Shown piece after piece: positions 1-64,000 of a stretch of 64,000 nt of DNA; positions within the stretch are counted from its first letter, which is position 1, and every line of letters starts with the position of its first letter. The translations under genes were made by a program, and so were the position numbers. Source of the DNA: Oryzias latipes (lineage: Eukaryota > Chordata > Actinopteri > Beloniformes > Adrianichthyidae); assembly GCF_002234675.1 (NCBI RefSeq), contig NC_019866.2, positions 24,798,955 through 24,862,954 on the forward strand, in the 5' to 3' direction. Below the pieces are notes generated by a model. It worked only from the letters and a program-made list of their open reading frames with translations. It did not search any database and had not been told where the DNA came from.

Positions 1-640
1 CAGATATTTGACACCAGGAAACAATAAAAGAGCAAACGTTGTGGTTAATGAGACAATGACAACACAAATACAAAGAGAAAAACGTGGACTGACAATCCAC
101 AGATGACACAGATTTGAATTTTAGTTCAACGGAATCATTTAAAAGATGATTTGGGTTAAAAAAACGTTTCCTGTACTTCAGATAGTATATAAAATAGATA
201 GTATATAAAAGTAAACTTCAAGTATACATCCTCACTTTTAGGACAGATTAAGTGTAGTTGTAGTACACTTAAATAGATTACTTTTTGCTGAGTACAGATT
301 TAAGACACTGTGTGTCAGATGCAGCCCAGACCATAACAGAACCACCTCCGTGTTTCTCAGCTGAACAATCTTCCCTTCCAACCATTTCTACAGCTGGACA
401 AAGAACTGATGTCTCCACTGTTGTCTCGTTTGTCCAAAGGACAATCTACTGGAAGCTCTGTGGTGTGTCAAAATGCATTGTGGGAAATTTTATAGCAATA
501 ACGAATTATTTTATTCTTTGAAAATCTACCATTGTCACTGTTAATGTGTGAAACTTTTGTAATGCTGACATTTGAAGTGTTGCCGATGTCGGACTCAGTT
601 TTTAAATAAAGTTTGAGAGAAGAAAAAAAAAGTAGATGCG
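1..640. other. Intergenic, no gene seen
   Basis: AT-rich sequence with no supported exon. Bases around 290-350 resemble bases around 48730-48800 (a shared 'gcagcccagaccat' type segment), so a dispersed repeat is present. An open frame at 285-521 has no recognisable domain and lies in that repeat, so it is not called. Confidence 0.6.
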
Positions 641-912
641 AACCGGAAGCGGAAATGGGATCTGACGTCAGAGAAGGTTGAACGAGTAGCGGCAAAGTGT
701 CGCTAGCTTCCCAGAGGGTGAAATGATCCGGACAGAGTGACGCAGGAGGGAAACCGTGAGCTCTGGGCCGTGACGTCACACGAACGAAACGGTGTTGGCC
801 GGTTTTTGCGGGTTCTGTGCGCTCGCGACCAGCGTGAACACCAACGGGAAAAACCGCAAAGCTGCGTGGAAACTAGAAGTTCTTCTAAACACGCCATCAT
901 CCGTCCTCACAG
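640..912 (+). promoter_or_regulatory. ppp1r35: Promoter and 5' UTR exon of ppp1r35
   Basis: This stretch is richer in GC and CpG than its flanks. It ends at a strong splice donor (cacag followed by gtaagc, exon end 912). No start codon is needed here: the first coding exon begins one base before the ATG at 1254, after a good acceptor (cccatcag). I infer a non-coding first exon with the transcription start somewhere around 700-850; the exact start cannot be read from sequence. Confidence 0.5.
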
Positions 913-1253
913 GTAAGCTGCAGGTCACTTTTGTGTTTTTTCTTTTATTTCCTCTTTAGTCTGGAAAAGACATTGAATAAACAGCCTAAAGGGTTTAGAT
1001 GAACAGACCGTGATGGACAGATCCGGGCAGTGGCGGACTTAGCCGTTTGGGGGCCACGGGCGAACAAACACATGGGGCCCCTCTGCAGTGGTGGTATTAA
1101 TCATAAAAATAAATCTTCCCTGTTGGCTAAAATGTCAGTGGAATAACTTATTCCCTGGTCCACCGCTTCCTTTACCGAGATGTTTATGAAGCACGTCTGT
1201 CTGAGCATGCTCAGTTGGGATAAGCGGTTCCAACGTTTGCTTTTCCCATCAGG

Positions 1254-3500
1254 ATGAGCTTCCCGGACCTCCTTTCTCCTCCTCAGTCTCCTTCACCTGC
1301 TCCCCTTCCACTTCCATCCTCCTCAGTCATTTGCTGCCCTGAGCTTGACCTGTCGGTCACGTCTAGCCCCGCCCCCAACCCTCTCCACACAGAGGTGAAG
1401 CCACAGACAAAGAGCGCACGCCCACAAGGAGCACCTGGAAGGAGGAAAAACTCAAAGGTAACGACCTCATCATCACCTGTGCTTCGGTTTGGAATGAGAA
1501 GGAAAACAGAAAATCAGTTTCTGCAGGTTCCAGTTCCTAAATACTAAAAGCCCAACGTCATCACTGGTTGTTGTGCCTTTTAGCAAAGTTCACCTGAACA
1601 AAAACATCTTTGAGAACAAGATGATCCGTCAGTAGAGAAGAACAGGCAATAACTGTAGCACTAATGAGTATTAGGATGTGCTCACCTGTCCCAGAGAGAA
1701 CAGGTGAGGCTTTTAGGAAAAGGTGAGCATCATCAGACGGAGCCTCACTCCTACAGAAAAACCGTTCAACGCCTGGAAAACCACCGAGCCACAAAGTTCT
1801 GACTCGTTCCTCTTCTGCTGAAGGTGACGTTTGCAGAGCTGGACGTCGTCGCAGGAGCGCAACAGCCGTCTGTCGCTGCTGCCCTGCAGCCAGGGAGGGG
1901 GCGGAGCAAAGGCCGTCAGCATGGTAACCTGCACAGCTTCATTTGGAAACACATCACAGACCTTCATGAAACACGTTCTGAAGGACTTCACGCTGAGAAG
2001 ACGTTCCTGAGAGCTTCTCTAAGAGGCTTTCTGCTTTTACTGATCACAAATGGAAACACATTCTGGACCGGCTCACATCTGAGGCTCGTCTCTGAACTTG
2101 CTGCTAGATTTCCTCCTGAAACAGAGTTAGTGCACAAAGGAAAGGAAGCAGAGTTATGAAGACTCGTAGAAGTGAAGGAACGGGGGGGGCTGAGCATCCT
2201 CCCCCAGCTAAAGGGTTGGTGGTTCTATAGCTGTCACATGGCAGGTGTTTGCACATCTGCACACATAGGAAGTGTGTAAAAGCACATTAGATGGTAGAAG
2301 AAAGGGGCTACAGCTGAATGATGATGGCTTTTACTGCCAGAACAGTTCCAGGACGACCTCAGCGCCTCACGCCGCCAACTCTGAGTCACAAACTGGCTTC
2401 ATGCATGTTTCCGTTTGCAGAGCTTTGCCGTCTCCACTTCAGAGTTTAAACATGTTCTGTTTCTGCTTGGAGCCCACAGAGCTTCACCAGAACCTTCTGC
2501 ATCCAACCAAGACCCAAGCTGTCTGGAGAGGGCGGAGCTAAACACCACTCTGGCTCTGAAGGCGGAGCTTCAGTCATTGCAGGTCTGCATGTTCCACTGA
2601 ATGCTGGCTGCAAAGGGGAGCAATGCTCTATGGACTTGGTTCTGATTTCCCTCCAAAAATGAGTGTAGTCCAGTCTCTTCTCTGTCCTGTTAATGACATA
2701 TGTTGGGGGGATGGGGGTTAGTAGAGGCAGGACTTAACGTTCGCCGTGTCCCGCCTAATCACCTGTTTGTGACAGGAAGTGGGAGGAGCCAGCCCCACTT
2801 CCTGCCGGTTTTGTGTTTCACATTAACTAAACATCTGTTGATGCTGCAGCCACAGTGAAGTTCTGCTTCCAAAGGCTTTCATGCTGTTACACCATCATGA
2901 CTGAGCTGGTTACCATGGTGACTGTCGCCCTGCAGGAGGCGGAGTTTGACTCTGAGAAGGCTCTTCACGAGACTCTGCAGAAGTCCGAGAGGACCAAGAA
3001 CCTGATCAATGCCAGAGCCACTGAAGGTAAGGCGGAGCTCCCACAATGCACCTGAAAGTGCTTCAAAGTGCACCCCCACTCCAGGAGGACACGGTCTCTG
3101 CACACCGACCCAGAACACAGAGCGGGCCGCCTGCAGAGACCGGCCTCTTGCTGTTTGATGGTGTTTGACGTCTGCGTCTCCGTCCGTCCGTCCAGTGGTG
3201 AACATCTCCCGCTCTCAGCTCCTCTTCCACTCGCTGGTGAGCGTGGACGTGCAGCAGGAGCAGCTCCTCAGTCGGGTCCTGAAGGAGCGGCTGCACCTCC
3301 CCCCCACGGCCAGCTGTCCCCCCACCCCCACAGCCGAGGGGCCCACACTACTCTTCTTCAAGACCAGCAGCCTTGTTCACCAGAAGCCCCTCCCACAAGA
3401 GGAGGGGCTTCTTGACAGTAAAGCACTTCCCTCACCATGCCCCCCCCGGTTCGCCTTTGATCTGTACAGACGGCAGAGATGCTGGGAGGCGGCGCCGTGA
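1254..3500 (+). CDS. ppp1r35: Protein phosphatase 1 regulatory subunit 35
   Basis: Five coding exons rebuilt: 1254-1457, 1824-1923, 2443-2582, 2936-3026 and 3196-3500. Phases join perfectly to give 279 aa plus TGA; the human protein is of similar size (about 250 aa). The first part is Pro/Ser-rich and probably disordered. Residues 68-71 read K-V-T-F, a canonical RVxF docking motif for the PP1 catalytic subunit. The second half has the family C-terminal domain, with segments AELNTTLALKAELQSLQ, ALHETLQKSERTKNLINAR and, near the end, FDLYRRQRCWE. PPP1R35 is known to bind PP1 and to act at centrosomes in centriole maturation. For exon 4 the acceptor at 2443 was chosen because the stronger-looking one at 2421 gives a stop in frame. 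Function is inferred from family resemblance. Confidence 0.87.
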
Positions 3501-3544
3501 CGCACAGGACGTCTGCACACCGTTTTTTAAGTCTTGTCATTTTC

Positions 3545-3550
3545 AATAAA
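3545..3550 (+). terminator. ppp1r35: Polyadenylation signal of ppp1r35
   Basis: A canonical AATAAA lies 45 bases after the stop codon at 3500, giving a very short 3' UTR. Confidence 0.75.
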
Positions 3551-3675
3551 GTTTTTAAAATTTAAAGGTTCCAGTTTGACTAAGTTCATTAAAATGATTG
3601 GGAGGGGCTTCATGTTTTAGCAGTTTTATCACATTAACCCTTCCGAGGGCATTTCCACGCCAGGAGGGGCGTGGT

Positions 3676-3735
3676 CTCTCAGTCCAGGTCTCATTTACAG
3701 TCAATGTCTTGGAGCCAGATTTCCATCCAAACCTG
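3676..3735. repeat. Truncated end of MITE family A
   Basis: The motif ctcagtccaggtctcat followed by tacagtcaatg matches the terminal inverted repeat of the dispersed element also found at 5700-6510, 13110-13678, 31860-32165 and 59045-59685. Only one end is recognisable here, followed by 'ttggagccagatt', which also occurs inside the other copies. Confidence 0.5.
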
Positions 3736-4167
3736 TCGTGATTTGTTTCAATTTAAAATCCAAATTGGATGTGCTCAACGCTGGGAGTGGGTCATCTGGA
3801 CCCCACTAGGGTTACAAAACAAAATTGGAACTTTTCTGGAAAGAAGCTTCCAAACAAACAGCTGATTGTTCCCTAAACTCACTTGGGGGGGGGTCAGGCT
3901 TCCTCAGGTGAACTGGAGTTTATTTTAATGACGGGTCAAACCTTTTCCAAACTCAAGTGTGTGAGATTCCATGAATCAGGTTGTTCGACCTCTCCGGTGG
4001 CGTTAAAGATGCGTTTATTTACAGTCACATGATCAGATCAACTGCAGACGTACGTTCATGGTCACACAGCTGACAGAAGCTTCAGGACCAAACTGCAGCC
4101 CGCCCCGGACCCAATGGATGGTCAAAGCTCAGAATGTACAGTTGTTAAAATGAAGACGCTTTACGCT

Positions 4168-4173
4168 TTATTT
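4168..4173 (-). terminator. prmt1: Candidate polyadenylation signal of prmt1
   Basis: AATAAA on the minus strand about 400 bases after the prmt1 stop. A second AATAAA is at 4014-4019. Either would keep the prmt1 transcript from reaching the convergent ppp1r35 gene, whose own signal is at 3545. Confidence 0.5.
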
Positions 4174-4542
4174 TTTTAAAAAAAGCAGCAAAAAAACAGA
4201 ACAAACAGAAAACCTTTTAGTTTTTATGGAACCGGACTAGAACGGCCTTTTGGGTCGCAGAACATGTAAACCAACACTGAACCAAACGAGGCTACAGCAG
4301 AGGAACCAGAGAGAGGGGGGGGGGTCCCACCACGTTTCCATGGAGACAAACCCACACATGCAAAAGACCCAAAACCATGAAGATGTTTAGCAAACGCCTC
4401 AAGGAACTACGGCACAGAATCACGTTTGAACTCAAAGACGTGAAATGCTTTAAATACTGTTAACGTCGGAATAAGAAAACGAGGAAAAAAGTCTGAAACG
4501 TTGCTGCGAGGAGCCGTGACCTAACAGAGGCCCCCACTTTCA

Positions 4543-8163
<3,621 letters not shown>

Positions 8164-8249
8164 TTCGATCTACAGCGAAGAGTCCGTTTCTTCTTCTACT
8201 CCGTCCTTCCTTCTCTTCCTCCGTACATTTAATCTGAATCTGCGTTGAA

Positions 8250-8575
8250 GGCCTACACCGCCACCTACTGTACAGACGGTGGAAATACCGCTTTACCCGT
8301 GAGACATTTTTTCTGCATTTTGCCCCTTTTACCACCATCTGGGGCAGGAATCACTAACCTTCCTGAGGGTGAGGGCTATTTTATGGGCTCCACAGGACCT
8401 GTTCACTATACATTTACCAACGTTTTCCCAAAATAAACTATAAAAAAATGCTACAAACACTTTAAAAAGACAATTTATGAATCCACTGGGTAATGATAAT
8501 GAAACTGCTGGTTTATAAAAAAAATGAAATAAAAATATTTTAACAAAATGTGTTAAAATATTAAAAACTGTTAAA
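8250..8575. other. Intergenic stretch, nothing recognised
   Basis: Between the prmt1 promoter and the microsatellite. It becomes AT-rich towards 8570 and holds no supported exon. Confidence 0.6.
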
Positions 8576-8577
8576 TA

Positions 8578-8776
<199 letters not shown>

Positions 8777-8934
8777 TGCTCACTGGTTTTTCGTAGAGAC
8801 TTCTGGGATATTTCTAGGGCCCTGGATTTTGAAATGTAGATTTGTAGACGCACTATATAGTGAAGGGATTTGGACTCAACGATTTTCTCACTTTCACACA
8901 ATTTGGCAAAAGAAAACTTTTGTTTAAGCAATTA

Positions 8935-9903
8935 CAGTTTTTTTCAGTCGCTTTAGTACAATTGTCAGATCAGAATGAAATTCCCAAAACTATTTGTTCA
9001 ATCTTCACATCATGATGTCACTTGTGCACATCATATAAGCAGTTTCTCACTTCTTTGAACAAGTTGCAATTGCTTTGGTACATCCATGCAAATGATTATG
9101 TACAATTCTCTGCTCTTTGCTACATTATCAATTGTTTATGTCATGTTGATCAAAATGTATTATATAGTTCACTGTGCAATAGTCTTACTCCTCAAAACTC
9201 CTAGTCATTAGTTCATCGTATAAGTCATTAACTGCAAAATGGTTGACCAAGTTGTCATAATGTGACAATCATATTTCGCTGCATTGCAAGAGAGGATATT
9301 CGCTGTGATGTGGATGAGAATTTGTGGCCTAACATACAGGAACGACAAGAGGTGTAGGAAGACCACACCAATTCCTACTGCACTGCCTGGACTGTTGGAC
9401 AGAATATTGTCCTATCTTTTTTCCCCTTTGTGTTACTGTTTGCAGTGGGTTTTTTCTATGTTGGTATGACATGGTCTGTCTACAAATTACAATATGAACA
9501 ATAAAAGTGTAAATGTGAATCTTGTCCAGTCTCTTGCAATCAAAAAAAAAAGGTGTAACTTCCATTTTACAATAATTGTCATCCAAACTTTAGCCATAGT
9601 TTCCATCAGAACCTCCCTTTAAAGTACACAGTTATATTGACAACATGACTAAGTCATTTGACTGTCTTGTTCGTAGACAATGACACAAGGACTTGACATT
9701 CTGATGGCACTGACATGTTCAATGACATAAAGACTTAGTTTGGAGAGATGAACTAAAGATTTTGAGCAAGTTACAGGCTTTTGCAAGAAATCCATAGTGT
9801 TTTGCTGTTTGTACAAATAGTTTTGAGAAATGCACACACGTATTTGCAAACTTCAATTCTGATCTGAGAATTGAAACTGAAGCGACTGAGAAAAACTCTA
9901 TTA
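8935..9903. mobile_element. Non-autonomous DNA element with long inverted ends
   Basis: The left end (tttcagtcgctttagtacaa, then tcagatcagaatgaa) is repeated in reverse complement at the right end, about 9850-9900. A second matching block, caaaactatttgt, lies at 8986 and near 9815, so the inverted repeats run about 80 bases or more with mismatches. The interior has no open frame with a recognisable domain. Superfamily not assigned. Confidence 0.65.
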
Positions 9904-9904
9904 C

Positions 9905-10780
9905 AAAACGCATGCCACCAGGTTAAGTCTGCCAGACCCAAAGTGTTTTTGACCTTTGACCTTGAGATAAAAGGGCTGTCCTCTTAAAATTTCCCTAAAA
10001 AATCCCCACTAGTGTACTTTTTACAAACTGAAACTCCTCCTTGGGCTTCTGACCCACCTTCTTCCTCTAAGAATGGACCTGTTCGTCAACCACATAAGTT
10101 AATACGTTCTGGATCATTGACTGTTGCAACTTCTTAGTTTACTCACTGAACTAGTAGCACAGCTCTGATGCAGTCACATCCACAGGAACCTGAATTCTCC
10201 ATCAGCTGTTAGAGTTGAAGAATCTCCTCAGACGAGCAACCAAACGTTTTCAAGAAGTCCGGTTCCCCGAAGAACACAACCCACCCCCGACAGGTGCTCC
10301 TTTTGACCGGACCAGCATGGCTGAGCTCTTTTTCAGTTAGAGAACTCTATTTTTTTGCAGAAAGCTACTTTTACTCTCACTCAATCTCCAGGCATGTGAC
10401 AAACTTAAATGAAAAACGGTCCTTGAAAAAGTCCTCGCTGTTCCCCGGACACCCGAAACCCTAAAGTGTGTAACGGTGTGAGCCTCTGGTTGGCATTAAC
10501 GCCAGCTTTGCTTTTACAAACAAAATGAGAGAAGATGGTAAAATTACTTATGTTTTTGTGAGGTTGTCACTCAAAATCGTGGAGGCTCTGTATCTGTGTG
10601 AGGCCTTTAATGGCTGCTGGGAAAACTGTATGTCCAGACAAACTCCAAGACTCAGATCAGTGAAAACAGTCTGTCTGTTTTAGTTAAGACAACCGAGTAC
10701 AAGTGAAATCTTATTCTCCTTAAAAGTGCAACTTGTCAGATAAGAGCAGTACACAAATACGTTCCTGTTGACAATCTGTG
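9905..10780. other. Intergenic stretch, nothing recognised
   Basis: No open frame with a known domain and no clear repeat boundary. It separates two inverted-repeat elements downstream of the polyaspartate gene. Confidence 0.5.
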
Positions 10781-10783
10781 TTT

Positions 10784-11709
10784 AATATTATGACGGAGTT
10801 TTAGGGCCCCAAAAAAAAAAGTACAATTAAGAGATTTAAACTCATAAATTTACGAGACGAGATTAAAGTGAAAGTGAGTTTACAGAGCAGCAGGTGAACG
10901 CAACGCAGCAGCAGAGCAGAGCGTCTAAACTTAGTAGAAAAGGTGAGCTGAATGTTTATTGATAACGTTCCAAATGTTGGGAAGCTCCTTTGTTTGATTT
11001 ATGATTTATTCATGTTTTATTCATTGATGGGTGGTTTGCAGGATCTCTGCAGCCGTTGAAGAAGAGATCGGTGTCCCTGCAGACGTCCACTTCAATCCTT
11101 TCTTCCTCCACCAAAGACCAGATCTCTACGTTTGTGTGATGCTTCCATCTGAGGAGGAGCACTTTTCAGCATTTTCAACATTCTAATGCTAATATAACAG
11201 ACAATTTTCATTCATATTTGTTGTTTTATGTTGAAACGGGACGTTTCATCTGGAGGAGGGGGCGTATGGAACAGTTTTCATTCCTCTCTGGTCTTGTGTG
11301 CATGACAGGTTCATGACGTAATGGGACAAAATGGACTTCTGGGTATGTGAATAAAAAGGACAATAAAGTAGTGGTCATTTACATCCAAACGTGTCTCTGA
11401 GCTCCTTATTTTACAGATGAAACTCTGCTTTACCGACACCGAAGCCCGGAAAGACGGCTACACTGACAATGATCTGATTTTGAGTCGGCAAAAGGTTAAA
11501 CATTTCTTTGTTTCTGAAACCTATCAGGAAATAAAGCTGCCCAAAAGGCTCAACATCTTTCATCTTCAAGCATGGCTCCGATAAACAGACAACGTTGGTG
11601 TTTTTCCCTGTAAATTTATGACTTTTTCTTGTAAATTTAAGACTTTAAAGTCGTAATTAAAAAAACATTTGTTTGTAAATTGGCCCTAAAACTCCATCGT
11701 ACAATATTA
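10784..11709. mobile_element. Inverted-repeat DNA element near the hrc 3' end
   Basis: The left end aatattatgacggagtttta (10784) is mirrored by the right end taaaactccatcgtacaata (ending about 11708), about 25 bases with two mismatches. Secondary inverted motifs with 'taaattta' lie just inside each end. About 925 bp, no transposase domain seen. The right end is only about 110 bases from the stop codon of the minus-strand polyaspartate gene, so its 3' UTR probably runs into this element. Confidence 0.65.
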
Positions 11710-11817
11710 CTGAAGACTTGTTCACGAATCTGAAAGACAGTTACAAAGGTATCCAGAAAATAGAGAGGAAGCTGATCTTCCTCAGTCTGGCCACATGGTG
11801 GCAACAAATGTTCGGCT

Positions 11818-14800
11818 TCAGTTGGCATCCTTGTCATCATCATCATCATCATCATCATCAAAGATGTCAGCTACAGTCCTGCGGATGAAGACAAGCAGAG
11901 GTCACAGGCTGCAGTTTGAAATTCTCTCAGGACGTAAGTAGGATGGATTCAGACGTACTTGTAGATGGATCCAGTCACTTCATCCACAAAACCTCCTGCA
12001 GAAAAAGACAAAAGATGAACCAAACAAGCCAGAACCACCTGTTCCTGTTGCAAAAGAAACCCGCCGTTTGGTTGGACTTTTCCTGCCTTCTCTTTGATGC
12101 ACAAATGAAATATAGGAGGAAGGCATTGATCTGCTTCTGTGGAGCGTTAAACCGCAGCTGCTGCCTGACTCCATGTTTCCCTGCTGTGGGAAAACGTGTT
12201 GACTACTGACGGACCGGCTGCAGAGGCCGGAACTTTCTGTTCTTCATGAAAGGAGGCTGATATGAAGGAAGAACACCAAGAATACATTTGCAAGAACGTT
12301 GAGTGTTTCCTTTGACTTGAACTAAAATGTATGTAACGTATGAAATGTCGGCCTTTCGTGATCCATGCGTGATAAACGTCATTCATAAGAGTTTCTTGCG
12401 TTCGTCATTCGACAATCGTGCGCAGATGTCCGTTGAGGGTTTCGTCCGACGAGTCTTTTTACGTGAATTCGGTTTTGAGAACTACGCAGTGTATGCATAT
12501 TTCACATAGTTTATACGCAATTATTACGTAAATCTTACACCGTTGTATGTGATTTTTTTCGAGATCCATACACTAATGTGTGTCTGTCCACGTCTGTTCC
12601 ACGTATGTCTAACGGATTTTTCACGCATGAAACCAAAACTTTTATATCGCAATTACGGCGCACATTTTACGTTAAAGTTACGTAACTGACGCACACATTT
12701 TGGGCCAAATTTGGCTTTATGTTGGTTTACGTCTTCTTTGCGTGGTTCATTCCTGATACATCTGTGATAACGTCCCGGACAGATCACAACTTTTCTCACT
12801 TTTTCCACTTAGAAAAAGTCATAAACGTTGTTTTTGACACAGCTGTGTCCCACACTAATCTGTCCTCTCTGAGGTCAACACGTGGTCGTTCCTGCTCTGC
12901 GGCTCCACGTCCACTCACCAGGCTTGCAAGCAGTTTCACAGAGAGGACACACGTGGCAGTAAGTGCACATCTGAGGGGAAAAAGAAACACAAATTTAAAG
13001 TTGAGGAGCTGTTTTCTTGATGTGAACTTGAATTTGATTGTTTTTCCTCCATTTAGAGCAGTTTCTAGCTGTTCATTTTTCATTTGGATGATTGTCTGTT
13101 CTGGGAGAACCATTGATTGTATCTGAGAACTGGACTGAGTGATTGTGATGTCATGCATAGAAAATGATTTAATTTCTACAATTGAAGTCACTTTAGTCAC
13201 CATTTTTTTGCGATGAGGACACCGCCATGTTGGAGCCAGATGACATAAGTAAGCAGTGATTGGTCCGAGTCCGGGTCAGCGAATTTATGGCAACCACTCT
13301 CACCAATCACGATTGAGCTTGTTGGAAGGCCACACCCCTAACAATTGAAAGCAGGCTACCTGAAATCTGTCAAATGTTTTGAACGTTGGATGTGGGGCCA
13401 GAAGGATCATTTTCTTCTGTTGACGCGTCTGGTCAGTTTATAACTTGAATAACAATAATATCATAAAGAATTATCAAAAAGACTTTAAAAAAAGGAATCA
13501 GATCCAGAATGGTTGTTCTGACCAATAGAATGACTGACTAACAGCTGTTTATTTCTTTATTTTCTTTCTTTCTTTTAAGTCTGTGGGATTTTGGCTTCTT
13601 GGAGCCGGGAGGTACTTCCTGTTTGGAACGCCAGGGGGGGAGGAGTCATTCAGTCCAGTTCTCATATACAGTAACAGTGAGACCTTGGTGTTGCACTGGA
13701 ATGAACATGACAGAACAAATGTTTTTCCTTTTCTTGGATATTGTTCAAGCAGGGGTCAGGGGTCAACCTGAAGGTCTGGAAGATTCTCACAAGTTCCAGC
13801 AAATGGATGAACCGATATCTATCACCGTCTTAACGTGACTCGCAGAAACAGACATTTGTGGAGTTGAGGATTTTATGAAATGACCGGTTGTCCATATTTA
13901 TCCTCTCATTTTCATAAGCGCACATGCTGGAAGGACATGCACGGAGAGCCACTGAACAAGCCTCTGCATGCGGGGGCGATCATGTGAAGGCTCTCACCTT
14001 GCAGTCATCACAGTGTTCGGACTCGTCTCCTTCCTCGCAGGGACATTTGTCACAGCTGTCGCAGTGCTGGAAGAAACCACAAGAGATTTGGAGAAAACCT
14101 GGAAAACCGCTGTTTCTGGCAAAAAAAAGAGCTTTTGGAAGATTTACCTCACAGAATTCACAATAAGAGCACAGAGAGCCTTTGTGGTAGGCACCGTCCT
14201 CCTTCTCTTCATCAGCATCATCTGCATCAAATACATTAGACAAAAAGGTCAACCTGTAAGCAACTTCAATTATCGTTTTCACTCGTAAAAACAAAACAAG
14301 GATTTCGGAATTCTGATCTTAACCCTTGTGCTATCCTAGGCACTTTAACATTGGGAGTTGGGTCATGTAGACCCACTAGACAGTGCTCTGAACCTTTTTT
14401 CTTCTATGATTTGTGATCTTCACTGGTGTCCATGGATTACATAAAATCTTTCCACCTTTATCCACCTTTGTCATGGTAGGGAGAACACCTCAATGGAAGG
14501 GGGGGGGGGTCATCTAAGATAGCACAAGGGTTAAACGTTGGTGTCAAATCTTCTGTTTTTCTGTGCATCAAACTAATCTTAAAACTTAAACTCTTCCAGG
14601 ATTTGTGTTCTACTCACAGTAGTCTATCTTCAGTGTTTGACTTTATTTATTTGTTTTCATATTAAATGATGTGGATCTTCTATAATAATAGTGAAAGGGA
14701 CCATTTTCATCCGTGTTAACAAAAACTATTTCGGTATGATGAGTCATTCAAAGTGATAACATAAATGTTACTGCTCAATTCTATAAACTATTACACAAAA

Positions 14801-16609
14801 AATGTCATTGGAGACCATTTCAGAACAATTTTAGCTCACGATTGAAATTTGGCACCAGGTTGCCAAACCAGCTAAAAGCTTTGAAAGAAAGAATTTACGT
14901 GAGTCCTCTGGGTTTGCATTAACAGAGAGAAGCAGATACTCACCCAGTCAGGACTGCAGCTCTGGGCCTCAGACAGGTAACATCAAACACGTGCACTTAA
15001 GCAGTTTGTGATCATTTGATTCTTTAATGAATGTGATGTTGAAGATACATGGACAGTTCAATTTTGCACACAATGGTTCACACATCACAGTTTGAGCAAA
15101 ACACAGGAAAAGCCGACAACCTTTTCATCTCTTGACAAGCTGATTAACGAAGAGATGTTTCTCTCTTTTCCCAAACACTCTTTCCCTGAAGCTTTGAAAA
15201 TCATCAGCAAATCCTCTGAGGTAACATCTTCTGACATCTGAGGTGCTTTACATGTGATTGGCTTAGCTTTACAAAAGATCAAAATGTCTATTTTCAGCTA
15301 AATCAGCTTTCAACAAACAGGGACTAACAATGGGCAAAAGCCTATTGGCCGCAGCAAAAGTATGTCTAGTGTTTAAGAACGTCTGCACTTAGCGGTTCAA
15401 GAAGTGAGGTATGAAAGAACAGGCTTCATAGAAACATGATAGATTCTGTTTTCAGTACATCACACGCCTCCTCAGTCAGTGGCATCAATGCTCCACAGAG
15501 AAAGAAAGAGATCAAGAGATATGGAGAAAGAGAGAAACGTTGAATCTGGTGGTACTAAAAGCTTTGAAATGGATAAATGTAGGTGGTGGCCCTCCTGCAC
15601 CTCCCCTCAAGCTTCATTTGTCCCCTGTCTGTTCCCGTAGCACCCCCACCGCCCTGGTTACTCTCAATATCAACTGTCTCTCTTTCTTTCTCTGCGGGTT
15701 CACATGAAGACACAAGTACATGTCAGTCTGATCCAAAACAAATGAGACAGGAGGAACCATATTTATCAAATGAAACACAAATCAAAAGAAATCAGGCTAT
15801 TGACCCGGGCGACTGATTCCCAAGTCAGGCTTGGCTTGAGTGAAATTGCATTTTGGTTCTTTCTCTCTCTCAAATCAATGCTTCTGCAGTCCTTGAGTTC
15901 AAATCTAGTGCACTGTACGAAGGACTTCGGACAGTTGGACTTCAGACGGGCCAGTTCAATTTCCCCAGAGAGCTCATAACTCTAGTTAGGCAGGGAAAAG
16001 AACAGAGTGTCAGAGACAGCAAGGGAAATGAACAGCTGGAAAGGGGTGGAGGAGGGACTCAAGTTACCAATGGGCTCTTTAACACAAGACACTGACAGAG
16101 ATGGTGAGGTTGTACCACTGTTGGTGAAAGGGAAGGGGCCAATAGTTTGGATTAGCCCCTCCCATTTACCAAAATTTAATAGGTGTTTGTTCTGATTTTA
16201 AATCTGAACACCAAAACCTCCAACATCAGCCAACACTGACACTGAACGCACAGAATGCTGTTGGATTGAAGTAAAACACGGCACTTTGGACAACCAGTCA
16301 AAAGGGGTTCAGTGGTCAGCAACAGCTGATACTTGGACTTTCATCTGGTTCCACTATGCTACAGGTCCTAACATCAGCAGATAGATAGACCTATGTAACA
16401 TAAGCCTCTCTCAGCCAGCTTTCAGCCATCGGCGTTTCCTATCCTCTCTGGGACCTGGAACAACGTTGGCTGAGAACTGGCTGAGAACCTGCAGTGGACC
16501 AGCAGAACCATTTCTCCTGACACAGAGCCAGACAGACAACAGCTGCATTCAATTCCACTCACCTCCATGATCATCGTCGTCATCATCATCGTCATCATCA
16601 TCATCATCG

Positions 16610-16641
<32 letters not shown>

Positions 16642-17112
16642 ATCATCATCGTCGTCATCGTCATCATCATCGTCGTCGTCGTCGTCATCATCGTCGTCGT
16701 CGTCATCATCATCATCATCATCATCATCGTCGTCATCATCATCGTCATCATCATCGTCGTCATCATCATCGTCGTCGTCATCATCATCATCATCATCATC
16801 ATCATCGTCGTCATCATCATCGTCATCATCGTCGTCGTCGTCATCATCATCATCGTCGTCATCGTCATCATCGTCATCGTCGTCATCGTCGTCATCGTCA
16901 TCATCATCATCATCATCTTCGTCATCATCATCATCATCATCGTCGTCATCATCGTCATCATCATCATCGTCATCATCGTCGTCGTCAGCCATCAGACCCT
17001 GCTCGTAACGGAATGGCAGATCCTGCGCCTTGGCGGTGGGGGCCAGCGGGGTGTGGAAGGAGCAGAGCAGTGCCAGCAGCAGTGCAAGAATGAAACTTCT
17101 CAACGATGCCAT
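11818..17112 (-). CDS. hrc: Polyaspartate HRC-like protein (aspolin-like)
   Basis: Six coding exons (5' to 3'): 16563-17112, 14148-14221, 13998-14066, 12919-12970, 11959-11995, 11818-11878; phases 1,0,0,1,2 join exactly, 280 aa. Residues 1-29 are a signal peptide (MASLRSFILALLLALLC...). Residues 43-181 are 138 Asp and one Glu. Residues 184-248 carry 14 Cys in CxxC patterns (CSYCEFC, HCDSCDKCPC, HCDDC, CTYCHVCPLCETAC), followed by GFVDEVTGSIYKTVADIF, nine Asp and KDAN. The Cys-rich part plus the VDxV...YxTxADx segment resembles the C-terminus of HRC, a Ca2+-binding protein of the sarcoplasmic reticulum lumen. Mammalian HRC has His/acidic repeats where this has poly-Asp. Fish muscle aspolins, linked to iron-dependent trimethylamine-N-oxide breakdown, have this design as I recall. 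ATG 17112 is the first ATG in frame. Position near trpm4 supports orthology to HRC. Confidence 0.87.
12310..12770. repeat. Dispersed TACGTA-rich repeat, copy 1
   Basis: Contains ttattacgtaaatcttaca, ggcgcacattttacgtta and tggtttacgtcttctttgcg. Close counterparts occur in the same order at 24990-25250, and a short piece near 56790. It lies in the intron between the fourth and fifth coding exons of hrc. Family unknown. Confidence 0.55.
13110..13678. mobile_element. MITE family A copy
   Basis: Ends are attgattgtatctgagaact at left and gttctcatatacagtaacag at right, an imperfect inverted repeat with the actggactgagt core. The body includes the shared 'ttggagcc..ggtacttcctgtttgg' and 'ccaatagaatgactga' blocks. 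It lies in the hrc intron between exons 3 and 4. Confidence 0.65.
14319..14534. mobile_element. piggyBac-type MITE, copy 1
   Basis: Starts TTAACCCTTGTGCTATC and ends in its reverse complement, GATAGCACAAGGGTTAA, with TTAA at both borders. TTAA target sites and CCC-starting ends are hallmarks of piggyBac elements. The inside, with gacccactagacagtgctct and tggtgtccatggattacat, is shared with the copies at 24726 and 27129. It lies in hrc intron 1. Confidence 0.8.
14535..16540. other. Rest of hrc intron 1, no extra exon seen
   Basis: The first and second coding exons of hrc join in phase across this intron, so no exon is required here. Possible minus-strand polyadenylation hexamers are ATTAAA near 16176 and AATAAA near 14642, relevant to an intron-retaining short form. 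A plus-strand open frame at 15583-15816 shows no domain. Confidence 0.5.
16568..16986 (-). repeat. hrc: Asp-codon repeat tract inside hrc exon 1
   Basis: About 139 consecutive codons alternate irregularly between GAT and GAC (read on the plus strand as atc and gtc), with a single GAA near 16916. Because only the wobble base varies, the tract is a trinucleotide repeat that is pure at protein level but mixed at DNA level. Shifted frames give long Met/Thr or Val/Ile open frames, which are artefacts. Confidence 0.95.
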
Positions 17113-17119
17113 GTTCACA

Positions 17120-19130
17120 GTCAGAATAGAGCCGCTCAAAGAGGAAATGACCTGGATTCACTGCAGGAGTCCAGCACTGCAGCCGTTGGCGACACACACA
17201 CACACCTGAAGAAAGCCACACGGAAGTGCAAGCGCCCCCTAATACCACTGCTGAATCAGCATCCGATAGGCAAGGTCCCGGGCTCCAAAGGTAGTCCGGA
17301 CTGAAACCTCCAAGTTCTAGAAAAACTATATCCTCACACTGGCAGATGTCCTTGCCTTGAATCTGGGGCCTGGTTAAAGCAGGAGCTTGTGATAGTCCAG
17401 AACTGCCCTTGTACAGTCAGTTTAGTCAGTGGCAATAAGCTGAGAAGAGGCAGTTGTCACTAACTGGTCAATGCTAAAGGCACAGACTCAACTAATGTAA
17501 GAGGGACAGAAAAAGAGTGACACCAACCTATGGGGTAAGTCGAGAAGGAGGGGGGCAGCAGGGCTGACTGACAGGGGCAAATGCTGGTGGGCAGGCCAGT
17601 CCTACCCATAAGTTAAGTTACCAGGAGAAGAAGAGCATAGTTGAGGGGTGGGAAGGAGGTGGTGGAACTTGTTCTCTCATCCTCTTCAGACATTTACTTC
17701 AGAAAGTCACACTTCAGGAAAAAGAAATGTGAACACCACCAGGCTCATCATTTGTTTCTCTGGCTGAACATGGAGGAGTTGAGTTAGAAATAGTTTGCTC
17801 TGTCTTGTTCTTGACAAGATCAGAACACAGTTCCTCAACATTTGCCATTGATATTAATGAGTTTAGATGGCGGGCTACCTGTTTGGTTTTCCAGGAATCC
17901 CCCTATTTCAAGGGATTGATGGTGGAAATCAGTAGTCATGCAGTTTTGAAAGGTGACTGTGGTCTTACGTGTTTGTTACTATTACCATTTTTCACTTTAA
18001 GTGTCAAACTGGCCCTACCGTACCCAACGTTGTTTGTAAAGGATTGTTCCCCTTCAGTAGGCCTCCTGACCACATTGGTTGGCTGATGGGCCTCAAAGTC
18101 CTGGCAATCCTGCAGCTGAAAGGGTTCAAAGATTGGATGGGCGGTTGCTGTAAATCCATTTAATGACCTGTGATCTGATTGCATTCCACAGGACGAGCAA
18201 TGTTAGCTCACAAACGTCTGTACCGTGACTCAATGTGTAACATAGTCATATGGGGAAGTGCGATGAAGGTTTCTGCCATACAGGCAACAATGGAGCATTT
18301 TCTGAACTTGCTTTTACGAAACAAGTCCTATAAACCCAGTTCCCCAATTATGCTGATGTGGCCAAAACCACAGTGATCTGTCTGCAGAATGTCTAACTTT
18401 CTTTCCCTCCCCCTCCATGCTGTGCCTGAAATAGATGGATTTGGGAGGAGTTGAAACCACCCTATTTAAAGCAGCACACTGTCAGAGTCAGTGTAATGTG
18501 AGCCTCACTGGCTCTGCTGCTGGACCAGCTCTGCACCCCCACCCTCCTTCACACCTCTGATGCTAGGAACATCTGAAAGTCCTCCAGAGTCAGTCTGTTA
18601 TTCAATTGATCACAGCTATTGAGTAGTTTATCTGCACAGTGTTGTGGTACTTTAAACTCACCATGCGGACGTTGCTTTTACAAAACACAAAAGAAAGCAT
18701 GATTTATTCCATTTAAAATGTCGTGTTTCCACAAAGGTTAATGTTTTGTACTGAAGCCAATTTCCTTGTTGGGTGTCAGGATTTAATTTAGACACATCAA
18801 GTGAAAAACATATTTGCCAAAAAGACAAACTGATTGAACACAAAGACTAGAATTTAGTCTCAGTCAGAGGAGAAGACACTCAAGGCTTTTGTTGGATGTT
18901 CCTATGACAACACAAGTTGTTTTGGTTTATGATGTCACATTTTTCTACTGATAATTGTCTACAAGCACACTTTTATTTAAACTGTTCAAATCTAAACAAA
19001 GATACCCAAACCTCATTTTCCATGGAGACTTCAGGTCTTCCAAGGGGACCCCTAGCTCCCAGGTAAGTTGAGAGCCACGGCCCTTGGTTTGTGAAGACCA
19101 GAAGTAGTCTTACTGGTCTTACTGTCATGA
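17120..19130. other. Upstream of hrc; possible promoter, no other gene
   Basis: No supported coding exon. It must hold the hrc promoter and any 5' UTR exon. An AT-rich box, cctatttaaagcag near 18461, reads on the minus strand as ctgctttaaatagg and could serve as a TATA or MEF2-like site about 1.3 kb upstream of the hrc ATG. This is a weak inference. Confidence 0.35.
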
Positions 19131-19132
19131 CG

Positions 19133-19738
19133 TCGTAGATGTAGCAGACCCAGATGCTGAAACCCAGAAGTAACTCACAACAAGGATGAACTTAAAAAAG
19201 GTTTATTTTGCCAACGGTAAATAAAGTTTCTGAGGGAACGTGGAAGTTATTTCCTCCGTGGGATGATCTTGATGTCCCTTAGAGCTGATGAAGGTGAGGG
19301 GGGCGACGCGAGGACGCGTCGGACCGTGGAGCCAGAGGGAGCGAGGCTTGGGCGCTGAGGACAGCAGGACCAGCTTGAGGCGAGGCGTGGACGCCGAGGA
19401 CGGCGGGACCAACTTGAGGCGAGGCGTGGACGCCGAGGACGGCGGGACCAGCTTGGAGCGAAACGTGAGTGCCCAGGATGGCAGAACCAGCGTGACCAGT
19501 GGAAGGAACCTGAAGGTGAATACAAGACGTGGTGAGTAGCAGGAACTAGGTAAACTTAGCTGAGACTAAAAGGCCAGGCATAAGCACCGGTGTGAGTATA
19601 ACGAACTGGTGTTGAATTCTGGTGAGACGCTCCCTTATGAAGACCGGCAGGGTGATGAGAAGATGCAGGTCAGCTGGTTCCAATCAGAAGAGCAGGAGAG
19701 CTGTGGGAGGGGGAGGTGAACTGACAGGAACCGTGACA
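19133..19738 (-). repeat. Long terminal repeat of gypsy element
   Basis: Read on the minus strand, it begins TGTCACGGTTCCTGTCAG directly after a G-rich polypurine tract (C-run at 19743-19759 on the plus strand). It ends near 19133 with ...CGTCATGACA, giving short inverted TGTCA/TGACA ends. It contains internal 37-bp-like duplications near 19370-19440 (repeated ggcgaggcgtggacgccgag). Confidence 0.6.
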
Positions 19739-19759
19739 GTTACCCCCCCCCCCCCCCCC

Positions 19760-21310
19760 TCAATGACCGCCTCCAGGCGGTCCAGGACGGTGATCTAGGT
19801 GAGCCCTGAAAAAGTCATCTAGGAGGGAACGGTCCAGAATCATGGAGCGCGAGATCCCAGAGCGCTCCTCTGGACCGTAACCCTCCCAGTCCACCCGGTA
19901 CTGGTGACCGCGGCCCCAGCGGCGAATGTCCAGAACCCGACTGACCGTAAAGCCGGGCGGGTGGTGGGGAAGCGGACGGCAGGCACAAGGGGCTTTCCTG
20001 AAAGGGTTTGATTTGGGAAACGTGGAAAGAGGGATGGATCTTCAATGCAGCTGCGAGCCGTGGCTTAACACAGGTTGGGTTGATGATTTTGTCAATGATG
20101 TACGGGCCAATGTAACGGGGTGCTAGCTTACGGGAGGTGACCTGGAGGGGAACATTCTTGGAGGACAACCAAAACTTTTGCCCAGATTGGTAATCCGGCC
20201 CCGCTCTCCTGCGACGGTTAGCCATCCGGCAGTTGCCTTCCCGGGTGCGAAGGAGAGCGGCTTTGGTCTGGCGCCAAATGCGTTGGATGCGTTGGAGGTG
20301 ATGTTGAACCGAGGGGACAGTCAGATCTATTTCGTGAGAGGGGAACAGAGGAGGTGAATAGCCGAGCGAAGCCTCAAAAGGTGAAATACCGGTTGCAGAA
20401 GAGGGATGGTTATTATGGGTGTACTCGATCCAGACCAGGAATTTAGACCAACTTGGGGGATTATGAGCGGCCAGGCATCGGAGGGCGTCTTCCAGCTCCT
20501 GGTTGGCACGTTCAGCTTGGCCGTTTGACTGGGGGTGATAACCTGAGGTGAGACTGACGTTTGCACCCAGGGCGGAGCAAAAGGACCTCCAGACCTGGGA
20601 TACAAATTGGGGACCCCTGTCGGACACGATGTCTTTAGGTATCCCATGATGTCTGAAGACTTGGTGGACCAGGACGTCAGCCATTTCAGCGGCCGTGGGG
20701 AGCTTGGACAGGGGGATGAACTGAGTTGCCTTAGAGAAACGGTCAACAATGTCAGTATGACTGTGTTACCTTCGGATGGGGGTAACCCAGTAACAAAGTC
20801 CATGGAAACGTGGGACCAGGGGCGTTCAGCGATGGGTAGAGGATGGAGGAGTCCGGCTGGAGGTGAATTGGAGGACTTGGACCTAGCACAGATAGATTGG
20901 TTGGTTATGTGGTGGTTAACCCAATCGAACTGGGGATTGTGACTGTGGAGCCAAGGAAAATCTAGGATGGCAGGAGACTGAAGAGTTTGAGTGATGTAAA
21001 ATTGAATAATTTCGTGGTGGTTACCGGAGGTGATCAGTTGAATAGGCTTGGTGCGATGAGTGATACGGGTGAGTAATTGACCACCCAGGCCAGCCGCTTT
21101 GACAGGGTGGTCCAACGGTTCTGTGGGGAGACTGAGCTTTGCAACCAAAAAACTGTCAATGAAACTCTGTTCGGCTCCTGAGTCAATAAGGGCCTGACAT
21201 GAATGAGTAGTAGACTGGTGACGTAGTTTGACAGGAACATGAAGGAAACTTTTTTCCTGGATAGTAGTAGGAGGACCCTCCCGCGGCCTGTCTTCTAGCG
21301 GGGGGCTCTG
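19760..21310 (-). mobile_element. Deleted Ty3/gypsy (Sushi-like) retrotransposon pol
   Basis: In 5' to 3' order on the minus strand: an aspartic-protease-like piece ending about 20900 (motif VAKLSLPTEPL and following); then, after loss of reverse transcriptase and RNase H, an integrase core. The integrase has its first Asp in the segment SMDFVTGLPPSEG, its second in [10 protein letters not shown] and its Glu in [15 protein letters not shown]. Next comes a chromodomain-like end with [14 protein letters not shown] near 19870-19910. The integrase is split by a one-base frameshift near 20730-20750, and the chromodomain is in another frame again, so the copy is dead. It is truncated at its 5' side near 21310. 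The chromodomain places it with the chromoviruses (Sushi type in fish). Confidence 0.82.
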
Positions 21311-21319
21311 GATAACCCA

Positions 21320-21960
21320 TTAAGCCTAAGAGAGCAAACAATATATTCTCTTCAACCACCCTTACCAGTGAAATGCCATGGACTAAAACTCTCCATTCAA
21401 ACACTTTCCATTCAACTGCTAACCGCCCAGTGCAGGCAGTTTGAGGAAACCAGTAGAACAGCGTGCCACCATGAACAGCAATGAATGCCTGTGGTTCTCC
21501 ATCGGGATATCCTCAGGTCCCTTGTTTTGCCTTGGAATTCTGTCCCAAAAATCTATGAACAGAACCAATAAGCTTCCCTGGGAATTGTGTCCTCATTTTC
21601 TTGAAAAAGGACCGCCAGTCTTGATCTAGCTTACTTTTTTTGACTGCTACTCAATCGAAAAAAGAATAAACTGCATCCAGCAACCTGGGGTTGTCTCAGG
21701 GTGGACATCTTGATGCCTAGCGAGTGAGAAGCTCTTGACCACCCAGAGGACTTCAGTTGACCAGCCCATTCTTAGGTCCCCTAACCCCTACTTCATCAAC
21801 ACGCCAGCGGAATTGAGTAGATTCTGTAGACGTATATCTTTGCAAACGAGCTCACCAATAGGAGATTACAGCACTGCCACTCTCTTCACCCAAATGGCCA
21901 AGAAACAGTTGTACCTCTCAATGACCTCCTCAGTAGAGTTGAATAATTCACCGCCAGCAT
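21320..21960. other. Intergenic, nothing recognised
   Basis: Follows the truncated gypsy element. No domain-bearing frame and no clear repeat ends. Confidence 0.45.
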
Positions 21961-21965
21961 TGTTG

Positions 21966-22450
21966 GTAGAGGATTTCAATTCAATTTTTCAATTTTATTT
22001 GTATAGCCCAAAATCACAACAACAGTCGTCTCGATGGGCTTCGAAGTAAACATGAACTCAAAAGGATCATGAATACAAAGAGTTCAATAGGAAAATACTA
22101 AAATGAACTAACAAACTGACTAAGCTATACTGGCATCCCTGCCCTTAGACCCCCCTTCGCGGTAAGGAAAAACTCCTAAAAAACTGGATTCCGGAAAAAA
22201 CGAAGAAACATCAGGGGTGCCCACATGAAGGAGGGATCCTTCCCCAGGACGGACAGGGGATTTACCAGAACTCTTAGAGAAGAATTAACTTATCTAAATC
22301 TACAACTACATATATAAAGTCCAGCAGACGAGCTTCATCCAGCCGTGGTTGGAGGGACAGTCAGGGGCGCGAGTCGAGCCTGAGACAGGAACCATAGCCA
22401 GGTGTAGGAGCAGGAGCAGAGACGAGGTACTCGGTCAGGAACAGAACAGT
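21966..22450. repeat. Common teleost interspersed repeat
   Basis: Starts ttcaatttttcaattttatttgtatagccc and contains gcggtaaggaaaaactcc and gaaggagggatccttcc. This string of motifs is widespread in fish genomes (the 'aaggaaaaactcc' family, often linked to LINE tails). Identification is from memory of the family; no transposase or reverse transcriptase seen. Confidence 0.55.
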
Positions 22451-23046
22451 TGACCCTCGATTGAGGGAACTAAATGATTTCCCTGTATTTCTTTGAGACT
22501 GAATGATTGTCAATTTCCATGACATTTCCTAAACTTGTTCTGGACCTGGGTTCAGCCTCCACAACTACCGATGCTGTGGCTCAGTTGGACCACTGGGACC
22601 CTCAAGAGTGCTGAAAGCCACCCAGCCTTGATAAAACTCCTTCAATTCCATTGAATTTATTACTTTTGGTGACTGATTAGTTTGTGGTTTGTTACTCTGG
22701 TGGAGGATGTGGAGTACTTGGTCCACTCAAAGCCCCCAGCTTCTTTCAATATAAAGTTCTTCTGAATGTTGGAGTTGAATAACCTTTTGACAGCAGGCTC
22801 AGACAGACAATGCATTGGGTCAAGCTCCCTTCACCAATGAATCCATCTCACTACTATGAGTTGACAGCCCTGGCACTCTCTTCACCTGATTGTCCAAGAA
22901 ACAGATGAAGACCAGAGGACACACCTGCAAAGTAGATCATTGACCGATTGCCACAGGTGTCCTGGTGCCATGTGCTCTGATGGACATTCTTGTGTTGAAT
23001 GAGAAGTTTATTACATACATACTGTAGTTGGCACAGAAATCCAGTA

Positions 23047-23811
23047 CAGTAAACCCTTGTTTTTCGCGGGGATTACGTTCCAAAAAGAACCCGTGATAGG
23101 CAAAATCCGTGAAGTAGAGACCTCTATTTTTTTTACAATTATTATACAATTAAATACTCTATTATACGTTGAAAAGAAAGAACAAACCATTTTACAGGCT
23201 CAAGCATTTGTTTCACAAATAAAAGTACTTTAGAAACGTTTTTTCAAAAAAATTACTTCTGTAATGTACTGTCAAATAATAATTTTAACCATCGATGTGA
23301 ACAGAAGGCTTCCAATTGCGGAGATTAGCCCCGCCCACCGCGACCCGAGTAATTGGATTAAACGGGAGAAGATTTAAAATGATTATGAAAAAAATACAAA
23401 GTACAGTCGGACAAATAGTGACTCAGGTGTATTTCACTGCTCTTCAGATTGAACTGCTGCATCCTGACTCCGCTCTGCAGTGTTTTCTTCTTTTGAAGCC
23501 CGCGGTGCAGCTGTGTTTGTTCAGGAGAAGAACATAGTGATAGGCAGTTGTTGTCGCTCTTTTTTCTGCTTTGCAAAAAGATCCTTCTACACCGACATGC
23601 CACCATCAAGAGATTTTGCACGAACGTAATGTAAATTTGGCAAGCTGATTTACGTACGTGTACATATTAAACTGCAACGTTATTGACGCACAGGTAGAAA
23701 AGAAGCAGAGTGACTTTTTAGCCAATCAGAATGCAGAACACAATGAACGATGCAAATCCGTGAAGTAGCGAAACCGTGAAAACTAAACCGCGTTATAGCT
23801 AGGGATCACTG
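23047..23811. mobile_element. Tigger/pogo-like MITE
   Basis: Bounded by TA dinucleotides. The left end, CAGTAAACCCTTGTTTTTCG with cggggattacgttccaaaaa, and the right end, in reverse CAGTGATCCCTAGCTATAACG, form the inverted repeat typical of Tigger-like elements, with the 'ccgtgaagtag' block just inside both ends. About 765 bp; the interior frames carry no recognisable transposase. Confidence 0.7.
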
Positions 23812-23829
23812 TATAGTACAACTTGGGTT

Positions 23830-24720
23830 CAGATCACGAAAACCTGTTCATCCTGTTCACAATCTTTCAGATTGTTTGTTTATTAGTTTATTTGACACAG
23901 ACGATGTGAAAACACATTAAAGATGCTTTATACCAGATTATAGCTGAAGCAAGTTTCCGCCTGTGGTCCCTGACCAAGTGAAAATATAATACAATGTAAA
24001 CAGTCCTTCAAATACCCATTTGCATATTAAACATTTCCACTAACTACTGATTACATACTAAAATGATACAATCAAATTTAACTCAAATCACATCACTACT
24101 TAAAGATCAATGATAAGTGGCCATTTAAATACACAATCACACATGAAACAGAACAATGACTGCTGGTTACACAATGAAAAATGAAATAAAATTATGCAAA
24201 TACATTTCTATTATTGCTATTTACAATACATAATACTGACACTGCTGCTTCTCCAGTATAATTTTTTTAAGATTACACAAGAAAAAGAAAAGCCAGAAGA
24301 AGAAGAAAGGCGGAGCTAGACTAGAACAGCTAGACTAGAAGTCTTGGCTGTTTGTTCAGAACAGAGTTGGATGTATTTTTTAATGGGGGAGGTGCTATAT
24401 TTGTAGTATTGGACAATTCGTGGGATTTCAACGACTTCTTATCCAGTACTTTAACTACTTAATTACACTGTGATTTTAATGGTCTTACTGTTGTCTCACG
24501 TGCTTGAGACCAGCATGATGTACAGTACATTAATTAATGTGACAAAGAATCATTGCATCAAGACACACTTTTGTTTTGAATGTGTCTAAGAAGTGACAAA
24601 CAGACACCTCTTAAAATGATTTTTAAAACAAGAATTTGAATCCAGAACAACTCCCAAACATTTAAATTTCTCTAGCGTTTTAATTTGACGTTTTTATATA
24701 TATATAAATAATATAAGTAT
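23830..24720. other. AT-rich intergenic, nothing recognised
   Basis: No coding potential and no clear repeat boundaries between two MITEs. Confidence 0.5.
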
Positions 24721-24725
24721 ACTTA

Positions 24726-24908
24726 AGTAACCCTTGTGTTATCCTAGACCCACTAGACAGTGCTCTGAACCTTTTTTCTTCAATGATTTGTGATCTTCAC
24801 TGGTGTCCATGGATTACATGAAATCTTCCCACCTTTATCCACCTTTGTCTTGGTAGTGAGAACACGTCAATGGAAGGGTGGGGTCATATGAGATAGCACA
24901 AGGGGTAT
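24726..24908. mobile_element. piggyBac-type MITE, copy 2 (shorter)
   Basis: Starts aacccttgtgttatcctaga and ends gagatagcacaagggg. The body matches the copies at 14319 and 27129 but lacks about 30 bases after the left end. The TTAA borders have decayed. Confidence 0.75.
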
Positions 24909-24989
24909 ACTCTTATATAAATAATTTAGTATATATATTATTTTATACACATTATTATTATATATTGTATATTATTTAATATATATATG

Positions 24990-25250
24990 TATATACATAT
25001 TACGCGGTTTATGCATCTTTTAGTTTATACAAAATGATCACGTAAATCTTACAAAATCGTGCATGATTTTTGTGAGATGCATACACAAGTTATCGATGTA
25101 AAACTTTGATATTACGTATACGGCGCTCATTTCATGTTCATATAACGCAATAAACGCACAAATCACTAATAAATTGCATATAAACATTGCAATTATCACG
25201 CACGGTTCATGTTCTACAATGGTTTACGTGTTCTTTGCGTGGCTCATTAG
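24990..25250. repeat. Dispersed TACGTA-rich repeat, copy 2
   Basis: Contains gatcacgtaaatcttacaaa, tacggcgctcatttcatgtt and ggtttacgtgttctttgcgt, in the same order as the copy at 12310-12770. Confidence 0.5.
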
Positions 25251-25259
25251 GGAAACTTT

Positions 25260-27120
25260 CACCTAAAGACACCATCACAACTTTTCTCTCTTTTTTCATT
25301 TATATTCATTTATGACAAGCTGTCATCCATGCAATATGCACAAAATGTACTTGGTAGCTGTGAGACACAACCTTAAATTTCTGTCACCCACAACCTGTTT
25401 GCCATTAGGAGATTTTGGATCCCTCAGAGCCCTTTATATTGATGCATCAGCGGCTCGTTGAGGAACTGTGAGACGTGTTGAGCTAAAGAACGTCAGACCT
25501 GGACTCCCCTTTGCAGCCGGTGGAAAAGGGTTTGGGAAATTTATCTAAAATTTCAGATTTCCACTTTACACGCAGATAATGTAAATAAAACTAAAAAAGA
25601 AATATAAAAAAAAAAGACCTTAATTAAAAGTCCAATTTTTTGTTCAGTTAAAAACATGTTTATCATTAGGAAAGTTTTGCAAGAGGAGAAAAATCTGTTT
25701 TTACTGAGACGTTCTGATGAGTAAAAACATAAAAAAACATTGGCATTTAATATTTGTTGGGTAACAATATCCATTGATTGTCACAATACTTGACTTTTTG
25801 CAGGGTGTGCGTTGAATGTAAGGCTGTCAGGTTGGGAGGGAAGCTACAGAGGAGATGGGCGTCCCATGTCCAGCCTACGTCTTCAGTTTGACACAGAACC
25901 GTAAAGTTAATTTTATGTGGTGTGTTCAAAGAAAACTCTCTTCCTAGACAGCACTGCCAACACACCTGAGTGACTCAGTCAGCACAGATAGACTCCCCAG
26001 TCAAACTCACAGCATCAATCAACATTCAGTGGTTTTCATAGCACCAGATTTGTAGAATAGAGCTGAATAGACTTCTCCCCATGAGGGAGATTCTTATTAA
26101 CATTAAGAAAGAAAAGTGTTTTGGACGCGCTCAGATGTGTCTGCAGAAGAGCACAGATCTGAGATGCAGTGCAGCTTCAGAGGGTGATATAAGGAGCAGT
26201 GCAAAACAGCTGAGTTGGACCAAGCAAAGGACAGAATGAGGGAGGAGATCAGGTCAAGATGAAGACTGCAAAGTGGCTGAAAGTGGAGATGAGCTCAGAC
26301 GTGCCAAACACATTTCTTTCTCTTAGTTTGGACCGTGAGCTGCTTGCATTGACCTGGGGGACCCTTTTAGAAAACGGCCCCTTCTGCCATTTACAGAAGA
26401 AAATGGTCCGTTTCCGTCCGTTGGGCACGGCAGACGTTGCTGTTTTACAGAGACATTGGGAAAGAATCAACTGTCCTAATGATTAAAAATGATTGTGTTG
26501 GTGAAAACCTAACTGGGGAAAGGTGTGGGGGGGCAAAGAGATGACAGCAAGGGCTCTTGGGTGACCCATTCATCAAGCCCTTCTGAAATTCCTCAGCAGG
26601 GTTCTTTTTCCTCTTGGAGTTGAAAGCTGTGCCAAATTCATCCCCAGCTCTTCCCATGTAAGGGCCGTCTAAAGGGGGAAATCACTTTCCAGGATACAGT
26701 TACCCAAGTGGGTGGTGCTGCTGTCTGCTCCTGTGTGCACGTGTTTGCCCCTCACAATCCTCATTCCAATGAAAACGGGTTATTTTAAAATATGGTACTT
26801 CAGTCATGAAGCTGCTTTCTTTAACAAGTGAACATTACAGATTTAAAAACATCTACAAATGAAATGTTTTTAACAAGCTCAAAGAAAAAACAAAGTTTTT
26901 CTGTTGGTCCTTTTGGTTTCTAACTAAAAGTGACTTTGTGAGGAACCAATAACATCAGGAATATTGACATGACTAAAATGAAACCACACAGTCATGCTTG
27001 AATGTGTGTTTGGCAGGAAAGAACCTCGGACTTTTTTACATTTCTGTCATGATAGAATATATTGAAAATGTCTCGTTCCAAAGTTTGAAGGCAGTTAAAA
27101 CAAGTGAAAACCCACAATCA
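25260..27120. other. Intergenic, no gene seen
   Basis: Short frames only, none with a recognisable domain; no repeat ends identified. Confidence 0.5.
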
Positions 27121-27128
27121 GATTGGCT

Positions 27129-27346
27129 TTAACCCGTGTGCTATCTTAGATGACCCCCCCCCCCTTCCATTGACGTGTTCCCCCTACCATGACAAAGGTG
27201 GATAAAGGTGGATAAAGATTTCATGTAATCCATGGACACCAGTGAAGATCACAAATGATTGAAGAAAAAAGGTTCAGAGCACTGTCTAGTGGGTCTAGAT
27301 GACCCAACTCCCAATATTAAAGTGCCTAGGATAGTACAAGGGTTAA
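27129..27346. mobile_element. piggyBac-type MITE, copy 3 (inverted)
   Basis: Bounded by TTAA. Left end aacccgtgtgctatcttaga, right end ctaggatagtacaagggtta. It lies in the opposite orientation to copy 1, as shown by the order of the gggtctagatgacccaact and ttccattgacgtgttc blocks. Confidence 0.8.
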
Positions 27347-27349
27347 AAG

Positions 27350-29535
27350 GCCATCCACTAATTTCTGCAAATGACTGCCTATTTTCTTTCTGTTTTTGTT
27401 AAATAAATGAACAGTGTTGGTGTTCATTCTTCGTTCTTCATTCTCATTCTCAGTTGGTGTTTTCTTGCTCTTACATTCTTAAGGAGACTTTAGAATTTGA
27501 CAGGAAAACTGAGCAGCTCATTAAATGCATCAGCTGATTCTGTCATTATCTTCTCCAAAAGCAGATTCCTGAACCGTTTCATTAAAGTTTTCCGTTTTTT
27601 ATGAACACGACTGTGAAATCCTTCACGGAACAGCAGGACACACGTGTGACATGTTCCTTCCTGGATTGAGATTTTTCTTTCAGTTGTTTGAGAAAATGTG
27701 CGGCTTTAGACGCGTTTGTCTGCTTTTTGACATCTGGTGACGTCGTCGGCCTGGTGACAGTGCTGCCGTGTGCTTCTCCCCTCTGTGCTTTGTCAAATGG
27801 GCGCAAACCTGTAAAGTCAGCTCTGCTGCTGGTTATAGCTGCTGGTCTGCATACTGACTTGGTGACCCTCACCCCCATATGTGCTGGGGGCAGTATATGA
27901 ATACTGCATATGGTGCTCGAGGTCTGAAGACTCCTGACACAGAAAAATGAGCCTGTTGCTGTTCGTCTTGCAGAATGTGATCTGCGCTGCGCTAACGTCT
28001 GCTAGAAAGTCTTACTCTTCAGTATTTTGCCTTTATTTTTAACGATGGCGTCTCATGGCATGTAGAAAACCGTGTTGGGGATTTTTGACTCTTTTATCTG
28101 AAATGTCACTGTATTTTTTTAAACTCTTTAACTTTACACTTGATTTCAAAAATCAAACTTCTTAAACTCTGCAGCTGAAAACTGAAAAACCTTTAAGTGT
28201 TTTCAGAACTTTGTTTCCAGCTTACTGTCAAGCTAAACGTGTCCGCTTACAATCTTTGCATTCTGACGTTCACCTAAAGCGCTAAAATGATGGCGGTCCA
28301 GATTTGCCGACGCTCTTCAAACCTCATTTTGGGCTAAAGTGCAGCCGGTGGTACCAGACAGACCTTTTCCATTTTTCTCTCACTTATTGCAGATAAAGAA
28401 TCACAAACCAGAGCTAATCCCTGCTCTTTCCATCGTTTCTGTACATGTTTTCATAAGACTGGATCGTCTGCACAGAGGTGGAACTTGCTTCTTTATGGTC
28501 CCTCAGACCAGAGATCAGCTGCTCATTCAGTTCTTCTGCAGCGTTTAGAGTCCTCACACCTCCAACCTAACATTAGCGATGCAACAAAAACATCAGTTCT
28601 ATCCTGCCGTCCGGTTCTGATCCAGATTCCAGTTCAGACCAGGAAAACACAGACGTTCATGGATCTGTTTGTCTGTAGATGGATGACCAGAATGTGGGTT
28701 TAGTCTTGTCCTGTTTGGCTTTAATGTCTTACTATGATCTACAAAGTTTTGTGCAACCTTTAACCAAGTAGAAACACAAAACATTGATGTCCAAATGCAC
28801 CAAAAGGCAATTTGAGACGTAGAGTCAGCAAAGCTTCAGCAGCTGAACCGTTCTGGTCTGAAGATACTTTCATAGTTCATCCACACCAGCCTCATCTTCA
28901 TCCACTCTCAGGTCTTCAGGTCACGTCTCAGTTAGCAAAGAGCACATGTTTTCTGCTCGTTTTCTCTTTTCAGGCATGGTTACCCTCCCACAGAAGCAGG
29001 GGGGCATCAGGCTGGAGGCCTTTGTCAAAACGCTGAAGGCTCTCTCCTCCTTTCCCTCAGTCTGGAAGTCAATCAAACCACTCCACATTGTCTACATCCG
29101 TTTTATTATGAAAATCGACACATTCAGAACTTTCAGCTTCCACTGTTGGAGTAGAAAAGGCAACAAGAGTCCTGCCTGTATTTTATATTCAGCTTTAACT
29201 TACAGCTGAATCAGCAGCATTAAACGATTAACTTTGTCTGCGTCGGAGCAACTAAAGAGCTTTTCAGCAGCCCTGAGGAACGTTTGGGAGGATTTCAGCC
29301 TGAGAGTTTGAAATCATGGAACCCTTCAGGAGTCCTGTCCTCGCTGTCTGCAGAAGGGGAAAGAGCCGGGGGACATCTGCAGTCCAGGAGGAAGGGGAAG
29401 TTCTTGTGAGTGTGGTCCTGGCTGTGGGGGTGCAGTGCGTCATCTCTTTGAAAGCAAAGTATGATCTGCAACACAAAAAAACAACGATGAACCTCCAAAG
29501 CTGGACCTTTTCCCAGAACAGGAAATCACATACAT
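27350..29535. other. Intergenic, no gene seen
   Basis: Several open frames of 60-100 codons on both strands but none with a recognised motif, good splice partners or conserved-looking composition. Confidence 0.45.
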
Positions 29536-29551
29536 GTTCCTTTCACTGTCC

Positions 29552-29918
29552 CACCTGACGGTCAACTACTTCCTGTTTACTATCCCACCTGACGTCAACT
29601 ACTTCCTGTTTACTATCCCACCTGACGTCAACTACTTCCTGTTTACTATCCCACCTAACAGTCAACTACTTCCTGTTTACTATCCCACCTCACGGTCAAC
29701 TACTTCCTGTTTACTGTCCCACCTAACAGTCAACTACTTCCTGTTTACTATCCCACCTGACGTCAACTACTTCCTGTTTACTATCCCACCTCACGGTCAA
29801 CTACTTCCTGTTTACTATCCCACCTCACGGTCAACTACTTCCTGTTTACTATCCCACCTGACGTCAACTACTTCCTGTTTACTGTCCCACCTGACGGTCA
29901 ACTACTTCCTGTTTCAGG
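29552..29918. repeat. Minisatellite, about 34-36 bp unit, 11 copies
   Basis: The unit reads approximately cccacctgacggtcaactac followed by ttcctgtttactat. Copies vary at ctgacg, ctgacgg, ctcacgg and ctaacag. It happens to leave an open plus-strand frame, which is not a gene. Confidence 0.93.
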
Positions 29919-29934
29919 AAGAACTTCAAACATT

Positions 29935-30640
29935 CCAGATGATTATCAATCATGTCATTTTAATAATGATTTATTGAATAATGCAATATACACAACATAT
30001 TCTTAAAAAATAAATGTAACTACTCCTTAATGTTAAATAACTTATTATTTATTATAACTTTTTAAAGTGACAATTCCAGTTGCATAGAAAACATATGTTT
30101 GCTTGTTACTTTAGCATAAATCCTTTTACATTTGATTCTCTCAGGTTAGGTTATATGGACAATGTTTAAGTCCTAATGTATAGTTGGCTGATCTGATAAT
30201 TAAAGTCAGATTCCCCTGAGATATGAATAAATACAAACCAAATTTTATCCTAAGAAATTATAAACTTTTATGCTCTCGGGGGCCACATAAAATGACATGG
30301 AGGGCCAAATTTAGCCTGCGGGCCTCGAGTTTGACACATGATGTAATGGTTTGTCTGCTACATAATTAATATGAACTTCATCTTCGTATTTTGATTTATT
30401 GATACTTATAGATTTTTTTTAACCTGTGTTTGTAACGTATAAATACTGGATCAGAAATTAAGAACCAGATAATGATAATTTAGGTATAAATCAATAAAAA
30501 GTGAAGTAAAGTCAATCAGAGGTGGGATTATACATTGATCACTTTTATAGTGATAAATTAAAGTCTTTTTGACAAACTGAATATTTAATAGTCTCATATT
30601 CAGTATGCATAGTGGAGGCATTCATTTTTCCAGTCATTTT
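29935..30640. other. AT-rich intergenic between hrc-side repeats and trpm4
   Basis: No coding sequence. Minus-strand ATTAAA at 30649-30654 and AATAAA at 30395-30400 are candidate polyadenylation signals for trpm4, whose stop is at 30705. Confidence 0.5.
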
Positions 30641-30704
30641 CATGACTATTTAATGATGTTATATCTGTGTATAGACGTATTTCTGCTGTTTGTTTCATTC
30701 AGTC

Positions 30705-33700
30705 TTATTCTAAAGCCAACATGTGAAGCGGTTGTCGGTTGTGCGTCTGCAGCAGTTTACCTTTGAGCAGAGGAGCCGGTCGACCGGCGCTGATCATGTT
30801 ACTCTGAGACAGAGCCTCCATCATCCAGGAGAGGGAGCTGCAGCAGTACTCCAGCTGCAACACATGCACGCACACGTGCACAGATGAGTGCTGACCAGGC
30901 GAACCAGCAGCTGCACACACACATGCGCACACACACACACACACACACAAGCGCACACACACTCCTGAAGGACTATTTAGATTCACTAATGAACCTGGGA
31001 AGCCTTTTCCCTGATCGGTGGGAGGAGACAAACCCACGCCTGCATGAGCAGAACATGCAAACTCCACACAGACAGAACCCAGCCAGGAATTGAACCTGGG
31101 CCTTCTCAATATGTAAGGTCCTCATGGGGATTGACCCGTACGGTTGCTGTGGATTTTTGGGCAAACAGCGGACCCGGTTTGAGGACAGGGGCGTGTCTTA
31201 CTCTGGGCAACACCACCGCCTGAGTGGACTCAGATCCCTCAGGTAGGAATCGGGGGCCCGGCAGCAGGCGCCGTGGATGGGTCAGATCTCTGCCTCGGTT
31301 CAGATCCAGGACGCATGCGGGCCGGCCCGGCCCTCAATAAGTGCTCCTGTGGGCTGGAGTGGTCCTCCACCGGGGACCCGGCGAGCAGTGGGGCCGGCAG
31401 AAGTCCTGCTGCGCTCAGTGAAGTTAAACAGAGGGACGTATGTCTCAGAGGAGGTCCGACTGGACGTTCTGCACGTCAATCAAGTGACGTGTTACACAGT
31501 GACGATGATGATTCGCTGACAGATCCACCGTCACATCCTGGACGTACTGAGCACCCCTGATTGGATAAAGTTTTTCTCATTTGTGTGACGGAAACACAGA
31601 CTGTATTCAGCTTTCCCTCTATACAGTCAACAACTCGGCTCGGGGGAATTGCACAAGCCGTTGACGGACCATTCCAACACTTGGATCTGTAAAAAGGTTT
31701 TTTTGCATCTGCTAACCTTTATTCATTTTTTTGTAGTTTTTACTCCAGGTTCATCCGTGTTGAACCCAAAAGACACAGGAAAATCATAGTTTTTTTTTAC
31801 GCTTTCAAAGAAATGCCAACTAAGAAGGAAAAGGCTTTCACGGACAGCTTGGAAGAAGTCTGCTGCCATTGGCTACCCAAAACCTGTCAATCAAACGCCT
31901 CAGACGTTCGACCTCAGACCCACATGCTTTTACTGAGGCATCTGGTTGGTCAATTAATAACTTGAATAACATGCCATTAACAATAATATGTCTTAAAAAC
32001 TTAGGACTAGCAAAACGATGTTAGGTATCAGAGCAAGAACGGTTCTTCTGATCAATAGAATGACTGAGAAAGAGCTGTCTATCTCAATAGAGCTCTATGG
32101 GCTTCTTGGAACCAGCAGGTACTTCCTGTTTGGGAACATGAGAAGGGAGGGGTGGAGCTCTCCATTGTTTTCACCGTCTACGGCTGCATCTTAAGGGGAG
32201 TGTAGGTGTGTCTCACAGTTCCTTTGAGGCTCGTGTTGCCACCTTAAGGAACTACATGAAAATGGACGTGGCATTGTCATGCGTGTGGTAAGAGTATCGT
32301 GAGGTTCTCGTAGCGCTGTCTGTTGCAAACGGGTGATAGTATGTTTTAAAACGTGGGGTTTTCATAAGGGGTGGGAGGTACCTGTGTCTCCAGCAGCTGT
32401 AGTCTCCGATCGTGGCCCCGCATCTCTGCTATTTGTTTCAAAACACTGTCCACCCTGCAAGAACAAACGCAGACACGGCTTTAGTTGACATTCGATTCCG
32501 TGTACCAACTGGAAAGTTCCTTTTGCCACTTTGACCAGTTCTGAAACAGCAAACAGCAAGAGGCTGGCTGTTGGAGCTCAGGGAGACACACTAAGAGTTA
32601 GACTCATAGACAGTTGTAGCTCAAGTGGAGTGTTTGCAGTCTTTGAACTGGTGTGGAAAAATGGAGGACAACTTGGAGAAACCTCCTCTGCAAATCAGAA
32701 ATAACGGAATCAAACTGGTCCAAACTGGTTGGACTATTAAGGACACAGCTGGCAGACAGAGAAACAAGATCACTGATGCCAAATATTATTATCTGGCCTG
32801 GCCTGACCTGAGCGGAGTGTACTTTATTAGCGTTTCAAAATGATCCACTACAGAGAGGGAACATGTGGTTTGTACAGCATGTGAAGGCTTAAATATGCCG
32901 TCCCTGGGTTGCTCAGCCACTGTTGCCTTTGGTATTCCTACTCCCCCCTCCTGTTTCACTGCGACTACATGAAGCAGTGTAGTAGGGGTCTCTCTTTCAT
33001 CTGTACCATGCAACGATGAGAACAGTCAGATTATGCATCTATGTAAATTGGGCTCATATGGTTGACCAGAAGACCCCATGTAGCAGCTCAATGACCACAT
33101 TGGTGTTGTAGTTCTGTACACAAACATGGAGTTGTTAAAGGATCACTAGCTCATCTACGGCCATAAATTTGAGTTTTGAACACATGTTCAGGGTCAGGGA
33201 TTCAGGGAGTAGAAATACGTTTTCTTTGGAGGGTGGCTGGGCTTTCCATTAGGGAGACCGTGTAAGGTTTAGCAATTTGGGAAGAACTATGTAGAACCCA
33301 GGTTTTCTCCACTCTACTCCAGAAAAGCCATTTAAAGTCCCACTCCGATCATCTGTTGTTCCATTTTCAAAGTGTTTCTAGTTGTCTTTATATAATGATG
33401 ATGCCGTCTATAGCCAAAGCCAAAAAGCCTGGGTCTTTTCTAGGACATAGTTTCTGCACAGTGGCAGAAGATTCCAGCTCAGACGAGGAAAACAGAGATG
33501 TTCATGCAACTATTTATCTGCATGTGGATGCACCAGAGTGGAGCGGAGCAGGGATTTCGTCGCCCGATGACTGTCGTTTGTACGCAACCACAAGCTTTTT
33601 CTACAGCATTTGTTGTCTGCTCCTGATCCACAATAATTTGAGTACAGAAATACTCAGAAATCTTATTTTAATTCATCTGTCCTCCATCATGAGAAAAATG

Positions 33701-35381
33701 CCACAAGAACATGTTAACACCCAAAACAGAAGTCGGTCTTTAGAGTGAATTGGCTAGCTTACGAGCATGCCAGTAGGCGTTATCACCTGTAGAAGGCTCT
33801 GTGACAGACTAAAGACATGGGGCAAAGATGATCATTCTTAGCTTGTTTGGGAACGTCTATATATACATCAGAAAGAGCTGGAAGAGGTGGCTGAGCAACT
33901 AGAGGTCTGGCCTTTGCCACTGCTACCCCTGCTTCAGCCAGAGAAGAACTGAATTATGGGTGGACACAGTAGCCATTTTAGGTACAGACAGTTACCTGGG
34001 GCGCCACTTCAAAGGGGGCGCCAGCTCAGCGCTTTGCGAGAATCTGCACCTAATTTTAAGGGATGCACGTTTTCTAGGGCTACCTGGCATGACGACGTCA
34101 ACCACCAAAACTTTAATTTTTCAGATGCCTAAATGTTGCAACTGACATTGTTTCTTTTCTAAGCTTTTATTTTTTTCTAAAACTTTATTTGTAACATTAG
34201 TGGTAACACTTATTATATCATGACTCATGTGTCTGCTGGGTTATACAGCATGCTGCTGCTGCCCTAAAACGCTAATGGGGCAAATCCCTTCAGATTAGTC
34301 AGCACTGTAATAATCATTTGTGGCAGCCTAAATGTTTTCAACAGACGGTTGAAACGGACGGCTTTTCTTGTTTCAGGAGAGCGGACTGAACGTACTTCGT
34401 GGATGTGCGTTTGAGCCGTGCGCTGTCGCTCTCCCTCTCAGACTTGCTCTGAGCCGTGAGCAGGGTTTCTTTCTGAGCCGCCTCCCACACGTTGAGCTGG
34501 CCAACCTTCTTGCCTCGCAGCTCCACGGCTGAGGACAGACACATGGGGACACACACTCAACAACCCAGCATTCTGCACTGCCACCATGTGGAGCCATGTA
34601 AACCAAGACGTTACATCAAAACTGAACCCAACATGAGTTTGAGTGAAATCTTTGCTCTGACTTTATAATACTCCCTAATAATGACTCATGTCACGTTGAA
34701 GCCCACATCATGATGGACCCACTGCTGTGCTCAACAGTTCAAACCAGTAGTTTGTATTTCACATCAAACACTTCAGTACTATTGTGTGTTATGGTTTTTT
34801 TTTTTACTCAGGATCAATGACTCTTGGCCAAACCAGGCTAAATTCCTGTGATCTTAGAAAGTTTAGGCCTAAACCCATCCAGCACTGAGGCAACAGCTAA
34901 TCCGGACTAGAACAACAGACTTCCAAACTCTTCTTCTCACCAAAGTCCTGGCTCTTGACTGAAGGAATGCGCCGAATATATCTCTTGATAAAAAGGTTGA
35001 TGTGTGAGATTATGATGAAGGGCGGAGGCAGGGAGGGCCTCGATTGGTACTCCACGATCAGGTTAAAACGCTGGAACTTCCAGTAGGTGTCGCTGTGCTC
35101 CTGCACTTTAGAGAAGGTGTGGCTGCAGACAGCAAAGCAAGCAGAGACACGGTTCCTGTGTGAACGGGCACAGAGGTGAGGGATTGTGAGCCAATGAGCC
35201 GTCACAGCGGTGTACCTGAACATGGCAATCAGCATGTTGACCAACACTATGTTGGTAAACAGCAGGTAGACGACGAGGAGAAGGACAACCAGCCAGTTTG
35301 CGTAGGTGTCTATGCAGGGTTCAGCTCCGGCCTCGATCGCTGCCGTGTCGTTTGTACAGCTCAAGAAGTCCAGTTTATCAG
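30705..35381 (-). CDS. trpm4: trpm4 part 3: S6, TRP helix and coiled coil
   Basis: Exons 22: 35216-35381; 23: 34941-35122; 24: 34396-34528; 25: 32382-32454; 26: 30705-30854. Exon 22 carries the outer pore loop with two cysteines (one in SCTNDT, one in EPCIDT), as in TRPM4/5, and S6 ([20 protein letters not shown]). Exon 23 has the TRP helix ([17 protein letters not shown]) and the post-TRP segment [13 protein letters not shown]. Exons 24-26 give the C-terminal coiled coil ([39 protein letters not shown]). The last exon ends in 49 residues to TAA at 30705; its final 20 residues follow an internal gtaaac and have no known counterpart, so the very end could differ if a further exon exists. Confidence 0.9.
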
Positions 35382-38300
35382 CTGGAACGAAGGAGGAGAA
35401 GTAAGTAACAGGATCCAAACCCAGAGAGGCAGGAGCAGAACAATGCCAAAAGCAAAGATACCCGAGGAAGTCTCACAGATCAGACTCAACTAGAATGGAT
35501 GAAATAAAACGTTCTAAATCAAGAGAATTCAGTTGATACGTTTAATCATCACGAAAATGATCAACACAAAGGAAGCAAAACACATTAAACAAAGCATAAA
35601 CTATAGTTGCTACAGTGAAGCCAATAAGTATTTGATCCCTTTGCAGATTATAATAAAGAAATTGACGTTCTGTTGTCCTGATGGTCAGTTCATTTGAACA
35701 GTGAGAAATCAAGAAATCCACTTTGAAGAATTTATATACGGTTATTTGAATTTCATTGAGGGAAATAAGTATTTGAACCCTTATTTAAGTATTTGAACCC
35801 TCTAAGTATTTGAACCCTTATTTAAGTATTTGAACCCTCTAAGTATTTGAACCCTTATTTAAGTATTTGAACCCTCTAAGTATTTGAACCCTTATTTAAG
35901 TATTTGAACCCTCTAAGTATTTGAACCCTTATTTAAGTATTTGAACCCTCTAAGTATTTGAACCCTTATTTAAGTATTTGAACCCTCTAAGTATTTGAAC
36001 CCTTATTTAAGTATTTGAACCCTCTACGTATTTGAACCCTTATTTAAGTATTTGAACCTTCTTGTCAGAAACTCTTAGCACTTTGTTGCAAAACCATTAT
36101 TAGCAACACAGAGGTTTCCTGATCAGGTTTCAGATCAGGAGGAATTCTGCTTCTCTTTTCTTTACTAATGACTACATTCAGATTTGGTGGCTGTTGCTTA
36201 GCAACGCTGAGCTTCAGCTCTCTCCAGAGGTTTTCTATAGGATGGAGGTCCAGAGACTGGCTGGACAGCTCCATGATCAGAGTCATGGAGTGGTCCAGCC
36301 AGTGGATCTGCTTCTTCAGACGGTCCTTGGTTGTCTTTGCTGAATGTTTTGGGCCATGATCCTGTTGGATCATGCCCCCCCCCCCCCCCTTGAAAGAGGT
36401 TCTCACTCAGGATTTGACGAAACATGGCTCCGCCCATCCTCCCATCCACACGGTGCAGAAAAACACCCCTAAACCATAATGTTTCCACCTCCGTGCCTGA
36501 CAGTGGGAATGGTGTTCTTGGGGTCATCGGCAGCATTCCTCTTCCTCCAAACACGGCGAGTTGAGTTGATGCCAAAGATCTCCATGTGGGTCTGATGTGA
36601 CCACAGCACCGTCTCCCAGTCTCGCTCTACATCAGGAAAGTGTTCAGACTTCCAAAATAGAACTCTTTGGTGAGATCTCTACTCGTCGTGTTTGGAGGAG
36701 AAAGAACGATGAGTTACATCCAAAGAACACCAGACCTACTGTCAAGCATGTGGGTGGAAGCATCATGCTTTGGGGCGGTTTTTCACCAAAGGGACCAGAC
36801 GACTGATCCGTGTCAAGGAAAGAATAAATGGGGTCATTTATGGTCAGATTTGGAGCGAAATCCTCCTTCCATCAACATTGAAGATGAACTGTGGCTGGGT
36901 CTTTCAGCATGACAACCATCCCAAACACACGTTTCCTGGGTAACGAAGGAGTGGCTTTATAAGAGGCATTTCAAGGTCCTTGAGTGGCTTAGCCAGTCTC
37001 CAGATCTCAACACCATAGAAAATCTCTGGAGGGAGCTGAAAGTCTGTGTTTCCCAGCGACAGCCCCAAAACATCACTGCTCTAGAGGAGATCTGCATGGA
37101 GGAATGGACCAAAACATTACTGCTCTAGAGGAGATCTACATGAAGGAATGGACCAAAACATCACTGCTTTAGAGGAGATCTACATGAAGGAATGGACCAA
37201 AACATCACTGCTCAAGAGGAGATCTACATGGAGGAATGGACCAAAACATCACTGCTCTAGAGGAGATCTGCATGGAGGAATGGACCAAAACATCACTGCT
37301 CTAGAGGAGATCTGCATGGAGGAATGGACGAAAACATCACTGCTTTAGAGGAGATCTGCATGGAGGAATGGACCAAAACATCACTGCTTTAGAGGAGATC
37401 TACATGAAGGAATGGACCAAAACATCACTGCTCAAGAGGAGATCTACATGGAGGAATGGACCAAAACATCACTGCTCTAGAGGAGATCTGCATGGAGGAA
37501 TGGACCAAAACATCACTGCTTTAGAGGAGATCTGCATGAAGGAATGGACCAAAACATCACTGCTCAAGAGGAGATCTGCATGAAGGAATGGACCAAAACA
37601 TCACTGCTCAAGAGGAGATCTACATGGAGGAATGGACCAAAACAACACTGCTCTAGAGGAGATCTACATGAAGGAATGGACCAAAACATCACTGCTCAAG
37701 AGGAGATCTGTATGGAGGAATGGACCAAAACATCACTGCTCAAGAGGAGATCTGCATGGAGGAATGGACCAAAACATCACTGCTCTAGAGGAGATCTGCA
37801 TGGAGGAATGGACCAAAACATCACTGCTTTAGAGGAGATCTGCATGGAGGAATGGACCAAAACATCACTGCTCAAGAGGAGATCTGCATGGAGGAATGGA
37901 CCAAAACATCACTGCTCTAGAGGAGATCTGCATGGAGGAATGGACCAAAACATCACTGCTTTAGAGGAGATCTGCATGGAGGAATGGACCAAAACATCAA
38001 TGCTTTAGAGGAGATCTACATGAAGGAATGGACCAAAACATCACTGCTCAAGAGGAGATCTGCATGGAGGAATGGACCAAAACATCACTGCTCTAGAGGA
38101 GATCTGCATGGAGGAATGGACCAAAACATCACTGCTTTAGAGGAGATCTGCATGGAGGAATGGACCAAAATACCAGCAACAGTTTGTGAAAACCTTATGA
38201 AGACTTACAGGAAATGTTTGATCATTGCCAACAAAGGATATGTAACAAAGTATTTAGCTGAACTTTTGTTATTGACCAAATACTTATTTTTCACCATAAT

Positions 38301-41300
38301 TTAAAAATAAATTATTTAAAAGTCAGACATAGTTGAGGTTTGCCTATGATGAAAATTACCGGCCTCTCTCATCTTTTTAAGTGGAAGAACCTGCACAATT
38401 GGTGGCTGACTGAATACTTTTTTGCGCCACTGTAAGTCGTAAATGCTCTGCATGAAAAATATGGAACTATGATATATAATCATACTAGGTTTTCTGTGAT
38501 TCCAACTAAGAGGCATGTTTTGGTCTGGAAAGGCTCACATCTCACACTTTGTTGAAGAAATGACCAAAAAAAACTTACCGTCCATTTCATTAATGGGAAT
38601 CTGCCCAAAAATGTGCATATACGGTCTGTAAAACACACGGCGGAATATCCAGGTCGAGCGGGGGTCATACGAGTAAAGCAGCGCCTGATTGGCTACTCCG
38701 TAGGCCAGGAGCCAAACAGCCAGGAAGAACATGAAGAAGAAAACATCCTTCACCTGAAAGGAGAGAAGACAGGCCGGAGCCTGAGATATCAGGAGCTTCA
38801 CGATGGACCCCCAACCCCCCAAACAAATCGGTTGGAATTTAAAATTTACAGGAGGCAGAAAAAAAGAAGTTCTTTCCCATAATTCTGCGCTCAACCGGAG
38901 CTGCAGCAGAACAGGCTTTATTCCATGAACTAAAGGATTTTAAACATCGCCGTTACTTTCAGGCTTCACATGGGGGCACTAAACACACTGAAGAAGCTAG
39001 AGGCCAAAAAAAAGGAATAAACACAAACAAATTCTCTTTTTTAACTTCTTAACTTCTCCTCAAAGATCAGTAAACCATTTTTACATGTATTTTTTCAATG
39101 CATCTCTGTTTATAATAAGAAAATGGAAAATAACGACTAATATTTTGTGTTAAGTTGTGCAAATTCTTCAAACACTGAAATACTATTAGAACTTGAAAGA
39201 CGCCAGGATGGGGTTCGTCTTCTCACATGAGCAATACTTACTTTCCACAGAACTCAGACATTTTAGAAAACTCAGAATACATTTGATAAACTTTCCTAGT
39301 TTCCTAAGTTAAGCTTTAACTCAGACTCAGACTCGTGATCAAAAATGTTTTTTAAACTGTGATGAGAAATGTGAGTAAAAAAATCCCGCCTGGTTTCCAG
39401 CTCTCCCTGACCATCTTTCTGCTGATTGGCCGACCCGTGATTCCACATCCGGACCGAACACACCTGGTTTAGGTGGTCAGCATCAAGCAGTGCAGGGAGA
39501 GCTGGAGACCCTGCAGGTTGAGGCTCTGGAGGACCAGGGTAGGCCAGCCCTGTTTTAGGCCTTTAAGAGGGCTGAAAGGGATTTTAAAACGGCTGACGTT
39601 ACCATTTTGCCAACGATGATGATCTTAGGTCCGAGTTGTTTGTGGACAGCAAAGATGTGGATCAGACGCAGAGTAAAAACCAGGAAATCCACGGCCATCA
39701 CACCTCTGCCAAAATAATAGGACGCAGGAAACATTCTGGAAAAGACAAGCAGACGGCCATGATGTCCTCATTCACTCACTGTTCCTCTGCAGGAAACGAT
39801 ACAAGGAGAGCTTTTCCAGCAGCAGAGTCTCCATCAGTCCTGGTACTAATACCACTAACAATCTAGTATTCACTAAAGTTTTTTAGATAGCGGCCTCTTC
39901 CCAGGGTTAAAGGTCAATGAAACTTAGATTATGATTGTAGACTTAAGCTGGCAGCTTTAACATTGATGACAATCTGTGCTCCTTCTGTGAAATTCTATTT
40001 ACAAGACGGCTTCAAACCAAACAAGATGGCTCTTTTTCAAAGATGATAGAACATTTGGAATCTTTCTAGCAAACCAGAAAGACAAGCTTTTGTCATTTGA
40101 TCTTCTGCATAGCCACATTCTTTACCCATAACCAAAGTCCTGGAAAATAACTATTTTGAAGTTGTTTTTAGTTGAATTGGAAATGTACTCAAACACTAAA
40201 AAATGTCAAACTAGAGACTTACACAATATGTTAACAGAATTTCCCACAAATGGAAATGACTCTTAAGCACATCATGAGGATACTTGGGTTTTGCTGACCT
40301 TATTTGCACGTATTTACATGCAACCACACATAACGGGGCAGCAGAGATGCACATTGCAGCGTTGCCCACACATATTTTCAGTGCGCCCAAAGCTGGATGT
40401 TGTTCTTGGCCGCACAGATTTAAAATTAAAATTAAACTTCTGTTAGCGGCCACGCCCCCAGGGTGTGTGAAATATGTTCTCTGCATTTAATGCAGTGGTG
40501 AGCTGCAGGAACCATTCGGTGCATTAACCCTGACCGTAACCGTAATCCTAATCCTTCCTTCAGATCTGTGTGGCCAAGGAAAACGTTTAGCACTAGCCGC
40601 ACAAATTCAGAAAATTAAGTAAAAATAGACACTTTCTTTCTTTCTTTCTACTTTGTTTTGTTCTCCTTTTAATTATTTAACTATGTTAATGAAATCTTAT
40701 TTTAAGTTAAATTCTTCCTAATATAACCTAAATAACCCAGAAAGATAAGCTTTGCACTAAACAACTGTTTTTTCTGTCTTGCCATAGTTTGTTGTTCTGT
40801 TTTTGTTTTTCTGGCTGTAATTCCTGGAATTATTTTGCTGGTTGACTCTGTTCAGTCATGTTATGTCATGTTCAATTGTTCTTTAATTAAAAAACCCTCC
40901 TGTGGCCATCCCATGGTAATTTGAAACATTCCTTTGGATATTCCAACATGCACGTTTTGGTTTTATTGGTTAGTTTTATACATATTTGTCACTTGTGACG
41001 CCGTGGCTCACAGCTGACAACCTTCACGTCTGCAGTGCTGGAGTAAAAAGTCCAAATGACCTGCAGCACACGCCCAAGATGAAGAGGATGATGGCCGTCA
41101 GGTCGCACTTGTTCCAGACATCCTGGATGTAGTTCTTCATCTTCTGAAGCAAAAACAAACCGTCCACAAAGAAGCTCTGAAACACAAAGCAGAGAGAGAC
41201 GCAGCACTTCGATTTAAGACCTTCGACCAGCAGTGCCGCTGAGAGTCTGTGAGCAGACCAGAAGAACAACGGTTGGCCGGCGCCGGAACGCCAGGAGTTT

Positions 41301-44300
41301 CACACACGCCGCAGTCTGAACAACCAACCTGTCGGATCTCTTCACACACTAAGGTGAAAACCCAGAAGTAGAGGACGATCTCCAGAGGGCTGGGCCCGTC
41401 AGGGGGCGGGGGCTTGAAGTCCACCAGCAGCACGTAGGCGAACAGGCCGAGGAAGAGGAAGTACATCAGCACATTTCCCAGGAAGGAGGTCACCGGAGCA
41501 AACCAGAACTGCCTGCAGCGCAGAACAGCAAACGGTCTGTTGACACGGGGCTTTGGAGCGTCTGGATCAGAAAGAAGCAAAACCATCAGAAGTTCAGCGA
41601 TGGAGGATCACGTCAGGCCTTTGTGACGTCAAAGCCTCAGAGAGAGATGACAGTTGTGGAAACATGACAGCAGGAGGAAACCTCTCTCCAGAATCCAGCC
41701 CATTATTGGGGGGTTTGTTTCAAATGAAGACTCTTTCTAACACTGATGGATTCTCTCATTCTTCCAGGTGACGCTGAAGTTTAGTCACGGCATCTGTCTG
41801 AGGGCCTTCATCAGCCACAGATCAGAGTGATGAAGCCCCTCAGATGAGTGTGGAAACATTTCAAGAAGAAAAAACTTCAAGACAAGCCCAAGTGGAATTT
41901 CAGAGACGAGGACAAAGACCCACCAGACAGGTTTTCTTTCAAAGCTCGAAGCTCCTCTGCATCTTCCTTGCTGCAAAAAACACACAATGGATGAAAAGAA
42001 ATAGAAGTGAACAAGAGTCAGGCAGCAGAAATATATTCACACACAGGCCGACACATAGACGCACGCACGCAGACACATGCACAGACACATGCATGCACAC
42101 ACATGCAAACACAGACACATGAAGACACATGCATGCACGCACATGCAGATACACACATGCACACGCAGCCACGTGCACACATACACGCAGACACATGCAC
42201 GCACACACGTAGACACATGCACGCACACATAGACACATTCACACAGACAAACACACACACTCACGCACGCGCAGACATGCATTCATGCACACGCAGACAA
42301 ATGCATACACACGAAGACACATGCACACACACACACGCAGGCATAAGCACACATGCAGACACGTGCACACACACGCACTTATGCAAGCGCAGACACATGC
42401 ACATACACACAGATACATGCACACACACATGCATACACACACGCAGACACGCACACAAGCAGACACATGCACACACACAAACGTAGACACATGCACACAC
42501 GCAGACACATGCATGCAGACACATGCACAGAGACACTTGCACTCACGCACACGCAGACACATGCACACACACACGCAGACACATGCACACACACACACAC
42601 ATGCATGCACTTACGCACATGCAGACACATGCATACACATGCAGGCTCATGCACACACATACACACAGACACATGCACGCACACACACGAAGGCACATGC
42701 ACACACACACGCAGACGCATGCACACACACACAGACGCATGCACACACACACACACGAAGGCAAACGCACGCAGACACATGCACTCATGCACAGGCAGAC
42801 ACATGCACTCACGCACACACATGCACACGCAGCCAAATGCATACACACGCAGACACATGCACACACCCAGACACATGCACTCACGCACACGCAGACACAT
42901 GCACACACACACAGACGCATGCACTCACGCACACGCAGACGCATGCATACACAGGCAGACACATGCACACACACGCAGACACATGCACTCATGCACACGC
43001 AGGCACACGCAGACGCATGCATACACACGGAGACACATGCACACACGCAGACACATGCACACACGCAGACACATGCACACGCAGGCACATGCACACGCAG
43101 GCACACACAGACACATGCACTCATGCACACGAAGACACATGCATACACACGCAGACACACAAAAACACAGACACATGCACACACACACACACGCAGACAC
43201 ATGCACCCGCAGATACACGCACACACACGCAGACACATGCACACACACGCACACACACGCAGACACATGCACACACAGGCAGACACACACACACTGAACT
43301 TTACTTTTGAACAACATCAACTAGGGAGAGGACGCTGCCCTCATTCCCATCCATGCCGTCCGTGTCCATGCCCTGAAAAACTTCAGGGTTCAACTCCTCC
43401 TCCTCCCTTCAAAAATCCAGAAACAAAACAAATGTTAAAAATGATCAAAAGCAGAACAGGCAGGAAAGTTCTCTAATGGCTGCTTCCTCCCCGTGTTAAC
43501 AAGGGCTTTAGAGGGAATGTACACCCAGCCTCACAAAGAGCATCCTATAGATCTTTCATTTCCCCCCAGATCTCTCAAAGTCCCTTCTACGTCACAGTTC
43601 ATCTTTCCCGGGTTAGCTCATTCTTTCTGAGCGATCATGCTGCCTTTTTTAAACAGCGCACCCTGTTCTGTGTCCTGATTGGCTGGAGACCCTTTTAATC
43701 AATCTCCTCAGTCCGTGCCATGTCTCTTGTACAGAAACACGGAGCTCTTCAGATCAGAAATCTGTGATCAGATCTTTGTTTTCATTCTAAGATCCTGGAC
43801 TTAATTTCTATGAAGGTTTGAGAATTTAAACAAGAGAAAAGGGTGAAAATGTTCATGTCTGTGTGAGGAAAATGTATTTATGCAGTAAGGAGTTTTACTG
43901 CCATAAACGTCTGGAATCAGACTGTGGATTTCACCGATCACGGTTATTTTTAGAACATAACTCCTGCAATAAACGAGGGACTCTGTACTGGTGAAAAGAT
44001 AACGCAGATATATGTGTAGCTGCAGCAGAAGACAGAGAAATTAACTTTTTTTCATTATTACTGGATGAGAAAGACTGCAGAACGCAGCGCAAACTGAGAC
44101 GTGATGAGCTGCAGCCCTCAAAGTCTTTATTAGGATTATGACGGGAGAGGATCCACTGTTTATTGTATTTTTGTGTGTGTGTGTTTTTTAATGCATATTT
44201 TTCCTGAATTTTTGTCTTTGAAAATCATAGTGTTATTTTGTCATTGTTCTATTTCATAAATAATGTTATTTACTTTATTAAAGGATCATGAATGAATGAA

Positions 44301-47300
44301 GCTTTATTCATACAGCACTTTACAACTCCTAGAAGGTACCAAACGGCTTCACAATAAAAAAGAGATCTAAAATGGGAACAAAAGTTTAAACTAAAACCTC
44401 TAGAATATTCTGTTTTAGAATATAATTTTCAATCCAAATGTTTTCATCTACATTCCATGTTATTTCATTCTCACTCCACATATCTGCTCCTGGTCCGGCC
44501 CTTCTATTGAATTATAGAACCCAATGTGGCCTGCGAGTTAAAATAATTGCCCCCCCCTGATCTATCTGATCTTTTTGTCTGCAGGTGAGTCCATCAGAAA
44601 GGGGTGGAGCAGGGAGACTTTGGCCCCGCCCAGCGTATTTTCCACGTCACAAATACGACCTTTTTCAAACAGCATTTTGTCGTCTGCTCCTCGTTCATCA
44701 TTTGAATAAAGAAACAGTTTAACTTTCTTCATAAATGTCCTCCATCAGAAAACTGCCACAAGAACGTGTTTCAAGCACCAAAGACATCATTTCATTAAAG
44801 CAGGACTAGGCCTGCACAATTAATCGCAAATCTATCGTCATCGCGATTTCAAGTTGTGCAATATCCATATTGCAAAAGTTGGCGAAACGAACAATCTTAT
44901 GGCAACTTGAACTATTTAATGAATGTTGACTCTTATTTAAATTAAACGTTTGCAGTGAAATTGAAATGTTTTTGTTATTTTTGCCATTTGTTAATTTATC
45001 ACAAGTTGTATCGTCATCGCAATATTGATTACTAATGTTGAATATCGTGAGTTTTCCTCATATCCACCATTTCTTTCTTTTTCATTGAGCTAATAATTAC
45101 CTGCTTTCAAGCAATATATGAATTCTATAAACTTTTAATTTGAATGAGAGCAGAGATGCCCCCCTCCCCCCCTGAAGCCTCATTTCTGACTTCAGGTCAT
45201 CGAGTCGGTGGAGACACTCTCCAGTGAGTTCCATTCCATCGCCCATTTCAGCTTTAAACACTAAGACGCCTTTGAACAAAGCAGGAAAAGACGGAAGGGA
45301 TGAAATTTCAACCACACCGCCGTGTGACGACGCACAAACACACACAGACACACAATCTGCACTGACCTGAACTGAATGAGTCTGGTGCACAGCAGAGGTG
45401 GGAAGAAGAAGGTGAGGATCAGCTTCCACACCTCCGTGTTCCTCTCCATGTCACCCCACCAGATCTGAGACAGCAGGAACTGCAGCCGAGGACGACCGAT
45501 GAGAACATGACAAGTCAGGAAATCATGTCGTCATGAATACAGCAGGAAATTTAGTAAACAAATGAAACGGCCAATAGGGGGTAAAGCGTCCACATGCTTT
45601 CTTTGGCCTTTCAGAGTAAACTACATCCCTATGTGTGATCACATATGACCTTCGACCCACTTAAGAACCACGCTTTAATCAAAGGAAAGCGTTTAGCCGA
45701 TCACCGCTAGCTCTGCTATGTGTTAAGCCTGGGGGCGGAGCTGGCAGCTGTGAAGGGGCAGTTCCCCACTTTGTGATGTCACAATGTGAGGACCCACTCG
45801 TTTTCATTGATCAGGAGGGGCTTGTGCTCAGAGAGCAGGTTATTAGACGAATATTCAGAAATGTTTGAATGGATCAAAAAACCACTTTGGGGTTGTTTTT
45901 AGTGAAGAATGAACATTATAACTAGGGATGGGTATCGTTAAGGTTTTAACGGTACTACTACTCTTATTGATACTGCTTATCGATCCGGTATTTTAACGAT
46001 ACTCTTATCGATACTTTTTGAGGACGAAAATAAATAAATTAATAACAAATTAAGAAAATAAAGTGATTTATTTCCTCACTAGGCTACAACATTGTTTTTT
46101 TAACAAAACATTTTACTTTATACATTTTTTCCAAATTAAAAACTAAAATAAATGAAAAAAAAGTTATTTAAAGGAAAATAAACAGCAATGTTTTGAAATA
46201 TTGCTGTCATGATATAAATATAAAGCAAATTAAACAAACTGTTCACTCCAAAATAAAATACAGTTGCATAAGGCAACATGGTGGAGAATGCAGGTATTTT
46301 GCAGAAAGCCAACAGTTCTTCATTCTTTGTGTGTGCGTTGCCTTGTCTTGTGTCTGCCAGACAGACCTCTCCTCTTCAGCGAGAATAGTGAAATTAATAT
46401 CATCATCAATTAACGTAAAATTGACTGACTTGGTGAGTTAAATATGGTAGATAACATTTATATCTTGTGGGACACACAAAATAAAGTGACTTCTCCAGTA
46501 CCGACAGCAGAACCGTTGAGGTCAGATCTTAACAATACTGCAGTCTTGAAGAATGTTGTCCCGGGGCTCGTTCAATACCGGGGATCGGTACCCATCCCTA
46601 ATTATAACACACTTGAAAAAAAAGGGATTTTGCACGATATAAGCCCTATCATGGTGAAGCCCAATATGGCATTTGACATAAGGAAAGCTTTGTAAAGAGT
46701 GCTTAAAAGTGTAGAGATTGGTGTTTAATTAGAAGCATTTCTGCTAAAATAACAGGGATTTTTGATTCTTCAATTTAAAAATATTTCTGCCTCCTGTCAC
46801 AACCTGTGACCAAAATACCAGTTAAGATATAAAACATTTAACAAAAATAGATTATTAACATTAAAATCACAACAGGACAATTTAGTTTTTAAAGAGAAAA
46901 CAGCAAATGAATGACATCATCTTTGTTTCACAGAGAGGTACTAAAGATCTTGTCAGGTATGATTACATTTGCATGATACAGAAGACCCTTAAGCAGATTC
47001 TAACAGTAGAAACAGATTCAGAGGAGTTTTCTTTAGTGTTGAAAGATGTCTGTAGAACAAAGTGTATTCTGACATTTATGCCAAAAATCAGATGTTTTCT
47101 TTTATCTATCATAAAACAGAGGGATACTCTGGACAGGGAGAGGCCAACCGCCGCTCTGTAAGACAGGGGTCCCAAGTGAAAAAAAACAGATTTAACTCTG
47201 GAGTGTTTGAAAGCCGGCAGGATTTTAGATTTTAAAGATCAACTGAGTGGATGACAGTGTTCCCATGATGGATCCCTGAGGAACGCCTGCTTTAATAAGC

Positions 47301-50300
47301 TTTGAACAGACTTAACTTGAGTAAAAATCATTGTTACGTTTGTAATAAATCGTCAAATTTCCAAAGAACCAGAGAGGTTCCTTTGTGGTTTTCCTTCCAC
47401 GAACCTGAACGCCATCCTGGCTGAAGAACAAGCGGGCGTCGGCCGCTGTGGCCATCTGCAGACAGGTAGCCTTTCCCCACACGGGTGACTTCCTTATGAG
47501 GAGAGTGAAGGCCAAAGTCTCGCTGTTCTGGTAACAGTTACCAAACACATCTGGACATGGACAACACCAACATGAGAGACACGAAGAGAAGCACAACATC
47601 CACGTTAAGAAAGGGAACACGTGCGTCTGGAAACAACAGTTCTTTAAAGAAATAAACATCAAGTTGACAAAAAGAAAACACCAAAAATGGAAATTTAGCA
47701 GGAGATTGAGCTTGCTGGATCTGCTTTTATGGGGTGCATCCCAGCAGCTGAAAGCAGGATCTCAGGTTCTGACCCGATGTTCCACCACAGATTTCAGAGC
47801 CCATCTGAGCTCAGAAAGGGATTTAGGACCATTTCTAACCAGCAGCACTTTAAATCCAGTCTGGTAGGCCGTGTTTGGGCATAATGACCAACCATTCCTG
47901 GTTCTGCTCCCCCTGAAGAGGGACGTAGGAGATGGGCAGACAGACAGCGCTCGTGGTCGTTCGTACCATGTGCTAGGTCCTCAAACTTCTGAGCCAGTTT
48001 CTTCATCTCCAGCTTGCTTTCAGTCTCATCCTCCAGCTTTGAAAGCTCTCTGAGGATCTTGCAGCCTGCCAGAGCGCTCATCACAGACTCTCCTGCCTGA
48101 TGGAAAACACCAACAAAACCCATGTCAGGTCTGTCCCCTAAACCCAGGCTGTTACGTAAGCAGATCCAACGAGGCCACAGGCAAACGTGCAATCCTAAAG
48201 TGCTGAGTTTTGAGCAGGACTCACCATCTCCCAGAAGAAAACGGCCATTTTAGGGCGGTTCTGCAACACAGCCCAGATGAAGAGGGCCGTCCAGGGCGAG
48301 CGGCAGCGCTGGCGCCGATACTCACAGTCCCGCAGCAGCAACTTGTGGACTTGCTTTGATGGAGAAGAAAAGTTCTTCAGTCAGAGGAGTTTCTGTGTAT
48401 GTGCATGCAGGAACTATCTCTGAGTTTAGCTAAGCCACATGCAGTCACAGATGTGGACCAAATGTTAATATTCCTCTGTTTAGGATTACACAATGGTCAC
48501 AAAGTAATGGAACATGGACAAAAGTACCAATGAATTAAAGAAAAATCAATCATTCATTTGGAAAGGTGTTTTAAATAAGTATAAGTATTGAAACAGACTC
48601 AAATGACCATCCCTTTAAGAACCTTCCAGAAAGCCTCACATTCAAAGACGGCCCGTTTCAGAGATGCTGAACCGACCAAGAACACCTGAGAAGATCCAGA
48701 AGATCTGAATACATTTGACATTTGACTGGATCTGCACAGATTTAAGAGGCCTGTGGCAGATGCAGCAGAGCAGCCCAGACCATGACTGAACCTCCTCGTG
48801 CTTCACAGCAGTCTTCTTCTCTTCGTAAAGTTCATTTCTTGGTTATTGAACAAGGATCGGAAGAGTAAAGGGCTTTTTTTTAATCTTTTCTCAGACAGCC
48901 ATCTATTTTGTTCAGGCCTTTTTAATTTTTTTTAATTTGATAAGAGCAAAAAGCAAAGTCTGTAGTTCTCTGAATGAACTTTTATTTACTAATATTTTTG
49001 CCAATTCTACGTTTGATTTTTTATTGGTACTGAGAGGTATCAGCATCGTTATGCACATCTGTGCTGAAGTCTACATATATAAATAGACAAGTTGTTGTAT
49101 CGAAAGAGATCTGGGCTGAAGTCTCGTATAGAAATATGCAGCCGGCATTGTGGGTCAGACGTTCTGCTCCTTGGTCACTGATATCAGTTTCCTTTGCAAG
49201 CATTTGTCTCATTTCTCTGCATGCAGGCTGGTGTCAAGGACTTGCATCACTGACCTTCAGAGCCACCCTCGGACTGGTTTTGGGATCCAGGTCCAAAGCT
49301 CCATAGTAGAAAGGTTGGCAGACATCCCCCAACAGGTCCCACAGCAGCCGGGACACCTGCACGAGAACGGCACCATGACCGGAGACCACGGGAGGACCGG
49401 GCAAGAAATCCTTCCAAACAACTTTTACTGGGGTGACCAAATTCTCCTTAAATAATGAAATCCCAAACTTCGCTTTCTGTTTATGAATTTTAGCAGAAAA
49501 ACAAATTCAAAAAGTTATTTATGAAGGAAGATATGTGGCATTGTCATGATGTCCCTTAAGATGGTCACACCGGCCTGAAGGGACGTCATGAAAATGGAAC
49601 ATACCATTGTCATGTGTGTTGTAAGTGTACTGTGAAGTATGCCACACTCTGGACATAAAGGTGAGTACTAGGGCTGCACAATATGAGGAAAACTTCTGAT
49701 ATTAGAGATTAATATTCTGATAACGATATAATTTGCGGTATATAAATCAATAGCAAAATAACCAAAAACATCATTGCCATTTCATTGCAAAAGTTTCAAA
49801 ATTATACTCCACATGACCCTCGTCTACATAGGTGACAAACATCTACCGTAATAGGCCTCCACCTGATTGGTCAACAACGTGAAGGCGTCCATCCGATTGG
49901 TCAAATGCATAAAGAGATTTATTTGATTTATTAAATGCCTCAAGCTGCCATAAGATTGTTTTAACACAATTAAGGTTTACGATTTATTGCGATTTTTGAC
50001 GTCTTTTGCGATATGCATATTGCAGAGCTAGAATTGCGATAACGATAAATGTGCGGTATATTGTGCAGGCCTATAAAACTTTGCGTAGGATTTGCGTCAG
50101 AAGTGGCGTACGGATGAAACATAGGACGTGCGTACGCACAGAAATATTCGGATTTATAAAACCGTGCGCACGCACATCCTACGCATCTTTCCCTTAATAA
50201 ATCACAACCAATTCTAAATGCAGCTTTTGCGGCTTCATGACACGCCCATATTTGTCCATAAATAGTCCGTGAAACGCCCACAAATGAATATTCATTGATT

Positions 50301-53300
50301 GCGAAACCATGCCAAACACGGAGAGAAAATCAAAAAAACGTAACTTCACTCAATGTGAAGTAGAAGTTATCGTTGGCGAGGTGGAAAAGAGGAGAAAGTG
50401 TTGTTTGGAGGGCACAGTGTGGGCATTACTAATGCCAAAAAGGCACGTGAGTGGCAGACGGCTGTAGCCTCACAACCTCGGACCGTGGCCGAAATAAAAA
50501 AGAAATGGTCGGACATCAAAGTCGAGGCAAAAAAACGTCTAGCGCTGCATCGCCAGAGTGTGTCACGGGTGGGTGGGGGGGGGGAGAGACTGGCGGCAAT
50601 AATTGGGGAATCCCTTCTTGCTGTCTAAAGATGCGTTCACTCCGAATTCTTCCATTTGCCACATCTTCTAAGAGCGCAAGATCAGCCATTGTGCGTCATT
50701 ACGCATTGTGATGGGGCATTTTATTTCCCTCCATTTAATTACATCTGACAAGCTACAGATGTCGGTAATAATCAAAAATAAAACAAACTAAAGGCATATG
50801 CATGAATACCATAATTCTGTAGCTTATGAAGAAATGTTTTACTATGAAAACAACTTTCCCCAGTGGACAATTAATGCATCTCTCTCCATCTATCCATCTG
50901 TCTGTCTAATTGCACCTATATCTGCTCTGCCAGACGGACACATTATAAACGCGGCTAATCAGTTTTGTACATTATTTCGTTCTGTTAACTATATTATTTA
51001 TGAGGATGAATTGCACAACATGCCAATATTGCAGAACATATTTCACTTTTCTTTTTGCAAATAAGTGTTCATTTGAATTTCTGTTGTAATTATCGTTTGA
51101 TTTTTTTTTTATTTGTCTCACTGCTGATCGATCAAACGGGTGTTGGTGTAGCTGTTAATTGTAAGACTTGCTTTGTGAAGTCTTCATGTTATTTCTGAGA
51201 GGCAGGATTGTCATTTTCACTTTCACGTGTTTCTTCCATCTGCCGACGGTGTCGCCGTTTCTCATTTCACCCGTTTTTGTGCGTACGCCTGGGTCAGAGC
51301 TTGAAGGACCGCACATTTTCCCGTCAAGTTTGCTTTTTATAAATATCAATTATTGCGTAGAGAGTGGCGTATGCCTTCTTTTGTGCGTACGCAACGTTTA
51401 TAAATGAGGCCCCTGGTGAGTACTGGCTCCTTAGTGACCGCGTGCAAACACTGCATGTAACGGTGGTGCACCCACCGTAAGTGCCAACCCTTTAAATGAG
51501 CGCCCTCAGCTCCGTTCCCTGAGCATCTTCCTCACCTCAAACAGGCTGAGCTGCAGTTCTGAAGCGGGGCTCATCATCAAACACTCGGAGCTCGCCTTAG
51601 ACGCTGATGCTGCTCCGTTCACGAGGGACTCCGACCTGTTCAGGTCCTGCCTCTCGTTCAAGCGTTTCTGGAGCAGACTGTAAGCCAGCGTCGTGTCCGA
51701 CAGTTTGTTGTACAACTTTTCCAAGCGACCATAGGTCAGATAATCCAGAATATTGAGGCCATTTTCACAGAAGAGACGCACAAAATGAGGCTTGTCGTTG
51801 ACCAGAGCGTCTGTCATGGATTCCTCCAGTTCATGGTACTAAAAGAGAAAGAGAAGGTTACTTCAATGACTTCACAGCTGATGAGCTCAGACTCAGTGGT
51901 GTAGATGATGTAACATACACTCCATGCTATGGCTCCGTTGAAAAGCTCCGCTTTAGCGATGTCCACTCGGTTCCACGCCACCGCCAGTTTCAGCTCTTCA
52001 ACCCACTCGATGGCTTTGTTGCAGACTCGTTTGCTAGCTTCAGACAGACACACATTCAAAGATCAGAGGTGCAGAGTGAGGCTCACACGTCTAACTGGAC
52101 GGACGATGAGGATTCAGGAGAGACAACCGCACAATCCTCACAGGATGCACTCAGAAAAGTAATTAATGCAAAACATCTGAAAATCATGTCATCCTGTTTT
52201 CTCACCTCCAAGAATCGATCTGAGGAGGACGGTGTCAAAGTCGTCAGAGTCTTCGGATTCGCCGCGAAAAACAGTGATGAAGTCCCGCTTCTGATAAATA
52301 CTAAGAACCTGTTGATGTAAACATTACTGCTATTAACACAACAGTGACAGCTACAAATGTTAATATAAAAAGTGGTGTCGTTGTAGCGTTGTCTCCTCTC
52401 ATGTCTTCAGTCATTTAAACACCCATGTTTCAGTTACTAATGGACATAATGACATCATAGAGCTCTGGTGGTAACGTTTAGGTAACGGGACACGCAGTTC
52501 TCCTCACAAATTCTTCCAGTCAAATTTCACCTCCTCTCCCATGTTTTCCTTTTGGGTTGAGAAGGATTAAATTAAATATGAATCTGGAACTACAGACTCA
52601 GCTTTCTCAAGGTGGTGATTTCAAAACTGGCTGGTTTGAAAGACGGTTTTGATCAGCGCTCTGTAAGAAGTCTTGCTAAATGGTCAAAAGTGAATAATTA
52701 TACATTACTCTCTGCTTTGATGAAGGGAAGTCTAAAGTGCTTTGATGTCCCTGGACTCATTCACACATTGATGCCCACATTCACACATGCACTCTCACAT
52801 TCACACATGCACGCCCACATTCACACATGCACTCTCACATTCACACATGCACGCCCACATTCACACATGCACACCCACATTCACACATGCACTCTCACAC
52901 GTTCACATTCACACTCTCACATTCACACATGCACTCTCACACGTTCACATTCACACTCTCACACGTTCACATTCACACTCTCACATTCACACATGCACGC
53001 CCACATTCACACATGCACTCTCACACGTTCACATTCACACATGCACTCTCACATTCACACATGCACGCCCACATTCACACATGCACTCTCACACGTTCAC
53101 ATTCACACGTTGATGCCCACATTCACACATGCACTCTCACACGTTCACATTCACACATGCACTCTCACATTCACACATGCACGCCCACATTCACACATGC
53201 ACACCCACATTCACACATGCACTCTCACACGTTCACATTCACACATGCACTCTCACATTCACACATGCACTCTCACACGTTCACATTCACACATGCACTC

Positions 53301-56300
53301 TCACATTCACACATGCACTCTCACACGTTCACATTCACACATGCACTCTCACATTCACACATGCACGCCCACATTCACACATGCACGCCCACATTCACAC
53401 ATGCACGCTCTCACATTCACACATGCACTCTCACATTCACACATGCACGCCCACATTCACACATGCACTCTCACACGTTCACATTCACACATGCACGCCC
53501 ACATTCACACATGCACGCCCACATTCACACATGCACGCCCACATTCACACATGCACTCTCACACGTTCACATTCACACATGCACGCCCACATTCACACAT
53601 GCACCCCCACATTCACACATGCACGCCCACATTCACACATGCACTCTCACACGTTCACATTCACACATGCACGCCCACATTCACACATGCACGCCCACAT
53701 TCACACATGCACGCCCACATTCACACATGCACTCTCACACGTTCACATTCACACATGCACGCCCACATTCACACATGCACCCCCACATTCACACATGCAC
53801 GCCCACATTCACACATGCACTCTCACACGTTCACATTCACACATGCACTCTCACATTCACACATGCACTCTCACACGTTCACATTCACACATGCACTCTC
53901 ACATTAACACATGCACGCCCACATTCACACGTGCACACCCACATTCACACCAACATCACAAAAGTTTTGCCCCATGCTCTGACTGTTCTGTCTTTCTGAT
54001 TTGGATTCTGCCTGTTGTTCTGGAGTTAGATGCAGATTATAATTGGATTTGGACCTCCTCAGCTAAAAGACGTCTCTGAAAGCTTCTTTCTGGTAGATTC
54101 GTCTGGAGATTCCTTCCCTCATCTGTGAGCGTGCAACCCCTTTGACCTTGAAATTGCATTGTTTAGTGTCCACGCTGCTCCTAAGGTCTCCTCAAGCTCA
54201 ACTGAGCCAATAAGCATCTTTTACTGACCAGATAAGTCTGTATCTTACTGGGGTTTTGCATTAGAGTGACACATGCCAATAGATTGAATATTTTTTAATT
54301 GAACATCCTTTTTTTTTAAAAAGCTGTTCATTTTGTTCTGTCTTAATTTCTACAAGGTTTAGAATTTCTACTTTGCTCAATCAAGTCAACTCACTGGACA
54401 CAGAATATGATCTTCATCAAAGTCACAGGGCTGAATTCTAACGTCTGCATTCTCATTTTTAATTGTTTATTATGCAGAAAAACAGCAACTCAGACGTACC
54501 ATCATCATGAAAAGGGAACAAATGATCAAGGAAATTAAATTAGTGGATGATGAAACAAAAGGAAAGAAAAACTAGGAAAATAAATTTGGCATCTTGAGGG
54601 GAAATATTTAAACTTTAAAAAATAAACTTTTTAATAGAAAAATTAACATTCAGATGATTTTAAATTAAAACTAAAGACCATGGCGTACAAAAACAACAAC
54701 AATTAATTGTGTCGGTGAAACCGTCCAAATGACTCACATGCTCCACCAGCTTCTCCACCTCCGTTTCGGCGGGAAAGTATTTCCGGACCTTCTGACGGAC
54801 CATCTGCCTCGAATCGTCACTGAGAACTTCAGGAGTTGGGCCCTCTGAAGACGGAGATGTTGGGTCGTGGATGATGTCAGACAGACTGCTCAACACCTCA
54901 CTGATCAGATCTGCAGCCGAACCAGAACCTGCCAGAACCAACCAGGGCGTGGATTTCTCCAGGGAATTTTTCACTCTCTGTGTCAGGAAATCCAGAAAGG
55001 ATTAGAATTCACTCAACTGTCCTTACAACAGAGAGATGCAGCAGCTTTTCTTCTAACAAAGCAGCACACAGTCCAGTTTGAATAGTATGAAGCAAACATC
55101 ATGTCCATGATACTAAATGCAGATTAAATAAATGTTTTGTGTTTTCCAGTGACTTTGTGCTTTTGGCTGCAGGTCTTCTATGGATGCTGTGTTGAGACCT
55201 GACGTTTGTTGGGCCTCAAAGGAAGACGGTTCATTAGAAAGAACATCTAAAAGTCATCTACAGAGTCTGGAAAGTGGTGGGAACTCCACAAAGTGATATG
55301 CAGCATGAGTGTGCACGTGCCGCCTCACCTGCAGCATGCAGGCGTCTCCTGCAATGAGCATGCACAGAACTGGGATTTCAATCCCACCGCTTCCTGTTCA
55401 GGGTAAAAGGTTACAAAAATGAAACGTTAGCAGTTTCTAAATCAGTTCACACACATTCAGTGTGTGAATGTGTGCGTGCATAAGTGAAAGGGACTGTAAA
55501 GCACTTTGGGCCTTCAAGGAAGGTAGAAAATCTCTATATAAGTATACGCCAATTACCATTTAAATACAACAACAAACCAAAAGAGCTGCAAGAAATCAAA
55601 CTATGCAATATTGAATCTGAATAGGAACGGTGCATTTTGGTGCACCAGCGGCCTCTGCCAGCTCAGGATGAGCTGCATCGTCACACGTCTCTGAAGCTTC
55701 ACTCATGACACAAGCGTGTTTCATAACATCATTGTATGCAAAAGAACAAAGTGTGTTCTGTGAGACGAAAGCAGACGCTAACACTAAGTCCCGCCTGGTT
55801 TCAAGGTCTTATCAATGGCGATGAAATTTTATGTTGATGATATTATTGGATATTTTTGAAATTCAAATAATAAAACATATGAAAGGATAACTTTGTGCAT
55901 TTACATCTGTGCAGCACAAAATCTCCATCTTTGGGTAAACCCACAGAAAACAGACTCACCCCAGATGCCTGTGCGCTGATGGGAGATGTAGTCCTCCAAG
56001 TCAGCCCGAAATGCCTCCACCCCCCCCCGGCGGCCCACGCTTCCATCATCCACCAGGAGGAAGGCTTTACAGTTGTTGTCCAAATAGTTGGAGTCCAGTG
56101 ACTTGTGCTGAACGTAATACCGGGCAGGAAAGCTCCCCTTCAAACGCACAACACAGCCGTCACATCACGGACGTCACGCGTCAACAGACGCCTCCCAACC
56201 CTCCGTACCTTTGGGTTGACAAGCTGCTGCCTGTTGTTGACCATTCCCCATGGCGCCACTCCTACGGCGATCACTTTATTCTTAGATGAATTCAAAGCCC

Positions 56301-59300
56301 CAGCGCCGAAGTCTCTCACAGCTTCACCCACACAGCGGGAAACGCCTTCTCGGAGACCCCCGGTCAAAATCCAAGACCCTGAATGAGACAATACAGGTTG
56401 TTATGTCACAAGCTGGGCGTGTGCTGTAAGAGGGAAAGAAAGGAGGTTCCAGTCAAAAAACCCAGCTTCACTGATCAGGAGGTGATTCAAAACTTTAAGT
56501 CTGATCCTCTTGATAACGGAAAACAGAAGAAACACAGCAAAGGATATTTTAAGAGTCTTTTAGAGAATTTTGGCCAAAACTGGTTCAACACCAGATCAGC
56601 TGTCACATACTTTACACTACATTCAAAAACCCACACTGATGTATATGGTGTTAACATGATATAGTGGTATTTTTCTGATGATTTATTAAGAAAAATCAGC
56701 TTAACAGAGGGTTTCAGCTGACAGGGCTTTACATGAATTTCGTTCAAAATTTTGGCTTGGTTGAGAATTACGCCTTTTATGAGAGTTTCATGATGTTTTT
56801 ACGCAACTATTATGTAAATCAGGGGTCAGCAACGTCATGACATGAAGTAATAATTCTAAATGTTCTCTTTAACAACCGAACCATCACCAACTATAATGTG
56901 AACTCCAACACAAAGAAATATTAAACATTTCCAATAGATCTGAAATGATATTTCATTCACAAACAGCAGGTCAAATAACCTTAAAACATATTTTGGCATT
57001 AAGTCAAAAAAGTGCTTTCATAACAATATTGCACAAGATCAAATAGGCCAAAGTTGAAATGATATGGCACCTATGTTTGTTTCAAACCACAAGTACTGCA
57101 TTTACGGTTTGTCATGCCTACAGCAAAATGATTGGATGCGTCAGAACTAAATACCATCAATACAAACTTTACAACTGTTAGCATGAAAAATGTGTATTTT
57201 GATTTATTCCTCTTTTGTGTCATTATGAGACGGGACCTGAGGAACTTCATGTAAGTTCATTCTGTCATGGGGCTTTTATTGCATGTAGAATGAAATGTTT
57301 TGACTTTTCATTAGTTTGATAATTATAGCCATATACATTTTCTGCAGTTGGACATCATTATTCATTCTTTTCACCTCCAGTAAATGGTGGTGATCAGCTG
57401 TAGTGTTTGATTTAAAACTTTTCATGGTAACATTAGTGAGAACAGAACAATCTGACTTTGCTTTGTTGTAATTTAACAAACTGAACTAATGACTTCATAA
57501 ATGTCAGCCGCTGCGGCGCCAAAACCATGACTAGAGAAACCAGCTGTGCAGTCAGAAAAACATGCAACAACTCGCAGATCCGCTTCACGCTTTTCCCACG
57601 CTCACACACACGTGCTGGCATTCCTACCACACACACACACACAAACACACACACGTGTTCATATCGCTCCGCCTGTCATCTCACTGCTACAGCTTAAAAT
57701 ACAGGAACCGTTTTCATGTGCAGACCTAGTTTGTTTTTTGTTTTTTTACAGTGGGCGTTAATTTAAATCGCCCATTCATGGAGGCTGACGCGGAAAGTCA
57801 TTTGTTGTGTGAAACTAAAGAATAGAATAGGATAGAATAGAATAGGCTTTATTGTCTTTGTGACATGATACACCAAACTGCAGTTCTATAGGTAAGAGTT
57901 TAAACAGAGTGGGTCTTGGAGACGTCTTGCCCCATCTTGAAACATTGGTTGTGCAGTTCAGGTAGAGAGGGGAGGGGGGGTCAGCTCATAATCTTCTGGG
58001 TTGAGTCTATGACCCTCTGGAGGACTTTCTTCAGAGCTGCTGTGCTGCTGGTGATCCACACGCCGATGCAGCCGGTCAGGAGGGACTCTAAGCGGCATCG
58101 GTGGAAGGACAGCAGGGGTCTCTGGCAGATGTTGTTGTTCCTCAGGACCCTGAAGAAGTCTCTGCTGGGCCTTTTTCAGCCGCTCAGAGGTGTTTGTGCT
58201 CCAAGTCAGACTTTTCCTGCATCTGAAGTCTGCAACCCTCTTTAAAGTTTCATTCATTTTATTGAAACACGACTGAAGCAGGTCATCCAGTGGGAGCAGC
58301 TTTAAGCAGCTCTGACCTCTTCTGAGCCCCGGCTGCCCCTTTCACATGCAGCAAACACTGTGAACCCCCGGAAGGCAAACCCATCGAGTCATTTGAACAG
58401 ATCAGCTCCCAGAGGTAAAACTCCAGCCCCAGCAGTGTTTGGAGACTCCGGCTGGGTACCAGGACTGTGGCACCAGCAACCCTATGCTTGCAAGGAATCC
58501 CAAATGCAGGATTTTCTGTTCCACCATGTGCAGCAAATGCGTTTGGTCAATCTCCTTTCTGACCTCGAGGCAGACTTAAAAGTAATTCAGGTTCAGACGG
58601 GGGGTAAGCTAAGCTCCTGCAGGCTCTCACCTGTGGTCACTGCTGCCTTGACCAGTCCGTTCCGGAGGATGTCTCTCACCCATGGCTTGATCGTCTGGTG
58701 GCCTTCACCTCCCACCACCGACACCACCAGGTTGGGAGCAGGCAGGCCCCAGTGGTTGGTCAAGAGGGCGTAGACGATCTGAGCCGCTGTGTCACAAGAC
58801 AACCGCAGAAACTGGACAAGAAAAAGAGCAGCAGGTTCACTCGGTTTTTCCATTTTGTAACGTGTTTTATCTGGACTGGTAGCTGCATTTGGAAATGTGA
58901 AGATTAAAAAACATTTTACTTGGTTTCATCAGGTCAACAAAAAGGTAACAGACGGTTTCTGCTTTGGATCAAATAGGTATTTTCTCTCTTTTTGCATCTT
59001 CCCTCTGTCTGCATCTCATGTGCATTTTATATATATATATATAAATAAACAATTGACTGTATATGAGTACTGGACTGAGTGGCCCTCCCCACTGGGGTTC
59101 CAAACAGGAAGTCAAAATCCCATAGACTTCAATAGAGAAACAAACAGCTGTTCCTCAGTAATTCTATTGGTCCGAATCACCATTCTGGATCTGATACATT
59201 CTTGATAATTCTTCTTTTTTTTCATGATAGTAGACTTGTCTCTCAAGTTATTCAAGTTATAAACTGACCAATCAGCTGCCTTTAAAAACATGTGGTCTCA

Positions 59301-61180
59301 CATCCAACATTCAAAGTGTTTGATTAACAGATTTAGTGTAGCCCTCTTTGTTGGGGGAGTGGACTTCCAACAAGTTCCCTCCTGATTGGCCAGAGTGGTT
59401 GACACAGAAATGACGAATTAAAATGAATGACCAATCATTGCTTTCTGATGTTTTTATCTTGTTCCAACACAGCGACCGACATATCGCTGTAATATGGCGA
59501 CTGAATTGACTATTTGGTTGGAGCCGGACGTTGACCCTTTTTCTATGTTTTGTGAAGCACCTTGAATTACTTTGTGTACGAATTGTGCTCTACAAATAAA
59601 CTTGCCTTGCCTTGCCTTCTATGAGTGACATCACACTCACTCACTCAGTCCAGTTCTTGGATACAATCAATGATATTAAATGAATCAAAGAAAAAAATAG
59701 AAAAATCACTAAAGACTCAGACCAGCGGGTCTGGGAGGCTCCACATGAGACTCTTTTAATAATAATAATAATAATAATGGATTGGATTTATCTGCGCTTT
59801 TCCAGACGCTCAAAGCGCTTACATTGTGTCCATTATTCATTCACTCTTCATTCATTCTTGGTGATGGTAAACTACGGTTGTAGCCACAGCTGCCCTGGGG
59901 CAGACTGACAGAGGCGTGGCTGCCAGTTCGCGCCTCTGACCATCACCGGGACATTCATGCACATTCACACACCAGTGGAGCCACACTTTAGTCCCTCCAT
60001 TCTGGCTCTTTGGCTTTGGAGTCAAATGGTGACAAAATGTATAAATAATGGGTTTGTAGTTTTTGTTGATCTGTTTTCAGTTAATAAGATTTCTTTATTT
60101 CATTCAGCCCAGAAAGGCACTTATAAATTAAATATATTATTACTATTTATGTCTAATGGTTTAGCATGTCATAACGGAGCACAAAACTTAATCTACTGTG
60201 AGAGGGGTCCATTATTAGAATAATTTCTTATTGCTAGAAACAAATAATGTGGATTCCATACCTGTGTTATGATATTTACATTGAATGGTAGAAAGAGAAA
60301 AGAATGACACAACGTCACAATGACGGAAAATTCCATGTTTGACTTTCTAGCATTTTAAATTCAAGTGAATCTGCTGCAGCAGGAGGATCTGATATGACGC
60401 ATTGTGTCTTTTATTTTGAAAGGAACCTGTATGTGCTGCTGTCAAAAGTAAAAAGTTAAAATTTTTATATAGAGAAAATACTGTTATAATTCAACAGTAG
60501 AACAGATTTAAAAGCTATATTTGGCAAACGAATGGATTAATGGCCACAAAAAAGTGGAAAAAAATGTATTTTTCTAAATGCAAAAGTGTGTTTTTGTCAT
60601 TGAAAAACTGCCCCAAATGACGTTTTCAGTGATAAAGGTGAATGACTCCTGACCTACAGGGATGTTCATTCAAAAAGCCGTTCATTAATAACAGAGTGGA
60701 TCATGAAACATTTGTGAGCAGGTGAATGAAAACAACGTCAGGTGTGGTAACGCCCTGCTGAGTCACGGCGTGCTGTCCTGAGGTCAGACGGAGCCCTGAG
60801 GGCAGAATCTCCCCCCCGCTCTGACATTTCTGAGTGTCTGTGTGAGGAGCAGAGACTCACCAGGCTGTGCCTGCATCCGGCTCCAGCGAACTCCACCTCC
60901 CCGAACGCATCTGTGGGCTGCTCCGATGAATGCTGCAGGCTGTCCCACTGCAGTGCAGCCGCTGCTCCACTGACATTCGCCGCCGCCACGGGGTCGTGAC
61001 CTTCCAGGGTGCTGCCACACTGACACACCCTTCCATTGCTGGAACACAAACAAAGGCACAAGCTGTTTCCCTGAAGCCCACGCCGTCTCTTCAGAGCAAA
61101 GGGTCACCTGCCACTCACCTGGAAGCGTCTGCGATGAACGTGGTGCACACTCGCTTCTTTATGACCTTGGAAATCCAGCT
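30705..61180 (-). CDS. trpm4: TRPM4 Ca2+-activated cation channel (exon 1 not found)
   Basis: Twenty-five consecutive coding exons were rebuilt, all joining in phase: 1203 aa plus TAA, against 1214 aa for human TRPM4. TRPM4 forms a tetrameric plasma-membrane channel that passes Na+ and K+ but hardly Ca2+, opens on internal Ca2+ and depolarises the cell. The order of parts fits: TRPM homology region, S1-S6, TRP helix, coiled coil. The Ca2+ site is intact (EIRQ in S2, NKCD before S3), as is the filter segment FGQIP. TRPM5 is the nearest alternative; the C-terminal segment [13 protein letters not shown] and the neighbour hrc favour TRPM4. The first identified exon starts in phase 0 with SWISK, so only about 5-10 N-terminal residues with the ATG are missing, probably in a short exon upstream or beyond the window. 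Exon coordinates are in the three part entries. Confidence 0.9.
30910..30962. repeat. CA microsatellite
   Basis: An interrupted (CA)n tract of about 50 bases, just upstream (minus strand) of the last trpm4 exon. Confidence 0.85.
31100..31855. other. trpm4 intron, GC-rich stretch, nothing recognised
   Basis: The piece 31180-31560 is markedly richer in G+C and CpG than the rest of the intron. Overlapping plus-strand frames there have no known domain and no splice support. Confidence 0.4.
31860..32165. mobile_element. MITE family A copy, truncated
   Basis: Shares the blocks ttggtcaattaataacttga, ttctgatcaatagaatgact and agcaggtacttcctgtttgg with the copies at 13.1 and 59.0 kb. One end is missing. 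It lies in the intron between trpm4 exons 26 and 25. Confidence 0.5.
33335..33750. repeat. Dispersed repeat (also at 44640-44810)
   Basis: Begins agtcccactccgatcatctg and contains catttgttgtctgctcctga and ctgtcctccatcatgagaaa, followed by 'ccacaagaacatgtt'. The same order of motifs is seen at 44660-44800. An open plus-strand frame across it is not regarded as a gene. Confidence 0.55.
35613..36600 (-). mobile_element. Tc1-like element remnant, minus orientation
   Basis: One end is a TA followed by CAGTGAAGCCAATAAGTATT at 35613. The minus strand at 36065-36406 encodes the last part of a Tc1 transposase: a degraded FQQDNDPKH-type segment ([16 protein letters not shown]) and the DDE Glu region [15 protein letters not shown]. 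It is truncated and shifted in frame near 36375 at a C-run. The 5' part contains a tandem array at 35755-36058. It lies in the trpm4 intron between exons 22 and 21. Confidence 0.75.
35755..36058. repeat. 36-38 bp tandem array from a Tc1 end
   Basis: Two alternating half-units, tatttgaacccttatttaag and tatttgaaccctctaag, are repeated about eight times. They grew from the 'aagtatttgaaccc' sequence of the Tc1 terminal repeat. Confidence 0.92.
36600..38432 (+). mobile_element. Second Tc1-like element remnant, plus orientation
   Basis: Plus-strand frames at 36597-37080 encode pieces of a Tc1 transposase ([20 protein letters not shown], then a degraded [11 protein letters not shown] and an [12 protein letters not shown] segment), with stops and shifts. 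The protein end, [16 protein letters not shown], follows at 38170-38215 after a long tandem array. The right end, ttttttgcgccactg then TA at 38432, is a Tc1-type inverted terminus. Its left end is lost where it abuts the minus-oriented remnant near 36600. Confidence 0.75.
37078..38170 (+). repeat. 44-bp tandem array, about 25 copies, from transposase
   Basis: The unit is aacatcactgctctagagg followed by agatctgcatggaggaatgg and accaa. It derives from the transposase codons for [15 protein letters not shown]. Since 44 is not a multiple of three, the frame moves in each copy, and open frames alternate. Variants at ctctag, ctttag, ctcaag, tgcatgg and tacatga mark groups of copies. Confidence 0.95.
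38579..49356 (-). CDS. trpm4: trpm4 part 2: linker and S1 to pore
   Basis: Exons 12: 49255-49356; 13: 48225-48353; 14: 47967-48096; 15: 47405-47550; 16: 45367-45464; 17: 41924-41970; 18: 41329-41561; 19: 41061-41176; 20: 39603-39735; 21: 38579-38753. Exons 12-16 finish the cytosolic homology region ([39 protein letters not shown]). Exon 17 is only 47 bases and encodes an acidic linker much shorter than the human one. Exon 18 holds S1 ([19 protein letters not shown]) and S2 ([15 protein letters not shown]), exon 19 S3 ([14 protein letters not shown]), exon 20 S4 ([16 protein letters not shown]), and exon 21 S5 ([18 protein letters not shown]) and the filter [10 protein letters not shown]. For exon 20 the acceptor at 39735 was preferred to one 30 bases further in, because it restores the S3-S4 loop length of the family. 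Confidence 0.92.
39740..41055. other. trpm4 intron with common repeat piece
   Basis: Between exons 20 and 19. The part at about 40320-40560 contains 'gttctctgcatttaatgcag', a motif frequent in fish interspersed repeats. Nothing else recognised. Confidence 0.4.
42040..43295. repeat. CA-rich minisatellite, about 1.25 kb
   Basis: Dense irregular units such as acacgcagacacatgcac and acacacatgcac fill the trpm4 intron between exons 17 and 16. The sequence is almost pure alternating purine-pyrimidine with A/C on the plus strand. Long open frames on both strands (His/Thr-rich on plus, Cys/Val-rich on minus) are by-products. Confidence 0.95.
43300..45360. other. trpm4 intron with several dispersed repeats
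   Basis: No exon between exon 17 and exon 16 is needed, since the phases join. Repeats seen: a 'gctttattcatacagcactt' family piece at 44300-44370, the second copy of the 33335 family at 44640-44810, and a 'cctgcacaattaatcgcaaa' family piece at 44810-45050. Confidence 0.5.
45923..46600. mobile_element. hAT-type MITE with 8-bp target duplication
   Basis: The element starts TAGGGATGGGTATCG and ends CGGTACCCATCCCTA (inverted repeat). It is flanked by perfect 8-bp direct repeats ATTATAAC at 45915-45922 and 46601-46608. Eight-base duplications and TAGGG ends are typical of hAT elements. 678 bp, non-autonomous, in the trpm4 intron between exons 16 and 15. Confidence 0.88.
46610..47400. other. trpm4 intron, nothing recognised
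   Basis: AT-rich; one plus-strand frame at 46907-47161 has no known domain. Confidence 0.45.
48360..49250. other. trpm4 intron with repeat piece
   Basis: Between exons 13 and 12. Bases 48700-48830 resemble 280-360 at the start of the window. No exon needed by phase. Confidence 0.45.
49670..50062. mobile_element. Dispersed 'gctgcacaat' element
   Basis: Left end agggctgcacaatatgagga and right end in reverse aggcctgcacaatataccgc form an inverted repeat of about 15 bases. The body contains the 'aatatgcatattgc' and 'gcgataacgataa' type blocks shared with 44810-45050 and 6145-6240. It lies directly beside the Harbinger remnant. Confidence 0.55.
50063..51415 (+). mobile_element. Harbinger/PIF-like element remnant
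   Basis: The right end, in reverse aggggcctcatttataaacg and then ttgcgtacgcac, is the typical fish Harbinger end; the left end is shortened (cctataaaactttgcgtagg) but has the same tttgcgta and cgtacgcac blocks. It encodes a Myb/SANT-like protein fragment at 50310-50628. The transposase gene itself is absent. It lies in the trpm4 intron between exons 12 and 11. Confidence 0.72.
50310..50628 (+). pseudogene. Harbinger Myb/SANT-like DNA-binding protein, broken
   Basis: From ATG 50310 the frame gives a basic start and then the segment [21 protein letters not shown] one-base shift near 50398 moves the rest into another frame, which continues [19 protein letters not shown], then [20 protein letters not shown], and ends at 50628. 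This is the trihelix/Myb-like (NAIF1-type) accessory protein that Harbinger elements carry beside their transposase to help nuclear import and target binding. Besides the shift, a few codons seem lost around 50460. Not functional. Confidence 0.75.
51536..61180 (-). CDS. trpm4: trpm4 part 1: N-terminal TRPM homology region
   Basis: Exons numbered from 2 because exon 1 is missing. 2: 61119-61180; 3: 60861-61038; 4: 58631-58811; 5: 56209-56378; 6: 55960-56137; 7: 55329-55393; 8: 54738-54977; 9: 52206-52308; 10: 51919-52037; 11: 51536-51838. The cytosolic nucleotide-fold-like domain shows the family segments [79 protein letters not shown] and [18 protein letters not shown]. In mammals this region senses ATP, decavanadate and Ca2+ and mediates tetramer contacts. 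The donor of exon 10 is gtatgt after AGT, chosen because it keeps phase. Exon 11 ends at GAG before gtgagg; reading on would give a stop. Confidence 0.92.
52755..53960. repeat. 20-bp tandem array (cacattcacacatgcacgcc), 1.2 kb
   Basis: About 60 units of the form cacattcacacatgcactct or cacattcacacatgcacgcc, with a third form carrying cacacgttcacattcacac. Higher-order alternation of the variants is visible. It lies in the trpm4 intron between exons 9 and 8. The His/Thr/Ser-rich open frames of up to 431 codons are products of the repeat. Confidence 0.96.
54000..54735. other. trpm4 intron, nothing recognised
   Basis: AT-rich sequence between the tandem array and exon 8. Confidence 0.5.
55440..55565. 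repeat. Short teleost repeat tail
   Basis: The string gtgaaagggactgtaaagca, then ctttgggccttcaagg and ending gccaattaccatttaaa, belongs to a very common fish repeat tail. A related 'aaagtgctttgatgtcc' piece precedes the array at 52735. Confidence 0.5.
56385..57810. other. trpm4 intron, nothing recognised
   Basis: Between exons 5 and 4. AT-rich, with a small CA tract at 57630-57655. A plus-strand frame at 56383-56664 has no known domain. Confidence 0.45.
57820..58265 (-). mobile_element. LINE (Rex1/L2-like) reverse transcriptase tail
   Basis: Read on the minus strand from 58257, the frame contains [18 protein letters not shown], the segment just before the end of non-LTR reverse transcriptases, and then shifts by one frame into segments resembling [17 protein letters not shown] and [13 protein letters not shown]. 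The 3' side, near 57820-57870, holds gaatagaat repeats. It is a 5'-truncated, frameshifted copy in the trpm4 intron between exons 5 and 4. Confidence 0.72.
59045..59685. mobile_element. MITE family A copy
   Basis: The left end, attgactgtatatgagtact then ggactgagtgg, and the right end, ccactcactcactcagtcca-type followed by gttcttggatacaatcaatg, are inverted repeats. The body has ccaaacaggaagtcaaaatc and gaccaatcagctgcc, shared with other copies. About 640 bp, in the trpm4 intron between exons 4 and 3. Confidence 0.68.
59756..59995. repeat. AAT microsatellite and common teleost repeat
   Basis: A short (AAT)n run at 59756-59778 is followed by tctgcgcttttccagacgct and caaagcgcttac, then the 'gtaaactacggttgtagcc' and 'gggacattcatgcacattca' blocks of a widespread fish repeat. 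Confidence 0.55.
60000..60855. other. trpm4 intron, nothing recognised
   Basis: AT-rich sequence between a repeat and exon 3. Confidence 0.5.
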
Positions 61181-61189
61181 CTGAAAGCA

Positions 61190-64000
61190 GGAAGAGACTT
61201 TACCGTCATGAGAAAGTGAGACATGGACAGCACCTTCACATCCATCCAGCACTACCTCTCTGACAGCCTGGGCAACTCCAGGCCTGGGGGGCCTCTGTGT
61301 CTGCATGTTTTCTGGATTTCATTGCCCCAGATAATCAGCTGGGGGGTTGTGGGGCCGACACACACCCAGCTGATTACCTGGTCCAGGTGTGTCCAGGTAA
61401 TCAAGCATGCCAGCTCAGGGTTTGTTGGAAAACAAGCAGGAATTCATCCCCCAGCCCCTCCCTGCTTTACAGTCACCTTTACAAGTCGACTTTTGCTGAA
61501 ATGTAACCGCCGTTCCATTCTCCCTCTCTAGTATCTGACGGGTCATTGGGGTCACACCCCATTCTGGTTCATTCTCTGCAGGACCACCACATTTGGAATG
61601 AAGAATGAACAATATGACGGCCTGGGAGAGCAGACTGTGGAGTGTCAGTGACATGCTTTTTATGTAAATGGACCCTTTTTAGAAAAAGAAAACAATTTGA
61701 CTTCCAACCCGGTTTATCCTTTGGGGTCACGGGGCGGCTGGAGTCTAACCCGGGGTGGAGGCAGGGTTCACCCCGGACATGCCCCCAGTCTGTCGCAGGA
61801 CAGGAAGAAGTACATTTACATGTAAATACCTCTGACACTTCATTGTGTTATTCATTGTGTTTTAGTGCCATTTGTTATCTGTTATCTTATGGTAATAAAG
61901 CCCTTTTCTTGTCATGGGATGCATTAAAGTTCCGTCTTCTTCTGGATGCAGTTTTCCAACCTTAAAACAGAAATTACTGGCTCACTTTAAAACCTTTTCA
62001 TGGTCATAATTGTATTTTTTTTATATATATGTCTCACAAAGAGGGGCAAGGTCCCTTTTAGCTGCCAGTGTTATCTAGGCCCTTTTTTATGAATCCTCCT
62101 TAACTTGTTTCAAACTAGTTTCAAAACCTGTTTTGAGGTTTTGTTTTTTTAACGATGACAGTGGTGGGGTTTGGTTTAATAAATTGGTTAAAAGGTTAAA
62201 AATCCACAGACTGCAGGTAAAGATCAGCCATTTCAGTCACGACTCTTCAAACCAAACCACACGGCTTTTGTTGCATGAAGCTGGCAAAACTTATACTTTA
62301 AGTTTTCAGTGGCTACAGGGAATTTGTGCTTAAACTTTCACAGGAGCTCAGATTAGGATTTGGATTAGGGTTAACAGAAAGTTACACTCTTGCATTTTTT
62401 TAATGAATGTCTAAAATAAGGCTGAAGGTGTTCAAAGGCTGATGTGGTAACTTTAGTTTCCAGAACGCCATCCAGTAATGAACAGCTTCACACTCATTTT
62501 TAATGGGGTTTGTCTCATGGAGGAGCTTCATTTCATATCATATTCTTTCTGAAATATCTGAATCTCTGAGGAACAAAGATTAGCAGACGGACTCGAATGT
62601 CAGCCAAAATAATATGTTGTTGCTGTTCATCTTTTGGTAAATCCCATCAGAGATCGCCACAGCTGTCGCACAGTTATGTCATCAGATGCTCTTCCTGACA
62701 CAACCCTGTATTTTACCCGGGCTGGGGACAGGCACAGGAAGACCAAGACTTGGGCCACGTGGAAGGAAAATTCTTCTCCTTCATTTCAGAACTGGCCCCT
62801 CCCACCGTGACCACCTAAGCAAGATTTTATTAGCAGTTCAGATACGTTTATAAAGATTAAAATAGTTTTTATCAACACTGTAAAAACAGACCCCCAAGAA
62901 ATACATAAAAATTCTTACCATTTCAAACTTTCCTTTAAATAGGAAAAAAAATGTGCCAATGTGGAAAGAAAACAGTTTTACCAAGAATTCTTATTTTCAA
63001 GAAAAAAAACTAGACGTGTTTAGTTCAGATCGTTTCGTTGTGAAAAACTGAGATAAGATTATTTTTCTTGCCAGACAGAAAATGAAACGATTTTTCTTCA
63101 AACGAGTCTTTTTACTGTCTTAAAATTCCGTGTTGGCGGTGAAGCTTAACCAGCTGGTGAAGCACGCAGCTTAGATCCGCTTTCTGAACGTCTCTCTGAT
63201 TGAACGTGATCATTGTGGAAGTGTGACATCAGACGTGAGCGTTGAGCAACTTCTTTGGAGGGTTGATCAACCGTGGAGCCTCCACCTGTTTCCAGTTGGC
63301 AGTGAGCTCTCAGCCAATGAGGCTGGAGGTGTGTTGTTGTCAGTGTGCTTTCACATAATGGCTCGCCCATCCTCTGATGGTCAGGCTGAACAAATATTCA
63401 GTTGGGATGGAAACAAAAACTTGGAGGTGCAGACAAAAGAATAGCTGGAATCAACAAAAGACTCTGGTTCCTGTAAATGAAGCGATCTCTTTTTCTTGGA
63501 ACTGGAGTTCTTGCCAAAATTTCATCACCACGGAGACAGAGCAGACAGGTGTGACGATGCACCCCCCCCCCCTCCAAAAAGCAGAGATAAGTGGCACCTT
63601 TGTTATTTTGATCAGTCTGTCTGACAGCCACCCACTGCGCTTAGCTTCAAACTGGTAGATCTGGATCTGGCCTGAAGCAGACCAACATTTTCCTCTGATA
63701 AGCCCCTCATGTTGGACTGTTTAGCTTTGCCATCAGCTGTAAGCAGACAAGACTGGGGAGGAGCTCAGGGGCCTTCAGGTGCACCGGTTCCTGTCTGACA
63801 GCACACGTGAAGACCCTGCACCAAGGATTAATGAAACTTGCAACAAACTCATAAACACCATTAAAAAATGGGGGAGGAGCCCCGAGGGCAGACAGTTGGA
63901 GCAAACACGCCTTAGTGCTGCCACTCAAAGAAGTTGGATGACAGACAGGAAGCTCCTCAGGCTAATTATTAAGGGGAATTAATGACAGAGACTGCTGTAC
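61190..64000. other. Upstream of trpm4 exon 2; no gene confirmed
   Basis: Should hold the trpm4 first coding exon or lead to it. No minus-strand ATG followed within a few codons by a phase-0 donor was convincing. Repeat-like pieces at 61690-61800 (ggggtcacggggcggctgga) and 62640-62770 (gggctggggacaggcacagg) are common in fish. The rest is unassigned. Confidence 0.45.

Follow-up and report, generated by a model that had tools for sequence, protein, structure and literature searches.

A probable fish orthologue of the histidine-rich calcium-binding protein HRC with a nearly pure poly-aspartate tract

INTRODUCTION

Which protein is encoded by a gene whose first exon specifies an unbroken row of 139 acidic residues, nearly all of them aspartate, and whose following exons specify a cluster of 14 cysteines? 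This question is raised by a locus on the minus strand of the window, i.e., the 64-kb stretch of Oryzias latipes DNA that was analyzed here on both strands or in all six frames where stated; all coordinates are window positions. An initial annotation had assigned the gene to HRC and had suggested that aspolin is simply the fish form of that protein. Aspolin is reportedly an extremely Asp-rich muscle protein of walleye pollack that promotes iron-dependent demethylation of TMAO, and its description is said to go back to Takeuchi et al. in 2003.

As described in PMC6171002, HRC possesses a signal sequence of 27 residues, nine acidic repeats that are rich in His and are believed to bind Ca2+, and a C terminus with 14 closely spaced Cys residues in a Cys-X-X-Cys pattern suggestive of heavy-metal binding. 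According to the same description, Ca2+ binding is of low affinity and high capacity, and the partner bound by the Cys-rich domain is triadin (PMC6171002). An HRC in fish is in itself no novelty, since an expression table for salmon already includes a histidine-rich calcium-binding protein alongside troponins and parvalbumin (PMC3338085). Among the matches listed from the literature searched, nothing was found on a poly-Asp HRC.

RESULTS

The hrc-like gene model runs from position 17112 to position 11818 of the minus strand and comprises six exons that were joined in frame at predicted junctions, yielding a coding sequence of 843 nt, including the stop codon, and a product of 280 amino acids. 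Exon 1 (16563 to 17112) carries the signal-peptide-like N terminus (residues 1 to 29), a short linker, and the poly-Asp tract (residues 43 to 181), and it ends in phase 1. Exon 2 (14148 to 14221) encodes an acidic linker and the first three Cys residues of the Cys module, whereas Cys 4 to 9 are located in exon 3 (13998 to 14066) and Cys 10 to 14 in exon 4 (12919 to 12970). Exon 5 (11959 to 11995) contributes GFVDEVTGSIYK, and exon 6 (11818 to 11878), which contains a TRF array at 11834 to 11860, encodes TVADIF followed by nine Asp residues, KDAN, and the stop codon. A stop codon is present in frame 16 codons 5′ of the ATG. All five introns have GT-AG ends, and the exon phases match across all junctions. 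The donor sites agree with the consensus at seven or eight of nine positions, and four of the five acceptor sites have 13 to 15 pyrimidines among 17 positions; the weakest acceptor (9 of 17) is that of exon 2, i.e., of the junction between the Asp tract and the Cys module. The six-exon poly-Asp gene of the initial annotation is thereby confirmed: its coordinates, strand, matching phases, and 280-residue product were reproduced, and its counts of 138 Asp plus one Glu in a row and 14 module Cys residues, as well as the second Asp run, proved exact. Neither an Rfam search at gathering scores (positions 9000 to 22000) nor scanning the window for tRNAs gave a hit.

The predicted splicing of exon 1 also bears on how many products the locus has. 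Reading past the exon 1 donor leads to a stop after HGGEWN, and intron 1, with a length of 2,341 nt, contains AATAAA at 14651 and 14647 (overlapping) and ATTAAA at 16180 and 15028. These features would fit a locus with two products, namely, the full six-exon HRC and, from a putative exon-1-only transcript ending in intron 1, an aspolin-like, near-pure poly-Asp peptide, secreted or luminal, that consists of the signal, the Asp tract, and HGGEWN; they would also suit the two aspolin forms that reportedly occur in pollack. However, AATAAA is expected by chance about once per 2.3 kb at a rough rate, and the donor of exon 1 matches the consensus at eight of nine positions. We regard a second, exon-1-only product as unlikely.

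By inspection, the N terminus of the predicted protein resembles a signal peptide of 29 residues, with a hydrophobic core and, at its end, the site A-K-A|Q, in line with the A-x-A rule. After the presumed cleavage, 173 of the 251 remaining residues are acidic, corresponding to a charge of approximately −165 at pH 7 in a simple pKa model. The whole protein has 15 Cys residues, of which 14 belong to the module and one to the signal peptide. The His-rich acidic tandem repeats that characterize the mammalian protein are absent; there are 6 His residues in all 280 positions and none in the acidic tract. S-x-E motifs do not occur in the 280-residue protein.

The poly-Asp tract (16570 to 16986, minus strand; TRF array at 16566 to 16977) consists of 139 codons, specifically, 85 GAT, 53 GAC, and one GAA, and encodes an uninterrupted series of 138 Asp residues and one Glu at residues 43 to 181. 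Four of the five other reading frames are open across the tract as well, where they would be translated into stretches of Ser, Met/Thr, Ile/Val, or His/Arg, so that openness alone is no proof of Asp; the Asp frame was chosen because the signal-like sequence precedes it in frame and the Cys exons come after it. A repeat of this kind might be no more than a trinucleotide microsatellite, neutral and without a selected role, that is in frame by accident. The C-terminal run of nine Asp residues, with eight GAT codons and one GAC, does resemble a young microsatellite. For the long tract, a (GTCT)48 array elsewhere in the window (8580 to 8771), in which GTCT and ATCT units form blocks and which is presumed to be neutral, served as a comparison. 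In the tract, GAT and GAC are finely mixed, the 139 codons falling into 57 runs of like codons and the 48 units of the array into 10 runs, and codon positions 1 and 2 are invariant in all 139 codons. The longest exact internal repeat has 16 codons, a length that was reached in 78 of 500 Markov simulations (mean, 13.5) and is thus within chance, which makes the tract unlike a recent block expansion. Acidic stretches are, moreover, described within the repeat region of mammalian HRC (PMC6171002). Because the GTCT array likewise varies at a single position only, the restriction of variation to the third codon position supports selection for Asp but does not prove it; a simple probability of third-position-only change was for the same reason dropped as proof of selection. 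Overall, it appears very improbable that the acidic tract is neutral.

The Cys module comprises 14 Cys residues within 46 residues near the C terminus, and 10 of the 13 intervals between them are of the CxxC type. Such an arrangement is rare in the window: at least three Cys residues in CxxC register were found at eight places in the six frames of the 64 kb, three of these lying in the predicted exons 2, 3, and 4, and at least four occurred only once, in exon 4. When the module was aligned with a provisional sequence of the human HRC C terminus, 38 of 79 positions were identical, including 24 of 64 at non-Cys pairs. The alignment score was 252, whereas 2,000 shuffles in which every Cys was kept in place gave a mean of 102 (standard deviation, 13) and a maximum of 150. 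As the human sequence is provisional and not a database entry, this similarity is to be read as a strong lead. At E values of up to 10, Pfam gave no match for either the whole protein or the Cys module, and a PDB sequence search gave none for the Cys module, so that membership in HRC has no independent support from these databases. The single NCBIfam row obtained (E value, 0.34; residues 58 to 179) falls within the Asp tract and was rejected as a composition match. One scan of viral contigs revealed no relative, and six peptide strings from the C terminus had no occurrence in the literature searched.

In its plan, the fish protein agrees with mammalian HRC as described in PMC6171002: both combine a signal sequence (29 residues by inspection versus 27 published), a long acidic region, and 14 clustered C-terminal Cys residues in CxxC spacing. 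Together with the strong alignment to the provisional human C terminus, this agreement supports the HRC assignment made in the initial annotation. The further statement of that annotation, that Asp has replaced the repeats, presupposes a direction of change. The mammalian chain is much longer than the 280 residues predicted here, a C-terminal fragment of it being numbered 609 to 699 (PMC6171002). The two proteins differ further in that the mammalian one has His-rich 29-residue repeats and an S-x-E site, whereas the fish protein has one nearly pure Asp run and no S-x-E. In human HRC, Ser96, a site of the S-x-E type, is acted upon by Fam20C (PMC6298778), and control by Fam20C cannot work in the same way in the fish protein because the motif is missing there. 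That exon 1 and exons 2 to 6 belong to separate genes, as the 2.3-kb intron with its weak acceptor and the predicted junction might suggest, is hardly credible, given that the phases fit, that the frame of exon 2 has no ATG after the last upstream stop (150 nt read), and that mammalian HRC unites the same parts in one protein (PMC6171002).

The genomic neighborhood was considered next to the gene itself. Downstream of the hrc-like gene, on the minus strand, lies prmt1 (4797 to 7355, the span of the open reading frames holding the four exon pieces searched); these pieces matched PRMT1 chains best (2.3e-84), followed by a best PRMT8 chain at 5.0e-79. Upstream, likewise on the minus strand, a channel gene of the TRPM4/5 clade extends from 34900 to 58925 (span of the open reading frames holding the exon pieces found). 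Its nearest exon piece found is approximately 18 kb from the hrc-like gene, beyond a remnant of a Gypsy-like retroelement (19763 to 21319, minus strand) that lies between the two genes and outside the hrc-like gene; for the retroelement, an integrase core, a retroviral protease, and a Tf2-1-like SH3 domain scored above the cut-off and a chromodomain just below it. Searched against the PDB, the 12 channel exon pieces gave 552 bits for the best TRPM5 chain, 502 for the best TRPM4, and 416 for the best TRPM2, and the three pore-side pieces alone gave 235 bits for TRPM5 versus 185 for TRPM4. Nevertheless, the lowest-scoring TRPM5 chain listed (8sl6) still reached 538 bits, and against the top TRPM5 chain, 7mbp, which we take to be zebrafish TRPM5, the first N-terminal piece scored 47.9 bits and the pore side 376. 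In our view, a fish trpm5 is disfavored both by the weak match of the N-terminal piece and by the fact that all TRPM5 chains listed score almost alike, and on these sequence comparisons trpm4 is the likelier name of the neighbor despite scores nearer TRPM5. The claim that the gene stands next to trpm4 as in human has partial support, in that a gene of the TRPM4/5 clade is located upstream on the same strand, but the better scores to TRPM5 leave the name of this gene less firm. In human, HRC, TRPM4, and PRMT1 are all located at 19q13.33, and HRC and TRPM4 lie on opposite strands. The linkage with prmt1 and a TRPM4/5 gene counts in favor of the HRC assignment, and the better TRPM5 scores count against it.

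Several tandem arrays were noted in the same region. A 44-bp minisatellite with 25 copies and a 95% match occupies positions 37065 to 38170 within the TRPM gene span (region 36068 to 38170); by eye, it continues from the end of a plus-strand frame for a Tc1/mariner-like transposase (36913 to 37125), as if this had been partly amplified. Two minus-strand pieces near the minisatellite gave no Pfam match. Long CA-rich, degenerate tandem arrays are present at 42038 to 43294 and 52758 to 53950, also within the TRPM gene span, and an array with 11 copies of a 34-bp unit is found at 29537 to 29914.

In the 2.2 kb upstream of the hrc-like gene (17113 to 19300), no perfect MEF2 or CArG site was found. 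The same interval holds five MEF2-like places with one mismatch and 12 E-boxes; taken together, these observations carry little weight either way.

DISCUSSION

We consider it highly probable that the gene is the fish orthologue of HRC and, as part of the same explanation, that its product would work as a luminal Ca2+ buffer of the SR. The signal peptide would direct the protein into the ER/SR lumen, where the poly-Asp tract would bind many Ca2+ ions weakly and reversibly, resulting in a buffer of high capacity. By analogy with the Cys-rich domain of the mammalian protein, the 14-Cys CxxC module may anchor or regulate the protein at the triadin/ryanodine-receptor complex, and expression of the gene would be expected in muscle. 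Since the chemistry would need only a dense row of carboxylates, the exact repeat could vary from lineage to lineage next to a constant Cys module.

As a presumably luminal, acidic Ca2+ store at triadin, the protein would be comparable to calsequestrin. Calsequestrin, however, is composed of thioredoxin-like folds, whereas the fish protein has no Pfam match and its Cys module no PDB match.

The second protein to which the gene product may be compared is aspolin, a muscle protein of fish that reportedly has a very long run of Asp as well. It is plausible that aspolin is the product of fish hrc, and this identity may already have been stated in the 2003 report on aspolin. In the literature searched, no paper containing the word aspolin was found, and the passages of PMC13409537 that name TMAO demethylase leave the protein undescribed. 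We regard as somewhat better than even the case for a fuller proposal, according to which aspolin is the putative product of hrc and has its true job in Ca2+ storage in the SR, its acidic domain being made of a single residue type without His and only the Cys module being constant. Should aspolin prove to be this protein, the same ligands, namely, the carboxylates and perhaps thiols, would bind iron and demethylate TMAO as a side reaction.

Overall, the gene call of the initial annotation is correct, careful, and of a known kind. A poly-Asp design appears to have been known already from fish muscle proteins. What makes the finding interesting is its clean contrast with mammalian HRC, together with a link to aspolin that can be tested. 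If the assignment is true, what HRC needs, i.e., many carboxylates and the Cys module, would be separable from the mammalian extras, i.e., the His-rich repeats and the control via S-x-E sites, and the fish protein would represent a natural minimal HRC for tests of Ca2+ buffering and triadin binding. If the link to aspolin is true as well, a protein known from food quality would be tied to the Ca2+ physiology of muscle.
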